Source: Subtercola boreus
GTDB lineage: Bacteria; Actinomycetota; Actinomycetes; Actinomycetales; Microbacteriaceae
NCBI RefSeq assembly: GCF_003399635.1
Contig: NZ_NBXB01000042.1
Span: forward strand, 1-64,000
Length of the DNA: 64,000 nt
Direction: 5' to 3'
The translations under genes and the position numbers were made by a program. Position 1 is the stretch's first letter; each line of letters starts with the position of its first letter. Below are positions 1 through 64,000 of this stretch, one piece after another. The notes under the pieces were generated by a model. The model was not told the DNA's origin. It saw nothing but the letters and a program-made list of their open reading frames with translations, and did no database searches.

Positions 1-1
1 C

Positions 2-127
2 TTCAACACCTTCAAACAATGGCGTGGCCTCGCCACCCGCTACGACAAACTCGCCCTCACCTACCGCGGAGGCGCCGTGCTCAGAGCAATCACGATCTGG
101 GTCAAGGAATTAGGAGACACGCCCTAG
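2..127 (+). mobile_element. IS5-family transposase, C-terminal fragment
   Basis: The last 41 codons of a DDE transposase run in from the left edge and end at a TAG. The visible peptide contains FNTFKQWRGLATRYDK followed by a hydrophobic tail (AITIWVKEL), which is typical of the C-terminus of IS5-family (IS4/IS5 superfamily) transposases after the catalytic Glu helix. The rest of the gene and the left end of the element lie outside the window, so it cannot be judged whether the element is intact. No clear terminal inverted repeat could be placed downstream without the other end. Confidence 0.75.
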
Positions 128-312
128 GAGCGTCGAAACCAGGGCGTCGTCGCAACACCCGAGCGACCCGGGCGGACCCGGCCGGCTCGGCCCGGGGCCG
201 GGTCGGGGCAGAACAAATGGGGCGCCACCAGCACCTACTTCCTCTGGGCGCAGGCCGTGGCGAAGCTCGCCGAGTAGCGCAGCTCAGAGCAGAGCAGAGA
301 CGCGGAGGAGCC
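128..312. other. Gap between IS remnant and MFS gene; possible gene tail
   Basis: No intact gene is visible. The frame of the transposase stays open to a TAG at 275-277 and ends in a plausible peptide tail (WGATSTYFLWAQAVAKLAE), which could be the 3' end of a gene cut by the insertion or chance. Positions 191-223 share a CCCGGGGCCGGG...GGGCAGAACAAA segment with 1605-1639 on the other side of the MFS gene. Confidence 0.35.
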
Positions 313-1533
313 TCAGACGGGGTCGGGCATCGCACGACCGGATGCCCGGGCCCGCTGTGCACGCACCGCGAGCGCCCAGACACCCAGCGCCAACCCCAGC
401 AGCACGATCGCCTGGACGGCGACGAGCGTCATCCCGCCGAGGCCGAAGGCGATCGGCCCGAGCAGCGCCCCCAGCGACCCGCCCAGGAAGACCGCCACCA
501 TGAACATCGTGTTCGCCTGCGCCGGTGACTGCGGGTTCGACTGCAGCGCCCGGTTCTGGTTCGCCGACTGAGCGGCCTGGTTGCCGAGGGTCAGCACGAA
601 CATCGAGAAGCCGAACAGGATGCCCTGGCTGGAGTCGACGACGACCGTGATGACGCCCACCAGCGCGATGACGAGCGTCACCCCCGCGACCTTCAGGGCC
701 CCGAACCGGTCGACGAACCGTCCGGCGAAGGGGGTGGCGGCCCCTGCCGCGAGCCCGACCAGGCCGAACAAGCCGGCCTGGGCGACCGTCCACCCGTAGA
801 GCGGGCCGGTCAGGTGCAGCACCATCACCGTCCAGAACGAGTTGAACATGGCAAAGGAGAAGAAGTTCGTGAGCGCCGAGTAGACCAGCGGGGGGCTCTT
901 GCTCACCAGCCTCAGCGTTGAGGCGAGCAGTGCGCCATAGGAGGTTCCGATGCCGCTCAGCTCGACGTCGGTTCGGAGCGCGCGCCTCAGCAGCGGAATG
1001 AGGAGCAGCATCAGCCCGCCGAAGATCACGGTCACCAGGCGCCAGCCGAGGGCATCCACCAGCAGGCTCGCCACGATGCGACCGCCGAAGATGCCCACCA
1101 ACAGGGCCCCGACCAATGCTGTCGTCGTCGCGCCCGAGCGCCCGGCGGGCGCCAGCCTGTTGGCCGCCGGGATGGTCAGCTGGGCAATGTTCGCGACGAC
1201 TCCCACGACGAAGAACCCGATGATGACGCCCGCGATGTCGGGCAGCACACTGGTCGCCACGAGGGCGACGGCGAGCAGCACGAGTTGGACGGTGATCTGT
1301 CGGCGCGGCTGGATGCGGTCGCTGAGCGGCACCAGCAGGAAGATGCCGACGGCGTAACCGACCTGCACCGCGGTCGCGGTGAAGCTCGCCACGCCGGGCG
1401 TCACACCGAGGTCGCGCGCGATGTTCGTGAGCATCGACTGCGGCAGGTAGATGGCGCTGACCGCGACGGCTGCGACGGTCGCAAGCACGAAGAGCTGCAC
1501 GCTCCAGCGTCGGTGTGCGGGGAGGCTCGGCAT
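313..1533 (-). CDS. MFS transporter (drug/metabolite efflux type)
   Basis: This protein of about 406 residues has twelve predicted membrane segments. Conserved cytoplasmic loop motifs include a PLSDRIQPRRQ segment after TM2 and a second GRFVDRFGALK motif in the middle, as in drug:H+ antiporters of the major facilitator superfamily. The ATG at 1533 (MPSLPAHRR) is preferred because a GGAAC purine stretch lies at RBS distance. A GTG at 1560 would add nine residues but has no RBS and would abut the 30-bp tandem repeat at 1563-1622. The gene stands alone, downstream of katA on the same strand and separated from it by a terminator-like hairpin. The substrate cannot be read from sequence. Confidence 0.85.
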   Translation of the reverse strand: MPSLPAHRRWSVQLFVLATVAAVAVSAIYLPQSMLTNIARDLGVTPGVASFTATAVQVGYAVGIFLLVPLSDRIQPRRQITVQLVLLAVALVATSVLPDIAGVIIGFFVVGVVANIAQLTIPAANRLAPAGRSGATTTALVGALLVGIFGGRIVASLLVDALGWRLVTVIFGGLMLLLIPLLRRALRTDVELSGIGTSYGALLASTLRLVSKSPPLVYSALTNFFSFAMFNSFWTVMVLHLTGPLYGWTVAQAGLFGLVGLAAGAATPFAGRFVDRFGALKVAGVTLVIALVGVITVVVDSSQGILFGFSMFVLTLGNQAAQSANQNRALQSNPQSPAQANTMFMVAVFLGGSLGALLGPIAFGLGGMTLVAVQAIVLLGLALGVWALAVRAQRARASGRAMPDPV

Positions 1534-1562
1534 CGGGCAGGTTCCGTTCGGGTGGATCACGC

Positions 1563-1622
1563 GGGGTCTGGATGCCCGGGGCCGGGTGTTCCGGGGTCTG
1601 GATGCCCGGGGCCGGGAGTTCC
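1563..1622. repeat. 30-bp tandem direct repeat, two copies
   Basis: Two adjacent 30-bp units (1563-1592 and 1593-1622) differ at only two positions. Each begins GGGGTCTGGATGCCCGG. They lie immediately upstream of the MFS gene, in what should be its promoter or leader. They may be a recent duplication. No coding role is apparent. Confidence 0.8.
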
Positions 1623-1632
1623 GGGCAGAACA

Positions 1633-1664
1633 AAGGGGCCGGCGCCTCTCGGCACCGACCCCTT
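1633..1664 (-). terminator. Hairpin terminator downstream of catalase gene
   Basis: On the minus strand, a 14-bp stem (one arm at 1633-1646, the other at 1651-1664, G-U pairs allowed) closes a 4-nt loop. It is followed by a T-rich TTTGTTCT tract, about 45 bp beyond the katA stop. This is a good rho-independent terminator by eye. Confidence 0.7.
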
Positions 1665-1707
1665 CGTCACGTCGTACGACTGACGTTACCCCTCGCGGGG
1701 CGGAGCG

Positions 1708-3252
1708 TCAGACCTTCAGCGCGACATCCGCCTCGGCTTCGCGGTTGATCCCCGCGGCGTTCGGCGGAGCCACATCGGGGTCGATGCCGCCGCTGGCCGC
1801 AGCCTCGTTCAGCGCAGCCTCGACGCGATCGCCGAGCGTCTGGTCGACGTTTCGCCAGTACTGCAGGGCGCGGGCCTTGATCTCAGGGATCGTGACCTGC
1901 CCGACGTGGCCGGCGATGTTGTCCACGAGACGGTCGCGCGCGGCGTCGTCGAGAACCTCACGCACGAGGGTTCCGGCCTGGCCGAAGTCGTCGTCCTCCG
2001 CGTGGAGCGTCGCGGCGGTGCGCTGCAGCTCGCCGTCGTTCTGCCAGCCGGCACTGTCGGCTGCGGCATCCGGAGACGCAGCAGGGCCGCCCACCGAGTT
2101 CGGGGCATAGACCGGTGTCGACGGCGCATTGAAGGAGTAGCGCGCCGCGCCGTCCTTCGAGTACGAGTTGACCGGGGCCGCGTGCGGGCTGTTGACCGGC
2201 AGCTGGGCGTGGTTCGTTCCGACACGGTAGCGGTGGGCATCCGCGTAGCTGAAGATACGGGCGAGCAGCATCTTGTCGGGGCTGGCCGCAATTCCGGGAA
2301 CGAAGTTCGAGGGGGCGAAGGTGGCCTGCTCGATCTCGGCGAAGTAGTTCTCCGGGTTGCGGTTCAGCGTGAGGGTCCCGACGCGGTGCAGCGGATAGTC
2401 GCTGTGCGGCCACACCTTGGTGAGGTCGAACGGGTTGAAACGGTAGGTCGCAGCGTCGGCGTAGGGCATGATCTGCACCGAGAGGGTCCAGCTCGGGAAC
2501 TCCTCGCGGTCGATCGCTTCACCGAGGTCGCGGATGTGGAAGTCCGCGTCTTCGCCGGCGATCTGGTTGGCGTCGGCCTGGCTCAGGGTCTCGATGCCCT
2601 GGTCGGTCTTGAAGTGGTACTTCACCCAGAAGCGCTCGCCCGCGGCGTTGATCCACTGGTAGGTGTGCGAGCCGAAACCGTCCATGTGGCGCCAGGACTT
2701 CGGCAGCCCACGGTCGCCCATCAGCCAGGTGACCTGGTGGGCGCTCTCGGGGCTCAGCGACCAGAAGTCCCACTGCATGTCGTTGTTGCGGAGATGGCTG
2801 CCCGGCAAGCGCTTCTGCGAGTGGATGAAGTCGGGGAACTTGATGCCGTCACGGATGAAGAACACCGGGGTGTTGTTGCCCACGAGGTCGTAGTTGCCCT
2901 CTGTGGTGTAGAACTTCAGCGCGAAGCCGCGGGGGTCGCGCCACGTGTCGGGGCTGCCCTGCTCGCCGGCGACGGTGGAGAAGCGGGCGAGCGCCTCGGT
3001 GGTGGTGCCGGGCTGGAAGAGCGCGGCGCGGGTGTAGGCCGACACGTCGTCGGTGATCTCGAGCGTGCCGAACGCTCCGCCGCCCTTCGCGTGCACGATG
3101 CGCTCGGGGACCTTCTCGCGGTTGAACTGGGCGAGCTTCTCGACGAGGTAGTGGTCGTGCAGGGGGATGACGCCGTCGGCGCCGACGCTCTGCGAGTGGT
3201 CGTCGCTCGCGACGGGTGCGCCGGATTCTGTGGTGGTCACGTAGTCGGTCAT
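1708..3252 (-). CDS. katA: Monofunctional haem catalase
   Basis: This 514-residue clade-type small-subunit catalase disproportionates hydrogen peroxide in the cytoplasm. The distal His lies in [15 protein letters not shown] (His54), the catalytic Asn in [12 protein letters not shown] (about 126-127), and the proximal haem-ligand Tyr in [14 protein letters not shown]. Catalase-core and catalase-related C-terminal domains are both present and the length is normal. The ATG at 3252 is preceded by AAGGAG at good distance. The longer open frame upstream is overlap with the fur gene. It starts 10 bp after the Fur-family gene and is probably co-transcribed with it, a peroxide-responsive fur-kat arrangement. 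A hairpin terminator follows. Confidence 0.96.
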
Positions 3253-3262
3253 GTGTGCTCCT

Positions 3263-3769
3263 TCAGTTTCGTGGGGAGAAGGTGATCTGGTGGATGGCGG
3301 GGTGGAGGTGGGCGGTTTCGTGCCTGGCGGGGTGGCGGTCGGCGGCCTGGCGCTCGGCGGTCTGGCACGCGGCGCAGAGGCCCCAGTAGGTGACCTCGGC
3401 GGTGGCGATCGCGAATCCGCCCGCGTCGGACGGCTCGAGGCACGGTGTCTGGCCGACGGCGCAGTCGATGTCCTGCACGGCTCCACAGCCGGTGCAGATC
3501 GCATGGTGGTGGTTGTCGCCGATGCGTCGCTCGTAGAGCGCGGGCGAGCCGGCAGGCTCGATGCGGCGGATGAGTCCGGCCTCCGTGAGCGCGGCGAGCA
3601 CGACGTAGACCGACTGCACGGTGATGTCGGGCTGGCTGACCTGCACGCGGCGATGGATGGCATCGGTGTCGGCGTGCGGCATCTCTTCGAGGGCCTGCAG
3701 CACGGCCAGGCGCTGGGTCGTGACACGCAGGCCGGAGCGGCGGATGCTGTCAGCGGGTTCGGGGGTCAC
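3263..3769 (-). CDS. Fur-family (FurA/PerR-like) regulator of catalase
   Basis: This 168-residue ferric-uptake-regulator-family repressor has an N-terminal winged helix (about 10-75; the recognition segment includes [17 protein letters not shown]) and a C-terminal dimerisation/metal domain. It carries the HHH motif ([12 protein letters not shown]) and two CxxC pairs (CTGC and CAAC) for a structural zinc. The GTG at 3769 is chosen because the family N-terminus begins here; the frame is open further upstream but that peptide is GC-rich noise. The C-terminus is His-rich ([15 protein letters not shown]), which may bind metal. Gene order with katA implies autoregulated peroxide or iron control. 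PerR versus FurA specificity cannot be settled from the sequence. Confidence 0.9.
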
Positions 3770-3779
3770 GTCATTCAGT

Positions 3780-3812
3780 CTGGCAGTTGTTGTGAGTAAT
3801 TCATAATAGATA
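3780..3812 (-). promoter_or_regulatory. AT-rich promoter/operator of fur-katA
   Basis: Just upstream of the fur start lies the only AT-rich patch in several hundred bases (ATATCTATTATGAATTACTC on the minus strand). It contains a TATTAT -10-like hexamer. Its position suits an autoregulatory Fur-family operator. No perfect 7-1-7 inverted repeat is seen, so this is a candidate from context. Confidence 0.5.
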
Positions 3813-3990
3813 TCGCCTGTGAATCGGCTGGCGGCTGAGGAGGATCGTTCGCGGCTGGGTGCCCCGGGTATCCACTCGGCATCGCGGCTGGGCACGCGGG
3901 CATCCATCCGGCATCGCCCTCGCGGGACGATCGGGCGTCTGCCCGCGTAGAATGAAAGCGATCCACCCGCCCCGTTCGTAGGAGTCCCTG

Positions 3991-4359
3991 GTGCCCACAA
4001 TCGTCGTAGAGGTCATGCCCAAAGCCGAGCTGCTCGACCCGCAGGGCAAGGCCGTCGCCGGCGCGCTGTCCCGCCAGGGTCGTTCGCAGATCACCGGCGT
4101 GCGCGTCGGCAAGCGTTTCGAGATCGAGGTCGCGGGCCCTGCCGACGACGCGATCCTCGCCGAAGTCGCCGCGCTGGCGGATGAACTGCTGGCCAACCTC
4201 GTGATCGAAGACGTGATCAGCGTGCACTTCGCCGGCGCCGACGGGTTCGGGCTCGATGCGGCGGCCGACTTCGCGTCGGGCAACGTCACGACCGACACGT
4301 CGTTCGATGAGGCGTCGACGCCTGAGGCGCAGGCCGAGATCCGCGAGGGGCTGTCCTGA
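3991..4359 (+). CDS. purS: Phosphoribosylformylglycinamidine synthase subunit PurS
   Basis: PurS is the small structural subunit of the FGAM synthase complex (PurS-PurQ-PurL), which converts FGAR to FGAM in purine biosynthesis. The N-terminal ~77 residues carry the PurS fold signature: a beta-strand start ([18 protein letters not shown]), then [11 protein letters not shown] and [16 protein letters not shown]. The protein is 122 residues, so about 40 acidic/Ala-rich residues extend beyond the usual ~80-residue family length. The GTG start has TAGGAG upstream. The stop overlaps the purQ ATG (TGATG), so translation is coupled. It is divergent from fur-katA. Confidence 0.93.
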
Positions 4360-5198
4360 TGGGCGGTGCCTCGGGCGCCCCGCGCGTCGGCATCGTCACC
4401 TTTCCCGGCTCGCTGGATGACCGTGATGCCGCCCGCGCGGTGCGAATGGTCGGAGCGATCGCGGTGCCGCTCTGGCACGGGACGCACGACCTCGAGGGCG
4501 TCGACGCGATCATCCTGCCCGGCGGATTCAGCTACGGCGACTACCTGCGGGCTGGCGCGATCGCGTCCCTGTCGCCCATCATGGCCGAGGTCGTGACGGC
4601 CGCCGAGGCCGGGATGCCCGTGCTCGGCATCTGCAACGGATTCCAGATGCTCGCCGAGGCGCACCTGCTGCCGGGCGGGCTGATCCGCAACGACCACGGC
4701 AACTTCATCTGCCGTGACCAGCGGTTGCGTGTCGAGAACACGTCGACCGCGTGGACGTCGGGGTATGCGCCTGCGGCCGGCGACAGCGCGAGCGGTGGGG
4801 CTGGCGCGAGCGGTGGGGCTGGCTGGTCCGGCGGGGCTGGCCGCTCCGGTACGGCATCGGCAACCGGCGATTTCGCCTCGTCCGCTGCATCCGGGGCGCC
4901 CGAGATCACCATTCCGCTGAAGAACGGTGAGGGCGGCTACATCGCCTCGGCCGAGACCATCGCACGGCTGGAGGGCGAAGGCCTCGTGGCGTTCCGTTAT
5001 CTCGGCGTGAACCCGAACGGATCGATGAATGACATCGCGGGCGTGACGAACGCCCGCGGCAACGTGGTCGGCCTGATGCCGCACCCCGAGCATGCCGTCG
5101 AGCCCGGCTTCGGCCCCGACACCGCCCTCGCCATGCGCTCCGGCACCGACGGCCTCCCGCTCTTCGCCTCCCTCCTCGTGTCTCTCCTCCCCGCCTGA
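4359..5198 (+). CDS. purQ: FGAM synthase glutaminase subunit PurQ, with Gly/Ser/Ala insert
   Basis: This class-I glutamine amidotransferase subunit supplies ammonia to PurL. The nucleophile is Cys92 (GICNGFQ); His242 and Glu244 (PHPEHAVE) complete the triad; [12 protein letters not shown] is conserved. At 279 residues it is about 45 longer than usual. The extra length is one low-complexity block (about 137-180) rich in Gly, Ser and Ala, with three [AW]SGGAG repeats, placed between TSGY and [13 protein letters not shown]. The block sits between the Cys half and the His/Glu half, probably as a surface loop. The flanking family residues align without gap, so the enzyme should be functional. Confidence 0.95.
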
Positions 5199-5263
5199 CC
5201 CCCGGTCGCGCCCCCCTCCTCCCCTCCTCCCCTCCTCCTCGTCTCCCCCTCTCCTCCCGCGCA

Positions 5264-5323
5264 ATCGAGTGGGCAGTTCGGGCCCTGAAAAGCGAATCTG
5301 AGGGCCCGAACTGCCCACTCGAT
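5264..5323. repeat. Perfect 23-bp inverted repeat (palindrome A)
   Basis: The arms at 5264-5286 and 5301-5323 are exact reverse complements (outer end ATCGAGTGGGCAG, inner end GGGCCCT) around a 14-nt loop. The right arm is followed by GATCGAGGGGTTTTT, so it could act as a rho-independent terminator for purQ. A related imperfect palindrome lies at 6347-6404, and the two bracket the DUF559 gene. Confidence 0.9.
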
Positions 5324-5387
5324 CGAGGGGTTTTTGGCCTGTGGATAACTGGGGATGCAGTTCGGCGGAATTTGCGACCATTGCCGG

Positions 5388-6332
5388 ATGCCACGTTCAC
5401 ATCCGCTGCCCGCCGTATTCGCCCTCCGACCGTTCTCGGTGCGCGCCGCCAAAGCGAGCGGGGTCGGAAAGCGTCGGCTTGACGGCGGCGACCTGGCCGC
5501 GCCGTACCGCGGGGTGCGAATGCGATCGGCGAAGATCGACTCGGCGGTGGAGCAGGCTGCTGCCTACGTGCCACGACTCGCAGCCGATCAATTCTTCAGC
5601 CACACCACTGCCGCACGCCTGTGGCGACTGCCCCTGCCGCGCAGGTTCTCGGCGGGCGACACCATCCACGTCGCCACGGCGAACCGCGTCAATCGGGTGC
5701 GGGCGACGGGGGTGACCTCGCACCGGCTCAGCCCACCGACCCATCGGGTGGTGCGACTCGGGCGAGCCAGGGCGAGCGACGCCGTGAGCACCTGGCTGCA
5801 GCTGGCGAGCATCCTGAGCGTCGACGACCTCGTGGCGGTCGGTGATGCACTTGTGCTGGCGCCGGTCTACCCAGACACGCACGCGCCGGCTCCCCGACCA
5901 TATGCCTTGCCGGATGAGCTGCGAAGTCGCGTGAGCGCATTCCGCGGGCCAGGGAAACAGAAGCTCGTGGCAGCGCTCGAGCTCGTGCGGCTGGGGTGCG
6001 AATCACCCAAGGAGACGCTGCTGCGCCTGCTGATCATCCGGAGCGGGCTGCCCGAACCAGCCATCAACGTTCTCATTTACGGCACCCGGTCGGCGTTTGT
6101 ACCTCGCGTCGATCTCATCAATCTCACGTGGAAGGTGATCATCGAATACGACGGGCAGCAGCATCGTGAGGATTCCGAGCTGTACGAACGGGACCAACAG
6201 CGCGCGGCTGATCTGCGCGCGGCCGGCTTCACCGTGGTCACCGTGCGCAAGGCGGGGCTGACCCGCGCCGGCCGGCATCGTACGGTGACGGAGATCCGTG
6301 ACGCCCTGATCGCGGCCGGCTGGCAATCCTGA
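5388..6332 (+). CDS. AbiEi-like N-terminus plus DUF559 endonuclease-like protein
   Basis: The C-terminal ~100 residues match the DUF559 / very-short-patch-repair-like PD-(D/E)xK fold: PRVDLINLTWKVIIEYDGQQ holds the Asp and the Glu-x-Asp motif, followed by HREDSELYERDQQR and a FTVVTVR strand. The N-terminus (RPFSVRAAKASGVGKRRL, then YRGVRM) resembles the winged-helix AbiEi-type antitoxin domain common in actinobacterial DUF559 proteins. Nuclease function is inferred, not shown. The ATG at 5388 was chosen; an in-frame ATG at 5355 adds eleven residues, and neither has a strong RBS. The gene is monocistronic, and related palindromes lie 64 bp upstream of it and 14 bp downstream. Confidence 0.8.
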   Translation: MPRSHPLPAVFALRPFSVRAAKASGVGKRRLDGGDLAAPYRGVRMRSAKIDSAVEQAAAYVPRLAADQFFSHTTAARLWRLPLPRRFSAGDTIHVATANRVNRVRATGVTSHRLSPPTHRVVRLGRARASDAVSTWLQLASILSVDDLVAVGDALVLAPVYPDTHAPAPRPYALPDELRSRVSAFRGPGKQKLVAALELVRLGCESPKETLLRLLIIRSGLPEPAINVLIYGTRSAFVPRVDLINLTWKVIIEYDGQQHREDSELYERDQQRAADLRAAGFTVVTVRKAGLTRAGRHRTVTEIRDALIAAGWQS

Positions 6333-6346
6333 GCGGCCCGCCTCGA

Positions 6347-6404
6347 TCGATGGGGCAGTTCGGGCCCCTGATTCTGCAGTTGAGGGCCCGGACTGCCCCT
6401 TCGA
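6347..6404. repeat. Imperfect ~22-bp inverted repeat (palindrome B)
   Basis: The arms at about 6347-6368 and 6383-6404 pair at 20 of 22 positions. Outer ends are TCGA and inner ends GGGCCC, around a loop of about 14 nt. The arm sequence closely matches palindrome A (shared GGGCAGTTCGGGCCC), and both loops start CTGA and end TGAGGG-side. It lies 14 bp after the DUF559-gene stop and could terminate transcription. Confidence 0.88.
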
Positions 6405-6464
6405 TTGGCCGGGTGGGCGGGCAGGGGGACCGGTACGCGAGCGGGAACGCCGGGGGCGGGCGGA

Positions 6465-7082
6465 TCAGGGGGACTCGTGCACGCAGCCGGGGGGCTCGGA
6501 GTTGCCGCTGATGGTGAAGTCCTCGCAGGTCAGGAATCGGGATTCGTTCGCACCGAGCGAGAACGAGGCGATCGCGACGACAGCGACGGTCGCCAGCACG
6601 AGCAGCTTGCCCCTGAGCGGAACCGTCTCGCTGATCTCCGGCCAGGCGAGGCGTGCAAGGGCCCACACCATGAACGGAACCCCGAGCAGCACCACGAGCA
6701 CCCCGACCACGGCGACAATCGCGACCTCGAGGTCTTCGGACTCGTTCGGCACCGCGAGCGAGAGCACCAACCAGAGGCTGGGCAGGAGAAGTGTGAGCGA
6801 GGTCCAGCCGAGGCGCTGGCGCGCGGCGGGAACGAGCATCGCCAGCATGAAACCCGCCGAGGCTGCAGCCCAGACGGAGAGCAGGGTGTCGAAGAAGATC
6901 TCCCCCCACGCTCCGAGCGTGAACGCGGGCCACCAGACGGCGACGCTCATGCCGACGACGATGACCCCCAGCTGCTGGAACGGCAGCGCCGCGCGGCGGG
7001 AGGGCGAGGGCGTGGCGGGAGGTTCCGGCGCGTGCGCGAGGGGATCCGAACCTGCTGCCGGAAGAGCCTGGTCGTCGCCCAC
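6465..7082 (-). CDS. Four-helix membrane protein of unknown function
   Basis: This 205-residue protein, if started at the GTG at 7082, has a Pro/Ala-rich cytoplasmic N-terminus followed by four to five hydrophobic segments ([77 protein letters not shown]). It ends with a short tail holding two Cys ([19 protein letters not shown]), probably extracytoplasmic. I do not recognise a family. It is divergent from purL and convergent with the DUF559 gene. The start is uncertain because no good RBS is visible. Confidence 0.65.
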
Positions 7083-7280
7083 GCCGCTACGGTACCACCG
7101 CAGAGCGCCCGGGACGCGTCCCGGGGCGGGCGACGTACCGCCGGTCCGAAGCAGCAGGACAGCACCGCGAGCAGCGGGAACGCCCCGCGAGCAGCGGACT
7201 GCACCGCGCCCGCCCCGGGCCCGCGCCGCACCGATAGAATTGCTGGGCCTGCCCCACGCCCCCCGAAGGAGCCCCTCCGC

Positions 7281-9620
7281 GTGTCTGACACCGCCGAAAC
7301 TGCCGCCGAAACCGCTGCCCGCCCCGTTGTCGACAGCGTCGAGGTCGCCACGGCGACACCCGACAAGGTGCAGCCCTACGCGGCTCTCGGCCTGAAGCCC
7401 GACGAGTACGCGCGCATCCGCGAGATCCTCGGGCGCCGGCCGACGAGCGGCGAACTCGCCATGTACTCGGTGATGTGGAGCGAGCACTGCTCCTACAAGT
7501 CGAGCAAGATCTACCTGCGCCAGTTCGGGTCGAAGACAACCGAGAAGATGCGCAAGAACCTCATGGTGGGCATCGGCGAGAACGCGGGCGTCGTGGATGT
7601 CGGCGAGGGCTGGGCCGTCACGTTCAAGGTCGAGTCACACAACCACCCGAGCTACATCGAGCCGTTCCAGGGCGCAGCCACGGGCGTCGGCGGCATCGTG
7701 CGTGACATCATCTCGATGGGCGCACGCCCCGTCGCAGTCATGGACCAGCTGCGCTTCGGCGACATCGACAACCCCGACACCGCACGCGTCGTGCACGGTG
7801 TGGTCGGCGGCATCAGCTTCTACGCGAACTGCCTGGGCCTGCCGAACATCGGCGGCGAGACCTACTTCGACTCCGTGTACCAGGGCAACCCGCTCGTGAA
7901 CGCCCTGGCGGTGGGCGTGCTCCGCCACGAAGACATCCATCTGGCCAACGCGTCGGGCGCGGGCAACAAGGTGGTTCTGTTCGGGGCTCGCACCGGCGGG
8001 GACGGGATCGGCGGGGCATCCATTCTGGCGAGTGATACGTTCGACGCCAAGGGTCCGACCAAACGCCCGGCCGTGCAGGTCGGCGACCCGTTCGCCGAGA
8101 AGGTGCTCATCGAGTGCTGCCTCGAGCTGTTCCGCGAGAAGCTGGTGGAGGGCATCCAGGACCTGGGCGCCGCCGGCATCTCGTGTGCGACCAGCGAGCT
8201 GGCCAGCAACGGCGACGGCGGCATGTACATCGAACTCGACAGGGTGCTGCTGCGCGATCCGTCGCTGAACGCCGAAGAGATCCTGATGAGTGAGAGCCAG
8301 GAGCGCATGATGGCTGTCGTTCAGCCGTCGAAGCTCGACGCATTCCTCGCCGTCGTGGCGAAATGGGATGTCGAGACCAGCGTTCTGGGCGAGGTCACCG
8401 ACACCGGGCGCCTCATCATCGACTGGCGCGGAGAGCAGATCGTGAACGTCGAGCCGCGCACCGTCGCAGTCGACGGGCCGGTCTACGACCGCCCGGTCGA
8501 GTACCCCACCTGGATCGACAAGCTGCAGGCCGACAACGCGCTGTCGCTGCCCAGGGCATCCGACGCCGGCGAGCTGAAGGAGCAGGTGCTCACCCTTCTC
8601 GGCAGCGCGAACCTGGCATCCAAGAGCTGGATCACCGACCAATACGACCGCTACGTCATGGGCAACACCGCACTGTCGTTCCCGGATGACGGGGGTATGA
8701 TCCGCGTCGATGAGGAGTCCGGGCTGGGCTTCGCCATCGCGACCGACGCGAACGGCCGCTACTGCCAGCTCGACCCGTACTTCGGCGCGCAGCTCGCGCT
8801 GGCCGAGGCGTACCGCAACGTCGCCGTAACGGGCGCCGTGCCTGTCGCGGTCACCGACTGCCTGAACTTCGGCAGCCCGGAGAACCCCGAGGTCATGTGG
8901 CAGTTCTCGCAGGCCGTCGCTGGGCTCAGCGATGGATGTCTCGAGCTCGAGATCCCGGTGACCGGCGGCAACGTGTCGTTCTACAACCAGACGGGCGGGG
9001 CGCCGATCCACCCGACGCCGGTCGTCGGCGTGCTCGGCGTGATCGACGACGTCGCGCGGCGGGTGCCGAGCGGCTGGCAGGACGAAGGCAACAACATCTA
9101 CCTGCTCGGCATCACTCGTGAGGAGTTGGATGGGTCGGCCTGGGCCGGCACGATCCACGACCACCTCGGCGGCCGGCCGCCGGTGGTCGACCTTGCGCGT
9201 GAGGCCGCGCTGGCCGGGCTGCTGCACGCGGGGGCGATGCAGGGCCTGCTCGCCTCGGCACACGACCTCTCGGATGGCGGGCTGGCAGAAGCGCTGGCCG
9301 AGGCGGTTCTGCGATTCGGTGTGGGTGCGCGGGTCTGGATCGACGAGCTGATGCTGCGGGATGGCATCGACCTCACGACCGCCCTGTTCAGCGAGTCGAC
9401 CGGGCGCGTGATCGTGTCGGTTCCGCGCGAGGACGACGTGAAGTTCATGGGGCTCTGCGAGGGCCGCGACTACCCGGTGCTGCGGATCGGCGTGACCGAC
9501 AGCGGTTCGGACGGCGCTGCGGCGCTCGACGTCCAGGGCCAGTTCGCGATCGGTCTCGACGAGCTGCACGCGACGCACCGCGGCACCCTCCCTGCGCGCT
9601 TCGGCGCCACGGCAGCCTGA
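7281..9620 (+). CDS. purL: FGAM synthase large subunit PurL (small type)
   Basis: This 779-residue ATP-dependent synthetase subunit acts with PurS and PurQ. Two AIRS-type halves are visible: [19 protein letters not shown] near the N-terminus, [39 protein letters not shown], and in the second half [13 protein letters not shown] and [11 protein letters not shown]. The length suits the small-type PurL of species with separate PurS and PurQ. The GTG at 7281 is preceded by AAGGAG. The first ~30 residues are an Ala/Thr-rich tail absent from most family members. It lies about 2 kb from purSQ, separated by the palindrome-flanked DUF559 gene and a divergent membrane protein, so it has its own promoter. 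Confidence 0.95.
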
Positions 9621-9692
9621 CCCTCGCCGCGCTCCCCTCCGTCAATCGAGGGCGTGCGGCGCGACGGGGCGGTCGGACAACCGGCGGGCTGG

Positions 9693-10061
9693 TCAGGCGG
9701 CGGGCGAGTCAGGCGCGGCGGGGGCCGCGGCGGCGCCCGCGATCTTCTCGTGGTGGTGGATGACCTCGGCGACGATGAAGCCGAGAAACTTCTCGGCGAA
9801 CTCGGGGTCGAGGTGCGACTCCGAGGCGAGGCCGCGCAGGCGTCTGATCTGCCGCGCCTCACGATCGAGGTCGGCGGCCGGCAGCCCGTGCCGAGCTTTG
9901 AGCCGGCCGACCTGCTGGGTGAACTTGAACCGCTCGGCAAGCAGGTGGATCAGCGCCGCATCGACATTGTCGATGCTCTCCCGGATGCTCTCGAGCTGCC
10001 TCAGCGCCCACGCCGTCTCTTCGGAGTTCGGGGTGTCGGCGGCGGGTTCTTTCACGTCCAT
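9693..10061 (-). CDS. Chorismate mutase, monofunctional AroQ class
   Basis: This 122-residue all-helical chorismate mutase makes prephenate for Phe/Tyr synthesis. The AroQ pattern is present: LESIRESIDNVDAALIHLLAER (Arg, Asp, then AER), FKFTQQVGRLKARHGLPAAD and DREARQIRRLRG. A C-terminal helix ends in an Ala/Pro-rich tail. No prephenate dehydratase or DAHP synthase domain is fused and there is no signal peptide, so it is a cytoplasmic enzyme. Ten bp separate it from the upstream EamA gene on the same strand, suggesting co-transcription without an obvious functional link. Confidence 0.88.
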   Translation of the reverse strand: MDVKEPAADTPNSEETAWALRQLESIRESIDNVDAALIHLLAERFKFTQQVGRLKARHGLPAADLDREARQIRRLRGLASESHLDPEFAEKFLGFIVAEVIHHHEKIAGAAAAPAAPDSPAA

Positions 10062-10070
10062 ACCTGAACT

Positions 10071-11069
10071 CTATTTCTTCGGAGCCGGATCGGGGCTCAC
10101 CGCCTGCCCGAGGCCCGGCTGCCCGAGGCCCGCCCGACCGGAGACGAGCAGCCGGATGCGTTTCTGCGTGAGCAGGATGCCCAGCAGAACCACCGCGGCG
10201 CCGACCGGAGCGTTCCATTCGAAGCGGTCTCCCAGCACAAGCACGCCGAGCAGCACGCCGACGACCGGCGTGATGTAGGTGACCGTCGATGCAGCCGTCG
10301 GGCCCCACGAACGCAGCACGTTGATGCTCCAGACGTAGACGAGACCGGTTCCGAGAGCGCCGAGCGCGACGAGGCTCAGCACGATGGGCAGCGTCAGGGC
10401 GAGCGGTGAGAACGCGACCACGGGGCTCAGCAGCAGGATCACCACCGCCCCCATCCCGATCTGGAGGAAGGCAAACGGAACCCCCTGGATCGACCGCGAA
10501 CTCAGGAACCGTCTCGTGTAGCCGAACGTGAATCCGTAGCAGAGCGCGGCCAGCAGACAGGCGAACTGGCCGAGCAGATCGCCGGTGAGCGCTGCGTACG
10601 CCCACGGCCCGATGATGACCACGGTGCCGAGGATGCCGAGACCCACGCCGAGCACCTGGTTGCGGTCGAGCCGCTCCACCCGGAATGCCAGCGTCGCCAT
10701 CAGCGCCGTCATGATGGGCGTGGTGGCGTTGTAGATGCTCGCGAGACTCGAGGAGACGTACTGCTCAGCCCAGGCGAAGCACAGGTAGGGCAGCACGCCC
10801 CCCACCACCCCAATGACGAGGAAGTGCAGGTAGACAACGGGCTCCCGCGGCAACCGGTACCGCCCGATGAGCATGATCAGCCCGAGAGCCAGTGTCCCGA
10901 GCACGAGACGGGCCCAGACGACCTGCCCGAACGACACCCCCATCAGCGCCACCTTCATGAAGAGGAAGCTGGCGCCCCAGACGAGCCCCATCGCGAGGAA
11001 CTGCAGCAGCACACGGCTGTTGCCGGTGCGAAAGTCGGTGGATGTCGCAGGTGGGGTCTTTTCGGTCAC
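10071..11069 (-). CDS. EamA/RhaT-family DMT transporter
   Basis: This protein has 332 residues, ten hydrophobic helices and two EamA repeats. The first begins VLLQFLAMGLVWGASFLFMKVAL and the second around GQFACLLAALCYGFTFGYTRRF. TYITPVVGVLLGVLVLGDRFEW is a typical last-repeat motif. These proteins usually export amino acids or other metabolites. The start is a GTG, and the C-terminus carries a short Gly/Pro-rich tail (GLGQPGLGQ). The gene leads a two-gene unit with chorismate mutase. The substrate is unknown. Confidence 0.88.
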   Translation of the reverse strand: MTEKTPPATSTDFRTGNSRVLLQFLAMGLVWGASFLFMKVALMGVSFGQVVWARLVLGTLALGLIMLIGRYRLPREPVVYLHFLVIGVVGGVLPYLCFAWAEQYVSSSLASIYNATTPIMTALMATLAFRVERLDRNQVLGVGLGILGTVVIIGPWAYAALTGDLLGQFACLLAALCYGFTFGYTRRFLSSRSIQGVPFAFLQIGMGAVVILLLSPVVAFSPLALTLPIVLSLVALGALGTGLVYVWSINVLRSWGPTAASTVTYITPVVGVLLGVLVLGDRFEWNAPVGAAVVLLGILLTQKRIRLLVSGRAGLGQPGLGQAVSPDPAPKK

Positions 11070-11214
11070 CCGGAGACACTATCGCCAACCGGCGACGGCA
11101 TCCCCGGGCATCCGGAACCTGTGGAGAATCGGCACGAAAGACGCGCCTGTTGGCGAGAAGGTGCCGAAACGCGGCGGACGAGAAACCGAGAAGAGACCGA
11201 GGAGAGGCCGAGTG

Positions 11215-11634
11215 TCAGCTCACGACGGCGATCGTGACCTCGACATTGCCCCGCGTCGCGTTGGAGTACGGGCAGACGGTGTGAGCAGCATCCGCCGCCT
11301 GCTGCGCCTCGGCTGCCGAGGCGGCAGGGATGTACACGTCGAGTTCGACGGCCAGACCGAAGCCGCCCTCGCCGTTGCTGCCGATACTGACGCTCGCCGA
11401 GACCTCCGCGCCCTTCGTGTCTACGCCGAGGTTCTTGCCGACCACGTGCAGCGCGCTCAGGAAGCACGCCGAGTATCCGGCCGCGAAGAGCTGCTCGGGG
11501 TTTGTTCCCTCGCCCGTGCCGCCCATCTCCTTCGGCGGACGCGTGTCGAGATCGAGTCGGTCGTCTTCGCTTCGGACGTGACCGTCGCGGCCACCACCGG
11601 ACGCGTGGGCAATTGCTGTGTAGAGAGCTTCCAT
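11215..11634 (-). CDS. ohr: Organic hydroperoxide resistance protein (OsmC/Ohr family)
   Basis: This 139-residue cytoplasmic thiol peroxidase reduces organic hydroperoxides. The two redox cysteines are Cys57 (AAGYSACFLSAL) and Cys121 (HTVCPYSNATRGN). The Arg and Glu that orient the peroxidatic Cys are in TRPPKE and NPEQLF. The length and CPYSNATRGN ending are those of Ohr rather than OsmC. No MarR-type OhrR lies next to it. The gene is divergent from the DinB-like gene, 58 bp away. Confidence 0.93.
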   Translation of the reverse strand: MEALYTAIAHASGGGRDGHVRSEDDRLDLDTRPPKEMGGTGEGTNPEQLFAAGYSACFLSALHVVGKNLGVDTKGAEVSASVSIGSNGEGGFGLAVELDVYIPAASAAEAQQAADAAHTVCPYSNATRGNVEVTIAVVS

Positions 11635-11692
11635 GCCTCCAGTCCATCACAGATTTGCGGGAGCAGGCCGCGCGTTGTGCCACGATGGTGCC

Positions 11693-12301
11693 ATGGGCAA
11701 CGTAGCCAACTTCCACCAGGCGGCAGACGCCTTTGTCGCGCTGGTCGGCCGGATCACCGACGACCAGTGGGATCTGCCGGGCCTCGGCGAATGGTCGGTG
11801 CGCTCGCTGGCGGGTCACACCACCCGGGCGATCCTCACGGTTGAGACCTATCTCGGCCACGATGATGCCGAACGGATCGGGTTGCCCACTGCTGAGGACT
11901 ACTACGCGCTCATCTACCGCGACTTCTCCGATGCCGAGTCCGTGGCCGCGCGCGGCGTCGAGGCCGGGCGCTGGCTGGGCGAGCATCCGGTGCAGCAGAT
12001 CCGGGACGCCCTGGCGAGGGCAAGCGCAGCGATCGACGCTGCCCCCTCGGGCCGGGTCGTCTCCGTGGGCGGCCACGGCATCGCGCTCACCCAGTACCTC
12101 CGCACGCGGAGCTTCGAGCTCGTGGTGCACTCGATGGACATCGGCCGCGCCATCGGCCAGCCTCACGGGCAGCCTGTCGGCTGCGTGACGGATGCCACCT
12201 CCCTCGCCGCGCGCATCGGAGCCCGGGCGGGCCAGGGCGAGGACATCCTGCTCGCCCTCACCGGCCGCCAGCCCCTCCCGAGCGGTTTCACCGTCGTCTG
12301 A
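11693..12301 (+). CDS. Mycothiol-dependent maleylpyruvate isomerase-like (DinB fold) protein
   Basis: This 202-residue protein has the actinobacterial DinB/MDMPI N-terminal four-helix bundle. It contains LPGLGEWSVRSLAGHTTRAI, the first metal-ligand His region, and later TRSFELVVHSMDIGRAI, the usual second His motif. Such proteins are metal-dependent thiol transferases or isomerases that use mycothiol. The exact reaction here is unknown. The ATG at 11693 (MGNVANFHQAAD) fits family N-termini; the frame extends 20 codons upstream but overlaps the divergent ohr start. Confidence 0.8.
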   Translation: MGNVANFHQAADAFVALVGRITDDQWDLPGLGEWSVRSLAGHTTRAILTVETYLGHDDAERIGLPTAEDYYALIYRDFSDAESVAARGVEAGRWLGEHPVQQIRDALARASAAIDAAPSGRVVSVGGHGIALTQYLRTRSFELVVHSMDIGRAIGQPHGQPVGCVTDATSLAARIGARAGQGEDILLALTGRQPLPSGFTVV

Positions 12302-12321
12302 CCGCTCGCCGACGAGCATCC

Positions 12322-12360
12322 GCGCCAGTTCGGAGCAACGGCGCCCATTCGAACTAGCGC
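12322..12360 (+). terminator. Hairpin after the DinB-like gene
   Basis: An 11-bp arm (12322-12332) pairs with 12350-12360 with one mismatch across a 17-nt loop, starting 20 bp after the stop. There is no strong T-run, so its role as a terminator is a guess from position. Confidence 0.4.
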
Positions 12361-12456
12361 CGACGCGCCAAACGGGCGCCGACACCCGCGGGCCGGGAGG
12401 GGGCAGGGCCGGGGCGAGGAGAGGGCGGGGCGGGCCCGATTGGGTAGCGTGAGGGC

Positions 12457-12921
12457 ATGACTGTGACCGTGCGCCCGCTTCCCGACTCCCAATTCGACGG
12501 GTGGCTCGCCGCCGAGAGCGCGCTCTACGAGGCCGAACGGCGCGCCAACGGCGATGCCCCGGATGTTGCCGCACGAAAGTCCGTAGAGTCGAACGAGACG
12601 AACTTTCCCGACGGCCGGCCGCTGCCCACGCACCGCCTGCTCGAGGTGCTGGCCGAGGGAGTGCCTGTCGGCACGCTCTGGATCGGGCCGCTCGACGAGA
12701 GCCGTCCCGCCGAATGGTGGGTGTACAGCATCGACATCGACGAGGTCTCGCGCGGGCACGGCTACGGCCGCGCGGCGATGTCGCTCGCCGAAGTGGTCGC
12801 ACGAGACAACGGCGCCACGACGATCGGGCTGAACGTGTTCGGCGACAACGCTCGCGCGCAGAACCTCTACCGGTCGCTCGAGTACCGGGTGACGGCGATC
12901 CAGATGTCGAAGGAGCTGTAG
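12457..12921 (+). CDS. GNAT-family N-acetyltransferase
   Basis: This 154-residue protein has the GNAT fold. Motif A, which binds acetyl-CoA, reads VYSIDIDEVSRGHGYGRAAM with the R-G-H-G-Y-G loop. Motif B follows in IGLNVFGDNARAQNLYRSLEY. The N-terminal half is variable and decides the substrate, which is unknown. It is flanked by independent genes on the same strand. Confidence 0.88.
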   Translation: MTVTVRPLPDSQFDGWLAAESALYEAERRANGDAPDVAARKSVESNETNFPDGRPLPTHRLLEVLAEGVPVGTLWIGPLDESRPAEWWVYSIDIDEVSRGHGYGRAAMSLAEVVARDNGATTIGLNVFGDNARAQNLYRSLEYRVTAIQMSKEL

Positions 12922-12989
12922 ACGCGGGTGCAGGCATCCGGAGCCGTCAACCCCTGTGCGGATGCCCGCCCGGCGCGTAGACCGGAACC

Positions 12990-14165
12990 ATGAGAGCACT
13001 CACCTTCCAAGGCACCCACAACGTCACCGTCGAGACGGTTCCCGATCCCACGATCGCACAGCCGACCGATGTGATCGTCAAGATCACCTCCACCGCCATC
13101 TGCGGCTCCGACCTGCACCTGTACGACGTGATGGGGGCGTTCATCCATAAGGGCGACATCCTCGGCCACGAACCGATGGGCGTGGTGGTCGAGGTCGGCA
13201 GCGCCGTCACGAAGCTCGCCGTGGGCGACCGGGTGGTCATCCCGTTCGTGATCGCCTGCGGGCACTGCTTCATGTGCACCCGGGGCCTGACCAGCCAGTG
13301 CGAGACGACTCAGAACCGGCAGTCGGGCAGCGGCGCCTCGCTCTACGGCTACACCGAGTTGTACGGCGACGTGCCCGGGGGGCAGGCCGAGTACCTTCGC
13401 GTTCAGCTGGCCGACTTCAACGCGACCAAGGTCGGCAGCGACCTGCCCGACGAGCGCTACCTGTTCCTCAGCGACATCCTGCCGACCGCCTGGCAGGGCG
13501 TGAAGTACGCGAACGTTCCCGACGGCGGCACGCTGGGGGTGCTGGGTCTCGGTCCTGTCGGCCAGTTCGCGAGCCGCATCGGCCGGCACTTCGGCTACCG
13601 GGTGCTCGCGATCGATCCCGTGCCCGAGCGCCGGGCGATGGCCGAACGTCACGGCGTCGAGACGCTCGACCTCACGGATGATGCGCTCGACCACCTGCGC
13701 GACCTCACAGACGGTCGCGGGCCCGACTCGATCGTCGACGCGGTCGGCATGGAGGCGCACGGCAACCCCGGCGCCGAGTTCGCTCAGAAGGCTGCGGGAC
13801 TGCTGCCGGATGCGATCGCGAAGAAGGTCATGACGACGGCAGGAGTCGACCGCCTCGCGGCACTCCACCTCGCGCTCGACGCCGTCCGCCGCGGCGGAAC
13901 CGTCTCACTCAGCGGCGTCTACGCCGGGGTTGCCGACCCGATGCCGCTGAAAGACATGTTCGACAAGGGCATGACGCTCCGCATGGGCCAGTGCAACGTG
14001 CAGAACTGGCGCGACGAGCTGATGCCCCTCGTCGAGGATCTCGCCGACCCGCTCGGCACCGAAGACCTCACGACGCATGCGGTGCCGCTCGAGAAGGCAC
14101 CCGAGATGTACGAGCTGTTCAAGAACAAGGAGGACGGCTGCATCAAGGTGGTGCTGAAGCCGTAG
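12990..14165 (+). CDS. Zinc-dependent alcohol dehydrogenase, formaldehyde-dehydrogenase-like subgroup
   Basis: This 391-residue medium-chain dehydrogenase has catalytic zinc ligands Cys38 (AICGSDLHLYD) and His60-Glu61 (GHEPMG). The structural zinc has four cysteines, 90, 93, 96 and 104 (ACGHCFMC...SQC). The NAD-binding GLGPVGQFASRIGRHFG is a Rossmann motif. The extended middle region and C-terminal KNKEDGCIKVVLKP ending match the glutathione-independent formaldehyde dehydrogenase-like branch often seen in Actinobacteria. The substrate aldehyde or alcohol is not certain. It stands alone. Confidence 0.9.
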   Translation: MRALTFQGTHNVTVETVPDPTIAQPTDVIVKITSTAICGSDLHLYDVMGAFIHKGDILGHEPMGVVVEVGSAVTKLAVGDRVVIPFVIACGHCFMCTRGLTSQCETTQNRQSGSGASLYGYTELYGDVPGGQAEYLRVQLADFNATKVGSDLPDERYLFLSDILPTAWQGVKYANVPDGGTLGVLGLGPVGQFASRIGRHFGYRVLAIDPVPERRAMAERHGVETLDLTDDALDHLRDLTDGRGPDSIVDAVGMEAHGNPGAEFAQKAAGLLPDAIAKKVMTTAGVDRLAALHLALDAVRRGGTVSLSGVYAGVADPMPLKDMFDKGMTLRMGQCNVQNWRDELMPLVEDLADPLGTEDLTTHAVPLEKAPEMYELFKNKEDGCIKVVLKP

Positions 14166-14250
14166 GTCGGCGCCGGGGCGCGCCAGCGGCGGCAGGCCGG
14201 CCGTGGCGCGCCAGCGACAGTGGGCCGGCGCCGTGGCGCCAACGCCAGCG

Positions 14251-15189
14251 TCAGTAGACCAGCGCCGCCGGCTCGAACCGCGCCTCGGATGCCCCGACGA
14301 GCGTCTCGTCGCGCGGGTCGAGCCGCAGCACCTCCGTGCCGTCGGCGAGGTCGGCCAGGCTCACCCAGAACATGCTGGGGCTCCGTGTCGAAACGAAGTA
14401 GTAGGTGCCGTTCGTGAGGTCCGCTCCGGCCTCCCACCAGGTCGGGTAGACGCCCCCGTCCTGGTAGGGCGCACCGTACGGCACGGCCACGTTCTGGATC
14501 AGCTGGGATACGCCCGCGACGGCCTGCTGCAGGTTCTCGGGCTCGGGCAGGTAGTGGCGGAAGTAGCTGGCCCGCACGAACCGGTCGAGCGACGTGATGT
14601 CCCCGGGCGGCGTGAGAGTGCCGCCGAACGGGGCGTAGCGGGCGAGGTTCGCGAGCTGGGCATCCATCACCGGCGAGTTCGCCATCACACTGAATTCGCG
14701 GCCGTGGTGCACGACGATCCGGTCCCCCTGCGGCTCGAAGATCGCGGAGTCACCCGAGGCGTCTTCGATGGCGAGGTGCACGCCGAGCCGTTGGCCTCGG
14801 AGTTCGGGTGCGGTGATACGGATGTCGCCCACCGCCGCTACCGCTTCGGCAACGGTCGCGAAGGTGTCGAGCACGTACTGCACCCAGAGCGAGTTCGGCA
14901 CGGCCGGCCGCCCGTCGACCGGCCACTCCCCGACGTCGACAGGATCGAGGTAGAGGCCATGGGCCGCAAGACCCTGCTCGTTCAGCCCGTCGGACGTTCC
15001 GAGCCGCCACATGCTGAGCACCACGCTCGAGTAGCTCGACGTCCAGCTGAGGGCGCCTGAGCCCTGCCCACCCCGGGTGAGGCCGCGCGGCACGAACCAG
15101 AGGTCGGGTTCGTCGCTGACCTCCCAGTCCATACAGCGCGCGACGGTCGTGGCGATGGGGTTGTCGTTCCAGAGGATCCGGGTGCACAT
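14251..15189 (-). CDS. Linear amide C-N hydrolase (choloylglycine hydrolase / penicillin V acylase family)
   Basis: This 312-residue Ntn hydrolase has Cys2 (MCTRILWND) as the N-terminal nucleophile after Met removal, followed by the family's TVARCMDWE and, later, MANSPVMDAQLANL. That motif fixes the ATG at 15189; a start seven codons earlier would bury the nucleophile. Members cleave amide bonds of penicillin V, bile salts or N-acyl-homoserine lactones. Which one applies here is unknown. No signal peptide, so it is probably cytoplasmic. Confidence 0.87.
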   Translation of the reverse strand: MCTRILWNDNPIATTVARCMDWEVSDEPDLWFVPRGLTRGGQGSGALSWTSSYSSVVLSMWRLGTSDGLNEQGLAAHGLYLDPVDVGEWPVDGRPAVPNSLWVQYVLDTFATVAEAVAAVGDIRITAPELRGQRLGVHLAIEDASGDSAIFEPQGDRIVVHHGREFSVMANSPVMDAQLANLARYAPFGGTLTPPGDITSLDRFVRASYFRHYLPEPENLQQAVAGVSQLIQNVAVPYGAPYQDGGVYPTWWEAGADLTNGTYYFVSTRSPSMFWVSLADLADGTEVLRLDPRDETLVGASEARFEPAALVY

Positions 15190-15241
15190 GTGGCCAGAGT
15201 AGCGCGCCACGGGCTCCGGATGCCCGCGCCGGCGCCGGGCG

Positions 15242-15448
15242 TTACTTCTTCTTCAGCGCGTCAGGCTTGTGCACGGCCTCGCCGCCCGACTTGTCACTCT
15301 TGACGAGGTACTGGGGGTCGTCCTTCGAGGCTTTCACGTCACGCTTGGCCGCGTGTGTGTCGGACGTGATCTTCTTCTCGACCTTCCCCTCGGCTGTCGA
15401 CCCGTGGGACTGCCAGGTGACCTCGTCACCCTTTTTCAGTTCGCTCAT
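15242..15448 (-). CDS. DUF2945 / hypervirulence-associated TUDOR-domain small protein
   Basis: This 68-residue basic protein starts MSELKKGDEVTWQSHG and contains GKVEKKITSDT and DDPQYLVKSDKSGGEAVHKPDALKKK. This is the usual full length and pattern of the DUF2945 family, a small SH3/Tudor-like beta barrel. The function is unknown. It stands between the Ntn hydrolase and purA on the same strand. Confidence 0.85.
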   Translation of the reverse strand: MSELKKGDEVTWQSHGSTAEGKVEKKITSDTHAAKRDVKASKDDPQYLVKSDKSGGEAVHKPDALKKK

Positions 15449-15523
15449 GCTTCGACGCTACGCTCCGGGCTCCGGATGCTCGCGGGGTTGTCTCGGCGCC
15501 CCACGAGCCGTACGCTGGCGCCG

Positions 15524-16813
15524 TCAGAGCCCGAGCAGGTCGTGCCGCACGACGATCTCCTCGCGGCCGGGGCCCACGCCGATCGCCGAGATGCGCGAGC
15601 CGCTCATCGCCTCGATCGCCAGCACATAGCGCTGGGCGGCGGGCGGCAGGTCGTCGAAGGTGCGGGCGCCGGTGATGTCCTCGTCCCAGCCCTCGAACTC
15701 CTCGTAGATCGGCACCGCGTGGTGGAAGTCGCTCTGCGACACCGGAACCTCGTCGACACGTACGCCGTCGACGTCGTATGCGACGCAGACCGGGATGGTC
15801 TTGAGGCCGGTCAGCACATCCAGTTTCGTGAGCACGAAGTCGGTGACACCGTTGATGCGCGCCGAGTACCGGGCGATGGGCGCGTCGTACCAGCCGCAGC
15901 GACGCGGGCGACCGGTGGTGGTGCCGAACTCGAAGCCGTTCGCGCGGAGGAACTCGCCCGACTCGTCGAAGAGCTCCGTCGGGAAGGGGCCGGCGCCGAC
16001 GCGGGTCGTGTACGCCTTGACGATGCCGATCACGCGTTCGATGCGGTTGGGGGCGACACCCGATCCGGTCGAGGCGCCACCGGATGTCGCGTTCGACGAG
16101 GTGACGAACGGGTAGGTGCCGTGGTCGACGTCGAGCATGGTGGCCTGGCCGCCCTCGAAGAGCACGGTCTTGCCGGCGTCGAGGGCCTGGTTCAGCACGA
16201 GCGACGTGTCGACGACCATCGGGCGGAGGCGGTCGGCGTAGGAGAGGAGGTTCTCGACGATGTCGTTCACCTCGATGGCGCGGCGGTTGTAGACCTTCAC
16301 GAGCAGGTGGTTCTTCTGATCGAGCGCGCCCTCGACCTTCTGGCGCAGGATGTTCTCGTCGAAGATGTCCTGCATGCGGATGCCGAGGCGGTTGATCTTG
16401 TCGGCGTAGGCCGGGCCGATACCGCGACCGGTGGTGCCGATCTGGCGTTTGCCGAGGAAACGCTCCGTGACCTTGTCGAGCGTGCGGTGGTAGGCGGTGA
16501 TGACGTGGGCGTTGGCGCTGATCAGCAGGCGGGAGACATCCACTCCGCGGGAGCTGAGGGCCTCGAGCTCGTGGAACAGCACCTCGATGTCGACGACGAC
16601 GCCGTTCGTGATGACCGGCGTGACGTTGGGGGTCAGGATGCCCGACGGGAGCAGGTGCAGGGCGTACTTCTGGTTGCCGACGACGACGGTGTGGCCGGCG
16701 TTGTTGCCGCCGTTGAACTTGACGACGTAGTCGACACGGGTGCCGAGGAGGTCGGTGGCCTTACCTTTGCCTTCGTCGCCCCACTGGGCGCCGATCAGAA
16801 CGATTGCGGGCAC
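15524..16813 (-). CDS. purA: Adenylosuccinate synthetase
   Basis: This 429-residue GTP-dependent enzyme joins IMP and aspartate in AMP synthesis. The P-loop-like [11 protein letters not shown] is at residues 7-17, NAGHTVVVG follows, [13 protein letters not shown] and [10 protein letters not shown] are in the middle, and [14 protein letters not shown] marks the GTP/base-binding end. The length is normal. It begins 3 bp after the DUF3151 gene on the same strand, so the two form an operon. Confidence 0.97.
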
Positions 16814-16816
16814 GTC

Positions 16817-17278
16817 TTAGAGCCTTTCGGATGCTGCGGAAGAGGGGTTTTCGATCGCCGCGGCGGCCGTCGGGTCGGCACCGTTCAGGAACTCGGCGAG
16901 CCGCACGACCTCGTCGGCCTCACCGATCGCCTCGGCGCCCCGGCGGAGGGCGTAGAGCGAGCGGAGAACCCCGCGGTTCGGTTCGTGCGACCACGGCACC
17001 GGGCCCTGCCCGCGCCAGCCGCCCTTGCGGAGCGCGTCGAGGCCGCGGTGGTAGCCGACCCGGGCGTAGGCGTACGACGGAAGGATCTCGCCGGCCTCGA
17101 AGGCTTGGTCAGAGAGCAACGCCCAGGCGAGCGACGACGTGGGGAACCGGCGTGCGAGCGCCTCGAGTTCGGAGCCCCCCGGCGAAACATCGGGGTTCGC
17201 GGAAGCGGCGAGAGCCTCCACCACGCCATCGGGGTTCAGCAGGGTCGGGGGCACTCCCAAGAGATTTTCACCGGTCAC
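16817..17278 (-). CDS. DUF3151 family protein
   Basis: This 153-residue protein is of the actinobacterial DUF3151 family: an N-terminal LLGVPPTLLNPD, then SSLAWALLSDQAF and AYARVGYHRGLDALRKGGWRGQGPVPW, which is near-invariant in the family. The function is unknown. It is immediately upstream of purA and probably co-transcribed with it. The short C-terminal tail is variable. Confidence 0.88.
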   Translation of the reverse strand: MTGENLLGVPPTLLNPDGVVEALAASANPDVSPGGSELEALARRFPTSSLAWALLSDQAFEAGEILPSYAYARVGYHRGLDALRKGGWRGQGPVPWSHEPNRGVLRSLYALRRGAEAIGEADEVVRLAEFLNGADPTAAAAIENPSSAASERL

Positions 17279-17320
17279 ACTCGATCCTATCGCAGACCCT
17301 CCCCCGGCCCCCTGGCAGGG

Positions 17321-17380
17321 GTCACAGCTGAGTCACGCAGAGGTCACGCGGAGGTCACGCAGGAATCACGGCGAGGTCAC
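17321..17380. repeat. Six 11-bp GTCAC iterons
   Basis: GTCAC recurs at 17321, 17332, 17343, 17354 and 17376, with ATCAC at 17365. That is an exact 11-bp period, close to one helical turn, with consensus GTCACGCNGAG. The repeats therefore lie on one face of the DNA. They sit 42-102 bp upstream of the DUF3151-purA start. Confidence 0.85.
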
Positions 17381-17571
17381 GGGCCGTGGGGCAGGATGCA
17401 TCCGTTGAGGGGTACTTGGCAACCAGTCCGAGGCGTTCCGCGTCTACGACCGGTACGCCCTCCTGCTGGATGACGCCCTCGGGCTCGCACCGACCGCGCT
17501 GTTGACCGCTCTCGTTCGAATTCAGCGGGGCACTCTCTGACGGGCGGAGGAGCCGTCGCAGAACCTCGGCG

Positions 17572-17599
17572 ATAACTTGCACACCAATGTGCAAGTTAT
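17572..17599. promoter_or_regulatory. Perfect 12-4-12 palindromic operator upstream of tetR
   Basis: The 12-bp arms (ATAACTTGCACA at 17572-17583; TGTGCAAGTTAT at 17588-17599) are exact inverted repeats around CCAA, ending 13 bp before the chosen tetR start. Size and location fit a TetR dimer site controlling its own operon. Confidence 0.9.
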
Positions 17600-17612
17600 T
17601 AGGATAGGGGGA

Positions 17613-18353
17613 GTGACCACACCTCTCCGAACGACACCCGGCAGCCGGGTTCCGCGCCGGGATGCGACAGAGAACCGCCTGGCGATCCTCGACTCCGCCC
17701 GGGTGCTGCTGAACCGCGATCCTGAGGCGTCGCTCGACGCGATCGCGACGGGCGCCGGGCTGTCCCGCCGGGCCCTCTACGGCCACTTCGCCACCCGCGA
17801 CGACCTCGTCACCGAACTCCTCTCGTCGGGGAGCGAACGGGTCATCGCCGCACTGAGTCATGTCGATCATCCGGACTCCCGCGTGGCCATCGCACGGATC
17901 GGTGCCCGGCTCTGGTCGGAGGTCGAGAATGTGCGCGTCATGGCGCAGCTCGCCATCCGTGGGCCTCAACGGCACGCCGTCGCCCGCACCCTGTCCCCCG
18001 TTCGGCATCGGCTCCTCAGCATCGTCACGTCAGGGATCGACGCGCACGAGCTCCGCCAGGACATGGCACCCCGCACGCTGGCCGCCCTCATCGAGGGTTC
18101 GGCGCTCTCCGTGCTCGACGAGGCGATCCGGTCGAACCTGTCGAACCGCGACGGACACCGGCTGGTGATGGTGGCGGCACTCGCCGTCGCCGGGCTCTCC
18201 TGGCGCGAGGCCGCGGAGGTCATCGACCGGCACGCCGAACTGCAGTTCGCCGAACATCCGTCGGCGGCCATCGACGAGCAGCCGCCGACAACGGCACAGC
18301 CACAACCACAACCACAGCCACACACGACCGACCCCGAAGGGAAGACAGCGTGA
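17613..18353 (+). CDS. TetR-family regulator of the YhgE operon
   Basis: This 246-residue protein has an N-terminal TetR DNA-binding domain (AILDSARVLLNRD, LDAIATGAGLSRRALYGHF, TRDDLVTELL) followed by an all-helical ligand domain. The C-terminus is a Gln-Pro repeat tail (QPQPQPQP). The GTG at 17613 is chosen because the alternative TTG at 17577 lies inside the palindromic operator. The stop overlaps the next gene's GTG (GTGA), so the three-gene operon tetR, ATPase-like, yhgE-like is translationally coupled and probably autorepressed. Confidence 0.9.
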   Translation: MTTPLRTTPGSRVPRRDATENRLAILDSARVLLNRDPEASLDAIATGAGLSRRALYGHFATRDDLVTELLSSGSERVIAALSHVDHPDSRVAIARIGARLWSEVENVRVMAQLAIRGPQRHAVARTLSPVRHRLLSIVTSGIDAHELRQDMAPRTLAALIEGSALSVLDEAIRSNLSNRDGHRLVMVAALAVAGLSWREAAEVIDRHAELQFAEHPSAAIDEQPPTTAQPQPQPQPHTTDPEGKTA

Positions 18354-19078
18354 GGATCACACTGAACGACGTCGCCAAGGGCGACCAGGGCGAGAACCTG
18401 CCCCCGACCAGCCTCGAGTACCAGTCGGGCGGCGTCACCGTGGTCGCCGTCGAGACGGCGCAGCGCCCGACCGTGCTCGCGCTCCTCGCCTCCGGGCGGA
18501 TGGCTCCCGACCACGGCACGGTGACGATCGACGACGCGGATGATGCGCCGCGAGTGCGTTCGGTGACGGCGATCGTCGACGCACCGGACGTGAGCGAACC
18601 CGTGGGCGATCTGAAGCTGAAGGCGGTCGTGCAGGAGGAACTGATGTTCGCCGGGCGACCGTCGAGCCGTGCTGCGACCGCGCAGGCGCTCGCTGAACTC
18701 GACGCCACGGAGTTCGCGGGCTGGGAGATCCAGAACATCCCCACGGCGGTGCGGCTGCGGATCCTCACCGAGCTGGCCTCGGTGCGCCCCGGCATCGAAG
18801 CCCTCGTGCTCGCCGCACCGGACCGGCGCGGCAGCGATCCGTACGACTGGTGGGCGGTCGCCGCCGACTTCGCGCTCCGTGGGTTCGCGGTGCTCGTCAT
18901 CGCAAGCCCCGCCTCGGCCGACCTGCTCGCAGAGGTCGCCGCCCGGTTCGAAGCCGAGCGCCTGGCCGAGCTGGAGCGCCGCGCGGCCGCGGCCCGCGCC
19001 GAAGAGGCCGCCCGCCTGGCCGACCTCCTGGAACCCCCCACCCCCGCTGACACCACGGAAGACACGGACCCCTCATGA
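18350..19078 (+). CDS. Degenerate ABC-ATPase-like protein, partner of YhgE
   Basis: This 242-residue protein has the outline of an ABC ATPase (IDD-type beta strand after MAPDHGTVTIDD; LKLKAVVQEELMFAGRP; helical end), but every catalytic motif is altered. The Walker A position reads VETAQRPT, the signature region IQNIPTAVRLRIL, and the Walker B position ALVLAAPDR. ATP hydrolysis is therefore unlikely. The C-terminus is a long charged Ala/Glu/Arg helix, probably a coiled coil (about 200-230). It overlaps tetR and yhgE-like genes by 4 nt on each side, so it is likely a subunit or scaffold of that membrane protein. The homology assignment is by pattern. Confidence 0.6.
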   Translation: MRITLNDVAKGDQGENLPPTSLEYQSGGVTVVAVETAQRPTVLALLASGRMAPDHGTVTIDDADDAPRVRSVTAIVDAPDVSEPVGDLKLKAVVQEELMFAGRPSSRAATAQALAELDATEFAGWEIQNIPTAVRLRILTELASVRPGIEALVLAAPDRRGSDPYDWWAVAADFALRGFAVLVIASPASADLLAEVAARFEAERLAELERRAAAARAEEAARLADLLEPPTPADTTEDTDPS

Positions 19079-21390
19079 AGATCGTCACGCTTGTCACCAC
19101 CGAGTTCCGCCGGCTCACGGCGACCGGGCTGGCGCGACTGGCGCTCGTCGCCCTGATGCTCGTGCCGGTGTTGTACGCGGGCCTCTACCTCTGGGCGAAC
19201 AGCGACCCGTACGGGAACATCAAGAACATCCCGGTGGCCCTGGTCGTCGAAGACACCGGATCCACTCTCGACGACACCGCCGTGAACTACGGCACGCAGG
19301 TGCACGACCAGCTGATCGCCGACAACAGCGTCAAATGGGAGGAGGCGACCGCCGAACAGGCGGCATCCGGAGTCAAGAACGGTCAGTACGACTTCGTTCT
19401 GACCCTCGGGCCCGACTTCTCGAAACTGCTCACCTCGGCCGGAACCGCCACGCCGCAGCAGGCCGTCGTGCAGCTCACGACGAACGACACGAACAGCTTC
19501 CTCGCCTCCTCCATCGCCGCCACGGTGGCCGAGAAGGTGCGGCTGAGCATCAGCGAGCAGGTCGGTGAGGCTGCCGCCCTGCAGTTCCTGAACGGGTTCG
19601 CAACCATCCACGACAACCTGTCGACCGCGGTGGACGGCGCGAACCAGCTCGTCGACGGCACGGGGCGGGCCGTGTCGGGATCGGCGACCCTCGCCGACGG
19701 CTCCGCCACGGCGAACACGGGAGCGCAATCGCTCGCCTCTGGTGCGGCGACGGCTGCGACCGGAGCGTCGACGCTCGCCTCAGGTGCGGCGACGGCCGCG
19801 ACCGGCTCGGCCACGCTGGCCGATGGTGCCTCCCGACTGGCTGCGGGAGCATCCACACTCTCGAGCGGTGCCGCAGCGAGCGCCGACGGCGCGTCGACCC
19901 TGGCGTCGGGGGCAGCACAGACGAACGCCGGCGCCCAGAGCCTCAGCTCCGGGCTGTCGGCCCTCAGCAACGGCGTCGCGGGCCTGCCGGCTGACACCGC
20001 CCGCTTGAGTACCGGGGCGCAGCAGGTCGCCGACGGGAATGCGGCCCTCGCCTCGGCGGCTGACTCGGTGACAGCCGCGACACAGGATGCTGCAGACCAG
20101 CTACCCGTCGTGCGGAGCGAGATCGTTGCGGGGCTGAAGACCGCGAGGCTGACCGACGCGCAGATCGAGGAGGCGATCGCCCCGCTCGACACGGTCGGCA
20201 CGGCGATCACGAACGGCAGCAAGCAGGCGCAGCAACTCGACGCCCAGGTCTCGAAGCTCTCGGACAGCGCGGCCCAGGTCGCGGCCGGAACGAAGACGCT
20301 CGCCGGCGCGGCACCCGGTCTCGCCGACGGAGCTGCGAGCGCCGCGGCCGGCGCCGCAACGCTGGCGGGGGGCACGGCCCAGGTCGAGTCGGGAGCGTCG
20401 GCCCTCGCTGACGGAACGCAGAAGGTCGCCGACGGCGCTTCGACGCTCTCCTCGTCGGCCTCACAGCTCTCGGCCGGGGCCTCCACGCTGGCCTCCGGTA
20501 CCGCGCAGGTCGCCGACGGGGCGGCCACGCTGGCGTCGGGGAATGCGCAACTGGCAGACGGGGCATCCACCCTTGCCGGCGGAACCCAGCAGCTCGCCGA
20601 CGGTTCCGCGGCTCTCGCGTCGGGCACCGCACAGCTCAACACCGGGGCGGTGCAGCTGCGGGACGGGCTCGTCTCCGGGGTCGACCAGATTCCGTACTAC
20701 ACGCCCGACCAGCGGCAGACGGCGGCGGCGACCATCGCCACCCCGGCCGTCGTCGACACCGACACAGTCACCAAAGTGACGACGTACGGCGCCGGAATGG
20801 CTCCGTTCTTCATCAGCCTGGCGGCGTGGATCGGGATCTACGCGCTGTTCCTCATCATCAAGCCTCTGTCACGGCGCGCGCTGACCGCCATCAAGGCACC
20901 GCTGAGAGTGACGGCGGCGGGCTGGCTCGCCCCTGCGCTCCTCGGTGCGTTGCAGATGGCTGCGGTGTACTTCGTGGTGACCGTGCCGCTCGGTTTCACC
21001 GTGGCGAACCCCGCTCTCATGCTGCTGTTCATGGTGTTCACGTCGATCACGTTCGTGGCGATCATCGGGGCTCTCAACATCTGGCTGGGCAGTGTCGGGC
21101 AGTTCCTCGGGCTGGTGCTCATGGTGCTGCAACTGGTGACAGCGGGCGGGACCTTCCCCTGGCAGACGCTGCCCGGGCCGTTGGCGGCGCTTCACCACGC
21201 GCTGCCGATGAGCTACGCGGTGGACGGCATCCGGCAGCTGATGTACGGCGGTGACCTCTCGCTCGCGCTGAACGACGTGGGAGTGCTTGCCATCTGGTTG
21301 CTCGGGGCGCTGGCATTCTCAATGTTCCTGGCGCGTAAGAAGACCGCGGCGCGCACGCTCCGCGACCTCCGTCCGTCGCTGATCGGCTGA
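19075..21390 (+). CDS. YhgE/Pip-domain membrane protein
   Basis: This 771-residue protein has an N-terminal TM helix (LARLALVALMLVPVLYAGLYLW) followed by the YhgE/Pip N-domain (YGNIKNIPVALVVEDTGS). A very long extracytoplasmic Ala/Gly/Ser repeat region (about 190-540) with recurrent LASGAA, LADGAS and QVADGA units is probably coiled or beta-helical. The C-terminal ABC2-type membrane domain has about five helices (620-760). Members resemble the phage-infection protein Pip, type VII-associated YueB/EsaA proteins and ABC-2 exporters. It is last in the tetR operon. Confidence 0.88.
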   Translation: MKIVTLVTTEFRRLTATGLARLALVALMLVPVLYAGLYLWANSDPYGNIKNIPVALVVEDTGSTLDDTAVNYGTQVHDQLIADNSVKWEEATAEQAASGVKNGQYDFVLTLGPDFSKLLTSAGTATPQQAVVQLTTNDTNSFLASSIAATVAEKVRLSISEQVGEAAALQFLNGFATIHDNLSTAVDGANQLVDGTGRAVSGSATLADGSATANTGAQSLASGAATAATGASTLASGAATAATGSATLADGASRLAAGASTLSSGAAASADGASTLASGAAQTNAGAQSLSSGLSALSNGVAGLPADTARLSTGAQQVADGNAALASAADSVTAATQDAADQLPVVRSEIVAGLKTARLTDAQIEEAIAPLDTVGTAITNGSKQAQQLDAQVSKLSDSAAQVAAGTKTLAGAAPGLADGAASAAAGAATLAGGTAQVESGASALADGTQKVADGASTLSSSASQLSAGASTLASGTAQVADGAATLASGNAQLADGASTLAGGTQQLADGSAALASGTAQLNTGAVQLRDGLVSGVDQIPYYTPDQRQTAAATIATPAVVDTDTVTKVTTYGAGMAPFFISLAAWIGIYALFLIIKPLSRRALTAIKAPLRVTAAGWLAPALLGALQMAAVYFVVTVPLGFTVANPALMLLFMVFTSITFVAIIGALNIWLGSVGQFLGLVLMVLQLVTAGGTFPWQTLPGPLAALHHALPMSYAVDGIRQLMYGGDLSLALNDVGVLAIWLLGALAFSMFLARKKTAARTLRDLRPSLIG

Positions 21391-21423
21391 ACCCGCCGCC
21401 GCCGGGCGCTCTGCCGGCGGGCA

Positions 21424-21489
21424 CGTATTCAGGAGGAGAGCACGGCCGAGCACGAGACATCCGCGACGGCGCCCATCTCCTGAATTACG
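21424..21489. repeat. Spaced 12-bp inverted repeat after yhgE-like gene
   Basis: CGTATTCAGGAG at 21424-21435 is mirrored by CTCCTGAATTACG at 21477-21489, with one inserted base, across 41 bp. The arms are unusually AT-rich for the region. It lies between two convergent genes and may be a bidirectional terminator or the ends of a tiny non-coding element. Confidence 0.55.
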
Positions 21490-21536
21490 GGCGGGCGGGG
21501 AGGGAGCGGCCGGCCGGGCGGTCGGCGGGCGCCGCG

Positions 21537-23117
21537 TCAGTTCACGTGCACCTTGATGGTGTGCCAGCCCGTGGAGCCGTCGGGCGCGGGGGGCGCCTGG
21601 TCGGAGGTCTGCGTGTAGCCGCCGTCGTCCGTTGCGCGCACGGAGATGGTGTGGTCGCCGGAGGGCGCATCCCACTGCAGCACCCACTGCCGCCAGGTGT
21701 CTGCGGAGATGGCGTCGGCAAGCGTGGCCTGCTGCCAGTCGCCGCCGTCGACCTGCACCTCGACGCCCTGCACGCCGGTGTGCTGGGCCCACGCGACGCC
21801 GGCGATCGGGATCGTTCCCGCGCTGAGGCTGCTGCCCTGCCGGGGAGTGTCGATGCGCGAGGAGGTCTTGATCGGGCCGAGAGCGGTCCAGCCGCGCGGA
21901 GTCCAGTAGCCCATGTCGGCGGCGAAGGTGGTGACTTTCATCTCGACCACCCATTTCGTGGCAGAGACGTAGCCGTAGAGCCCGGGGACCACCATGCGCA
22001 CGGGGAAACCGTGCTCCACGGGCAGCGGCGATCCGTTCATCCCGACCGCCAGCAGGGAGTCGCGCTGCGTGTCCTGCAACACCTCGAGCGGCGTGCCGGC
22101 CGTGAAACCGTCGGAACTACGGGAGAGCACCATGTCGGCGCCGGCCGTGGGCTTGGCGCGGGCGAGGAGGTCGCGGATCGGGTAGCCCAGCCAGAGGGCG
22201 TTGCCGATGAGGTCACCGCCGACCTCGTTCGAGACACAGGTGAGCGTCGTGTAGTTCTCGACCAGCGGCAGGGCGAGGAGGTCGGCGAACGAGATCTCCA
22301 CCTCGTTCTCGACCATGCCGACGATCTTGAGGCTCCAGGTGTCGGGGTTCAGTTGCGGTACCTGCAGCGCCGTGTCGATGCGGTAGAAGTCGGCTGCCGG
22401 CGTGACGACGGGGCTGAGGTTCGTGATGCCGAGTTCGGTTCCGGCGGGCAGAGCTGCTACGGGAGTGGATGCCGCGGGCAGAACGAGGGCGTTCCGAGCG
22501 GCCGTGACGACAGCAGCGCCGGCGTTCATCACGCGGGCACCAGCGCCGACGATGGCCGAGGCGGCCGCCGCGACGATCACCCACGTCAGGAACTGACGTC
22601 GTTCGAGGGCCGCAGGGTCGGTGCGGATGACGGAGGCGCCGCCCGCGCGAGCTGCCGGGCGGTTCGCGGCCGAGTCGGCGCGCACGGCCCAGCGGCGGAG
22701 GCGCGTCTGGAGGGCGTTCAGGATCACGACTCCCACGAGCATCCCGACCACCGTGGGCACTGCGGAGATACCGGAAGCGCCCTCGCGGGTGGTCACGGCG
22801 AAGACCGCGATCGCGGAGAAGACCACGAGGATCACGGTGCCGATGGGGCGGCGGCGGTACTCCAGCCAGCCCGCGAGGGCGGCGCCCACTGCCACGACGA
22901 CGGCGAGGATGGTGAGCAGCGCGGCTTTGTCGCCCGTGCCGAAGAGCGAGATCGTCAGCTCTTTCACGCCCGGCGGTGCCAGGTCGATGACCAGGGAGCC
23001 CACGGCGAAGAGCGGGCTGGACTCGGCACCGACGAACAGCGCGACCAGCTCGGCTGAGGCGAGAACGCTCGCCGCAGCGACGATACCCGTGAGGGCGGCC
23101 CACATTCCGCGTCGCAT
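21537..23117 (-). CDS. Membrane-anchored molybdopterin-dependent oxidoreductase (sulfite-oxidase fold)
   Basis: This 526-residue protein has four to five N-terminal TM helices (to about 190), then an extracytoplasmic oxidoreductase molybdopterin-binding domain. It contains the Mo-ligand Cys in TLTCVSNEVGG, GGDLIGNALWLGYPIRDLL and EHGFPVRMVVPGLYGYVSATKWV. The C-terminus is a Mo-co dimerisation/Ig-like domain (SSLSAGTIPIAGVAW; GDHTISVRATDDGGYTQT). This is the YedY/sulfite-oxidase-like group; the substrate is unknown. The ATG at 23117 is preferred over a TTG two codons upstream. Confidence 0.88.
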   Translation of the reverse strand: MRRGMWAALTGIVAAASVLASAELVALFVGAESSPLFAVGSLVIDLAPPGVKELTISLFGTGDKAALLTILAVVVAVGAALAGWLEYRRRPIGTVILVVFSAIAVFAVTTREGASGISAVPTVVGMLVGVVILNALQTRLRRWAVRADSAANRPAARAGGASVIRTDPAALERRQFLTWVIVAAAASAIVGAGARVMNAGAAVVTAARNALVLPAASTPVAALPAGTELGITNLSPVVTPAADFYRIDTALQVPQLNPDTWSLKIVGMVENEVEISFADLLALPLVENYTTLTCVSNEVGGDLIGNALWLGYPIRDLLARAKPTAGADMVLSRSSDGFTAGTPLEVLQDTQRDSLLAVGMNGSPLPVEHGFPVRMVVPGLYGYVSATKWVVEMKVTTFAADMGYWTPRGWTALGPIKTSSRIDTPRQGSSLSAGTIPIAGVAWAQHTGVQGVEVQVDGGDWQQATLADAISADTWRQWVLQWDAPSGDHTISVRATDDGGYTQTSDQAPPAPDGSTGWHTIKVHVN

Positions 23118-23264
23118 GCTCAAACCCTACGCCGCCTCTGCTTGGTGTCACCTGACCGCTGGATGTACACGGAGCGCCGGATCTCCGCCGTCCCGCACTC
23201 TTCCTCCTCCTCTTCGCGGCCGCGGCACGGGCGGATTGGTCGCGGTACACCGTCCGCTGCGCAC

Positions 23265-23320
23265 CGAGGGGACGCAAAGTGCTCCAACCGCACTCGATCA
23301 GAGCACTTCGGGTCCCTTCG
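23265..23320 (-). repeat. 20-bp imperfect inverted repeat upstream of molybdopterin gene
   Basis: The arms at 23265-23284 and 23301-23320 match at 17 of 20 positions (outer CGA...GGGAC, inner GTGCTC) around a 16-nt loop. It lies 50 bp downstream of the MFS stop, so it could end transcription of the seven-gene operon. The rest of 23118-23369 holds no gene. Confidence 0.6.
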
Positions 23321-23369
23321 ATGCCGGTAGGGGGCGGGTCGCAGGAGAGCGGGTGGCGGGCGAGACGGT

Positions 23370-24650
23370 TCAGCGGGCGGGGAGGGCGGGGACAGCAGGG
23401 CGCGCCGAGCGCGCGAGGCCGAGGTACACCGCCAGCGCGACCACGCTCACCGCCGCGAGGAGCGCCACCGCCCAAGTCACCCCGAGAGCATCGAACACCG
23501 AGCCGAGCGCGAGGGGGCCCACTACCGCACCCGCATCGCCGACGGTGCGGAAGAGGCCGACCGCGCCGCCGACCCGCGAGCGCGGCGTGACGTCGGCGAG
23601 GATCACGCCGGGCACGAGACTTCCGACGCCTGAGAGCACGCCTGTTGCCACGATGAGCGCACCGAAGAACCAGGGCGACTGCGCCAGCGGGTAGAGGCAG
23701 ATCGCGCCCGCCGCCAGCAGCGTGGGAACGATGAGCAATCCGAGGCGGGCGCCCGCGTTCAGACGCCGACCGACCCACGGCAGCAGGGCAAGCGACACCA
23801 CAGTGGTCAGGCCGTAGGCGATCCCGAGCGTGAGCGGCGTGAGCCCGCCCTGGTCATATGCCAGAAGAGGAATGAATGATTGGTCGCCGCCGAACCGCAC
23901 GAAGAAGATGCCGAAGGCGAGCACGCAGATGCCGACCAGCACGCGTCGGTGGGCCCGGGCATCCATGCTGCCCGCCGGTGTGGATGCCGCACCGACGTCC
24001 GAGGCACCTCCGCCGGTATCGGGGGACTCCGCCGCGGCGTCGCGCACGAACTCCGACGACCAGAAAGCCGGGCTCGGGCACACCAGCGCCCAGACGATCA
24101 CTACGATCAGCGGGATCGCGGCCACCACGAACACGAGCGGGAGCGTACCGAACGTCAGCACGACGCCGCCGAGCACCGGGCCCACCGCGGCTCCCGCCAG
24201 TTGCACGGCCTGCACGGTCGAGAGGATGGAGCCTCGGTTCGCGGGCGTGGTGCGCTGGGTGAGCACCGCGAGCCCGACCGTGACGGCCGCGCCGCCCAGG
24301 ATGCCCGCCAGGAACCGTGCCGCGATGAGCAGCACGACGTTGTCGATGAAACCGGTGATGAGGGTGAGTACAGCGAGGGCTCCGGTGGCGCTCAACAGCA
24401 GAGTCCGAGCGGGCACGCGCTTCAGGAGGAGCCCGGCGGGCACGTTCACGAGCAGGCGCCCGAGCCCGAACGACGAGACGATCAGCCCCAGGATGACCGC
24501 CGAGGCGCCGAACTGCTGGGCGTACTGCGGCAGCGCGGGCACCAGGGCGCCCCACGTCATCTGGGAGGTGCCGACCAGCGCGCAGACGAGCACGATCTGC
24601 TCCCACGGCACCCGCTGGGTCTCTGGCGGTTTCCGAGAGGTATCCGTCAC
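23370..24650 (-). CDS. MFS transporter, last gene of the monooxygenase operon
   Basis: This 426-residue twelve-helix major facilitator has a typical motif A after TM2 (GRLLVNVPAGLLLKRVPAR) and an intracellular linker rich in Gly/Ala (residues 205-230). The GTG start overlaps the stop of the preceding NtaA-like gene (GTGA), so it is translated with it. Its place at the end of an uptake-and-oxidation operon suggests import of the substrate or export of a product. Specificity cannot be read. Confidence 0.87.
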   Translation of the reverse strand: MTDTSRKPPETQRVPWEQIVLVCALVGTSQMTWGALVPALPQYAQQFGASAVILGLIVSSFGLGRLLVNVPAGLLLKRVPARTLLLSATGALAVLTLITGFIDNVVLLIAARFLAGILGGAAVTVGLAVLTQRTTPANRGSILSTVQAVQLAGAAVGPVLGGVVLTFGTLPLVFVVAAIPLIVVIVWALVCPSPAFWSSEFVRDAAAESPDTGGGASDVGAASTPAGSMDARAHRRVLVGICVLAFGIFFVRFGGDQSFIPLLAYDQGGLTPLTLGIAYGLTTVVSLALLPWVGRRLNAGARLGLLIVPTLLAAGAICLYPLAQSPWFFGALIVATGVLSGVGSLVPGVILADVTPRSRVGGAVGLFRTVGDAGAVVGPLALGSVFDALGVTWAVALLAAVSVVALAVYLGLARSARPAVPALPAR

Positions 24651-25978
24651 GCGAGCAGATTCTCGCGGAGAGTCCCGCCGGGGTAGGCGGGCCCGACCGC
24701 ACCGCGCCGGCGGAGTTCCGGCGCCAGCAGTTCCACCACGTCGGCGAGCGACGACGGGGTCGAGAGCGGGTTCGCGATCATGAAGCCCCCGCGGGATCCT
24801 GTCGCCTCGAAGTTCTCCTCGAGGGCGTCAGCAACCGACTCGGCCGTGCCGGCGTAGGTCTGGTCGTACCCGGTGGCGTAGCGCCAGCCTCGTTCGAAGA
24901 ACTCGTCGCGCGACATCCGTGCGTCATCGCCCACTTCGTCGATGACGAGTTGCACGAATCCGGCCTGGGTGCCTTCGGCGAGGCGGATCTGCTCCGCGAC
25001 ATCCGACAGGGTGAACGATCGGGCCAGAGTTGAGAAGTCGAAGCCGCTGTTGTACGAGAGGTAGGCACCTACCGCCTCGTGGTTCCAGACGTCGAGCATG
25101 GCCTCCTTGCGGGCGGCGGCCTCATCGGCGGTGCGGCCGAGGATCACCTGCACCGCCCAGAGGATCCCCACGCCAGCGGGATCCCGGCCGGCAGCGGAGA
25201 GTGCGGCATCCAGAGCCGTACGGTGCCGCTGCTGCGAGGTGAGGTGCCCGCCGATACCGAAGATGATGTCGGCGAACTGGGCGGAGGCCGCGATTCCGCG
25301 GGGCGACGAACCGGCCTGCACAACGACGGGATGCCCTTGCGGGCTCGGCACCGAGTTGAGCGGCCCCTGCACCGCGAAGTGCGCGCCGCGGTGATCGATC
25401 GGGTGCACACCGGCGGGATCGCCGAAGACTCCGGTCGAACGATCCGCGACGATCGCCGAGGCGTCCACCGAATCCCAGAGGGCGGCGCAGACCGCCATGA
25501 ACTCCTCCATGCGGTCATAGCGTTCGCCGTGCGGCGGCAGCATGTCGAAACCGTAGTTGCGGGCATCCGAGACCCTGGTCGACCCGACAACGTTGAAAGC
25601 GATGCGCCCGCAGGTCACGTGATCGAGCGAGTTGAGCAGCCGGGCCACGTAATAGGGATGCATGAACGTCGAGGAATATGTCAGCCCGAAACCGACGTGC
25701 GAGGTCACCTGGGCCATGGCGGCGATGTACGGGCTCATGTCCTGGCGCGGCCACTGGATGCCCCACTTCACGGCCGCGTCGAGAGAACCCTGCCAGGTGT
25801 CAGGAATGCTGGTTCCGTCGCCGAAGAAGAGCATGTCGATGCCGCCGCGCTCCGCGAGGACGGCGAGCTCCTGGAACATGCGCACATCGGGATATGTCCG
25901 CCCCTCCCACGAACCGGGGCTCGCCCATTTGCCCTCGGTGTGCGTGAAGGAGAGGTCGAACGCGAGGTGCATGGTCAT
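24647..25978 (-). CDS. NtaA/DmoA-family FMN-dependent monooxygenase (LLM class)
   Basis: This 443-residue bacterial-luciferase-like monooxygenase starts LAFDLSFTHTEGKW, then ERGGIDMLFFGDGTS, GLTYSSTFMHPYYVARLLNSLDHVTCGR and NVVGSTRVSDARNYG, all hallmarks of the nitrilotriacetate/dibenzothiophene/pristinamycin (NtaA/SnaA/DszA) group. GHPVVVQAGSSPRGIAASAQFAD is the late motif. It needs FMNH2 from a separate reductase; two candidates lie at 35547-36697. ATGA overlap with the hydrolase gene upstream shows tight coupling. It probably oxidises the organic substrate or an intermediate of the RutA-like reaction. Confidence 0.9.
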   Translation of the reverse strand: MTMHLAFDLSFTHTEGKWASPGSWEGRTYPDVRMFQELAVLAERGGIDMLFFGDGTSIPDTWQGSLDAAVKWGIQWPRQDMSPYIAAMAQVTSHVGFGLTYSSTFMHPYYVARLLNSLDHVTCGRIAFNVVGSTRVSDARNYGFDMLPPHGERYDRMEEFMAVCAALWDSVDASAIVADRSTGVFGDPAGVHPIDHRGAHFAVQGPLNSVPSPQGHPVVVQAGSSPRGIAASAQFADIIFGIGGHLTSQQRHRTALDAALSAAGRDPAGVGILWAVQVILGRTADEAAARKEAMLDVWNHEAVGAYLSYNSGFDFSTLARSFTLSDVAEQIRLAEGTQAGFVQLVIDEVGDDARMSRDEFFERGWRYATGYDQTYAGTAESVADALEENFEATGSRGGFMIANPLSTPSSLADVVELLAPELRRRGAVGPAYPGGTLRENLLA

Positions 25979-26673
25979 GAGGCGAGCCTCCAGAGCGCGA
26001 CCACGTCGGCCGAGGTCACGACGACCCCACTGTTGAGCGCCACATTCGCCAGGGAGTTCGCCTGGAGCTCGGCGTCGTAGGCCGCCGTCGCGTCGGCGGG
26101 TACGAGCACCGGCCAGCCGGCCTGGAACGCATCCCGGGCCGTCGCGTCGACGCAGCAGTCGATTGTGAGGCCCACGACGCTCACCCAGTCGATGCCGCGC
26201 TCGTGCAGTTCGTGCTCGAGCGTCGTGCCGAAGAACCCGCTGTAGCCGCGCTTCGTCACGACGAGCTCGCCCTCAGCGGGTGCCATTCCAAACCATTCCG
26301 CCCCGGGGGTGCCGAGCACGCACGGTTCGTCGGCACCCGGCCAGGGCTGGTCGGCCGGGATGTCGCGGAGCCAAAGCGACGACTTCCACGGTCGATCGGG
26401 GGTCTGTCCGAGCTGGATCCAGACGACGGGGGTTCCCAGCGCGCGGGCTTCTTCGACGAGCGCAGCCACGGAGACGACCGTCTGCGCGATCACGGGCAGG
26501 TAGTCAGCGTCGACCCAGGGCAGGTAGTCGGGGTCCGCGAAGGATCGCTGCACATCGACCACGAGGAGCGCCCCGGTCTGGCCCGGCGCGGTGAGCGCCG
26601 CGAACTGTCGCTCGCGAAGACCCGTGTTCGGCTCCTCGGCCCCGTGCAGGTCGCCGCCAGCCGTCTCGCTCAC
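25975..26673 (-). CDS. RutB-like isochorismatase-family amidohydrolase
   Basis: This 232-residue isochorismatase-fold hydrolase has the catalytic triad Asp40 (LLVVDVQRSF), Lys141 (VVTKRGYSGFFGT) and Cys174 (GLTIDCCVDATARDAF), each in the position expected from E. coli RutB. YSGFF and TxRDAF are shared with RutB, the ureidoacrylate amidohydrolase. The start is a GTG overlapping the RutA-like stop (GTGA). Together they suggest opening of a ring by the monooxygenase followed by amide hydrolysis. Other N-carbamoyl or amide substrates are possible. Confidence 0.85.
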   Translation of the reverse strand: MSETAGGDLHGAEEPNTGLRERQFAALTAPGQTGALLVVDVQRSFADPDYLPWVDADYLPVIAQTVVSVAALVEEARALGTPVVWIQLGQTPDRPWKSSLWLRDIPADQPWPGADEPCVLGTPGAEWFGMAPAEGELVVTKRGYSGFFGTTLEHELHERGIDWVSVVGLTIDCCVDATARDAFQAGWPVLVPADATAAYDAELQANSLANVALNSGVVVTSADVVALWRLAS

Positions 26674-27806
26674 AGCGACATCCGCTCGTCGAACGAGGCG
26701 AGAAGCCCGGTGGTGTCATCCCCTGCGGTCGAGGCTGCCACGACCTGACCGGCGCCCGCCCGCTCCCCCCGGAGCTTCGGCATGACCTGCTCACCGAACG
26801 GCGGCAGGTCGTCGTGGTATTCGGGGAAGACGATCATCAGCCCGTCGATGTCCGACGTCTCCATCAGCTCGTCGATGCGCTCGTGCACGGTCTCGGGTGA
26901 TCCCGTCACCACGGCCGTCTGGAACGCCTCGAACTCCGGCTTGTCAGCGCTCATCGACATCGCCTTGTCAAGCGGAAGGCCCCACGAGAGCTTCATGTTC
27001 ACGATCGCCTCGGTGTCGACCCCGCGGCCGTACTCGCGGAAGCGGGCCTCGGCCCGGGCATCCGTCTCGTCCATCACGACCGTGAGCATCGAGTACGTCT
27101 TGATCTCGCGACCCTGGGCGGCCGCCAGCTCCTTCACCTCGAGGCTGTTCTCGCGGAGGCCGGGCATGTCGGCGGCGGTCAGGAACGACCCGTCGACCCG
27201 CTTCGACTGGAAGTCGAGCCCCCGCGGCGAGCGCCCGGCACTGATGAGCGTCGGATGCACGGCCGGGTGCGGCCGCGACTCGCAGTCGTCGAGCGTGAAG
27301 AACTCACCGTGGTGCGTCACAGAGTCCTCGGCCCAGAGCCGCTCGATCACCTCGACCCACTCCTCGGTGTAGCGGTAGCGCGTGTCGTGGTCGAAGTCGC
27401 TGCGCCACTGGCCCATCTGCTCGAACTCTTTGGCATAGGCCCCGACGACGATGTTCAGCCCCGAGCGCCCGTTGCTGATCTGGTCGAGCGTGGTGAACAT
27501 CTTCGCCGCCACTGCGGGGTGGATGAGGTTGGTGTGCACGGTCGCCCAGATCTTCACCCGGGTCGTGGCCTCGGCGAGCGCGGCCATCAGCGTGATCGAC
27601 TCGAGCGTCTGGCCCCAATGGTCGGTCGTGCCGCCGTAGCCGCGCCACTTCGCCATCGACATGATGAAGTCGAAGTCGTTCTGCTCGGCCAGCACGGCCG
27701 CCTTGCGGTTGTAGTCATAGGTGGCCTGGGGGTGGGGCGCCGTGGTCGACATCACCCACCCCCCGTTGCCGATCGGCAGGAAGATGCCGTATTCGCGCTG
27801 TTTCAC
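26670..27806 (-). CDS. RutA-like FMN-dependent pyrimidine-oxygenase-family enzyme
   Basis: This 378-residue luciferase-like monooxygenase resembles RutA: IFLPIGNGGWVMSTTAP at the start, QNDFDFIMSMAKWRGYGG, QTLESITLMAALAE, NGRSGLNIVVGAYAKEFEQMG, GEFFTLDDCESRPHP and LISAGRSPRGLDF. In E. coli, RutA cleaves uracil with O2 and reduced flavin. The GTG start follows AAGGAG at good spacing. It is followed, coupled, by the RutB-like hydrolase and preceded by the ABC importer genes. No rutC, rutD or rutG homologue is in the window, so uracil itself is not proven as substrate. Confidence 0.82.
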   Translation of the reverse strand: MKQREYGIFLPIGNGGWVMSTTAPHPQATYDYNRKAAVLAEQNDFDFIMSMAKWRGYGGTTDHWGQTLESITLMAALAEATTRVKIWATVHTNLIHPAVAAKMFTTLDQISNGRSGLNIVVGAYAKEFEQMGQWRSDFDHDTRYRYTEEWVEVIERLWAEDSVTHHGEFFTLDDCESRPHPAVHPTLISAGRSPRGLDFQSKRVDGSFLTAADMPGLRENSLEVKELAAAQGREIKTYSMLTVVMDETDARAEARFREYGRGVDTEAIVNMKLSWGLPLDKAMSMSADKPEFEAFQTAVVTGSPETVHERIDELMETSDIDGLMIVFPEYHDDLPPFGEQVMPKLRGERAGAGQVVAASTAGDDTTGLLASFDERMSL

Positions 27807-27827
27807 GGGTGGGACTCCTTGGTTCAG

Positions 27828-28934
27828 TTACGGGGCCGGCCAGATGAGCTCGGTGCCGTTGTAGATGGCCGACACGATCGACGGGTCGGTGAAGGCCGAG
27901 ACATCCGGAGCCGTCGTGAGCTGCTTGCTGTCGACGAGGAACGAGATCTCCTTGGCCATCAGGTCGGTGTTCAGCGATCCGAGCGGCGTGCCGGTCGGCT
28001 GCGACGAGGTCACGAGACCGGTCTCGGTCTTCCACACCTCCACGTTGTGGTCGACGTCGTAGCTCGCTCCGCCACCGGCGAGGGCGGCTGCATAGCCGAC
28101 GCACTCCGCGGCGTTCGTCTCGCAGTAGGTGTAGGCGTGGAACGCCGCGCGCAGGAAGTCCTCGGTGGTCGCTTTGTTGGCGGTGACGAACGCCGGGTTG
28201 GCGACGACCGTTCCGAACGTGCCCGGGATGCCGTAGTCCTCCGGGTTCCAGAGCTTCACATCGTCCCCGGCGGCCTTCAGCGTGAGCGGCTCATTCGACT
28301 TGTACCCGGTGAGCGACTGCACCTGGCCACGCGGCAGGATGGTCGGGTCGTAGCCCACGACGACCTGGGTGATCTTCGAGACATCCACTCCGTTCGTGAC
28401 GAGCATCGCGTTGAGCTCCGGCGGCAGCTGGCCCTTCTGGCCGAGCGTGGTGCCCTCGAGCTGCTTGAGGTCGGTGATGCCGGTGCCGGTCATCAGGGTC
28501 GTGATCGGAACCTGCCCGTAGGTCGCGATCGCCGTCACGTCCACTCCGTTCGAGCGGGCGAGCAGCAGGTCGGAGTCGCCACCGAGGTCGGTGACCGTCG
28601 CCGTGCCCGCAGCAACGAGCTGGGCGTTGCCGGCCGTGTCACCCGTGCCGGGCTGGATCTCCACGTCGAGGCAGAGCGCATCGAAGTAGCCGAGCTCCTT
28701 CGCCGCGAGGATGTCGAGGATCGACGCCGACGCCTGGTACTGGAAGCCCGTGATGTAGGTGATCTTGCCCGCGGCCTTGTTCGAGGCGCAGCGGTCGGCG
28801 GAGATCGCGCTGGCTGCAGACGCGGCGGGCGTCGAGGTGGAGGTGCCGGAGCTCGAGCATCCGGCGAGCGCGAGCGCTGCGGCGGCCGCAACGGCGGCGA
28901 GGGTGATGAGGCGGGAGGTACGTCGGGTGGGCAT
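27828..28934 (-). CDS. ABC-importer substrate-binding lipoprotein (SsuA/NMT1/THI5-like)
   Basis: This 368-residue lipoprotein has a basic N-terminus, hydrophobic stretch and LALAGC lipobox with Cys26, then a Ser/Thr/Ala linker. The mature part has the SsuA/ThiY type II binding fold (GFQYQASASILDILAAKELGYF, GGDSDLLLARSNGVDVTAIATYG, GKQ-like QKGQLPPELNAML). These proteins carry sulfonates, taurine, pyrimidine precursors or nitrate. AGGAG precedes the ATG. It follows the permease by 92 bp and precedes the RutA-like gene by 21 bp. Confidence 0.9.
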   Translation of the reverse strand: MPTRRTSRLITLAAVAAAAALALAGCSSSGTSTSTPAASAASAISADRCASNKAAGKITYITGFQYQASASILDILAAKELGYFDALCLDVEIQPGTGDTAGNAQLVAAGTATVTDLGGDSDLLLARSNGVDVTAIATYGQVPITTLMTGTGITDLKQLEGTTLGQKGQLPPELNAMLVTNGVDVSKITQVVVGYDPTILPRGQVQSLTGYKSNEPLTLKAAGDDVKLWNPEDYGIPGTFGTVVANPAFVTANKATTEDFLRAAFHAYTYCETNAAECVGYAAALAGGGASYDVDHNVEVWKTETGLVTSSQPTGTPLGSLNTDLMAKEISFLVDSKQLTTAPDVSAFTDPSIVSAIYNGTELIWPAP

Positions 28935-29026
28935 ATCTGACTCCTGGTTCTGGAAAGGGCAGAGAAACGGGTGCTGTGGTGCGGGTGGAGAGGAGGGGGA
29001 AGAGAGAAAGAGGTGCGCGCGAACGC

Positions 29027-29953
29027 TCAGCCGCGCTTCAACAGCTGCGATTCATGCCAACGCAGAACGCGCTTCTCAAGCAGAGTCACGAGGAACAGCA
29101 GCACCGCACCCATGATCGCGAGGCACAGGATGGCCGCGTAGACCACTGCCAGCCGGGAATTGGATGACGCCACGCTGATCACCGTGCCGAGCCCCTTCGC
29201 CGCGCCCGGGGCGGAGAACTCCGCGACCACAGCGCCGACGATCGACAGGGGGAAGACGACCTTCAACGCCGCGAAGACGTACGGCAGGCTCGACGGGAGC
29301 CGGAGGCGCGTCAACACCTCCAGCCTCGAGGCCCGGAGTGTGGCGAACACCTGCAGGATCGGCGGCGACACCGAGTTGAGCCCTGTGATCACGTTCATCA
29401 GGATCGGGAAGAACGTGATGAGCGCCGTGACGATGAGCTTCGGTGCCGGCCCGAAACCGAACGCGACGACCAGTGCCGGGGCGATGGCCACCACCGGTGT
29501 CACGTTCAGCACGACGGCCAGCGGCATGATCGCCCGGCGGAGGATCCCCGACTCCGTCACGATCACCGCCACGATGAACGCCGCCACGAAGCCGATCACG
29601 AGCCCGATCAGGGCCTCCGACAGCGTGACCCAGGCGTTCTCGAGGTAGAACGCAGGCTGGGTGATGATGGCCTGGCCGATCATCCCGAGCCGCGGCAGCA
29701 GGTACGTGTTGTTGATCGCGACGACTTCCCACAGCACACCGGCCACGAGGAGCGCGACGACGACAGGCAGCCAGATCGTGGGGCGGAGGATCGACCGGCG
29801 GGTGGTCGAGCGGCGGGGCGTCGCACGCCGGTCGGATGTCGCGGCTGCCGCCGTTCCGGACGCCGTGGCCGCGGTGGCAATCGCGGTGTCGGTGGTATCG
29901 AGAGGCAGTGCAGCGTTCTTCGCGGAGTCATGTGTCACAGCGTGGTTCGTCAT
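29027..29953 (-). CDS. ABC-importer permease (SsuC/TauC-like)
   Basis: This 308-residue inner-membrane permease has a ~55-residue Thr/Ala/Arg-rich cytoplasmic N-terminus, one TM (WLPVVVALLVAGVLWEVVAI) and then the binding-protein-dependent transport domain. The EAA loop reads VFATLRASRLEVLTRLRLPSSLPYVFAALK. The ATG overlaps the stop of the ATPase gene (ATGA). Confidence 0.92.
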   Translation of the reverse strand: MTNHAVTHDSAKNAALPLDTTDTAIATAATASGTAAAATSDRRATPRRSTTRRSILRPTIWLPVVVALLVAGVLWEVVAINNTYLLPRLGMIGQAIITQPAFYLENAWVTLSEALIGLVIGFVAAFIVAVIVTESGILRRAIMPLAVVLNVTPVVAIAPALVVAFGFGPAPKLIVTALITFFPILMNVITGLNSVSPPILQVFATLRASRLEVLTRLRLPSSLPYVFAALKVVFPLSIVGAVVAEFSAPGAAKGLGTVISVASSNSRLAVVYAAILCLAIMGAVLLFLVTLLEKRVLRWHESQLLKRG

Positions 29954-30798
29954 CGGGCCACCGGCCCTGCAGCCCAGGCGGTCTGGAGCTTGCCACGGAT
30001 GAGATGCTCGTATTCGTGCATGGCCGCCGACTCGAGTAGCCCCTGCCGGCGAGGTCGTGGCAGATCGATGTCGACCACGGCTTCGATCCGCCCGGGCCGG
30101 GCCGACATCACCACCACTTTGTCGCTCAGCACGACCGCCTCGGAGATCGAGTGCGTCACGAAGACGACCGTCGTGCGCATCTGCTCCCAGAGCTCAAGCA
30201 GCTGCATCTGGATGGCTTCGCGGGTGAACTCGTCGAGGGCGGAGAACGGTTCGTCCATCAGAAGAACGTCGGCCTGGATCGCGAAGGCCCGGGCGATCGC
30301 AACCCGCTGCTGCATCCCGCCGGACAGCTGGTGGGGCAGGCGGTCGAGCGCATCGCCGAGCCCGATCTTGGCCAGCAGGGCACGCGGATCGGCGGCGTCA
30401 CGGTGAACGTGTCCGGGGAGAGTGCGCCGCAGCGCATCCGCCCGCCGGTTGACCTTCGACGGCAGTGTGACGTTGCCGACGACGGAGAGCCAGGGCAGCA
30501 GGGCCGGAACCTGCGGAACGAAACCGATCATCTTCGCAGCGCATGCCTGGTCGGGGTCGGCTCCGAACACGGAGACGTCGCCAGAGTCCGCCGTCTCGAG
30601 CCCCGCGATGAGGCGCAGCAGCGTCGACTTGCCGCAGCCCGACGGGCCGATGATGCTGACGAACTGGCCCCGGTCGACGGTGAGGTCGACGTGCGAGAGC
30701 GCCGTGACCTCGGCCGAGGAACCTGAGCCGCCGTAGATTTTGAGCGCGTCACTGACCACGATCTGGTCGGGTGAAGCATTCACACGCGTTGTGTTCAC
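29950..30798 (-). CDS. ABC-importer ATP-binding subunit (SsuB/TauB-like)
   Basis: This 282-residue ATPase has Walker A GPSGCGKST, the Q-loop FVPQVPALLPW, the signature LSGGMQQRVAIARA, Walker B VLLMDEPF and the H-loop VFVTHSISEAV. The GTG at 30798 is chosen because GGAGG lies 6 bp upstream and the ATPase fold begins soon after; the frame is open for another 64 codons upstream without support. It is first in the operon, so the main promoter should lie in 30799-31058. Confidence 0.92.
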   Translation of the reverse strand: MNTTRVNASPDQIVVSDALKIYGGSGSSAEVTALSHVDLTVDRGQFVSIIGPSGCGKSTLLRLIAGLETADSGDVSVFGADPDQACAAKMIGFVPQVPALLPWLSVVGNVTLPSKVNRRADALRRTLPGHVHRDAADPRALLAKIGLGDALDRLPHQLSGGMQQRVAIARAFAIQADVLLMDEPFSALDEFTREAIQMQLLELWEQMRTTVVFVTHSISEAVVLSDKVVVMSARPGRIEAVVDIDLPRPRRQGLLESAAMHEYEHLIRGKLQTAWAAGPVAR

Positions 30799-31058
30799 TG
30801 TGGGCCTCCGGCATCGTGAAACAGCCTTGAGTCCATTAAAACGTGAATTCGGCGCATCTGGCCCTCCGGTGGTTTTCTCGTGGGTGCTGGCGCTCACGGA
30901 CATCCTGTGCTGACGGATGTTCGAAGCGGACTCGAGACGACGGGAGAGCGGGCGGAAGCGCAGGTCGACGGCCCGCGGGATCGTTGACATTCACGACACT
31001 AGGCGGGTCGTGTTTCGCGGAAGCCACCCATCGTGTTTCGGGCGTGTATCTTTTGGCC

Positions 31059-31979
31059 ATGAGCACCCTGCCACAGCCGTCGCAACCGAATCGCCCCCAC
31101 ACTCCGCACGAGCCGGGGCAGCCGGATGCCCGTGTCAACGCCCTCGCGATCCTCTCGCTCGTGAGCGCATTCTTCCTCTCGCTGATGGCGGTGATCACCG
31201 GGCACATCGCCCTGTCGCAGATCCGTCGCACGAGCGAGAGCGGGCGGGAGTTCGCCCTGGCCGGCCTCATCATCGGCTACATCGGCCTGCTCACCGGTTT
31301 CGTCGTGACCGTTCTGACGATCGTGGCGATCGTCATCGCCGCGGCATCCGGAGCCTTCATCACCCGCCACAACGTGTTCACCAGCCCGGCTCCGGATGCC
31401 CGGGGGCCCGGCAGCACGGCCGTTCCGGCGCCAACCGCTACCCCCTACGCTCCAGCAGTTCCCGGCGCACCCGACGCTTCCAGCGACATCACCTTCGCCG
31501 CCGGGAGCACCCTCCGCGCCGGGATCGTGCCGCACATCAGCGACGGACTCCTCGGAGACAAACTGTGGAAACTCACCACACCCAAGACAGACGGAACGTG
31601 GGTCTACTCCTCCAAAGACGAGCGCTGCACGACGACATTCCACGAAGGTGCCCTCGCCGCCGATCTCGACATCACGGCGGGCGACGACCTCGCCACCACC
31701 GACAGCTACCTCGCCGCCCTCACGTCGAGTTCGGCATCGGATGTCGCGGACTACGCCGACGACGACTACATCGCTCTGGGCCAGCCCGACGACAGCACCA
31801 TCGTCGACACCCGCCGCCTCGCCGGGAACGACAGCAGCGGGCGCCCCCACGTCGCCGTCGCCCGAGCCTTTGCCACCCTCAACCAGGGTGTCTCCATCAA
31901 CATCGCCTGCGACACCAAATCGCAGGCCATCGACGCCTACGACCACGTACTCACCGAGACGGCACTGCTCGTCAACTAA
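31059..31979 (+). CDS. DUF4190 membrane-anchored protein with exported C-terminal domain
   Basis: This 306-residue protein begins with a short Pro-rich cytoplasmic tail, then the DUF4190 pair of TM helices (NALAILSLVSAFFLSLMAVITGHIALSQIRRT...EFALAGLIIGYIGLL shows the conserved IALSQI-R linker). A long Pro/Ala linker follows, then an unrecognised ~160-residue extracytoplasmic domain with two Cys (KDERCTTTF and INIACDTKS) that could form a disulfide. The function is unknown. Its 3' end overlaps the convergent VOC gene by a few bases. Confidence 0.75.
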   Translation: MSTLPQPSQPNRPHTPHEPGQPDARVNALAILSLVSAFFLSLMAVITGHIALSQIRRTSESGREFALAGLIIGYIGLLTGFVVTVLTIVAIVIAAASGAFITRHNVFTSPAPDARGPGSTAVPAPTATPYAPAVPGAPDASSDITFAAGSTLRAGIVPHISDGLLGDKLWKLTTPKTDGTWVYSSKDERCTTTFHEGALAADLDITAGDDLATTDSYLAALTSSSASDVADYADDDYIALGQPDDSTIVDTRRLAGNDSSGRPHVAVARAFATLNQGVSINIACDTKSQAIDAYDHVLTETALLVN

Positions 31980-32434
31980 GCCACGTCGAGGATCCACGTC
32001 ACGCCGAAGCGATCGGTGAGCATCCCGAAGCCGGGGCTCCAGGCCGACGCCGCGAGCGACTCGACGATCGCGCCGTCGACCGAGAGCGCGGCCCAGTAGC
32101 CCTGGATATCGTCGAGGGTCTCGCCGCGCACCGAAACGAAGAACGTCTGGTCGGTGAGGGTCACACCGTTTTCGCGGTGGGTCGATCCGGCCGCGCCTGC
32201 AGTGGTCGAAGAAGCACCGGCCTCCCCCGGCACGTCGTACGCCATCACCCGGAAGCCGCCCTCGCTCTCGACCTGGCCGAAGACGACAGTCGAAGCGCCC
32301 GAGGCCTCTGTGGGCATCCCGAAGTCTCCATACGTCGCGACGACGAGCTGGCCGCCGAAGACGGACTGATAGAACTCGAGTGCCGCCCGCGCTTCGCCGT
32401 GGAAGTTCAGGTGGGTCGTCGTCTGGATGCTCAT
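31976..32434 (-). CDS. VOC-superfamily (PhnB-like) protein
   Basis: This 152-residue PhnB/3-dmu-9_3-mt-like VOC protein contains THLNFHGEARAALEFYQSVFGG, FRVMAYDVPGEAG and the ending SPGFGMLTDRFGVTWILDV, the standard PhnB-group signatures. Such proteins are often metal-binding dioxygenase- or resistance-type folds with unknown substrate. It is divergent from the WYL regulator, which probably controls it. Confidence 0.88.
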   Translation of the reverse strand: MSIQTTTHLNFHGEARAALEFYQSVFGGQLVVATYGDFGMPTEASGASTVVFGQVESEGGFRVMAYDVPGEAGASSTTAGAAGSTHRENGVTLTDQTFFVSVRGETLDDIQGYWAALSVDGAIVESLAASAWSPGFGMLTDRFGVTWILDVA

Positions 32435-32510
32435 GGTTTCCCCTTGCTCGAGAGTCTTTATTCGAAGGTGCCGGGTGTCTCCCCGACAACATCGACTCTT
32501 CCAGCCGTAT

Positions 32511-32527
32511 AGGACAGTTTCGGTCCT
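32511..32527. promoter_or_regulatory. AGGAC-N7-GTCCT operator candidate between VOC and WYL genes
   Basis: The 5-bp inverted arms AGGAC and GTCCT are spaced by 7 bp inside the 115-bp divergent promoter region, 22 bp before the WYL ATG. A short but centrally placed candidate binding site for the adjacent regulator. Confidence 0.4.
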
Positions 32528-32549
32528 CTACTCGAATTAGTCTGGAATC

Positions 32550-33572
32550 ATGGCGACGACGACCACGAGACTGCTGAACCTGCTCTCCCTGCTCCAGGCG
32601 AGGCGTGACTGGCCGGGTGCCCTGCTGGCCGAGCGGCTGGCGATCAGCCACCGCACGGTGCGCCGTGACGTGGACCGGCTCCGGGAGATGGGCTACAGCA
32701 TCCGGGCCACGATGGGACCGGATGGCGGCTACCGCCTCGACGCCGGCGCCGAGCTTCCACCGCTGCTGTTCGACGACGACCAGGTCATCGCCCTCACCGT
32801 CGCCCTGCAGTCGGCAACCGTCACCGGCGCCGGAATCGAGGAGGCGGCACTTCGGGCCCTCACCACCGTGCGGCAGGTCATGCCCTCACGCCTCCGTCAC
32901 CGACTGGATGCGCTCCGGTTCGAGGTGGTTCCCTTCCGCCTCGGCGGCACAGCGCCCGACGCGGTCTCACCGGAGCTGCTCATCGCCCTGTCGGCGGCGA
33001 CGCGCGCACGCGAAGTGCTGCGGTTCGACTATCTGAGGGGCCGGGAACTCAACAGCCGGGAGGACCCCGCCGCGCCGAGGCCACCCCGCCGTGTGGAGCC
33101 GCACCACCTCGTGACCTCCCACGGCCGGTGGTATCTCGTGGCATGGGACCTCGACCGCGACGGCTGGCGCCTCTTCCGCGCCGACCGCATCACCCTCCGC
33201 ACCCCGAACGGCCCCCGATTCGAACCCCGGGCGATCCCCGGCGGCGACGTGGGCGAATATGTCGCCACGCGCTTCAAGGGATCCGAGAGCACCAATGCAT
33301 GGCCCTGCCGGGGGAAGGTCATCCTCGCCCTGCCCGCGGACGCAGTGCTGCCCTACGCCGAGGAGGGCCTCGTCGAGGAACTCGGCCCCGAACGCTGCAC
33401 CCTGGAGTCCGGCGCCTGGTCATGGATCGCCCTCGCCGCCTCCCTCACCCGCTTCGATACCGACATCGAGATCATCGCACCGCCCGAACTCGCCGATGCG
33501 TTCGCCGTGCTTGCGGCGCGTGCCGCCGCCACCGCCACCGCCGGAACAGTGCCGCCCTCACCAACCCACTGA
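32550..33572 (+). CDS. HTH-WYL transcriptional regulator (YafY/DeoR-like)
   Basis: This 340-residue protein has an N-terminal HTH_11 domain (RLLNLLSLLQARRDWPGALLAERLAISHRTVRRDVDRLREMG). The WYL domain reads VLRFDYLRGRELNSRE followed by RRVEPHHLVTSHGRWYLVAWD, with the WYL core as WYLVAWD. The C-terminal WCX-like extension ends in a Pro-rich tail. WYL proteins bind ligands or nucleic acid and often regulate a divergent neighbour; the VOC gene is the likely target. Confidence 0.92.
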   Translation: MATTTTRLLNLLSLLQARRDWPGALLAERLAISHRTVRRDVDRLREMGYSIRATMGPDGGYRLDAGAELPPLLFDDDQVIALTVALQSATVTGAGIEEAALRALTTVRQVMPSRLRHRLDALRFEVVPFRLGGTAPDAVSPELLIALSAATRAREVLRFDYLRGRELNSREDPAAPRPPRRVEPHHLVTSHGRWYLVAWDLDRDGWRLFRADRITLRTPNGPRFEPRAIPGGDVGEYVATRFKGSESTNAWPCRGKVILALPADAVLPYAEEGLVEELGPERCTLESGAWSWIALAASLTRFDTDIEIIAPPELADAFAVLAARAAATATAGTVPPSPTH

Positions 33573-33741
33573 CGCGCCCGCACCCTCCGCCTGCGGCTCT
33601 CCGGTCTCGCACTCCGCCCACGCCCTCAGCCCTCGCTCTACGCCTACGGCTCCGGGGATCAGAACGGGGCGGCTTCGACGAACTGGGGGCTCGGCCCTCC
33701 GCCCGGGGTTCGGGGCGCCGTCGATGCCCGGCGCGCCATCA

Positions 33742-33847
33742 GCGTCGGCATCGCCATCAGCGTCGGCTGCGCCGTTGGGGTCAGCCTCATTGTCGGGGTC
33801 GGCCTCGCTATCGGGTCGGCCTCGCTATCGGGGTGGGGTCGACGGTG
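33742..33847. repeat. Degenerate 18-bp tandem repeat with one 17-bp unit
   Basis: Units of consensus GGGTCGGCCTCGCTATCG run at 33742-33759, 33760-33777, 33778-33795, 33796-33813 (all 18 bp), 33814-33830 (17 bp, one G short), then a partial unit. The period is in-frame for the overlapping DUF222 gene except at the 17-bp unit, after which the reading frame hits a TAG. The rest of 33573-33741 has no gene that I can support. Confidence 0.85.
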
Positions 33848-35064
33848 TAGGCGAAGCCGGCCGGGGAGGTCCAGACGAGGGAACCGGCGGATCTACCAGA
33901 ACCGGGATGTTGCTCGACCTTCCACTCGGTGTGGTGCTTGACCTTATGATGGCTGGCGCAGAGCGGACTCACATTGCCGAGGCTGGTCTCGCCACCCTCT
34001 GCGAAGGCGACCGTGTGGTCGAGGTCGGCCGTCGTGGCGGAGGTGCAACTCAGAGGGAAAGTGCACTCCGAGTGTACGGTTCGGATGAGCTCATCGAGCG
34101 CGGCAGGCACCTTGTAACTAGTGCGACCGTAACTGAGGGCGATACCCGTCGCCGGGTCGGTGAGTACGCGTTGGAACGCCGGAGCACTCCGGGTGAGTTT
34201 CAGGGCGGTGAGCCGGTCGATCGGGCCGTAGCCCTCGAGCTCCGCCGAACCCGCGTGTTCGTGACCGAGGAGGATCAGGGCCGGGACGGTGACGCGAACG
34301 TGGGCACGCAGGCCTCGCGGAGCCCCGGGAATCGATGACTCCCCGTTCAGCACGAGGTCGGCGAGAGCGTCGACCCTGAGCTGGGCGAGGGTTCGCGGGT
34401 CGCCGGAGGCTTTCAGGACGCGACCGAGACCCGTCGCCCGATTGTGGATCGCGGCAGCCTCGACGGCAGGCAGGAACAGGCTGAGCCAGGCCATGCCGTC
34501 GGCTGCAGGGTCGAAGACGAGGCGACGACCCTGTGCGGCCTCGGCGTGACGCTCGATGGAGGTCGTCGACTGGGCGTCTTCGACTGCGGCCCGTGCTTCA
34601 CGCTCGAGCCGCTGGACACTCATCCGCTCGGCGATCGGAACGATGCGGGCTTCATAGTCGGGGACGGAATCCGGCGGCAGGAGGGCTCCGTGCTGCACGA
34701 TCTTCTCGGCGTGACGGGAGGAGATGGTGCCACGCTCGAGTGCTGCGCGCGTCGCGGGGTACGCCCCGGCCAGACCCTTGGCCGTGTCGAGCCTGCGCCG
34801 GGCATCCGCCTCGTTGAGGTGCGCACCGACGGCCAGCTCAGTGACCACGGTGCGCTGAACGACGACCTGCTCCGACCACCTCGGGCCACCCGAGGACTGG
34901 TCGGAGAAGTGCAGCGCGAGCCCTGCCACGCGAAGCCGCTCGACCAGCACGAAGTGACCCGCGGCAGCACGAGCAGCCTCCCGCTCCCCCGCCATGACGG
35001 CTTGGGCGGCGGCAGCGAATTCTGCTCGCAGCTGATGCTGCCGCAGTTGCCGTTCATCATTCAT
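33808..35064 (-). CDS. DUF222 (13E12-repeat) HNH endonuclease-domain protein
   Basis: This ~418-residue protein has an N-terminal DUF222 helical domain (about 1-300, with KIVQHGALLPPD and DGMAWLSLFLPAVEAAAIHNRA) and a C-terminal HNH nuclease motif (CTSATTADLDHTVAFAEGG, then LCASHHKVKHH). These genes are abundant in Actinobacteria and spread as repeat families; function is unknown, though nuclease activity is plausible. The ATG at 35064 has GAGGAG upstream. The stop lies in an 18-bp tandem repeat where one unit lacks a base; restoring it would add about 50 residues ending PQFVEAAPF. Confidence 0.88.
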   Translation of the reverse strand: MNDERQLRQHQLRAEFAAAAQAVMAGEREAARAAAGHFVLVERLRVAGLALHFSDQSSGGPRWSEQVVVQRTVVTELAVGAHLNEADARRRLDTAKGLAGAYPATRAALERGTISSRHAEKIVQHGALLPPDSVPDYEARIVPIAERMSVQRLEREARAAVEDAQSTTSIERHAEAAQGRRLVFDPAADGMAWLSLFLPAVEAAAIHNRATGLGRVLKASGDPRTLAQLRVDALADLVLNGESSIPGAPRGLRAHVRVTVPALILLGHEHAGSAELEGYGPIDRLTALKLTRSAPAFQRVLTDPATGIALSYGRTSYKVPAALDELIRTVHSECTFPLSCTSATTADLDHTVAFAEGGETSLGNVSPLCASHHKVKHHTEWKVEQHPGSGRSAGSLVWTSPAGFAYTVDPTPIARPTR

Positions 35065-35219
35065 GAGCACTCCTCGATTCATGCCCTCAGTCAATCAGGC
35101 GAGGAGATGTCCATGGGCCGATTCGCGCAATCTGTGGAATACCCGCGATTCGGCCCGGCTGTGGACGAGAGGAGCACGACCAATCCGACGAATCAACCGC
35201 CGGGCCGCAGCCCCGCGCG

Positions 35220-35546
35220 TCAGACCGCAGGGAGCGTCAGGACGCCGTCGAGCCGGGTCGGCACCGCGAGCGGGCCGTCGCGAAGCTCCGCGGGGAGGAG
35301 CTGCTGCGAAGCGTTCTGCCACGCCACCGGCCGGAGCCACCGGCGGAGAGCGGTGACCCTGACGGAGGTGTGCTGCGAGTTCGTGGCCGCCACCGGCCGC
35401 CGGACTGCTGGGCCCAGGAGACGCGCACACCGGTGGGGTAGCCGTTGAACACGATTCGCCCGGCATGGGATTCGAGGAGAGGCAGCAGGGCCGCGATCTC
35501 GTCGCCGCCGTCGCCGCCGCCCTCGCCAGCGCCGTACGGCAGGCGG
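35220..35546 (-). pseudogene. Aldehyde dehydrogenase (NADP+) C-terminal remnant, frameshifted
   Basis: Reading the minus strand, LLPLLESHAGRIVFNGYPTG leads to VRVSWAQQSGG. After a one-base frameshift near 35390, the next frame continues ATNSQHTSVRVTALRRWLRP, then VAWQNASQQLLPAELRDG and a TGA at 35220. This is the C-terminus of the ketoglutarate-semialdehyde/NADP-dependent aldehyde dehydrogenase group (compare NGYPTGV...SVGxTAI.RFLRP..YQ). About 100 codons remain and nothing of the catalytic domain. It abuts the flavin-reductase stop, so it may be what is left after a deletion. Confidence 0.72.
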
Positions 35547-36119
35547 TCACACGCCGGTTGACCGCCTGCCGTCCGGGCTCAGCTGGGCGGCGGCCTCGAC
35601 CTCGCGGAGGTGTCGGTACTGGCCCTTGAAGTAGAGCAGGGGCTGGCGGGTGTGCCAGTCGGCGGAGCTCATCTCGTTGACCTTGCCGATGACGATGTAG
35701 TGGTCGCCGGCTTCATATTCGGCCCAGATGTCGCAGTCGAGCCACATCAGGGTGTCCGCGATGACCGGGTTGCGGTTCGCGGTCGCCGACCAGTCGATGC
35801 CGGCCCACTTGTCGGTGCCCTTCCGGGCGAACTGGTTCGAGATCTCGTGCTGCTCCTGGGAGAGCACGTTGACGCTGAACGTGCCGGTCTCCCGGATGCG
35901 CGGGTAGGTGGTCGAGTTCAGCATCACGCTGAATGACACCAGGGGCGGTTCGGTCGACACCGAGTAGAACGACTGGCAGGTGAACCCGACCGGTTCGTCG
36001 CCGTCGAGTCCGCCAATGATCGTGATGCCCGATGCGTAGTGCCCGAGCGTGTTGCGGAACGCGCGCGGATCGATCGCGTCGACCGCGTCTCCCGTGACGG
36101 TCTTCAGTCCTGATTCCAT
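35547..36119 (-). CDS. Flavin reductase-domain protein (RutF/HpaC-like)
   Basis: This 190-residue split-barrel flavin reductase contains FRNTLGHYASGITIIGG, PVGFTCQSFYSVSTEPPLVSFSV, TFSVNVLSQEQHEISNQFARKG and GDHYIVIGKV, the family motifs. It reduces FMN or FAD with NAD(P)H to supply free reduced flavin to two-component monooxygenases. It lies 35 bp downstream of the FMN-reductase gene, same strand. It probably serves the LLM monooxygenases encoded 8-10 kb to the left. Confidence 0.92.
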   Translation of the reverse strand: MESGLKTVTGDAVDAIDPRAFRNTLGHYASGITIIGGLDGDEPVGFTCQSFYSVSTEPPLVSFSVMLNSTTYPRIRETGTFSVNVLSQEQHEISNQFARKGTDKWAGIDWSATANRNPVIADTLMWLDCDIWAEYEAGDHYIVIGKVNEMSSADWHTRQPLLYFKGQYRHLREVEAAAQLSPDGRRSTGV

Positions 36120-36154
36120 GGTGCTGTCTCCCTAGGGTGATGTGAGCCAACAGG

Positions 36155-36697
36155 TCAGACGAGTGAGTGGATGCCGCCGCGCACGTGCGCTGCGACGTTC
36201 GCGAGGCGCCGCAGGTTCGCGGCGTACTCCTCGGCGGCCGTGGTGACGATCTCGTCGAGATGGTCCATCTGGCCGGCCACGAAGTAGAAGCCCCGACCCG
36301 GAACGCTTGCGCCGAGCTCGACGAGCAGCGGCGCGAGATTCACGGTCGGCCCCATCGAGTGCGACAGGTCGGCCCCGGTGAGAACCGGGATCGCTGTCAC
36401 CCCTGCGAGACCGTTCGCCGGGTAGCGGTCGAGGAACGCCTTGAGCAGCCCGGTGTACGTCGCCTTGTACGTCGGCGAGGCGAACACCGCGATGTCACTG
36501 GCGGCGACACCGGCGTTCAGCGCGGCCATCTTCTCGCTCGGCCACGCGAAGATCTCCTGGGCGTGGTCGGCCAGGTCGATCACCTCGACGTCGTACGAAC
36601 CCTTCTCGAGAAGCTTCTCGACGAGGGTCTCGGCGACCTTCAGGGTGCGCGACTTCGGCCTCGGGTTACCGACGACGATGGAAACTCTGAGCGGCAT
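36155..36697 (-). CDS. NADPH-dependent FMN reductase (SsuE/MsuE-like)
   Basis: This 180-residue flavodoxin-fold reductase has the FMN-phosphate loop VVGNPRPKSRTLKVAE, FASPTYKATYTGLLKAFLDR and LTGADLSHSMGPTVNLAPLLVELGA. It supplies reduced FMN for desulfonating or other monooxygenases. With the flavin-reductase gene it forms a two-gene unit transcribed leftward from the 36698-37230 intergenic region. Confidence 0.9.
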   Translation of the reverse strand: MPLRVSIVVGNPRPKSRTLKVAETLVEKLLEKGSYDVEVIDLADHAQEIFAWPSEKMAALNAGVAASDIAVFASPTYKATYTGLLKAFLDRYPANGLAGVTAIPVLTGADLSHSMGPTVNLAPLLVELGASVPGRGFYFVAGQMDHLDEIVTTAAEEYAANLRRLANVAAHVRGGIHSLV

Positions 36698-37230
36698 GAT
36701 CTCTCATTTGTCTGGTGCTGGCAGGAAATGAGACGGTCGGAGAACCCGAGCACAGCCGTGGAGTGATCCCGGGAGCCGTGCGCGTGCACACCGACGTGTC
36801 CCACACACCACCGAGATCTTGTGGCCCGGTGGAACTGCAACGGCTTACGCTGCAATCCCATTATCACTCTCGTTTATTTCAGGCGTATTGCGCCGTCAGA
36901 GTCGGGTTCGACAATCGTCACCCGGCGATGTCCCGCCTGGATGCTCTCGCCATGGCCGGCGCAGATCGGCACCGCTCTGCGCTCATCAGACGCTGACGAC
37001 GCCCGCCCCACACCACGAGAGAAGACGGGCAAAGATGACGGATCTCCCAGATCCAGAGCAGTTCCCACTGGCCCCAGAAGGAGGCACGCCGCCTTTTCGT
37101 TATGCCTTAGGATTCGTTTTGGGGGATCAATTGGATTAGACCTCATGCGAGTTCGGCACAATCCCCTCATCTGTGCAATCTCCACCGTCAACCCGGCGCA
37201 TCGTCTGTGCCCGTCTTCCAAGGTTGGTCC
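36698..37230. other. Long intergenic region with AT-rich promoter patch and possible small ORF
   Basis: This 530-bp gap separates the FMN-reductase unit from the polysaccharide locus. A low-GC block at 36855-36885 contains, on the minus strand, TGATAAT, a good extended -10 for the reductase genes. A second low-GC block at 37096-37140 falls within a possible 34-codon plus-strand ORF (37035-37139) and could instead hold promoter elements for the BcsB-like gene. No tRNA or clear structured RNA is seen. Confidence 0.5.
37035..37139 (+). CDS. Possible 34-residue small ORF before the polysaccharide locus
   Basis: This short reading frame begins ATGACGGATCTCCC and encodes an acidic Pro-rich peptide (MTDLPDPEQFPLAPEGG, then PPFRYALGFVLGDQLD). 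GGGCAAAG lies just upstream as a weak RBS. Its 3' third has much lower GC than anything around it. It could be a leader peptide, a remnant, or noise. Confidence 0.25.
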   Translation: MTDLPDPEQFPLAPEGGTPPFRYALGFVLGDQLD

Positions 37231-39369
37231 ATGAGCGCCTGGTCCCGTCGAACCGTCTGTGCCGCCGTCGCACTGCTGGCCACCCCCGCACTCCTCCTGG
37301 GCGCACCCCTTGCGGCGACAGCGGCGAGCGCAACCGATGCGTCACGGGCACTGGCGGCCGGGCAGGTGGTCGACGCCCCCGGCACGATCTCGTTCGCGGG
37401 AGTCGACTCCATCCCCGACGACTCGGTTCCCGTCTTCGTCACCGTGGATGTGCCCGACGGGCTCTCCCCGACTGCCGCGACGGCGACCCTCACCCCCGTG
37501 GAATCCGACCCGACCGGCACGTCCGGCACGGTGCGGGTGACGGTGAAAGGGGAGCTCCGCCAGAGCGTCGACGCAGCGCAGGCGGCAGCCCTCGACATCC
37601 CGCTCTCGGCCTCCGATGTCGTCGACGGCCGCCTCGCCATCGGCCTCACCTACATTCCGGCCGGCGCGCTCTCCGATGCTGCGGCCGTCGCCGCCTGCAC
37701 TCCCCCGGCGACCGCGAGCGTGAGCCTCAGTGCGGGAACCGTCGCGGTGACGGGTGACGCCACCGCGCCCACAACGGTGGCCGACTTCTTCTCCCCGGCC
37801 CTGAACGCGATCTCAGTGACCCTTCCGGACGACCCGTCGGGCGCTGTCCGCGCAGCGGGACTCGCCGCGATCGGTTCGCTCGCGAAGACCTTCCCCTCGC
37901 CGGTGGCCCTCAGCCTCACCACCGCCTCCGACGCCACCTCCGCCGTGAGCGTGGAGCCCACGCGCGGGCGGATCGTCACCTTCGCCAGCACGGGCGACAC
38001 CTCGGCAGACTCTTCGCAGCCCGTCGAGACGGCCCTCTCCACCTCGGCCGCCGGGGTGCCCCAGCTCACAATCACCGGCCCGGAGAGCGAGCTCGCCGCC
38101 GCCGGTGCCGCCCTCGGCAGCGCCTACCTCCCGCTCGCCTTCGCGGGTACGACCTCCGGGCTGTCCCAATCAGGTTCCAGCACGGCGGGTTCCCTCGTGG
38201 CCGGTCTCGAGCACACCTTCACCGATCTCGGTGCTGGCAACCAGATCGCCCTCTCGGTTCCGGCAGAGACGGCGTCTGTGGTCAACGTGAGCCAGTCCGC
38301 CTTCGGTGGCCCGATCGGCGATGCCACCGTTCACGTCGTCGGCACACACTCCGCCATCCCCGATTCCGTCGTCGCGACCATGAACGTGTACTGGAACGAC
38401 TTCCTCATCGGGTCGGCAGTGCTCGGGAACACTCCCGCCTTCGATGTGAGCCTCCCGGTCGCGTCGACCCGGCTCACCGCCGCCAACGCCCTGAAGGTGA
38501 CACTGAGCGCCCAACGGGCGAGCGGCGAGTGCCTTCCGCCCGAGACGTCGATTCCGATCGAACTCTTCGTCGACAACCGGGCGTCGACCGTTTCGGGAAC
38601 GCGCGGCCAGTCCCTCGATGCCGGCTTCCAGCGCTTCCCGCAGGCCCTCGGCCAGACCCTCCCTGTGGCCTTCGGCACGGGTCTGGATGCCGCATCCGCA
38701 TTGTCTGCGGCGGGCGACATCGTCGCATCACTCCAGCGGAACTCCACCGTGCAGCTCGGGGTCAGCGTCATGTCGGTGGGCGACTTCGCCTCCTCCACCT
38801 TGTCGGGCCTGGTCGTCGGAGCCACCTCCGAGGACTCGAACACGCTGAAGGCACCGCTCCGGCTCGACTCCTTCAAGGCCATCGACTCGAAGACTCTCAC
38901 CTTCGGCGTGGGCACCAGCACTCCCTACGCCGCACTCGAGGGTTTCGAGACGAATGGTCGCAACATCCTGATGCTCGGCGGCTGGGCCCCCGACGGCTCG
39001 GCCTCCGACGCCACCGCTTCCCTGCAGCGCCGGGCGGCCGATCACGCGCTCACCGGCACGGGTGCGTGGTTCGGCCTCTCCGGCGACGTGATCGTGGCCG
39101 GCCCCGGTGCCGACGAACCCGTCGCCCTGTCGAGCAACGCGATCGTGCCCCAGACTGCCGTGACCTCCGACTACAACTCCTACGCCCTCTGGGGCGGCAT
39201 CGTTCTGGCGATCCTGATCCTCGCAGGGGTGATCGGCGAGATCGGCAGGCGCCGCCGCCGCCGGAAGCTCGCGAAGTACGTGGACGCACAGCTCGCCGCC
39301 GACTCCGACCGGGTCTCCGCCCAGCAGGGCGAGGCGGACCCGTCCGGCCGCACGAAGCCGCTGGACTGA
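37231..39369 (+). CDS. BcsB-like anchored exoprotein, partner of the GT2 synthase
   Basis: This ~712-residue protein has a signal peptide (VCAAVALLATPALLLGAPLAATA), a long Ala/Ser/Thr-rich extracytoplasmic beta-sandwich region with repeated jelly-roll-like halves, and one C-terminal TM (ALWGGIVLAILILAGVIGEI) followed by a very basic stop-transfer run (RRRRRRKLAKY). The layout (tandem carbohydrate-binding/ferredoxin-like modules plus C-terminal anchor) and the position before a BcsA-like synthase match BcsB-type co-subunits; the assignment is from architecture and context, since the sequence is divergent. The ATG at 37231 has AAGG upstream; an in-frame GTG exists at 37207. Confidence 0.6.
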   Translation: MSAWSRRTVCAAVALLATPALLLGAPLAATAASATDASRALAAGQVVDAPGTISFAGVDSIPDDSVPVFVTVDVPDGLSPTAATATLTPVESDPTGTSGTVRVTVKGELRQSVDAAQAAALDIPLSASDVVDGRLAIGLTYIPAGALSDAAAVAACTPPATASVSLSAGTVAVTGDATAPTTVADFFSPALNAISVTLPDDPSGAVRAAGLAAIGSLAKTFPSPVALSLTTASDATSAVSVEPTRGRIVTFASTGDTSADSSQPVETALSTSAAGVPQLTITGPESELAAAGAALGSAYLPLAFAGTTSGLSQSGSSTAGSLVAGLEHTFTDLGAGNQIALSVPAETASVVNVSQSAFGGPIGDATVHVVGTHSAIPDSVVATMNVYWNDFLIGSAVLGNTPAFDVSLPVASTRLTAANALKVTLSAQRASGECLPPETSIPIELFVDNRASTVSGTRGQSLDAGFQRFPQALGQTLPVAFGTGLDAASALSAAGDIVASLQRNSTVQLGVSVMSVGDFASSTLSGLVVGATSEDSNTLKAPLRLDSFKAIDSKTLTFGVGTSTPYAALEGFETNGRNILMLGGWAPDGSASDATASLQRRAADHALTGTGAWFGLSGDVIVAGPGADEPVALSSNAIVPQTAVTSDYNSYALWGGIVLAILILAGVIGEIGRRRRRRKLAKYVDAQLAADSDRVSAQQGEADPSGRTKPLD

Positions 39370-39380
39370 GCGGGGCCGGC

Positions 39381-41117
39381 GTGAGCACCCTGAAGGCGGC
39401 ACCGGCTCCGGCGGTGCCTCGCGCGAAACGTCCGGCACCGTCGGAAGCAGCAGCGCCCCCTTCCCCCCTCGCGTCGTCGCGTTTCACCCTGTGGTGCCTC
39501 GAACGGTGGGCGTCGCTCGGAGCCCCCGCCGTCGGTCGTCGCGTGCCGGGCACGATGGTGGTCGCGGTGGCGGCTCTCGCCGTGGGGATCGTGGCGGTGA
39601 TCGTGACCACGTCGAGCGGCCTGAACATCGCCTACGCCGACTCGCAGAGCCACCTCACCATCTCGCGTCGCCTCTTCGACAGCAAGGCGCCGGGATTCAC
39701 CCAGCTCGGAACCGTCTGGCTGCCGGTGCCGAGCCTCATCCTCGTTCCCTTCGTGCAGAACCTCTGGCTCTGGCACACCGGGCTGGCCGCGGGCCTCCTC
39801 GGGCTCGTCTGCCTGATGGGCACGGCCTGCGGCGTCTACCGGGTGGCGGCACGGATCGGGTTGGGCCGCCCGGCACGCATCGCGGGAGTGCTGCTCATCA
39901 TCGCCAACCCGAGCATCCTGTACGTCTTCACCACCGCCCTCACCGAACCGGTGCTGATCCTCTGCATGATGGGCTGTTTCGCCGGCCTTGCACACTGGGT
40001 CACCTCCCGGCGGAACCTCAGCGCCGGCGAGATGATGGTCTTCACGGGGCTCCCGGCCGCGGGCGCGACGCTCTCCCGCTACGAGGGCTGGGTGCTCGTC
40101 GTCGGCGGAACCGTCGTCGTGCTGATCGCGAGCTGGCGCCGCAAGAAGGAGTGGCGCTACGCCGTCAAGATGTCGCTGTCGTTCGCCGTGCTGCCCGCGG
40201 TGGCGATCGGCTGGTGGCTGGCCTACAACTACGCCGTCTACGGCAATCCGCTGGAGTTCCTGAACGGGCAGTACTCCGCGTCGAACCTGCAGAAGGCGAC
40301 GGCTGACGCCGGTCTGCTGGCCTACACCCACAATGCCGGGCTCACGCTCTGGACCTACAACTGGTCGGTTCTGGAGACCGCCGGAGCCCTCACCGTCGTG
40401 CTCGGCATCGGCGGCGCGATCATGCTCGCCTGGCGCTTCGGCCTGTCGAACACCGCATTGCTGGTCTGGGTGATGGGCGTCGCCTACGGCTTCTCGCTGC
40501 TCAGCCTCTATCTCGGCCAGACCCACATGAACAACGACCACTCTCTCCCCGAGAACTGGTGGAATTCGAGGTACGCGCTGGCGGTCATCCCGTGGCTGGC
40601 GGTGCTCGCGGCGGTGCTGGTCGACAGCCTGTCCCGTGTGCCCACGATCGCACCGGGCCTCCTCGCCCTCGTCGGCCTCGCGCTTGTGCTGCAGACGGCC
40701 TGGTGGGCGACAGACCCCGCCCGGTCATCCGTCATCGCCGAAGCCGACGGCTACATCCAGCTGAAGGCGGCCAGCGGCGCGACGGATGCCGCAGCCTTCC
40801 TCCGCGACCACTACGACGGCGGGCAGGTGCTGATGGATGAATCGGCCGCGGGCAGCGCGCTCCTGCCCGAGATCGGCATTCCGCTCGTGGACTACTACAA
40901 CCGCTCGACCGGCAAACTCTTCACGGCGGCGATCGCGGATCCGGTGGGCCACGCGAAGTGGGTCTTCGTCTCGACGGCCGACGCGCCAGAGCTCAGCCAG
41001 ACGGGGGTCGCCGACCTGGTCTACGACGCGGTGAAGAAGCAGCCCTCGTTCGAAACCTCCTACCGGGTCGTCTTCGAAGAGGGCGACTACCGAATCTACG
41101 AGCGGATCTCCTCATGA
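39381..41117 (+). CDS. Polytopic GT-C-like glycosyltransferase (putative)
   Basis: This 578-residue membrane protein has about eleven helices and a first extracytoplasmic loop beginning GLNIAYADSQSHLTISRRLF, the place where GT-C enzymes (ArnT/PMT/arabinosyltransferase type) carry their catalytic acidic motif. ALSRYEGWVLVVGG and NDHSLPENWWNSRYALAVIP are other loop segments. A soluble C-terminal domain (about 450-578) follows. GT-C enzymes use polyprenyl-phosphate sugars, which fits the decaprenyl-phospho-pentose genes nearby. It starts 11 bp after the BcsB-like gene, and its stop overlaps the next ATG. Confidence 0.6.
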   Translation: MSTLKAAPAPAVPRAKRPAPSEAAAPPSPLASSRFTLWCLERWASLGAPAVGRRVPGTMVVAVAALAVGIVAVIVTTSSGLNIAYADSQSHLTISRRLFDSKAPGFTQLGTVWLPVPSLILVPFVQNLWLWHTGLAAGLLGLVCLMGTACGVYRVAARIGLGRPARIAGVLLIIANPSILYVFTTALTEPVLILCMMGCFAGLAHWVTSRRNLSAGEMMVFTGLPAAGATLSRYEGWVLVVGGTVVVLIASWRRKKEWRYAVKMSLSFAVLPAVAIGWWLAYNYAVYGNPLEFLNGQYSASNLQKATADAGLLAYTHNAGLTLWTYNWSVLETAGALTVVLGIGGAIMLAWRFGLSNTALLVWVMGVAYGFSLLSLYLGQTHMNNDHSLPENWWNSRYALAVIPWLAVLAAVLVDSLSRVPTIAPGLLALVGLALVLQTAWWATDPARSSVIAEADGYIQLKAASGATDAAAFLRDHYDGGQVLMDESAAGSALLPEIGIPLVDYYNRSTGKLFTAAIADPVGHAKWVFVSTADAPELSQTGVADLVYDAVKKQPSFETSYRVVFEEGDYRIYERISS

Positions 41118-43057
41118 CCGACCTCGACCGCACCTCGCTCAGGGTGGGTGAGATCCTGGTGAACGCCGGTCTCGTCACCGAGGCTGAGGTTCAGGATGCC
41201 CTCCTGCGGCAGGCCCACGAGGGGGGCCTCCTCGGGCGCCAGCTGATCCTGTCGGGTGTGATCACGCGCCGAGAGATGTATGAGGCCCTCGCCGAGCAGT
41301 GGGAGGCTCCCCTCGTCGATCTCGTGGCGGATCCCCCCGAGGCCGGACTCTTCTCCATCGATGAGCCGGAGCAGTACATCGAGGCCGGCTGGGTGCCCTG
41401 GAAACGCGAAGGCAACGGTGCCGTCATCGCCACGACGGTCCCTCCGACAGACGACGTCATCCACTCCGCCCGCCGGATGCTCGGGGTCAGGAGCATCCGG
41501 GTGCGCACCACCACGGACTGGGACCTCAACCAGGCAGTCGAGGCGGCCTGCCGTACCCGCCTGCTCTTCGGCGCCTCGGATGCCCTCGCCACCGAGAGCT
41601 CGGACGAATCGGCCAAGACGGGCCTCCGTCGCTGGCAGATCGTCGCGCCCGGCGTGCTCGTGGCGCTCATCGTCGCCGGTTGCCTCGTGAACCTCACCGC
41701 GACGCTGGTGCTCGTTCTCACGGCGGCCAACCTCATCTTCCTGATGAACATCGCGTTCAAGGCCGTCGCGGGCTTCCGTGCGCCCTTCAACGTGCGTGAC
41801 AAGGAACGGTGGGCGACCGAAGTCTCGCTCGAACGGGTGAGCCGGGGGCTCGAACCTCTGCCGTCGAGGGTCCCCGACAACGAACTGCCGATCTACACGA
41901 TCCTCGTCCCCGCCTACAAAGAGGCGAACATCATCAGCAAGCTGCTGGTGAACATCGGTGCCATCGACTACCCGAAGGCGAAGCTCGAGGTCATGGTGCT
42001 GCTCGAGGCCGATGACGACGAGACGATCGCCGCCGTGCGCACGATGCGGCCACCCGAGTACGTGCGCATGGTCATCGTGCCTCCGGGCGGCCCGCAGACC
42101 AAGCCCCGCGCCTGCAACTACGGGCTGTCGTTCGCCCGCGGCGAGTTCGTGGTCATCTACGACGCCGAGGACCGCCCGAACCCGTCCCAGCTGCGGGACA
42201 CCGTGGCAGCGTTCCGGCAGGACGAGTTCGAGCGGCGCTACGTGGATCCCTCGCAGAAGAAGCTCGTCTGCCTGCAGGGCGCCCTGGTCTACTTCAACGC
42301 CGACTACAACGTGCTCACCCGGCTCTTCGCCGTGGAGTACGCGCACTGGTTCGACTCGATGCTGCCGGGGCTCGACCAGTCGCACCTCCCCATTCCGCTC
42401 GGCGGCACTTCCAACCACTTCGACACCGCCGTGCTCCGCCAGCTCGGAGCCTGGGATCCCTACAACGTGACCGAGGACGCCGACCTCGGGCTCCGCGTCG
42501 CCGCCCACGGCTACCGCGTCGGCGTGATCGAGGCCTCCACCGGCGAAGAGGCCTGCGCAGAGGTGGGCGCCTGGATCAGGCAGCGCACGCGCTGGATCAA
42601 GGGCTACATCATGACCGCCGCCGTCAACACCCGGCACCCGGTGCGCTGGTTCAGGGTGAACGGCCCCCTCGGCGCGCTGTCGCTGGTGGCCCTCATCCTC
42701 GGAACGCCCCTGGCCTTCCTGCTCTATCCTCTGGTTCTCGGTTTCACCGTGTTCACCTACCTCGGGGTGCAGTTCATCGGGCTCAACCTGCCGGAGTGGC
42801 TGATCGTCGCCGGCACCACGAACATGCTCTTCTCGAACGGGCTGATGATCATCGTCTCGGGCCTCGCGGCCTGGAAGCGCTACAACTGGCGCGTCGCGAT
42901 GTTCGCGCTGCTGAACCCGGCGTACTGGATCCTGCACTCCATCGCCGCCTGGCGGGCGGCCTGGCAGATCGTGTTCAGCCCGCACCACTGGGAGAAGACG
43001 CCGCACGGCCTCACCGAGGAGTACGAGGATTCGGCCTTCGAGGGAAACGGCGCCTGA
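41114..43057 (+). CDS. GT2 family synthase (BcsA-like) with N-terminal MshEN domain
   Basis: This 647-residue protein begins with an MshEN/GspE-N domain: RVGEILVNAGLVTEA (10-24) with QDALLRQ (27-33), then LGRQLILSGVITRRE with ALAEQ (58-62), the tandem RLGxxL...Q pattern known to bind c-di-GMP in MshE. Two TM helices lie at 178-215. The GT2 catalytic core has VLLEADDDE (about 296-303), YDAED (349-353), TEDADLG (453-459) and the QxxRW box QRTRW (490-494). Further TM helices run to about 620. There is no PilZ domain. This is the classic processive polysaccharide synthase layout with a swapped c-di-GMP sensor. The ATG overlaps the upstream stop. Confidence 0.88.
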   Translation: MTDLDRTSLRVGEILVNAGLVTEAEVQDALLRQAHEGGLLGRQLILSGVITRREMYEALAEQWEAPLVDLVADPPEAGLFSIDEPEQYIEAGWVPWKREGNGAVIATTVPPTDDVIHSARRMLGVRSIRVRTTTDWDLNQAVEAACRTRLLFGASDALATESSDESAKTGLRRWQIVAPGVLVALIVAGCLVNLTATLVLVLTAANLIFLMNIAFKAVAGFRAPFNVRDKERWATEVSLERVSRGLEPLPSRVPDNELPIYTILVPAYKEANIISKLLVNIGAIDYPKAKLEVMVLLEADDDETIAAVRTMRPPEYVRMVIVPPGGPQTKPRACNYGLSFARGEFVVIYDAEDRPNPSQLRDTVAAFRQDEFERRYVDPSQKKLVCLQGALVYFNADYNVLTRLFAVEYAHWFDSMLPGLDQSHLPIPLGGTSNHFDTAVLRQLGAWDPYNVTEDADLGLRVAAHGYRVGVIEASTGEEACAEVGAWIRQRTRWIKGYIMTAAVNTRHPVRWFRVNGPLGALSLVALILGTPLAFLLYPLVLGFTVFTYLGVQFIGLNLPEWLIVAGTTNMLFSNGLMIIVSGLAAWKRYNWRVAMFALLNPAYWILHSIAAWRAAWQIVFSPHHWEKTPHGLTEEYEDSAFEGNGA

Positions 43058-43063
43058 GCCGCG

Positions 43064-43858
43064 TCAGAAATCGAGTCTGTTGAACACGACCCGGGGAATC
43101 AGCCGCACGACCGTCATGATGAGCTGCCACTTCGCCGGGGCGTAGACCACTGGCCGGCCGGCGTTCACCCCCGCCACGATCTCCGCGGCGACAGCCGACA
43201 CCGGGGCCAGACCCTTCTGGGGCAGGCCGGCCGTCATGGGCGTCGCCGTCGGGCCGGGCTTAACCAGCACCACCCGAAGCGGCGAGCCAGCGGTGCGGTG
43301 CTGCAGGCCTTCCGCCATCCGCTCGATGAGCCCCTTCGAGGCGCCGTAGATGTAGTTCTTTCTGCGCCCACGGTCGCCCGCGACCGACCCGAGCACGGCG
43401 ACGGTGCCGGCGGTCATCGTGTCTGCCGAGGCCTCCAGCCAGAGTGAGGGTGAGACACCCGTGACCTGCAGCACCGCGGCGGCCTTCGCGAGGTCGGCCT
43501 GCGACTCGGCCTGCTCCGTCATCGAGCCGTGAGCGATGAGCACCGTGAGCCCCGCCCCGGCCGCCGCTCCCGCAGTTCCCGGGCCCGCAAACCCGGCGAC
43601 CGCGTCACCGATGGCGCCGACGTCGAGCAGGTCAATCGACGAGGTGCTGATCTCCGCCGCCGGGAAGCGCACCCGGAGGTCGGTGGCGACCCGGTCGAGC
43701 CCCGCATGGTCGCGCCCGATCAGCAGGACCGAGGATGCCCCACCCTCCAGCCACAGTCGCGTGCAGTTCGAGGCTATCGCCGAGGTCGCGCCGATCACGA
43801 CGACATCGGTCGGCCACGTCGACGGCTTCGATCCGGGGCGGGAGGGCAATGCGGGCAT
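43064..43858 (-). CDS. DprE2-like short-chain dehydrogenase
   Basis: This 264-residue SDR has the nucleotide loop VVVIGATSAIASNC and catalytic YGASKG (Tyr-x3-Lys). It resembles DprE2, which reduces the 2-keto intermediate to decaprenyl-phospho-D-arabinose after DprE1 oxidation. The family name is supported mainly by its position: its ATG directly follows the DprE1-like TGA. Convergent with the GT2 gene, 6 bp apart. Confidence 0.8.
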   Translation of the reverse strand: MPALPSRPGSKPSTWPTDVVVIGATSAIASNCTRLWLEGGASSVLLIGRDHAGLDRVATDLRVRFPAAEISTSSIDLLDVGAIGDAVAGFAGPGTAGAAAGAGLTVLIAHGSMTEQAESQADLAKAAAVLQVTGVSPSLWLEASADTMTAGTVAVLGSVAGDRGRRKNYIYGASKGLIERMAEGLQHRTAGSPLRVVLVKPGPTATPMTAGLPQKGLAPVSAVAAEIVAGVNAGRPVVYAPAKWQLIMTVVRLIPRVVFNRLDF

Positions 43859-45235
43859 TCAGCTTCCTAACAGTCGACGGGACATCTCCGAGCTGATGCC
43901 CGGATCGCGGTACTCGGTGAATTCGGCGAGGCGGGGGTAGCCCGCCTCGAACAGGGCGACGGGCATCCGGGCATCCTTGGCCAGGTAGAGTCGCCCACCG
44001 TGCTCGGTGACGACCGCGTCGAGCGACGAGAGCAGCGCCAGGGTCGATGCACCCAGGTTCGGGAAGTCGATCGTCAGGTTCACCCCGGGCCGCGCGAAGC
44101 TCAGCATGCCGATGGGCTCCCGGTCGCCGAGCGTCTTCAGCACACCGAGGAACGACCCCTGGCCGGAGCGGGCGACGATGGCCAGGATCTGCCGCACGCT
44201 CTCGAGCCCCGTCGCCCGGGGCAGAACGCACTGGTACTGGTAGAAGCCGCGCGGTCCGTAGGCCCTGTTCCACTCCTCGACGGCGTCGAGCGGGTAGAAG
44301 AAGGGTTTGTAGTGCACGACCTTCGAACCGGCACGCGTTCTCTTCAGGCGATAGTAGGCCCGGTTGAGAAGCGGCAGCGTCAGGCTGTTGACGAGCGAGA
44401 GCGGCGGCACGACGGGAAAGGTGATCCCGCCCTTCGCCGCTCCGAGCGAGGTGGCCGACGGCGGCACCTCCCTGTGCGGGGAGGGAACGGGGTTCGCCCG
44501 GGACAGGATGCCGCGGCGACCGCCCCCGGTCGTGATGTCGATCCACGACACCACGTGTTCGAACGACTGCTCCGACGAATCCGAGAGCTCGAAGAACTCG
44601 GGGAGCGACTGGTACGGGATGTCCTCGGCGAGCAGCCACGGCCCCGGAACCCGCTTCAGCCGGATGGAGGCCTGGACGATGAGGCCTGTCAGCCCGAGGC
44701 CGCCGCAGGTCGCCTCGAACCAGCCCCGGCTCTCTGGCTCGTCGCCCGGGCCGCACACGATGACCTCGCCGTCGGTGCGCACCAGGGTGATCGAGACCAC
44801 GTGGTCGGCGAAGGTGCCCATGGTGGCGTGGTTCTTGCCGTGCACATCATTGGCGATGGCGCCGGCCACCGTCACGATCTCTGTGCCGGGCGTGACGGCG
44901 AGCATCCAGCCCTGCCTGCTGAAGGTCGCCTGGATGTCCCGCAGCAGCACTCCGGGCTCGACGGTCAGGATGCCCGTGGCGTCGTCGAAGGCCAGCAGGC
45001 GGTTCATCGAGCGGGTGTCCCACAGGGTGCCGCCGGCGTTCAGCGCGACATCGCCGTAGCTGCGCTCCATGCCGCGTGCGATGCCCGGGGCGCTCGCCTG
45101 CAGGATGGCGGGGGCGGCATCCGCCGAGGTGATCGGAACGACGGAGTGCTCGGCGTCGCTGAGACGCCCCCACGACGAGACCCTGCTCGACGGGACACTG
45201 CTTGACGAGACCCTGCTCGACGAGACCTGGCTCAC
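43859..45235 (-). CDS. DprE1-like FAD-dependent decaprenyl-phosphoribose oxidase
   Basis: This 458-residue VAO-family flavoprotein has an FAD-binding domain with PGIARGMERSYGDVALNAGG, TVAGAIANDVHGKNHATMG and ATCGGLGLTG, matching the DprE1 HGKNH motif. The C-terminal substrate domain holds KPFFYPLDAVEEWNRAYG and PGVNLTIDFPNLG. DprE1 oxidises decaprenyl-phosphoribose at C2. The residue in the place of M. tuberculosis Cys387 (NICVDFP) is Thr here (NLTIDFP). The first 20 codons are a tandem SSRVS repeat from four 15-bp DNA units. The GTG start overlaps the GtrA-like stop. Confidence 0.85.
   Translation of the reverse strand: MSQVSSSRVSSSSVPSSRVSSWGRLSDAEHSVVPITSADAAPAILQASAPGIARGMERSYGDVALNAGGTLWDTRSMNRLLAFDDATGILTVEPGVLLRDIQATFSRQGWMLAVTPGTEIVTVAGAIANDVHGKNHATMGTFADHVVSITLVRTDGEVIVCGPGDEPESRGWFEATCGGLGLTGLIVQASIRLKRVPGPWLLAEDIPYQSLPEFFELSDSSEQSFEHVVSWIDITTGGGRRGILSRANPVPSPHREVPPSATSLGAAKGGITFPVVPPLSLVNSLTLPLLNRAYYRLKRTRAGSKVVHYKPFFYPLDAVEEWNRAYGPRGFYQYQCVLPRATGLESVRQILAIVARSGQGSFLGVLKTLGDREPIGMLSFARPGVNLTIDFPNLGASTLALLSSLDAVVTEHGGRLYLAKDARMPVALFEAGYPRLAEFTEYRDPGISSEMSRRLLGS
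45176..45235 (-). repeat. Four 15-bp tandem repeats in 5' end of dprE1-like gene
   Basis: Units at 45176-45190, 45191-45205, 45206-45220 and 45221-45235 (consensus CGAGACCCTGCTCGA on the plus strand) encode tandem SSRVS-type pentapeptides. Units 1 and 3 are identical. In-frame unit gain or loss would alter only the N-terminal tail. Confidence 0.85.
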
Positions 45236-45696
45236 AGCGACTCCGTTCCGGCACGGTCGGCCCTGAAGGTGATGTTCTTGTCGAGGTAGTACTTGATGAC
45301 GTAACCGATCGCGAGGCCGATCACCGCTCCGGTGTATTTCGCCGCGTCAGTACCGAACACCAGCAGCGCGCCGAATTCGAAACCCCAGAAGATCAACGTC
45401 GTGATCCCGCTCATGACCGTGTAGAGGCCGAGGGTGCGGGCCTGGTGTTTCATGCTCTTCACTTCGAACCGGAAGATGAATCGCTTGTCGAGAAGGTACT
45501 TCGTCACGACTCCGACACCCGTGCCGACGATCACGCTCGCGACCAGAGCGAACGGGCCGGTGTAGAGCGCTTGCGTCACGAACTGGGAACCGAGGTTCGT
45601 GACCGTGGAGATCGCGGCGAAGAGCACATAGAGCAACCCAGTTCTCACGGAATGGTTAACCTTTTCGGGGGAATCAATAGCTCTAGTATGAGTCAT
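45232..45696 (-). CDS. GtrA-like membrane protein
   Basis: This 154-residue four-helix GtrA-family protein contains LLYVLFAAISTVTNLGSQF, GTGVGVVTKYLLDKRFIF and AIGYVIKYYLDKNITF. GtrA proteins flip or help present polyprenyl-phosphate sugars; the M. tuberculosis homologue Rv3789 sits beside dprE1-dprE2 and has been tied to decaprenyl-phospho-arabinose. It is the first gene of a three-gene coupled unit with DprE1-like and DprE2-like. The ATG at 45696 is preceded by AGGGG. Confidence 0.85.
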   Translation of the reverse strand: MTHTRAIDSPEKVNHSVRTGLLYVLFAAISTVTNLGSQFVTQALYTGPFALVASVIVGTGVGVVTKYLLDKRFIFRFEVKSMKHQARTLGLYTVMSGITTLIFWGFEFGALLVFGTDAAKYTGAVIGLAIGYVIKYYLDKNITFRADRAGTESL

Positions 45697-45793
45697 ATGG
45701 CCCCTGTCGTGGGGGTGGGGTCCAAGTCTGCCATGGTCGGCTCCGCCCCCACGAGCCATCCCGGCGGCGAGCCGGTGGAATGGGGGAACAACA

Positions 45794-46717
45794 GTGACAG
45801 TCGTACAGGTCGGGTCGACATCCAGGATGCCAGCCTTTCTCCGGGCCATGCGCCCCAAGCAGTGGCTGAAGAACGTGCTGCTCGCCGTCGCCCCCCTTTC
45901 CGCCGGCGTGCTGCTCGAGCCGGGTGTGATCGTGGAGGTGCTGCTGGCGATCGTCGCCTTCAGCCTCACGTCGTCGGGCGGCTACATGCTGAACGACCTG
46001 CTGGACATCGAGTCCGACCGCCTCCACCCGAAAAAGCGGTTCCGACCGATTCCGTCGGGAGAGTTTCCTGTCCGCGCCGCCTGGCCGACGGCCCTCGTCC
46101 TGCTGGTGGTTCCGAGCGCGGTCGCCATCGTCGCCGGTCATGTGCTCTTCGGGGCAGTGCTGCTGACCTACGTCGTCATCCAGGTCTCGTACTGCATCTG
46201 GCTGAAGCACCAGCCCGTGATCGACATCATCGTCGTCGCCAGCGGCTTCGTGCTCCGGGCGATCGCCGGCGCGGCCGTGGTGGGAATCCCCGTCACCCAG
46301 TGGTTCCTCCTGGTGATCTCCTCGGGTTCGCTGTTCATGGTCGCGGGCAAGCGGTACTCCGAGAAGGTGGGCAGCGCCGGCCAGGAAGAGCTGCACACCC
46401 GGAAGACGCTGGATCTGTACAGCCTCGGCTATCTCCGCTTCGTCTGGACGGTCGCTGCGACGCTCACCATGCTCTCGTACGCGATGTGGGCGTTCGACCT
46501 GAACGGAGGCACTTCCATCGGCTCGATCGCCTCGATCGTCCCGTTCGGGGTCGCCCTGCTCCTCTATGCCTTCGACATCGAGAAGGGTGACGCGAGCGCG
46601 CCGGAAGAGGTGGTGCTGAAAGACGTGCGGCTGTTCGTCTGCGGCATGATCTGGGCCGGCCTCTTCCTGGTGTCTGTGCTCGCCCGCCTGTACGGCTGGG
46701 AGCTGCCGACCCTCTGA
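45794..46717 (+). CDS. UbiA-family decaprenyl-phosphate phosphoribosyltransferase-like
   Basis: This 307-residue polytopic prenyltransferase starts RAMRPKQWLKNVLLAVAPL. The metal-binding motif NDLLDIESDRLHPKKRFRP (Asn-Asp-x3-Asp-x3-Asp) is the form seen in Rv3806c-type 5-phospho-ribose-1-diphosphate transferases, rather than quinone UbiA. GKRYSEKVGSAG is the second conserved loop. It would make the first committed intermediate of decaprenyl-phospho-ribose/arabinose. GTG start after GGGGG. It is divergent from gtrA-dprE1-dprE2. Confidence 0.87.
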   Translation: MTVVQVGSTSRMPAFLRAMRPKQWLKNVLLAVAPLSAGVLLEPGVIVEVLLAIVAFSLTSSGGYMLNDLLDIESDRLHPKKRFRPIPSGEFPVRAAWPTALVLLVVPSAVAIVAGHVLFGAVLLTYVVIQVSYCIWLKHQPVIDIIVVASGFVLRAIAGAAVVGIPVTQWFLLVISSGSLFMVAGKRYSEKVGSAGQEELHTRKTLDLYSLGYLRFVWTVAATLTMLSYAMWAFDLNGGTSIGSIASIVPFGVALLLYAFDIEKGDASAPEEVVLKDVRLFVCGMIWAGLFLVSVLARLYGWELPTL

Positions 46718-46771
46718 GACCGGGCGGCTAGGCCGGGCGGCCTCACCCGACCTGTCTCAGCCCGATGGCCC

Positions 46772-47299
46772 TCAGCCGACCGGCAGCGACGTGATGATCA
46801 GCGCCGCAGGAACGCCCACCAGAAGCCCGAGGGCGAACCCGGCCAGCACATCCGTGACGAAGTGCATGCCGAGAAGCACTCTGCTCGCGCCCATGAGCAC
46901 GACGAGAACCAGGGCAACCGGCCAGAGCACAGGAACCAGAGCGGTGTAGACCACGGCCGCGGCCATGGTCGATGCCGCGTGCGAACTCGGAAAGCTGAGC
47001 TTGCTCGGCGCGCTCGCGTAGACGGTCACCGAGGCGTCGCTGCCGGGGCGGGGCCGCCTGACGACCCGCTTGACGGCGATGGACAGGCCATGTGCCAGCA
47101 CGACGGCCACGACCCCGCCCAACCAGGCCTGCCAGCGTGCGGAGTCGACGACCGCGCCGACCAGCCCGACAAGGATCCATCCCGCCGCATGCTCACCGAT
47201 CAGACTGAGCGCGCGGCCCAGAGGCACCAGCGCCCGCGCTGCCGGCAGACGTTGCACGCCCACGATGAACAGGGTCTCCCTGCTGCGAAGCGACGTCAC
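46772..47299 (-). CDS. PAP2-superfamily phosphatase (Rv3807c-like)
   Basis: This 175-residue five-helix phosphatase has the three PAP2 motifs: KRVVRRPRPG, SFPSSHAAST and SRVLLGMHFVTDVLAG. In M. tuberculosis the PAP2 gene Rv3807c neighbours the UbiA enzyme Rv3806c and is thought to remove the 5-phosphate before DprE1. Here it is the last gene of the c-di-GMP operon (22 bp after GGDEF) and faces the UbiA gene, keeping that pairing. Confidence 0.88.
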   Translation of the reverse strand: MTSLRSRETLFIVGVQRLPAARALVPLGRALSLIGEHAAGWILVGLVGAVVDSARWQAWLGGVVAVVLAHGLSIAVKRVVRRPRPGSDASVTVYASAPSKLSFPSSHAASTMAAAVVYTALVPVLWPVALVLVVLMGASRVLLGMHFVTDVLAGFALGLLVGVPAALIITSLPVG

Positions 47300-47321
47300 G
47301 CGCGAATCCGATCGCGATCCA

Positions 47322-48338
47322 TCAGAGGATCCGGATCAGGTTGCGGCCGGTCGCCTTGGCCTCGTAGAGCGCACGGTCGGCGTGCCGCATCAACTCGTCG
47401 AGCCTGCCGATCACCTCGCCAGACCGACCGACGCGGATCGTTGCCGCACCTCCCACACTCGCCGTCATCTTCGGCGTGAGGGGGAGGCCCTCCACGGCGG
47501 CCCGCACCCGTTCGGCGATGAAGCTCAGGTCCTCCTCGGCGGAGATGACGGTGAAGATGCAGAATTCGTCGCCGCCGATGCGCACGCAGACGTCGCTCTC
47601 GCGGGTCGTGTCCACCAGGGCACGAGCAACACCCTTCAGCACAACGTCTCCCGCCTCATGACCGAGCGTGTCGTTGACCGCCTTGAAGTGGTCGAGATCG
47701 ATCAGGAGACACCCCACGCGCTGGCCGGTTCTCTCGGCCAGCGCGATCATGATCGGAATGTTGACCTCCATGCTCCGCCGGTTCGCCAGCCCCGTCAGAG
47801 AGTCGGTGAGCGAGAGGGCGATGGCTTCGTCCCGGGCGGCCTGGAGTGATTGGCGGAGAACGAGCACGACGAGCGAGCTGATCGTCATAAGGGCCAGGAA
47901 GATGATCGCCGCCACGATGGGGATGGAGGAGCGCAGCAGGATGATGAGCAGACCGAGAACGGTGCACCCGATCGAGATGCCTGCCGCGACCCTGATCTTC
48001 AGGAAGGCGGCTGCCGCCACGGCAGTTCCAAGGAAGACGAAGGCGGTCAGCACACCGATGGCGGAAGGCTGGATGCTGAGACCGATGACGGTCGTGAGCA
48101 GCGTCGTCGCGATGACCACCCGCGTCGTGAAGCGCGTCGTCACCCACGTGGTCACCCTCGCATAGACGGTGATACCGAGCCCGGCCGCGACTCCGGCGAA
48201 CGTGACCCACCTGGCCCAACCGGGGTTGAAGTCGGCCGTTGCCGACAGGACCGCCAGGAACAGGGCCCCCGGCAGGAAGATGAACTGCAGGGAGAGCGCG
48301 CGCACCTCGCGCACACTCCTGTTCGCGAAGATCCTCAC
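47322..48338 (-). CDS. Membrane diguanylate cyclase (GGDEF) with intact I-site
   Basis: This 338-residue protein has an N-terminal membrane module of about six helices, then a GGDEF domain. The active site is RIGGDEFCIF, the preceding substrate loop is LTDSLTGLANRRSME and LDHFKAVNDTLGHEAGD, and an inhibitory RxxD site is present as RESD eight residues before GGDEF. It should make c-di-GMP with product feedback. The GTG overlaps the EAL gene stop (GTGA). Confidence 0.92.
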   Translation of the reverse strand: MRIFANRSVREVRALSLQFIFLPGALFLAVLSATADFNPGWARWVTFAGVAAGLGITVYARVTTWVTTRFTTRVVIATTLLTTVIGLSIQPSAIGVLTAFVFLGTAVAAAAFLKIRVAAGISIGCTVLGLLIILLRSSIPIVAAIIFLALMTISSLVVLVLRQSLQAARDEAIALSLTDSLTGLANRRSMEVNIPIMIALAERTGQRVGCLLIDLDHFKAVNDTLGHEAGDVVLKGVARALVDTTRESDVCVRIGGDEFCIFTVISAEEDLSFIAERVRAAVEGLPLTPKMTASVGGAATIRVGRSGEVIGRLDELMRHADRALYEAKATGRNLIRIL

Positions 48339-49570
48339 AGCCGCACCGCCAGAGCGAGGGCTCCCCGCGTGACGAGCTCCCGATCGTGCGTGAGGATGTA
48401 CTCGAACAGTCCCGGCCCATCGGGATGGCTCACCTCGCGGGCCGTCAGCATCGCGGAGTAGGTGCCGCTGAGCACGATCATCGACCATTCCGCGCGGAGC
48501 GGATCCGAGGCGGCGAAGGCACGCACCTCGAGCCGGTCGATGCCGTCCAGCGCCGGCAGCGTTCCGAACCGGTCCTGCAGGAAGACGGCCACCAGGCTGG
48601 AACGGCTGGCGAGCGTCGTGTAGCGGGCACGCAGGTCGTCGCCGAAGTCCGCATCGTCCCGGAACGTCGACAGCACGACCATCGAAGAGTCGCCGTCGAG
48701 GGCACGGGCCTCCAGCAGCATGCTCGTCTGCACGAGCAGCGGCCGGGTCGACGTCATCGGGGTTCTGAACTGTGCGGCGATCGAGAACGGCGTGGCCGCC
48801 GGTCGCGTCTCCGCGACATGCGCGCGCACCTGCACCCCGGGGGGAGAGGCATTGGGCGCGAGATCGCTCGGTCGCCCGAACAGGTACCCCTGCCCGAGCG
48901 TCGCACCGAGCGCGAGCGCCTGGCTGACGTGCTGCTCGGTCTCGACACCCTCTGCGACCACCACAGCGCCGAACTCCTCCTGGTAGGTGCTGACGGCGTC
49001 CATGATCCGCGCCGTGTGCCTGCTGGGCTGATTCTGCAGCAGGCTCATGTCCAGTTTGATGACGTCCGGACGCACGAGAGGGAGCACGGCGAGCGACGCC
49101 GGGTTGCTCCCGACGTCATCCATCGCGATCTTCAGCCCGGAGGCCCGTAGGCGCGAGACCGACCTCAGGAGCATCCCGAGATCGTCCAGCAGGTCGCGCT
49201 CGGTGATCTCCACCACGACGACCAGGCTGATCGGCAGGAGATCGGCGAAGAGGTCGAGCGCCTGCGCCTCCACATTCACGAACAGCGAGAGCGGCTCGAC
49301 GATGCCCGCGCGGTGCCCCGCCCGCAGGGACTCCGCCACGCAGGCCTGGTCGAGCGCTGACGTCAGCCCAACCTCGCTCGCCACCCGGAACAGGGTGTCG
49401 GGCATCTCCGCCGACGACCCCGCCGGCCCTCTGCTCAGGGCCTCGTACGCGACGACTCTTCGCGTCTCCAGATCGACGATCGGCTGGAAGACGGTGTGGA
49501 GATCACCTTCTCGGATGATGCGGCGGACTTCGGCAACCGTTCCGGTCTCGGTCACGATGGACTCTCTCAC
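48335..49570 (-). CDS. c-di-GMP phosphodiesterase: EAL plus DICT domain
   Basis: This 411-residue cytoplasmic protein has a complete EAL set: YEALSRG, NVEAQAL, EITERDL, MDDVGS, IKLDMSLL, EGVETEQHV and LGQGYLFGRP, so hydrolysis of c-di-GMP is expected. The C-terminal ~150 residues (TSMLLEARALDGDSSMVVLSTF, VAVFLQDRFGTL) match a DICT sensory domain, a module of unknown ligand linked to c-di-GMP and light or redox signalling. No TM. GTG start overlaps the beta-helix gene stop. Confidence 0.92.
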   Translation of the reverse strand: MRESIVTETGTVAEVRRIIREGDLHTVFQPIVDLETRRVVAYEALSRGPAGSSAEMPDTLFRVASEVGLTSALDQACVAESLRAGHRAGIVEPLSLFVNVEAQALDLFADLLPISLVVVVEITERDLLDDLGMLLRSVSRLRASGLKIAMDDVGSNPASLAVLPLVRPDVIKLDMSLLQNQPSRHTARIMDAVSTYQEEFGAVVVAEGVETEQHVSQALALGATLGQGYLFGRPSDLAPNASPPGVQVRAHVAETRPAATPFSIAAQFRTPMTSTRPLLVQTSMLLEARALDGDSSMVVLSTFRDDADFGDDLRARYTTLASRSSLVAVFLQDRFGTLPALDGIDRLEVRAFAASDPLRAEWSMIVLSGTYSAMLTAREVSHPDGPGLFEYILTHDRELVTRGALALAVRL

Positions 49571-50739
49571 GTCCTGATGACGGCGTTGTCTGCGTGGTTG
49601 CCCACGACCTCGGTGTCGGAGCAGGTGATGAACCGACAGGGCTGTACGGCCATATGGCCCTCTTTCCACTGGTTGCCCACGGCGGCGATGGCCCGGGCGA
49701 AGGTTGCTTCGATGACGTAGGTCCAGCCGGCCCCGTCATCGTCGCAGGCGAAGGTGTTGCCGGTGACAGAGAAGCCCTCGGTGCGTGCCGCGCTCGACAC
49801 CCCCGCGATTGTGATCGCCGGATAGGTGTTCTGGGCGAGTTTTCCCCCGTTGGAGAACGTGTTGCCGACGATCTGGATCTGGGGTTTGTCGGAGCCGAGC
49901 CACGGCGGCATCGTGTAGACGATGGACTGCTTGCGCGACCCCTCGAGGATGTTGTTGGAGACCAGAATGCGCTTGTTGCCGCGGAACTCGATGTTGTAGG
50001 TCGGCGAACCGTCGAGGTGATTGCCGAGGATCCGCACGGGCCCACCCTCGATCGAGAGGTCGGCGTAGCTCGCGCCGATGTTGTTGTTGAGGATCCAGGA
50101 ATCGTAGAACCGGTAACCGGTGTGGATGCCTGTACCGGTGTTCTGCTGGATGTTGCAGCGGTCGATCACGTTCAGCAGGCCACCCTGGTCGGCGAATGTG
50201 CCGTCGTTCAGCAGCATGCCGTAGCCGTTCCAGTTCAGCAGCAGCAGTCTCTCGAAGTGGGTCTTGTCGAAATGCCCGGAGACACAGGCCCCGCCGAGTC
50301 CGCCCGAATCGAGCACCAGATTGACGAAGGTGCAGATGTACCAGAGCCCCGTGAAGAGGGGGGCATCCGTCGACGCGCGGATCGTCGCGATCTGGGAACC
50401 TGCCCCCTCCAACCGGATGCTCGTGAACCCCGCCGCCGTGTCCCCGATGGAACCCGAGACCAGGTAGACACCGACCGGGAACCACACGGTTCCGCCGCCG
50501 GCACCACTCGCAGCCGACATCGCCGCCTGGATGGCCGGCAGATCATCCTGCACCCCGTCACCCGCGGCCCCGAAGTCGCGCACGTTGAACACCAGGCCGC
50601 CGGGCGTCGCCGCGGCGGGGGCGACATCCGCTGGTACCCGCGGGCCCGACAACGCCGAGGGCAGCGCAACGCCGGACGCGGCACCCGCGAAGAGCGCCCG
50701 CCGGGTCAGTTCTGCAGCGAAGATGATCTCAGCGACCAC
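49567..50739 (-). CDS. Secreted right-handed beta-helix (pectate-lyase-3-like) protein
   Basis: This 390-residue protein has a possible twin-arginine signal (ELTRRALFAGAASGVALPSAL) and then the Pectate_lyase_3/GH28-type entry motif FNVRDFGAAGDGVQDDLPAIQAAM. Successive coils of Asn-rich beta-helix follow (NVIDRCNIQQNTG, ILGNHLDGSP, VSNNILEGS, IVGNTFSNGG). It may cut or trim the matrix polysaccharide. It sits between a GGDEF gene and the EAL gene, coupled to the latter. Confidence 0.85.
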   Translation of the reverse strand: MVAEIIFAAELTRRALFAGAASGVALPSALSGPRVPADVAPAAATPGGLVFNVRDFGAAGDGVQDDLPAIQAAMSAASGAGGGTVWFPVGVYLVSGSIGDTAAGFTSIRLEGAGSQIATIRASTDAPLFTGLWYICTFVNLVLDSGGLGGACVSGHFDKTHFERLLLLNWNGYGMLLNDGTFADQGGLLNVIDRCNIQQNTGTGIHTGYRFYDSWILNNNIGASYADLSIEGGPVRILGNHLDGSPTYNIEFRGNKRILVSNNILEGSRKQSIVYTMPPWLGSDKPQIQIVGNTFSNGGKLAQNTYPAITIAGVSSAARTEGFSVTGNTFACDDDGAGWTYVIEATFARAIAAVGNQWKEGHMAVQPCRFITCSDTEVVGNHADNAVIRT

Positions 50740-50809
50740 AGTGCACCCCCCGATACGAGCCCGCAGGTGTCCTGCAGGCGTTTCACGCCTTGACGGTCAG
50801 CGTACATGT

Positions 50810-51862
50810 TCATGTCAGGTTCCCCCGAGTCGCGATGCGGATGGTGTCCCTGCCGGCGCGTTTCGCCTCGTAGAGCAGCCGATCGGCTTCCGCGAACAGG
50901 GCGTCCAGCTCGGTCATCGTGCCCGCGCGTCCGGCTGCGCCGCCGATGCTCACAGTCACCCTCGGCAGTATCTCCCCCGAGGCCCGCTCGGTCATGCTCG
51001 AGCGCAGTCGGGCCGTCAGGCGCCCGGCGAGCTGGTCGAGCTCTAAGGCATCCGCGACCGGGGAGAACACCGCGAACTCCTCCCCGCCCGTGCGGACGAC
51101 CAGGCTCGGGCTCCGCACCTCACGGCTCAGGGTGTGGGCGGTGTTGATCAACACGAGGTCGCCGGTCTGGTGCCCGTAGGTGTCATTGACGTGCTTGAAG
51201 TGGTCGAGATCGAGCACGAGGCAGCCGAGCAACTGGCCGAGAGCGTCGGCACGGGCATCCAGAGCCGGAACAGCGGACTCCATCCCCCGTCGGTTGAGCA
51301 CACCGGTGAGGGAGTCGGTGCCGGCCTGGGTCAGGGCGTTGTCACGCGCGAGCTCCAGGAACAGACGCAGTTTGACGATGAGGTATCCCCCGCTGACGAC
51401 GAGACCGATGTAGATCAGCACCACCGCAAGCGGGATCGTGCTCCGCGTCACGGCGACGAACACGGCCAGCGCCGTACCGAGAGCGCCGAGGATCGCGCCG
51501 GCGCGGTAGGTGTCGAGCGTGATCGCCGACAGGGTGAGGGCGAGCAGCGAGAACGACGTGATCACGGCCAGGTCGGCCTGGGAGACCGACACCGACAGAG
51601 TCGCGATCGTCAGCATGGCGGCGCCGATCAGGATGCGGCCCGGAACATGGGACTCGATGACCCGCCTGCGTACCAGCGCTGCGACAAGGGCCGCCACCAC
51701 CGCCACACCGGCCAGCCCCACGTTGACCCACTGGGGTTGGACGTCCACGAAGACGGCCAAGATCGCGTAGCGCACAGCCGTTTCGATGGCCAGCACCTGG
51801 ATGACCCGGGTTCTGAAGTCCAGTTCGAGGGCCTGGGTCCTGCCGCTCCGCCCGCCGCTCAT
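50810..51862 (-). CDS. Membrane diguanylate cyclase (GGEEF), no I-site
   Basis: This 350-residue protein has about six N-terminal helices (to ~175), a linker, then a GGDEF domain with LTQAGTDSLTGVLNRRGME, DLDHFKHVNDTYGHQTGD and the active site RTGGEEFAVF. The RxxD inhibitory site is replaced (RSPS), so product inhibition should be weak. Its ATG overlaps the stop of a 64-codon gene (TGATG). Confidence 0.92.
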   Translation of the reverse strand: MSGGRSGRTQALELDFRTRVIQVLAIETAVRYAILAVFVDVQPQWVNVGLAGVAVVAALVAALVRRRVIESHVPGRILIGAAMLTIATLSVSVSQADLAVITSFSLLALTLSAITLDTYRAGAILGALGTALAVFVAVTRSTIPLAVVLIYIGLVVSGGYLIVKLRLFLELARDNALTQAGTDSLTGVLNRRGMESAVPALDARADALGQLLGCLVLDLDHFKHVNDTYGHQTGDLVLINTAHTLSREVRSPSLVVRTGGEEFAVFSPVADALELDQLAGRLTARLRSSMTERASGEILPRVTVSIGGAAGRAGTMTELDALFAEADRLLYEAKRAGRDTIRIATRGNLT

Positions 51863-52056
51863 CAGGCGACGCCTTGGGATCCGAACTTTCCCTCGATCTG
51901 TTCGGCCAGCTCCTCCTCGGCGATGACGCCCCAGTCGATGTCATGCGCGTGATCAACGCTGACGTCGAGAGTGTGGCGGACCCCTTTCCGCGTCAGGGGC
52001 AACGAGGTCGTCGCCGGCTCGACACACTGATCGACGGTGCAGTGAGCCTCTGCCAC
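51862..52056 (-). CDS. Small 64-residue protein coupled to a diguanylate cyclase
   Basis: This GTG-started protein has two cysteines (CTVDQC) followed by VRHTLDVSVDHAHD and an acidic, helical C-terminus (WGVIAEEELAEQIEGKFGS). I do not recognise a family; the Cys/His spacing resembles a degenerate zinc-ribbon. GGGG lies upstream. It overlaps the GGEEF gene by one base and appears first in the c-di-GMP operon, so it may be a regulator or partner of the cyclase. Confidence 0.6.
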   Translation of the reverse strand: MAEAHCTVDQCVEPATTSLPLTRKGVRHTLDVSVDHAHDIDWGVIAEEELAEQIEGKFGSQGVA

Positions 52057-52198
52057 AACCGTATCCCCCCGCGAATCCCTGTCTGCCCTCGTTCGTAGGA
52101 CAATGTGGGTAGCATATTACAGGCTTCCTCCCTTCGGGTGATGGCTATCGACATCACGCACTGACTCTACTGATTCCGTTGCACTTTTCGTGGTGCGT
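52057..52198. other. Promoter region of the c-di-GMP operon
   Basis: A 142-bp non-coding gap. On the minus strand it contains TAATATGCT, an AT-rich -10-like segment around 52114-52122, in otherwise GC-rich DNA. No hairpin is evident. It probably drives the operon starting with the 64-residue protein. Confidence 0.4.
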
Positions 52199-52600
52199 TC
52201 AGCGGAGACGCGAGGCACTGCCGTCGGAAGTGACCACGTACACCTCGATCCTCAGGTCGACGACCGCCTGGGCGAGCCAGGCGGTATCGGCGAAGAAGCG
52301 GCTCACCGGCTCGCTCACGCAGAGCGCGATACGGGCTCCCACGAACAGGGTCGAGCGGAGCCACACGAGCTTGAGGGCATCCGCCATCGCCCTGTTGCGC
52401 TGCCCGGACTTCACCGCCCCGCCCGACGTGACGCACTGCACGAGCAGGCGGTTGCCCGGGTCGACGCCGTCGACCTCGACCCGGACACCACCCGGCAGAG
52501 CGACGAGGCGCGGCAGAAGGGGTGTCGCGAGGTGCGCGGCCAGCGCATCCAGCAGGGCGGCTGACGCGTCGGGGGCAGCAGCGCTGGCGGCTTCGGTCAT
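52199..52600 (-). CDS. Conserved-looking hypothetical, possible PD-(D/E)xK-like fold
   Basis: This 133-residue protein has an Ala-rich N-terminal helix, then VRVEVDGVDPGNRLLVQCV, SGQRNRAMADALKLVWLRS and RIALCVSEPVSRFF. The spacing E-x-D...hVQ...K-x-G-Q...K-h is what some restriction-nuclease-like proteins show, but I cannot confirm a nuclease. It stands alone between the c-di-GMP operon and the SMR pump gene. Confidence 0.55.
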   Translation of the reverse strand: MTEAASAAAPDASAALLDALAAHLATPLLPRLVALPGGVRVEVDGVDPGNRLLVQCVTSGGAVKSGQRNRAMADALKLVWLRSTLFVGARIALCVSEPVSRFFADTAWLAQAVVDLRIEVYVVTSDGSASRLR

Positions 52601-52649
52601 CCGCTGACTCTAGGTGCTCCGTGTTACGGCGCGATTACCGCGGGAGGCT

Positions 52650-52988
52650 TCAGCGCTTCACTCCCAGCTCGAGCAGCAGCACCCCGCCCACGACGAGCAC
52701 GATGCCGATCAGCTGCACCACCGTGAGGAACTCCCTGAACACGATCCAGCTGATGAGGGTCACGAGCAAGATGCCGACGCCGCCCCACACCGCGTAGGCG
52801 ATGCCGAGCGGCACCCCGCGCGTCAGCGTGAAGCTCAGCATCACGAACGACAGGAGGTAACCAACCACCACGATGATGTAGGCCCACCAGCGGTTCGCGA
52901 ACGTGACACCCTCACCCGAAGTGAACTTCAAGAACGTTGTCGCGACGACTTCGCTGGCGATCGCCAGAGCGAGAAACAGGTACCCCAC
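52650..52988 (-). CDS. SMR-family multidrug/quaternary-ammonium exporter
   Basis: This 112-residue four-helix small multidrug resistance protein has the essential Glu at 13 in LAIASEVVATTFLKF, a central Gly/Trp helix (GIAYAVWGGVGILL) and a C-terminal GIVLVVGGVLLLELG packing helix. Members export cationic drugs or guanidinium as dimers. The GTG start lies next to the left copy of the 18-bp direct repeat that bounds the AbiEi-like module. Confidence 0.92.
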   Translation of the reverse strand: MGYLFLALAIASEVVATTFLKFTSGEGVTFANRWWAYIIVVVGYLLSFVMLSFTLTRGVPLGIAYAVWGGVGILLVTLISWIVFREFLTVVQLIGIVLVVGGVLLLELGVKR

Positions 52989-52997
52989 ACGCGCCAG

Positions 52998-53015
52998 CCT
53001 AGGGCAGCCGCGCCT
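52998..53015. repeat. 18-bp direct repeat, left copy (module boundary)
   Basis: CCTAGGGCAGCCGCGCCT occurs here and again, exactly, at 54507-54524. The two copies bracket the lower-GC AbiEi-like/nucleotidyltransferase module of 1.5 kb. Confidence 0.9.
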
Positions 53016-53029
53016 CCCACAATTCGGGA

Positions 53030-53707
53030 ATGATGTTTACATGTTATTCTGTATTCGCGATTACAGAAATTGCTGCAGTATGGCAGAAGGTGCTGTTCAT
53101 GAAGGGCAACGAACTCGTATGGCGGAGCCTCGCAGATCACGCGATCCTGGGGGACCGTTCGTGGAAGAACGTCGGAGACCTGGCCTACGATGCAGGCGTG
53201 CCCGCCAGCACAGCGTATCTGGCTCTCGAACGTCTGGAGAACATCGGTGCCATTGACCGGTACAGCCGCGGCGGGCTGTCCGTCATCAGCATCGACAAGG
53301 TGCTGACCATGCTCTGTGCGTGGCGGAATCTGGCCCGGGATACGCTCACCATGACCACACGCGAGGCCATCCTTCCTCTCCTGAACTCACAAAGCGGCCC
53401 CTACGCTCTCGGTGGCCCAGACGCTGCGATGTCGTTCCTCACGGACCACACTGTCGCAGATTTCCATGAACACATCGTCTATGTGCCCGAATCGGCGGCT
53501 CTGCTCGAGCTGCCAGCTGGCGAAGACGTTCGCGTGCTGTCGATGGACAAACGCGCGATGAAACTCTGGAAGGGATACTCCAGCTTTGCGCAGACATACG
53601 CCGACCTCTTCGCCACCCCCGGTTGGCAGGCATCGGAATTCAGAAGCGCTCTTCGCGACAGCTTCATGCACGGTCGCGAATGGGATCAGTCGGATGGCTT
53701 CCAATGA
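53030..53707 (+). CDS. AbiEi-like winged-helix antitoxin-type protein
   Basis: This protein of up to 225 residues has a winged-helix start (LVWRSLADHAILGDRSWKNVGDLAYDAGVPASTAYLALERLENIGA), followed by a nuclease-like or AbiEi_C-type body (VADFHEHIVYVPESAALLEL, YADLFATPGWQASEFRSALRD). It precedes, with ATGA overlap, a nucleotidyltransferase gene, the layout of AbiEi-AbiEii type IV toxin-antitoxin modules. The N-terminus is uncertain: ATG at 53030 or 53099 (MKGNELVW, after AGAAGG). GC is markedly lower than in the neighbours. Confidence 0.7.
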   Translation: MMFTCYSVFAITEIAAVWQKVLFMKGNELVWRSLADHAILGDRSWKNVGDLAYDAGVPASTAYLALERLENIGAIDRYSRGGLSVISIDKVLTMLCAWRNLARDTLTMTTREAILPLLNSQSGPYALGGPDAAMSFLTDHTVADFHEHIVYVPESAALLELPAGEDVRVLSMDKRAMKLWKGYSSFAQTYADLFATPGWQASEFRSALRDSFMHGREWDQSDGFQ

Positions 53708-54419
53708 CGGTCCTCGGAGCGAATGACGAGGGGAAGCTGCGCGCCCTGCTCGATTCGCTCGGGTACGACCTGGAGCCATCGATCCTCATCGGCGGTTGGG
53801 CAACGAACGCTCGCGTGGGAGGTGAGATCAGTCACGACATCGATCCCATCATCACCGAGCAGAGTCTTCGGCAGCGCCTCCCGCAGCGCCCAGACGGGTA
53901 CAGCGAGAACCAACTGCACAGTGGTGGCAGGAAGGCGCGGGGAAATGCCGACGGCGTGCATGTTGACGCCTACTTGCCGACGGCGTGCATGTTGACGCCT
54001 ACTTTCCGTACGAGTCGAAACTCGGCACGAAACTCCTCCTCGATGTCGGCATCCTGACGCAATACGTCGACCCCGATCTCACGGTGGAAGGCTGGCTCAT
54101 GCTGACTCTCGACGCTCACATCGCGACGAAGATCGCTGCCCTCATCGATCGGTACGCCACCGAGAAGGGCCGAAAGGATGCCCGAGAACTCGTTGCACTC
54201 ATCGACACCGGCGGAAACGCGAAGAGGGTGATCGAGGTCATCACGGCGTCATCCGGTGGGCCCAGAGAGGACATCGTGGGCTACATCCGAACGATGTTCG
54301 AACTGCTGCCGAGACTTGCAGATCTCAATCAGAAAGGTCGCCGTCGATACGCAGACATGGCCCGTGCGTGGATCGAGGAAGCCACCCTGCAGACCGAGGT
54401 CCTCCTGTCAGACGATTGA
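53704..54419 (+). pseudogene. Nucleotidyltransferase (AbiEii-like toxin-type) gene, interrupted by 29-bp duplication
   Basis: The 5' part reads ILIGGWATNARVGGEISHDIDPII, a nucleotidyltransferase (Gly-Gly-x8-x-S-H-D-x-D) motif. Translation hits a stop at 54057 because a 29-bp tandem duplication (53947-53975, 53976-54004) shifts the frame. The 3' part in another frame continues VDAYFPYESKLGTKLLL and on to 54419. Deleting one copy gives one open frame of 228 residues. As it stands the gene encodes only a truncated protein, so a toxin would be off. Confidence 0.8.
53947..54004. repeat. 29-bp perfect tandem duplication
   Basis: Two identical 29-bp units, 53947-53975 and 53976-54004, each beginning GCCGACGGCGTGCATG. 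Because 29 is not a multiple of three, the second copy breaks the surrounding reading frame; loss of one copy would repair it. Confidence 0.95.
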
Positions 54420-54506
54420 CGTCGCAACCCGGCTTGTCCTTCCTGGTCGATGGAGGCCGTGCTGGCCGAGCCGTCACAAACTGAACCAGAGGATGAGGGG
54501 ACGTAA

Positions 54507-54524
54507 CCTAGGGCAGCCGCGCCT
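54507..54524. repeat. 18-bp direct repeat, right copy (module boundary)
   Basis: Exact match to 52998-53015, 12 bp before the MFS start codon. Joined through one copy, the outer flanks would place the SMR gene and the MFS gene head to head. Confidence 0.9.
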
Positions 54525-54535
54525 AGGCTGAAGGC

Positions 54536-55828
54536 GTGGCAGGAGACGAGAGGGCGAAGAATCCGCCCGCTCCCGACCCGGCGTGGCGTGGCCACGAGAA
54601 GGGCAGCCCCGCCTACCGTCGACTGCTCGTGGCCCTGTTCTTCGCCGGGATCGCCACCTTCGCCCAGCTCTACTCGCCCCAGGCCGCCCTGCCCGAGATC
54701 GCATCGGAACTCCGGATCGGCGCGGCCTCCGCCGCGCTCGTGGTCTCCGCGTCGACGATCGGCCTCGCGATCGGGGTCATCCCGTGGTCGGTCGTGGCCG
54801 ACCGGATCGGGCGCCTCCGTTCGATGTCGATCGCCGTGGTCGCCGCGTCGGTACTCGGCCTGCTCGTTCCCTTCGCTCCGACGTTCGAGGTGATGCTGGC
54901 CGGGCGGTTCCTGGAGGGCGTGATGGTGGGTGGCGTTCCCTCGATCGCCATCGCGTATCTCAGCGAAGAAGTCCTCAGAGGCCATGCCGCCCGGGCCGCC
55001 GGAACGTATGTCGCGGGCACCACCATCGGCGGTCTGCTCGGGCGGCTCGTAGCCGGACCTCTTGCCGAACTGACCACCTGGCGCATCGGCGTGTTCACCG
55101 TGGCCGCACTCTGCACCGTCGCAGCTGTGGTCTTCATCCGGCTCGCGCCGGAGCCCCAGGGATTCGTGCCGAGGGCCGAGCGGAGGCCCGGCACCGACCT
55201 TTCTCTCGCCCGGCGGTTGGCTGCCAACCTGCGCTCCCCCCGCCAACTGGTGCTCTACGCCCAGGCCTTCCTGCTGATGGGTGGCTTCGTGGCGCTCTAC
55301 AACTACCTCGGCTTCCGCCTGGCGGTGGCGCCGTTCTGGCTCCCACCCGCGCTCGTCAGCCTGGTCTTCATCGCCTACCTCGCGGGCACCTGGTCATCGG
55401 CCCAGGCCGGCGCACTCGCAAGTCGCATCGGACGCCGCCCCGTGCTGCTCGGATCCATCGCCCTCATGATCGCCGGTGTCGTCCTGACCCTGTCGTCGCT
55501 GCTCGTACTCGTGCTCGCCGGTCTGGTCGTGGCGACCGCAGGGTTCTTCGGGGCGCACTCGACCGCCTCGGGCTGGACCGCCGCCGAAGCCACGGTCGGC
55601 CGGGCCCAGGCGTCGTCCCTCTACAACCTCTTCTACTACGCAGGGTCGAGCTTCTTCGGCTGGCTCGGCGGCCTCCTTTTCGACGCCGCGGGCTGGTCTG
55701 CCACGGCGGGCCTGATCGGCTCCCTCGCCCTCGTGGCGGCGGCCCTCGCGCTCTTCGGCCTCCGCGGAGCCGACCCGGCACTCCGCCGGCCGACAGCCCG
55801 GACCACGCCTGTCGACACCACTCCGTGA
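54536..55828 (+). CDS. MFS transporter (YnfM/arabinose-efflux-like)
   Basis: This 430-residue twelve-helix protein contains FAQLYSPQAALPEIASEL, the DHA12/YnfM N-terminal signature, and VVADRIGRLRSM after TM2. GRFLEGVMVGGVPSIAIAYLSEE is another family segment. It exports sugars, drugs or metabolites. GTG start 12 bp beyond the direct repeat. It overlaps nothing downstream. Confidence 0.88.
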   Translation: MAGDERAKNPPAPDPAWRGHEKGSPAYRRLLVALFFAGIATFAQLYSPQAALPEIASELRIGAASAALVVSASTIGLAIGVIPWSVVADRIGRLRSMSIAVVAASVLGLLVPFAPTFEVMLAGRFLEGVMVGGVPSIAIAYLSEEVLRGHAARAAGTYVAGTTIGGLLGRLVAGPLAELTTWRIGVFTVAALCTVAAVVFIRLAPEPQGFVPRAERRPGTDLSLARRLAANLRSPRQLVLYAQAFLLMGGFVALYNYLGFRLAVAPFWLPPALVSLVFIAYLAGTWSSAQAGALASRIGRRPVLLGSIALMIAGVVLTLSSLLVLVLAGLVVATAGFFGAHSTASGWTAAEATVGRAQASSLYNLFYYAGSSFFGWLGGLLFDAAGWSATAGLIGSLALVAAALALFGLRGADPALRRPTARTTPVDTTP

Positions 55829-55859
55829 ACCCACTGCCCGCCAGCGTGCAATACCCAGC

Positions 55860-56459
55860 GTGAGCACCGACAGCGACATCATCCTCAGATCCCGGGCGAG
55901 CCCGGCACTCTTCGGGCAGCTCTACGAGAGGCACGCCCGAACGATCCACCGGTACGCCGCCCGCCGGGCGGGTGAGAACGTCGCCGACGACATCATGTCC
56001 GAGACCTTCCTCGTGGCGTTCGACCGTCGTGAGCGATTCGATCCGGCGTGGGCCGACGCCCGTCCCTGGCTCTTCGGCATCGCGACGACCCTCCTGAAGG
56101 CGCACCGCCGAGTCGAAGCCCGAACCTGGAACGCCCTCATCGCTGCGGGGCTCAACGAAATCAGCACGGCGAGCGCATCCGAGCAACCGGCCGACCGATC
56201 GAACGCCCTGATGGATGCCCAGCTCGCCGTGCGCTCCCTGGCCCCCGCCCTCCAGGCGATGCGCGACGACGATCGCGACGCCCTGCTGCTCTACGCGTGG
56301 GCCGACCTCGACTACGCCGGCGTCGCCGTTGCGATGGGAATCCCCGTCGGCACGGTTCGCTCGCGTCTGAACCGCGCCCGGCGGATCCTGCAGGCCGCCG
56401 CCGCCACCGAACCTCCCCACCCCACGCCGCGAACAGGATCGACCTCATGGACCAGCTGA
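55860..56459 (+). CDS. ECF-like RNA polymerase sigma factor
   Basis: This 199-residue sigma-70 family protein has a region 2 (LFGQLYERHARTIHRYAARRAGE, DIMSETFLVAFDRRERFD) and region 4 (RDALLLYAWADLDYAGVAVAMGIPVGTVRSRLNRAR). The short length and lack of region 1/3 mark an ECF-type factor. It overlaps the next gene by 13 nt; that membrane protein is a likely partner or anti-sigma. Confidence 0.9.
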   Translation: MSTDSDIILRSRASPALFGQLYERHARTIHRYAARRAGENVADDIMSETFLVAFDRRERFDPAWADARPWLFGIATTLLKAHRRVEARTWNALIAAGLNEISTASASEQPADRSNALMDAQLAVRSLAPALQAMRDDDRDALLLYAWADLDYAGVAVAMGIPVGTVRSRLNRARRILQAAAATEPPHPTPRTGSTSWTS

Positions 56460-57781
56460 CCGCACTCCGCGCCCTCGGTGCCTCGGCGCCGGATCCGAGC
56501 GCGTCCGCCGTCGCACGCGGGCGGGTGCTCCTCGAGCAGCGCATTGCAGAATCGTCCGCCGCCGCAGAGAGCGACGCTCCGGCCACTGTCCGCTCCCGGC
56601 GACGGGCCACCCCGGGACATCCGGTGCGACGCGCCTTCCTCGCCCTCGGCGGTGTCGTGGCCGCCGTCGCCGTTGTCGCCCTCGTGCTGGCCAATGCCCT
56701 CGGGATCGGAGCCTGGCAGCAGAACGGCATCAGCGCGCCGACCACCGGCACGGCCACCCCTGTGCCTCCGCTCGTCTTCACGCTGCCCGACTCCTGCGCG
56801 TCGCTTGTCGACCCGAGCATCATTGCCGAGTGGTCCGCTCGGTACGGCGACGCCCCCCTCAGCAACGAGATGGGTGCGCCGCTCGACAGCCCGAACCGGC
56901 CACCAGGCCGGTCGTGCTCGTACGGCTCGACCGACACTGGGTTCCCCTCGTTCACGGTCGCTGTCGATGTCTTCTCGGCCGACAATCCGCGTTCTACGAG
57001 GGAGGCCGACCTCCAGAGCCAGGGACGAGTGCCCTCGACAAGCTCCGACGGAGCCGCCCTCTACTCCAGTGGCACTCCCGACAGCGACGGCACGGTGGCC
57101 CGCGTCGACCTCATCACCGACGACGCAGACATCGCCGTGTATTCGACTGGGATCTCGGCAGCCGACGGGCCTGGCCTCGTGCCGGTTCTGGCCGACTGGC
57201 TGCCCCGCATCACCGCGCGGTTGGAGGTTCCCGCAGACGGCAGCCCGAACCCGGCACCTCCGACGAGTGCACGCCTTCCCGTGAGCAGTGCGGTCCCGTC
57301 CGGAGGGCCTGGCGTCTTCACTCTCCCCCAGACCTGCGCCGAGGTCGTCGGATCGAACATCCTGCCGGGGTGGTCTCCCCGGTTCGGCGAGGCCACCCCG
57401 CTCTCCGCCGGGGCCAGGGCAGACGCCGGCTACTCCGTACCCGGTACCGACGAGACCGGCCTGCACTGCGGATACGGCTCGAATGTCAACGGCCGTCTGC
57501 TCACGATCATCGTCGGAACGATCGATTCGGCACCCGGCGGCCGCGCACGGGCCGAGGAACAGCAGCGGCTGCTGGAAACCGCGGAGATGCCCCTCGGCAA
57601 TGGCACCCTCTTCGCTGAGAAGCTCGGCCTGGATCCGGCGACGGCGACGCTGACGCTCATCACCGACAGCGCGATCATCACCGTCGGCGCGCGGGGCACC
57701 GCACAAGGCGGCGTGGAAGTGCTGCCCTACCTCAGGGCCTTCCTCGATGACATCAGTGCGCGCACCGGCGCGAACCCTTGA
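56447..57781 (+). CDS. Membrane protein with duplicated extracytoplasmic domain, likely sigma-factor partner
   Basis: This 444-residue protein has a ~65-residue cytoplasmic N-terminus, one TM (AFLALGGVVAAVAVVALVLANAL), then two copies of an unrecognised domain. The first begins VFTLPDSCASLVDPS and the second VFTLPQTCAEVVGSN, each with a second Cys (GRSCSYGS and GLHCGYGS). It overlaps the sigma gene, so it is probably the anti-sigma or its sensor, though no classic zinc anti-sigma motif is present. Confidence 0.7.
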   Translation: MDQLTALRALGASAPDPSASAVARGRVLLEQRIAESSAAAESDAPATVRSRRRATPGHPVRRAFLALGGVVAAVAVVALVLANALGIGAWQQNGISAPTTGTATPVPPLVFTLPDSCASLVDPSIIAEWSARYGDAPLSNEMGAPLDSPNRPPGRSCSYGSTDTGFPSFTVAVDVFSADNPRSTREADLQSQGRVPSTSSDGAALYSSGTPDSDGTVARVDLITDDADIAVYSTGISAADGPGLVPVLADWLPRITARLEVPADGSPNPAPPTSARLPVSSAVPSGGPGVFTLPQTCAEVVGSNILPGWSPRFGEATPLSAGARADAGYSVPGTDETGLHCGYGSNVNGRLLTIIVGTIDSAPGGRARAEEQQRLLETAEMPLGNGTLFAEKLGLDPATATLTLITDSAIITVGARGTAQGGVEVLPYLRAFLDDISARTGANP

Positions 57782-57818
57782 GTGGCGCCGGTGCGCCGGG
57801 CCCGTGGCGCGTGGATGC

Positions 57819-58457
57819 TCAGCCGAAGCTGACGTGCTGCAGCACCCACGCGTGCATGGCCACGGCCGCTGCAGCTGACGCGTTCATCGAGCGGGTCGAA
57901 CCGAACTGGCTGATCTCGACGATGGATGCCGCGGAGGCGACGGCCTCGGGCGAGAGCCCCGGCCCCTCCTGCCCGAACAGCAGCACGCAACGTTCGGGAA
58001 AGACGAAGGTCTCGATGATGACACTTCCGGGCACATTGTCGATCGCGATGATCGGGACGGCATCCGCTGCCGCCCACGCCGTGAAGTCGGCCACCGTGTC
58101 GTGGTGCTGGATGTGCTGGTAGCGGTCGGTCACCATGGCACCTCGACGGTTCCAGCGCTTGCGGCCGATCACATGCACGGTGTCGGCGCCGAACGCATTG
58201 GCACTCCGCACGATCGATCCAATGTTCATATCGTGCTGCCAGTTCTCGATGGCGACGTGGAAGGGGTGCCGATGCTCATCGAGGTCGGAGACGATCGCAG
58301 CCATCGACCAGTAGCGGTAACGGTCGATGACGTTCCGGGAGTCTCCGCGTTCGAGGAGTTCGGGGTCGTAGTGGTCGTCCGTCGGCCGTTCGCCCTGCCA
58401 CGGGCCGACGCCGTTGGTGGTGAGCTCGACCGAGGGGTTGCTGGCTGCGTCTGGCAC
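57819..58457 (-). CDS. SpoU/TrmH-family RNA 2'-O-methyltransferase
   Basis: This 212-residue SPOUT methyltransferase has the three family motifs NIGSIVRSANAFGAD, CVLLFGQEGPGLS and ISQFGSTRSMNASAAAAVAMHAW, the last being the SAM-binding knot. It methylates a ribose in tRNA or rRNA; the target is unknown. No N-terminal substrate domain beyond about 60 residues. Confidence 0.93.
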   Translation of the reverse strand: MPDAASNPSVELTTNGVGPWQGERPTDDHYDPELLERGDSRNVIDRYRYWSMAAIVSDLDEHRHPFHVAIENWQHDMNIGSIVRSANAFGADTVHVIGRKRWNRRGAMVTDRYQHIQHHDTVADFTAWAAADAVPIIAIDNVPGSVIIETFVFPERCVLLFGQEGPGLSPEAVASAASIVEISQFGSTRSMNASAAAAVAMHAWVLQHVSFG

Positions 58458-58490
58458 CCGACAACGCTACCGCGTCCGGCCTTCGTCGCA

Positions 58491-58537
58491 ATTGTTAGAC
58501 GCACCAAACAATAGGGCAGAACTGCGCTAACATAGCG
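58491..58537 (+). promoter_or_regulatory. Candidate operators before the Nramp gene
   Basis: Two inverted repeats precede the start: ATTGTT-N10-AACAAT (58491-58512) and CGCTA-ACA-TAGCG (58525-58537), the latter overlapping the RBS region. Both carry TTAG/CTAA-like half-sites. A DtxR/MntR-type repressor gene lies about 3 kb downstream. Function inferred from position. Confidence 0.45.
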
Positions 58538-58539
58538 TA

Positions 58540-59925
58540 ATGACTGCGACGAAGGCGCGCGGCGGCCCGCCCGCCTCCAGCCCCATGCCCCGAAGCCGTG
58601 CTCCCCGGCTGGTGTTCCTGCTGGGCCCGGCCTTCGTCGCCGCGATCGCGTATGTCGACCCCGGCAACGTCGCCGCCAACCTCACCGCCGGCGCGCGTTA
58701 CGGCTACCTCCTGGTGTGGGTGCTCGTCGTGGCGAACGGCATGGCCATGCTCATCCAGTACCAGTCCGCGAAGCTCGGCATCGTCACCGGCCGGAGCCTC
58801 CCGGAGCTGCTCGGCGAACGGATGCGCACCCGCAGTCGGCGAGCGTTCTGGGTGCAGGCGGAGCTCGTCGCCGCAGCCACCGACCTCGCCGAGGTGATCG
58901 GCGGCGCGATCGCGCTGCAGCTGCTCTTCGGGCTGCCGCTGCTGCTCGGCGGAGTCATCGTGGGAGTGATCTCGATGATCATCCTGAGCGTGCAGTCCCG
59001 CCGCGGCCAGCGCCCGTTCGAGACGGTCATCGTGACCCTGCTCGCCATCATCGCGGTCGGCTTCCTCGCCGGGCTCGTCGTGAGCCCCGTCTCGCTCGGC
59101 GGCATCGCAGGCGGGCTCGTGCCCCGGTTCGAGGGCGGTGATACGGTGCTGCTGGCGGCCGGGATGCTCGGGGCCACGGTGATGCCGCATGCGATCTACC
59201 TGCACTCCTCTCTTTCCCGAGACCGGCACGGGTCGTCGCTGGCCGGACACGCGACCGCGCATGTCGTCGCAGACCGCCCTGCCCGTCTCCCCCGTCCCGC
59301 GGCCGGCCGCCTCACCCGCGATGGGCTCATCCGCACCGAGTTCGTGCCGACGCCCGGCCACACCGCGGGCATCCGGCGCCTGCTCCACGCGACCCGCTGG
59401 GATGTGGTCGTCGCCCTGCTGCTGGCCGGAGCCGTCAACATCTCGATGCTGCTCATCGCGGCCGCGAACCTCGGCGGCGTCGACGGCACCGACACCATCG
59501 AAGGGGCGCACGCCGCCATCGCGGCATCCCTCGGCCCCGTCATCGGAGTGATCTTCGCGATCGGGCTGCTCGCATCCGGCCTCGCCTCGACGTCGGTCGG
59601 CTCCTACGCCGGTGCGACCATCATGTCGGGCCTGCTGCACATCCGCATCCCGCTGCTGCTGAGGCGCGTCATCACGATGATCCCCGCCCTGATCATCCTC
59701 GGCATCGGGGTGAACCCGACCTGGGCGCTGGTGCTGTCGCAGGTCTTCCTGAGCCTCGGGATCCCCTTCGCCCTCGTGCCCCTCTTCCGCCTCACGGGCG
59801 ACCGGATGCTCATGGGGCCGTTTGCCGACCGCCTCCCCCTGCGCATCCTCTGCTGGCTCGTCGCGACACTGATCGTCGTGTTGAACGTAGCGCTCATCGT
59901 TCTGACGATAACCGGCGCGGGCTGA
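58540..59925 (+). CDS. mntH: Nramp-family divalent metal (Mn2+) transporter
   Basis: This 461-residue polytopic transporter has the Nramp TM1 motif AYVDPGNVAANL and the TM6-type motif GATVMPHAIYLHSSL (Ala at the usual Asn place). FLLGPAFVAAIAYVDPG opens the core. It imports Mn2+ and related metals with protons. There is an ~45-residue cytoplasmic loop (SLSRDRHGSSLAGHA on). It is preceded by palindromic operator candidates. Confidence 0.92.
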   Translation: MTATKARGGPPASSPMPRSRAPRLVFLLGPAFVAAIAYVDPGNVAANLTAGARYGYLLVWVLVVANGMAMLIQYQSAKLGIVTGRSLPELLGERMRTRSRRAFWVQAELVAAATDLAEVIGGAIALQLLFGLPLLLGGVIVGVISMIILSVQSRRGQRPFETVIVTLLAIIAVGFLAGLVVSPVSLGGIAGGLVPRFEGGDTVLLAAGMLGATVMPHAIYLHSSLSRDRHGSSLAGHATAHVVADRPARLPRPAAGRLTRDGLIRTEFVPTPGHTAGIRRLLHATRWDVVVALLLAGAVNISMLLIAAANLGGVDGTDTIEGAHAAIAASLGPVIGVIFAIGLLASGLASTSVGSYAGATIMSGLLHIRIPLLLRRVITMIPALIILGIGVNPTWALVLSQVFLSLGIPFALVPLFRLTGDRMLMGPFADRLPLRILCWLVATLIVVLNVALIVLTITGAG

Positions 59926-60013
59926 GGTATTCTGGGCTGAGTTCAAGAATCTTCGCCCGGACCTGCGGAGTATCCACCCACGTCTGGCGCGTGACTGCTG
60001 CAAGGGAACCGCA

Positions 60014-60328
60014 TTGGGCACACTCATCTACGGGCCGGCCGCCAAGCCGATCACCATCGAAGACCGCGATCTCGCGCACCTGCAGGCTGTGATTCTGGCC
60101 AAGCTCCGCCGAGGTGAGAGCTTCTCGTTCAGCTGGGAGCGCTCGAACGACTTCGGCAGTGGCCACAACACCCTCTGGCTGCATCCGCAGATGCACATCG
60201 AGTTCACGTACTTCGGGTCGAAGCGCATCCCGCTGAACAGGGAATGGGTGGATCGGCTGATGAACCGGGCCAACAGCACGGGCGGGCTCGAGTTGATTCC
60301 GGAGACGGCGCCTGTGGCCGGGCGCTGA
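60014..60328 (+). CDS. DUF7882-type small protein of Microbacteriaceae
   Basis: This 104-residue protein starts with TTG after CAAGGGA: MGTLIYGPAAKPITIEDRD, then LAHLQAVILAKLRRGESFSF and HNTLWLHPQMHIEFTYFGS. This matches small proteins common in Microbacteriaceae, sometimes mislabelled as ligase. The function is unknown. It follows the Nramp gene by 88 bp. Confidence 0.75.
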   Translation: MGTLIYGPAAKPITIEDRDLAHLQAVILAKLRRGESFSFSWERSNDFGSGHNTLWLHPQMHIEFTYFGSKRIPLNREWVDRLMNRANSTGGLELIPETAPVAGR

Positions 60329-60394
60329 GCCCCGCTGGCCCTCAATTGCGCTGGCATTGGACCGCGCCGGCCCCAGCCACTCTGACGAGGCCCG

Positions 60395-60751
60395 TCAGTC
60401 CAGTTCCGCGTCGTGCTCCAGCGGTTCCAGGTACCGGTCGGAGGCAGAGATCGGGCCGTTTCCTTCACCCAGTTCGGCGATCTTGTTCTTCAGCGACTCG
60501 ACGAGAGCGAAGTCGTCGATGTCGACCTCGTCGGCGACATCATCGGTCACTCCCGGGATCGCCGTGCAGTACAGCTGCGTCGTCGGCCCGAGCAGCAGGT
60601 TCGAGAAACCCCGGCGTCCGTCGGCGAGCACGGGAACGGTGATGCGGTCGGTGACCCCTGCGTTGGCAAGCGCGACGGTGTAGTCGAAGACTGCGGCGCA
60701 GACATCGAAGCTGACCGTGACGACACCGGATCCGTAGTGGAGTTCCCTCAT
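60395..60751 (-). CDS. Hypothetical protein, 118 residues
   Basis: This protein has a basic start (MRELHYGSGVVTVSFDVCAAV) and an acidic C-terminal third. I do not recognise a family. It is preceded closely by nothing co-oriented and is downstream of the DtxR gene on the same strand, 81 bp away. It could be co-transcribed with that regulator. Confidence 0.6.
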   Translation of the reverse strand: MRELHYGSGVVTVSFDVCAAVFDYTVALANAGVTDRITVPVLADGRRGFSNLLLGPTTQLYCTAIPGVTDDVADEVDIDDFALVESLKNKIAELGEGNGPISASDRYLEPLEHDAELD

Positions 60752-60832
60752 CCCACCAGTGAACCACTGTTGGGCGGTGTGTTCGCACTTTTGCTGGGTC
60801 GGATGTCGCAGAAGGGCCTTCCGCCCCGTGGA

Positions 60833-61513
60833 TCAGACGCCCGCGCGCGTGACCCAGACCGCATCGGATGCCCGCTGGCCGAGCTCCACAGGCTCGCCTG
60901 TCGCACCGAGCCGCACGGCCACATCCCCCGCGAACGTGCGGTGTTCGTCGACGGTCAGCGTGACATCCAGAAGCACCCCCTTCTCGGCCACGTACCGCAG
61001 CAGGGCCGGGTCGGCGTCGGAGATGCGCGAGACGACGAGCGGATGCCCGGGCTCGGCGTCGCTCAGGCGCACCGCGTCGGGCCGGCGGGGGTGCCCGTCT
61101 GCCGTGGGGATCGGATCGCCGTGCGGATCCCGCGCGGGGAAACCCAGCTGGCGGTCGATGCGGTCGATGAGGAGGTCGGAGACGGCGTGTTCGAGCACCT
61201 CTGCTTCGTCATGCACCTCGTCCCAGGAGTATCCGAGCATCTCGACCAGGAAGGTCTCGACGAGCCGGTGCCGGCGCACCATGCCGATCGCGACGGCGCG
61301 GCCCGCCTCGGTGAGTTCGATGCTGCCGTACGGCTCGTGCGCGACCATTCCGAGACCCGCGAGCTTGCGGATGCCATCGGAGACCGTTGCCGCGCTCACA
61401 CCTGTGCGCTCAGCGAGCTGCTTCACCGTGACGGGTTCCGGCTCCCACTCCGACGCAGCCCAGATGACCTTGAGATAGTCCTCGGCGGCAGTGGTGAGAG
61501 AAGGCACGGACAT
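60833..61513 (-). CDS. DtxR/MntR-family metal-dependent repressor
   Basis: This 226-residue protein has the DtxR winged helix (AEDYLKVIWAASEWE, VSAATVSDGIRKLAGLGMVAH), the dimerisation/metal region with VRRHRLVETFLVEMLGYSWDEVHDEAEVLEHAVS, and a C-terminal FeoA/SH3-like domain. Met/Cys/His/Glu ligands in the middle region fit Mn or Fe sensing. Likely controller of the Nramp gene upstream. It is divergent from the 107-residue hypothetical, with a TTAG-rich palindrome in between. Confidence 0.9.
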   Translation of the reverse strand: MSVPSLTTAAEDYLKVIWAASEWEPEPVTVKQLAERTGVSAATVSDGIRKLAGLGMVAHEPYGSIELTEAGRAVAIGMVRRHRLVETFLVEMLGYSWDEVHDEAEVLEHAVSDLLIDRIDRQLGFPARDPHGDPIPTADGHPRRPDAVRLSDAEPGHPLVVSRISDADPALLRYVAEKGVLLDVTLTVDEHRTFAGDVAVRLGATGEPVELGQRASDAVWVTRAGV

Positions 61514-61583
61514 ACCCGAATTCTACCGAAGCGTCCCTGGAGCCCACATCCCGGCTGTGAAATCAAGTCCCTCCGGGCAGATA

Positions 61584-61599
61584 GTTAGCGTTACTAAAC
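61584..61599. promoter_or_regulatory. DtxR-box-like palindrome between dtxR and a small gene
   Basis: GTTAGCGTTACTAAAC holds the inverted half-sites TTAG and CTAA around a 5-bp core, 70 bp upstream of the dtxR-type start. TTAG/CTAA ends match known DtxR-family sites, and CGCTAAC is shared with the element upstream of the Nramp gene. Confidence 0.5.
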
Positions 61600-61606
61600 T
61601 TCTTCT

Positions 61607-61930
61607 GTGCCTCACTTAGAAACCGCCGGCGCTGACGCCGGTGACCGATCCTCCCTCCTGAAAGCCGTCGAAACCACAGCCCGACCTGCGACCGTGATCG
61701 CGCCGGTCGGCCCTGAATACACCCGCACGGTCCACCACAGTGGAAACCGGTTCTTCGCTACGGCGGAGATGGCAGAGATCTTCTCCGCGCAGGCCGAACG
61801 AACCGTGCAGAGCGGGCAGACCGAGCTGATCCCGCTCCTGCACAGCAGCGGAGTCGAGTTGCTGCTGGTGTCGCCCCAGACAGTCTTCGCCGTCGTGACC
61901 ATCGAAGTGGGCCGCCCGAAAGTGCTCTGA
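61607..61930 (+). CDS. Hypothetical protein, 107 residues
   Basis: This GTG-started, soluble protein has an Ala-rich start and a C-terminal beta pattern (ELIPLLHSSGVELLLVSPQTVFAVVTIEV). I do not recognise a family. It lies opposite the DtxR-type regulator across the candidate operator, so it might be under metal control. Confidence 0.55.
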   Translation: MPHLETAGADAGDRSSLLKAVETTARPATVIAPVGPEYTRTVHHSGNRFFATAEMAEIFSAQAERTVQSGQTELIPLLHSSGVELLLVSPQTVFAVVTIEVGRPKVL

Positions 61931-61984
61931 GCACAGGCGCGCAAGGGTGTGCATCCGTATGCGCACCTCAACTACCGTCGTCAC

Positions 61985-62857
61985 ATGACGTTCAACGAAA
62001 ACTCCAAGCTCGACACGAGCCGGGTCTCGAAGCGGGGCAAGACCGGGATCGCACTCGGCGGTGGTGGCGCCGTCGTCGTGATCGGGCTCTTCCTGCTCTC
62101 GCAGGTGCTCGGGGTCGACCTGACAGGCTTGGCCGGCGGGGCCACATCGCAGGGATCCTCCAGCGCAGAGGCCCTCGACTGCCAGACCGGCGCCGACGCC
62201 AATGCCCGTGTGGACTGCCTGATGGTGGGCGCATCCAACTCGCTCGATGCGTACTGGAAGGCCGAGGCCCCCCAGCTCGGCGTCAGTTACCAGTCCCCCG
62301 CAGAGTTCGTGCTGTTCGACGGGGGCGTCGGTACCGGATGCGGACAGGCGACGAGCGCGACAGGACCGTTCTACTGCCCCGCAGACCAGAGGGTCTATGT
62401 CGACACGTCGTTCTTCGACGAGCTCCGAACCCGATTCGGGGCCACCGGCGGCACACTCAGCGAGATGTACGTGGTCGCGCACGAGTGGGGACACCACATC
62501 CAGCAGCTCGAAGGCACCTTCGCGGGCACCGACCGAAGCGCCACGGGCGCGAGCTCCGACTCGGTACGCACCGAGTTGCAGGCCGACTGCTACGCGGGCG
62601 CCTGGGCCGCCTCTGCGTCGCAGACCACGGACGAGAACGGCGTCGCGTTCATCCAACCGATCACCCAGGCGCAGATCGCGGATGCCCTCAATGCGGCCGC
62701 CGCGATCGGCGACGACCGGATCCAGCAGCAGTCGACAGGCTCCGTGCACCCGGAGAGCTTCACCCACGGGTCGGGCGACCAGCGCGAACGCTGGTTCACG
62801 AACGGGTACAGCGGCGGGGCCGGGAGCTGCGACACGTTCGCTGCGGGTGCGCTGTAG
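61985..62857 (+). CDS. Neutral zinc metallopeptidase (YpfJ/KPN_02809 family)
   Basis: This 290-residue protein has one N-terminal TM (GIALGGGGAVVVIGLFLLSQVL) and an extracytoplasmic peptidase domain with HEWGHH (His166, His170) and the downstream Glu in TELQADCYAG. Surface Cys and VYVDTSFFDEL are family features. The ATG at 61985 suits the usual MTFNENSKLD start. Membrane-anchored, zinc-dependent protease of unknown target. Confidence 0.9.
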   Translation: MTFNENSKLDTSRVSKRGKTGIALGGGGAVVVIGLFLLSQVLGVDLTGLAGGATSQGSSSAEALDCQTGADANARVDCLMVGASNSLDAYWKAEAPQLGVSYQSPAEFVLFDGGVGTGCGQATSATGPFYCPADQRVYVDTSFFDELRTRFGATGGTLSEMYVVAHEWGHHIQQLEGTFAGTDRSATGASSDSVRTELQADCYAGAWAASASQTTDENGVAFIQPITQAQIADALNAAAAIGDDRIQQQSTGSVHPESFTHGSGDQRERWFTNGYSGGAGSCDTFAAGAL

Positions 62858-62918
62858 GCGCACAGGCGGCTGAGGGGCGACCCGCAGTACCCTAGTGCTG
62901 AGCACCAGGAGGAGCACC

Positions 62919-63719
62919 ATGTCCCGTCGTGATGAAATCGAATGCTGGCTGACCGACATGGACGGCGTGCTCGTCCATGAGAACCAGGCCCTCCCGGGTG
63001 CCGCCGAGCTGCTGCAGCAGTGGCGCGACGAGGGCAAGCCGTACCTCGTTCTGACGAACAACTCGATGTTCACCCCGCGCGACCTGAGCGCTCGCCTCCT
63101 CGCCTCGGGACTCACCGTGCCCGAAGAGTCGATCTGGACCTCGGCCCTCGCCACAGCCGCCTTCCTGAAGTCGCAGCAGCCGGGCGGTTCGGCGTTCGTC
63201 ATCGGCGAGGCCGGCATAACGACGGCGCTCCATGAGGCGGGCTTCATCCTCACCGACACGAACCCCGACTACGTGGTGGTCGGAGAGACCCGCAATTACT
63301 CCTTCGAGGCGATCACCCGTGCCATCCGGCTCATCCAGGCCGGGGCGCGCTTCATCGTGACGAATCCCGACGCGACCGGGCCGAGCGCCGAGGGCCCGCT
63401 TCCCGCAACAGGAGCCGTGGCGGCGCTGATCACGAAGGCGTGCGGCAAGGAGCCTTACGTGGTCGGCAAGCCAAACCCGATGATGTTCCGCTCTGCCCTG
63501 AACAAGATCGGCGCGCACTCGGAGAACACCGGCATGATCGGCGACCGCATGGACACCGACGTCGTCGCGGGCATCGAGGCGGGGCTGCACACCATCCTCG
63601 TGCTCACCGGCATCAGCGACCAGGCGGAGATCGCCCGGTACCCGTTCCGGCCCGACGAGATCCTGAAGGGCGTCTACGAGCTGCTCTCGCCGGAGCCCGT
63701 CGAATCCGACGAGGAGTAA
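62919..63719 (+). CDS. HAD-superfamily IIA hydrolase (NagD-like)
   Basis: This 266-residue phosphatase has HAD motif I DMDGV (Asp13, Asp15), motif II LTNNS, the motif III Lys in VVGKPNP and motif IV GDRMDTD. The cap insert marks the IIA group (p-nitrophenyl phosphatase/NagD). AGGAGG precedes the ATG at 62919. Cytoplasmic; substrate unknown. Confidence 0.93.
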   Translation: MSRRDEIECWLTDMDGVLVHENQALPGAAELLQQWRDEGKPYLVLTNNSMFTPRDLSARLLASGLTVPEESIWTSALATAAFLKSQQPGGSAFVIGEAGITTALHEAGFILTDTNPDYVVVGETRNYSFEAITRAIRLIQAGARFIVTNPDATGPSAEGPLPATGAVAALITKACGKEPYVVGKPNPMMFRSALNKIGAHSENTGMIGDRMDTDVVAGIEAGLHTILVLTGISDQAEIARYPFRPDEILKGVYELLSPEPVESDEE

Positions 63720-63771
63720 CCGGCACCGTTCCCTTCGGCGACCGCCCCCGTGACTTCGGCCCGCGCTCCCG

Positions 63772-64000
63772 TCACTTCGGGACGCCCGCTCTCGCGCTGG
63801 TTCTCGAAACCGTGGCGAAACCCGGCCTGCTCCCTGTCACCGTGACGGTGATGGCCTTGCCGAGGTCTGCTGTGGGCACCGTGTGGGTCGCACCCACGGC
63901 ACCCGTGATGGCCACTCCGTCGCGATTCCACTGGTACGAATAGGAGACGGGGGCGGGAGTCCACGTTCCGGGCACCGCCGTCAGTACCTTCCCGAGGGCG
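63772..64000 (-). CDS. C-terminal end of an Ig-repeat surface protein (partial)
   Basis: The minus strand is open to the right edge: LGKVLTAVPGTWTPAPVSYSY, WNRDGVAITGAVGATHTVP, ADLGKAITVTVTGSRPGF, then SARAGVPK and stop. This is the last bacterial Ig-like repeat (Ig-like fold with PGTW and YQW) of a large secreted or cell-wall protein whose body is outside the window. No LPxTG is seen at the end. Confidence 0.75.
   Translation of the reverse strand, partial: ALGKVLTAVPGTWTPAPVSYSYQWNRDGVAITGAVGATHTVPTADLGKAITVTVTGSRPGFATVSRTSARAGVPK

Follow-up and report, generated by a model that had tools for sequence, protein, structure and literature searches.

The locus described here raises the question of what a Gram-positive bacterium makes where a polysaccharide synthase, enzymes of c-di-GMP turnover and homologs of an arabinose-lipid pathway lie side by side. 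All genes that the initial annotation had named in the Subtercola boreus DNA under study (the window, 64,000 nucleotides) were confirmed within positions 37231-52056 by coordinates, family matches and fold predictions (Table 1). The reading we favor, with modest confidence, is a c-di-GMP-gated, synthase-dependent exopolysaccharide that would in some lineages be decorated with pentose through a GT-C enzyme; a gated exopolysaccharide synthase as such is probable, and the decoration of its polymer with pentose by this particular GT-C is a tentative assignment.

Table 1. Genes of the locus, with window positions, strand and principal evidence
Feature	Position	Strand	Evidence
BcsB-fold exported protein, C-terminal membrane anchor, 712 aa	37231..39369	+	fold prediction
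GT-C fold multi-TM glycosyltransferase, 578 aa	39381..41117	+	fold prediction
Processive GT2 synthase with N-terminal MshEN	41114..43057	+	Pfam/NCBIfam
DprE2-like SDR	43064..43858	-	NF053786 118.7 bits, below cut-off 250
DprE1-like FAD oxidase	43859..45235	-	NF053785 333.6 bits, below cut-off 500
GtrA-family small membrane protein	45232..45696	-	NF037976 160.6 bits (cut-off 50), PF04138 35.4 bits
UbiA-type decaprenyl-phosphate phosphoribosyltransferase (DPPR synthase)	45827..46717	+	NF008978 332.5 bits, cut-off 207
PAP2-type phosphatase	46772..47299	-	PF01569 70.4 bits
Membrane GGDEF diguanylate cyclase 1	47322..48338	-	PF00990 129.7 bits
EAL phosphodiesterase, C-terminal DICT sensory domain	48335..49570	-	PF00563 140.2 bits, PF10069 30.1 bits
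Beta-helix / pectate-lyase-like protein	49567..50739	-	PF12708 60.2 bits, PF13229 29.9 bits
Membrane GGDEF diguanylate cyclase 2	50810..51862	-	PF00990 117.9 bits
64-aa small protein	51862..52056	-	ORF, overlaps GGDEF 2 start

Three genes, hereafter the triad, form the core unit: those for the BcsB-fold protein, the GT-C enzyme and the GT2 synthase, with an 11 nt gap between the first two and a 4 nt overlap between the last two by their coordinates. The first protein has hydrophobic segments at both its N-terminal and C-terminal ends; it drew zero matches from Pfam or NCBIfam, the BcsB sequence model included, and PDB sequence searches, one of them with an alignment as query, returned no BcsB. 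When its AF2 model (pLDDT 68.7, pTM 0.61) was compared with the PDB by Foldseek, the top 22 matches were all BcsB or cellulose-synthase BcsB chains (best E-value 1.6e-25 at 12% identity), and with a solved BcsB as the best match to a model of this confidence, the first triad gene is predicted to encode a BcsB-fold protein with a C-terminal TM anchor. For the GT-C protein the Pfam search was empty and an alignment matched no PDB sequence; its AF2 model (pLDDT 75.4, pTM 0.80) found 16 PDB folds at E ≤ 0.001, each a GT-C enzyme or a complex containing one (ALG12, OST complexes, DPY19, AftD, ArnT, AftB and Pmt4 among them), which places the protein, by prediction, in the GT-C superfamily, and its D87 and H91, past the first TM helix, are invariant in an alignment of 14 sequences. 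The GT2 matches PF13641 (93 bits vs cut-off 27), and the processive signatures ADDD, DAED, TEDADLG and QRTRW, covering the DxD, TED and QxxRW motifs, can be read in its sequence.

The N-terminus of the GT2 carries an MshEN domain (PF05157, 25.6 bits vs cut-off 23.1; NF053729, 50.6 bits vs cut-off 38), and a PDB search with the GT2 returned MshEN matches. Both 24-residue motifs of the domain, defined as RLGxx(LVI)2xxG(LVI)2xxxxLxxxLxxQ in the part available to us of PMC5013675, are present in tandem with a 5-residue spacer. PilZ was absent from the GT2 protein and from the 14 genomes searched; with MshEN in its place, we rejected BcsA-like control, and the description of the synthase as BcsA-like in the initial annotation was wrong as regards the regulatory domain. 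The proposal of c-di-GMP control over the GT2/BcsB unit gained support both from the receptor domain fused to the synthase and from a whole-genome count (G000: 2 GGDEF, 1 EAL, 1 MshEN and 0 PilZ), in which every GGDEF, EAL and MshEN gene counted lies inside this locus. GGDEF 1 has an intact GGDEF motif and an RxxD I-site (RESD-VCVRI-GGDEF); GGDEF 2 has GGEEF, with RSPS at the position of the I-site RxxD. These genes overlap closely (small protein and GGDEF 2 by 1 nt, beta-helix and EAL by 4 nt, EAL and GGDEF 1 by 4 nt), and the PAP2 gene starts 22 nt past GGDEF 1; a promoter and terminator scan of the locus yielded fewer sites than shuffled sequences did.

Recognizable tandem MshEN motifs recur in 22 of 23 triad loci (the window and 22 others), with 17-22 of 22 positions by our own scoring; this count joins 21 of the 22 other loci to the window's GT2, which was read directly. 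Within the flanks retrieved, 16 of these loci (the window and 15 of the 22 others) have a GGDEF gene and the other seven, Leucobacter included, show none. Across 249 Microbacteriaceae genomes, GGDEF genes occur in 10 of 11 with the triad vs 104 of 238 without it (p 0.002), an association that is not significant at the genus level (5/6 vs 48/79, p 0.26). The sole triad genome of the 11 without GGDEF, G041, has a degenerate MshEN motif, and in the MAG G014 (L016) a recognizable motif is kept and GGDEF was not found. Both genomes would suit a reading in which the GGDEF and EAL proteins act on other targets, MshEN is a structural remnant and synthesis is constitutive, as would the Pfam MshEN score, barely above its cut-off, and a second Microbacteriaceae GT2 subfamily (22 of 33 genomes of one search, set aside from the triad set) that keeps the domain with mostly decayed motifs, one member, in G080, still passing NF053729 (38.3 bits vs 38). 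We consider constitutive synthesis very unlikely, however: this second subfamily reaches just 11-14 of 22 motif positions, whereas the window's GT2 stands well above the NF053729 cut-off with both motifs near-perfect, in a genome without other MshEN and without PilZ. No GT-C was found in 19 loci of the second subfamily with ~1.5 kb flanks, and neither GT-C nor BcsB in the six of them that lie in longer stretches; G018, G127 and G205 were assigned to it by score only, without a locus. A further 50 of 65 loci (L017-L058 and L060-L067), nearly all labeled Alphaproteobacteria, were also set aside; their MshEN motif scores are mostly low (L018, L020 and L048 being partial exceptions), and no BcsB or GT-C was found among them with models from actinobacterial sequences, which may miss distant kin.

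The arrangement has partial counterparts in known systems. The portion available to us of the report on E. coli NfrB (PMC8669469) describes a GT2 synthase that has MshEN fused to it as receptor and works with a local diguanylate cyclase, and these elements recur in the Subtercola locus; MshEN is C-terminal in NfrB, however, and N-terminal here, while NfrA is an outer-membrane pore and the nfrBA-ybcH operon is described in that portion without GT-C or pentose genes. Against the NfrB equivalog NF008411 our GT2 scored 24.5 bits (cut-off 1170). Listeria monocytogenes, also Gram-positive, makes a c-di-GMP-activated polymer through PssA-E, with the GT2 PssC and the BcsB orthologue PssD, and the sections available to us of PMC4125290 and PMC5039582 report this polymer as a decorated chain of ManNAc with galactose; unlike the Subtercola GT2, the Listeria receptor PssE binds through a GGDEF-domain I-site rather than MshEN, and no pentose pathway is described in those sections. 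With the BcsA/BcsB cellulose synthase the locus shares the BcsB fold and the processive GT2 signatures, and it differs by having MshEN instead of PilZ and a GT-C gene in the unit. The BcsB fold and the partial CelA similarity of the GT2 might be taken to indicate that the product is cellulose or some other simple Bcs-type glucan and that the GT-C works on something else. This appears unlikely, as the GT2 is equally near PgaC/IcaA and CelA (3.2e-11 each), the Listeria BcsB orthologue is paired with a polymer of ManNAc and galactose, and a UDP-GlcNAc 2-epimerase gene lies beside the triad in L008.

The arabinose-lipid donor pathway is known mainly from mycobacteria and their kin, in which it (the DPA pathway) comprises the UbiA protein Rv3806c, the PAP2 protein Rv3807c, DprE1, DprE2 and the GtrA protein Rv3789, with Rv3789-Rv3791 in the order GtrA-DprE1-DprE2. 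The Subtercola locus has a homolog for each step and the same GtrA-DprE1-DprE2 order; the GtrA and DprE1 genes overlap by 4 nt, those for DprE1 and DprE2 abut, and the UbiA gene stands alone on the + strand, transcribed away from GtrA and toward PAP2. By sequence comparison the DPPR-synthase and GtrA homologs are clear, and the DprE1- and DprE2-like proteins are homologs that score under the curated cut-offs. The DPPR synthase matches solved 8j8j (E-value 2.9e-65), with the motif NDxxDxxxDRxHPxKRxRPI common to both, and scored 269.3 against the narrower model NF008976 (cut-off 474). The DprE1-like protein matches solved DprE1 (1.7e-70) and, at the residues that we take to form the DprE1 active site, conserves Y60, H132, Q334, Q336, K367, N385, Y415 and K418; we count the site as kept despite two differences, C387 to T388 and Y314 to F313. 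For the DprE2-like SDR the best model was that of another SDR family (NF005489, 189 vs cut-off 267), and a PDB sequence search with GtrA gave nothing useful. The GtrA protein is a candidate flippase for a lipid-linked sugar and the PAP2 protein a candidate for the DPPR dephosphorylation step. A further difference from mycobacteria is that AftA and Emb, the two arabinosyltransferase types searched for, were found in 0 of 14 genomes, and we therefore rejected a canonical AftA/Emb arabinan system; for the same reason, the GT-C would be the nearest candidate pentose user.

Whether the pentose genes belong to the triad was addressed by gene order, the comparison that the initial annotation had proposed. 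They lie on the triad's contig in the same order in 11 of the 23 loci (in one of the 11 ~25 kb away, and with GtrA missing in L098), and Subtercola, genus g45 and Leucobacter share the order and orientation in which these genes face it, with DprE1 identity of 54-61% among the three genera; PAP2 is missing from L003, L009, L100 and L102. DprE1-like genes occur in 6 of 11 triad genomes vs 3 of the 238 others in the 249-genome set (p 1e-7), with a weak association at the genus level (2/6 vs 3/79, p 0.04), and of six Subtercola genomes sampled four have both triad and DprE1-like gene and two have neither. The neighborhood of triad with GGDEF and of triad with pentose genes, in 16 and 11 of the 23 loci, is more than chance. 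The homologs named in the initial annotation are real and syntenic in these genera, DprE1 and DprE2 falling below their cut-offs, but the claim that the pathway is fused to the locus does not hold as stated: the annotation had held that GT2/BcsB units lacking nearby pentose genes in relatives would speak against it, and eight genomes, several of them MAGs or incomplete, have the triad without a DprE1-like gene. Alpinimonas has no DprE1-like match; Nocardioides sp. Root190 and two MAGs have weak matches at FAD-oxidase level only (best 9e-14); and G084, G079, G041 and G160 have none at E ≤ 1e-60. We therefore rejected the pathway as an obligate part: as Alpinimonas, Nocardioides and the other genomes show, it is an accessory to the triad. 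Likewise, because the GT-C gene adjoins the GT2 in all untruncated loci examined of the triad GT2 subfamily, with or without pentose genes, the GT-C is not inherently tied to a pentose donor.

These genomes also feed a competing account, in which c-di-GMP does gate the exopolysaccharide unit, but the pentose lipid goes into another surface glycan (a lipoglycan or a polymer of the wall), a different polyprenyl-phosphate sugar serves the GT-C and the clusters are mere neighbors. G080 and G177 have DprE1/DprE2-like genes and a HAD-UbiA protein and lack the triad, and in the window triad and pentose genes are separate units on opposite strands. We give this account a real though lesser chance, as order and orientation are kept in three genera despite the DprE1 divergence, triad and pentose genes are jointly absent from two of six Subtercola genomes, and AftA/Emb were not found in the 14 genomes. 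Canonical DprE1 is present in G078, which has no triad, and in G012 and G014 on contigs differing in size from the triad contigs.

In the gated and decorated exopolysaccharide that we prefer, the two membrane GGDEF proteins would, from their domains and motifs, make c-di-GMP and the EAL-DICT protein would remove it; by domain homology, c-di-GMP binding to the N-terminal MshEN would switch on polymerization, the chain being extruded by way of the membrane domain of the GT2. The BcsB-fold protein may take the chain at the outer face, where the GT-C enzyme would add side residues, drawing on a sugar carried by polyprenyl phosphate. For Subtercola, genus g45 and Leucobacter this donor would most likely be polyprenyl-phospho-arabinofuranose, with UbiA, the phosphatase, DprE1 and DprE2 making it and GtrA usually acting as its flippase. 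The gating is well supported by the sequence comparisons, whereas the decoration is something we infer. A bolder version, which we consider doubtful, is that in a Gram-positive without AftA/Emb a mycobacterial-type arabinose lipid decorates an MshEN-switched exopolysaccharide, not the wall, with all counted GGDEF, EAL and MshEN genes devoted to that polymer.

The locus offers a compact Gram-positive c-di-GMP circuit that may have just one dedicated receptor; its BcsB-fold partner is invisible to the sequence models used (Pfam, NCBIfam), and its arabinose-lipid donor pathway seems both tied to an inducible polymer and dispensable within one genus. A limited literature search found nothing joining decaprenylphosphoryl with c-di-GMP and nothing on DprE1 in Microbacteriaceae; for Microbacteriaceae with c-di-GMP and exopolysaccharide, the records, as far as they were available, concerned only sludge granulation and fruit biofilms. 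Of the papers that this search listed on MshEN in Actinobacteria, none is, by its title, about such a synthase, and the partial texts at hand held no cell-wall sugar composition of Subtercola. Two smaller genes complete the locus. The beta-helix protein, whose N-terminus looks Tat-like by eye (TRRALF), is a candidate polymer-modifying enzyme that might trim or modify the product, and genus g45, L101 and L102 likewise have a relative next to the triad. The 64-aa protein has stretches of 39-42% identity at the matching end of three Subtercola loci (L003, L004 and L098).

The 37231-52056 locus is filled by four gene groups, and the GT2 synthase encoded in the first of these shares 99% identity with the GT2 of Subtercola boreus P27444.

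Gene groups of the Subtercola boreus locus
Group	Genes	Position	Strand	Arrangement
(a)	BcsB-like, GT-C, GT2 (the triad)	within 37231-52056	+	
(b)	GtrA, DprE1-like, DprE2-like	within 37231-52056	-	convergent with (a)
(c)	UbiA	within 37231-52056	+	single gene
(d)	small protein, GGDEF2, beta-helix, EAL-DICT, GGDEF1, PAP2	within 37231-52056	-	

Residues 10-62 of GT2 matched the NCBI MshE-related c-di-GMP-binding domain (50.6 bits, cut-off 38) as well as solved MshEN domains. Its tandem MshEN motifs, RVGEILVNAGLVTEAEVQDALLRQ and LLGRQLILSGVITRREMYEALAEQ, are separated by the five-residue spacer AHEGG and fit a published 24-residue consensus (PMC5013675), the sole exception being L for R at the opening of the second motif. 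DxD, TED and QxxRW are all present in the catalytic part; because these are kept and the control part is an MshEN receptor domain, the "BcsA-like" label of the initial annotation is fair for the polymerase and incorrect as to its control. Among published architectures, the nearest we found is that of E. coli NfrB, whose MshEN domain is C-terminal (PMC8669469), unlike that at residues 10-62 here. The sequence thus suggests a synthase bearing its own c-di-GMP receptor, which would be activated upon binding.

The 712-residue partner protein was without any family match, nor did BcsB turn up when the PDB was searched by sequence with the protein itself or with an alignment of 14 members. A fold search with its AF2 model, graded as moderate because of a pLDDT of 68.7, returned BcsB chains as the top 22 matches (for four of these the entry title gives cellulose synthase complex only), the following match having an E-value of 1.8e-5; by predicted fold, then, this protein is BcsB-like. 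The middle protein of the triad is a GT-C enzyme by its predicted model, and AftB had the top identity (18%) among its fold matches, though not the best E-value; as these matches mix enzymes using different lipid-linked donors, the fold does not tell which donor is used.

In the window's genome (99.97% complete) we counted two GGDEF, one EAL, one MshEN and no PilZ, a count that took in these four classes; all GGDEF, EAL and MshEN genes counted sit within the locus. GT2 adjoins GT-C at 23 distinct places: the window and loci L003-L014, L016, L098 and L101-L108 (L007 and L099 are one place, entered once; the fragments L015 and L059 were excluded; L104 was retained although cut within GT-C). BcsB was seen in 21 of the 23, but not in L016 nor in L104, whose contig ends there, and GGDEF in the fetched flanks of 16, window included, but not in those of L008, L009, L014, L016, L104, L105 and L108. 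A tandem MshEN motif is recognisable in 22 of 23 (that of the window was read directly). In the one exception, L105 of genome G041, the motif is degenerate and the search of that genome for GGDEF found none, which is one natural co-loss; genome G014 is a counter-case, keeping the motif (19/22 positions) with no GGDEF found. L105 (9059-10945) lies in a 1.4-Mb genome still carrying BcsB, GT-C and GT2, with, by eye, a GtrA-like reading frame directly upstream of GT2. Two other records are possibly mislabelled or contaminated: L059, a MAG labelled "Conexibacter" whose GT2 fragment is 95-96% identical, and L043, a "Bacillus subtilis" contig whose GT2 is similar to Pseudochrobactrum ones.

Among the candidate arabinose-lipid donor genes, UbiA scored above a curated DPPR-synthase cut-off and also matched the solved enzyme. 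The DprE1-like protein is a clear homolog retaining most listed active-site residues; its score and that of the DprE2-like protein fall under the equivalog cut-offs. A common order, with the triad, then DprE2, DprE1 and GtrA facing it, then UbiA, was found in 11 loci from three genera: eight in Subtercola (the window, L003, L004, L005, L006, L010, L013, and L098, where GtrA is missing), two in genus g45 (L102, and L100/L101 of genome G130, with ~25 kb intervening) and L009 in Leucobacter chironomi. DprE1 identity between these genera is only 54-61%, despite the shared order, and PAP2 is nearby in 7/11 (not L003, L009, L102 or L100). Pairwise identities of GT2, GT-C, DprE1, DprE2 and UbiA correlate across the 11 loci (r 0.94-0.99), which is expected from shared vertical inheritance and is not alone evidence of joint function. 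On the GT2 tree, parts of which are unsure owing to some long branches, the triad-pentose linkage requires three gains or losses.

We surveyed 249 Microbacteriaceae genomes (GT2 and DprE1-like, E <= 1e-60; GGDEF, E <= 1e-10). GT2 of this type occurred in 33, with GT-C adjacent in 11 (triad genomes); the remaining 22 make up a second group, of which 19 were seen as loci. GGDEF was present in 10/11 triad genomes vs 104/238 others (p 0.002), and by genus in 5/6 vs 48/79 (p 0.26). A DprE1-like gene was found in nine genomes, 6/11 with the triad vs 3/238 without (p 1e-7; by genus, p 0.04). Six Subtercola genomes were sampled, four having both triad GT2 and DprE1-like genes and two (G104, G262) neither. 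The MshEN motif is degenerate in this second Microbacteriaceae GT2 subfamily (L109, L110 and other loci); behind GT2 in L109 and L110 come a gene lacking any Pfam match and one for a class II tRNA synthetase, which its domains mark as threonyl type.

Against the earlier proposal that the pentose pathway is fused with the triad stand triad genomes with no DprE1-like gene at E <= 1e-60: G084, G079 (83% complete), G041 and G160 (87% complete). In Alpinimonas psychrophila the triad occurs with no DprE1-like match, and the triad-bearing Nocardioides sp. Root190 and two MAGs gave weak matches only (best 9e-14). Three MAGs bearing this GT2 have a canonical DprE1 (G012, G013, G014): in G012 and G014 its contig differs in length from that of the triad, and in G013 its position exceeds the end of the GT2 contig. 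Conversely, G078 has a canonical DprE1 without the triad, and DprE1- and DprE2-like genes occur together with a HAD-UbiA protein in G080 and G177, also without it. Such two-domain proteins lie beside DprE1/DprE2-like genes, without the triad, at L115 (10733-12199; HAD part above cut-off) and L114 (10778-12253; below cut-off), and may fuse a phosphatase step to DPPR synthase.

Computation shows the domains, folds, motifs, counts and synteny; from these we infer a polymer that is probably made under activation by c-di-GMP and may be decorated on the outer face from a lipid-linked pentose donor, with a putative role for the beta-helix protein. There are hints of ManNAc as the backbone sugar, namely Listeria Pss (PMC4125290, PMC5039582), a model of NfrB using UDP-ManNAc (PMC8669469), and one epimerase gene adjoining the triad in L008. 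Besides this UDP-GlcNAc 2-epimerase, the stretch of L008 next to the triad (1110-6040) encodes another BcsB-like protein and another GT2. S. boreus is reported to use D-arabinose and D-ribose, which S. frigoramans and strain DB165 do not (PMC5945732). Literature searches pairing DprE1 with Microbacteriaceae, and decaprenylphosphoryl with c-di-GMP, found nothing.

The GT2-DprE2 spacing is 6 bases in the window (43057-43064) and 1.2-1.9 kb in five other Subtercola loci (L004, L005, L006, L010, L013), where the interval holds ORFs absent from the window (ORF lists of L005 and L010). Stretches of the 64-residue small protein (51862-52056) are 39-42% identical in L003, L004 and L098, and in L003 and L098 its gene is reversed relative to the beta-helix gene.
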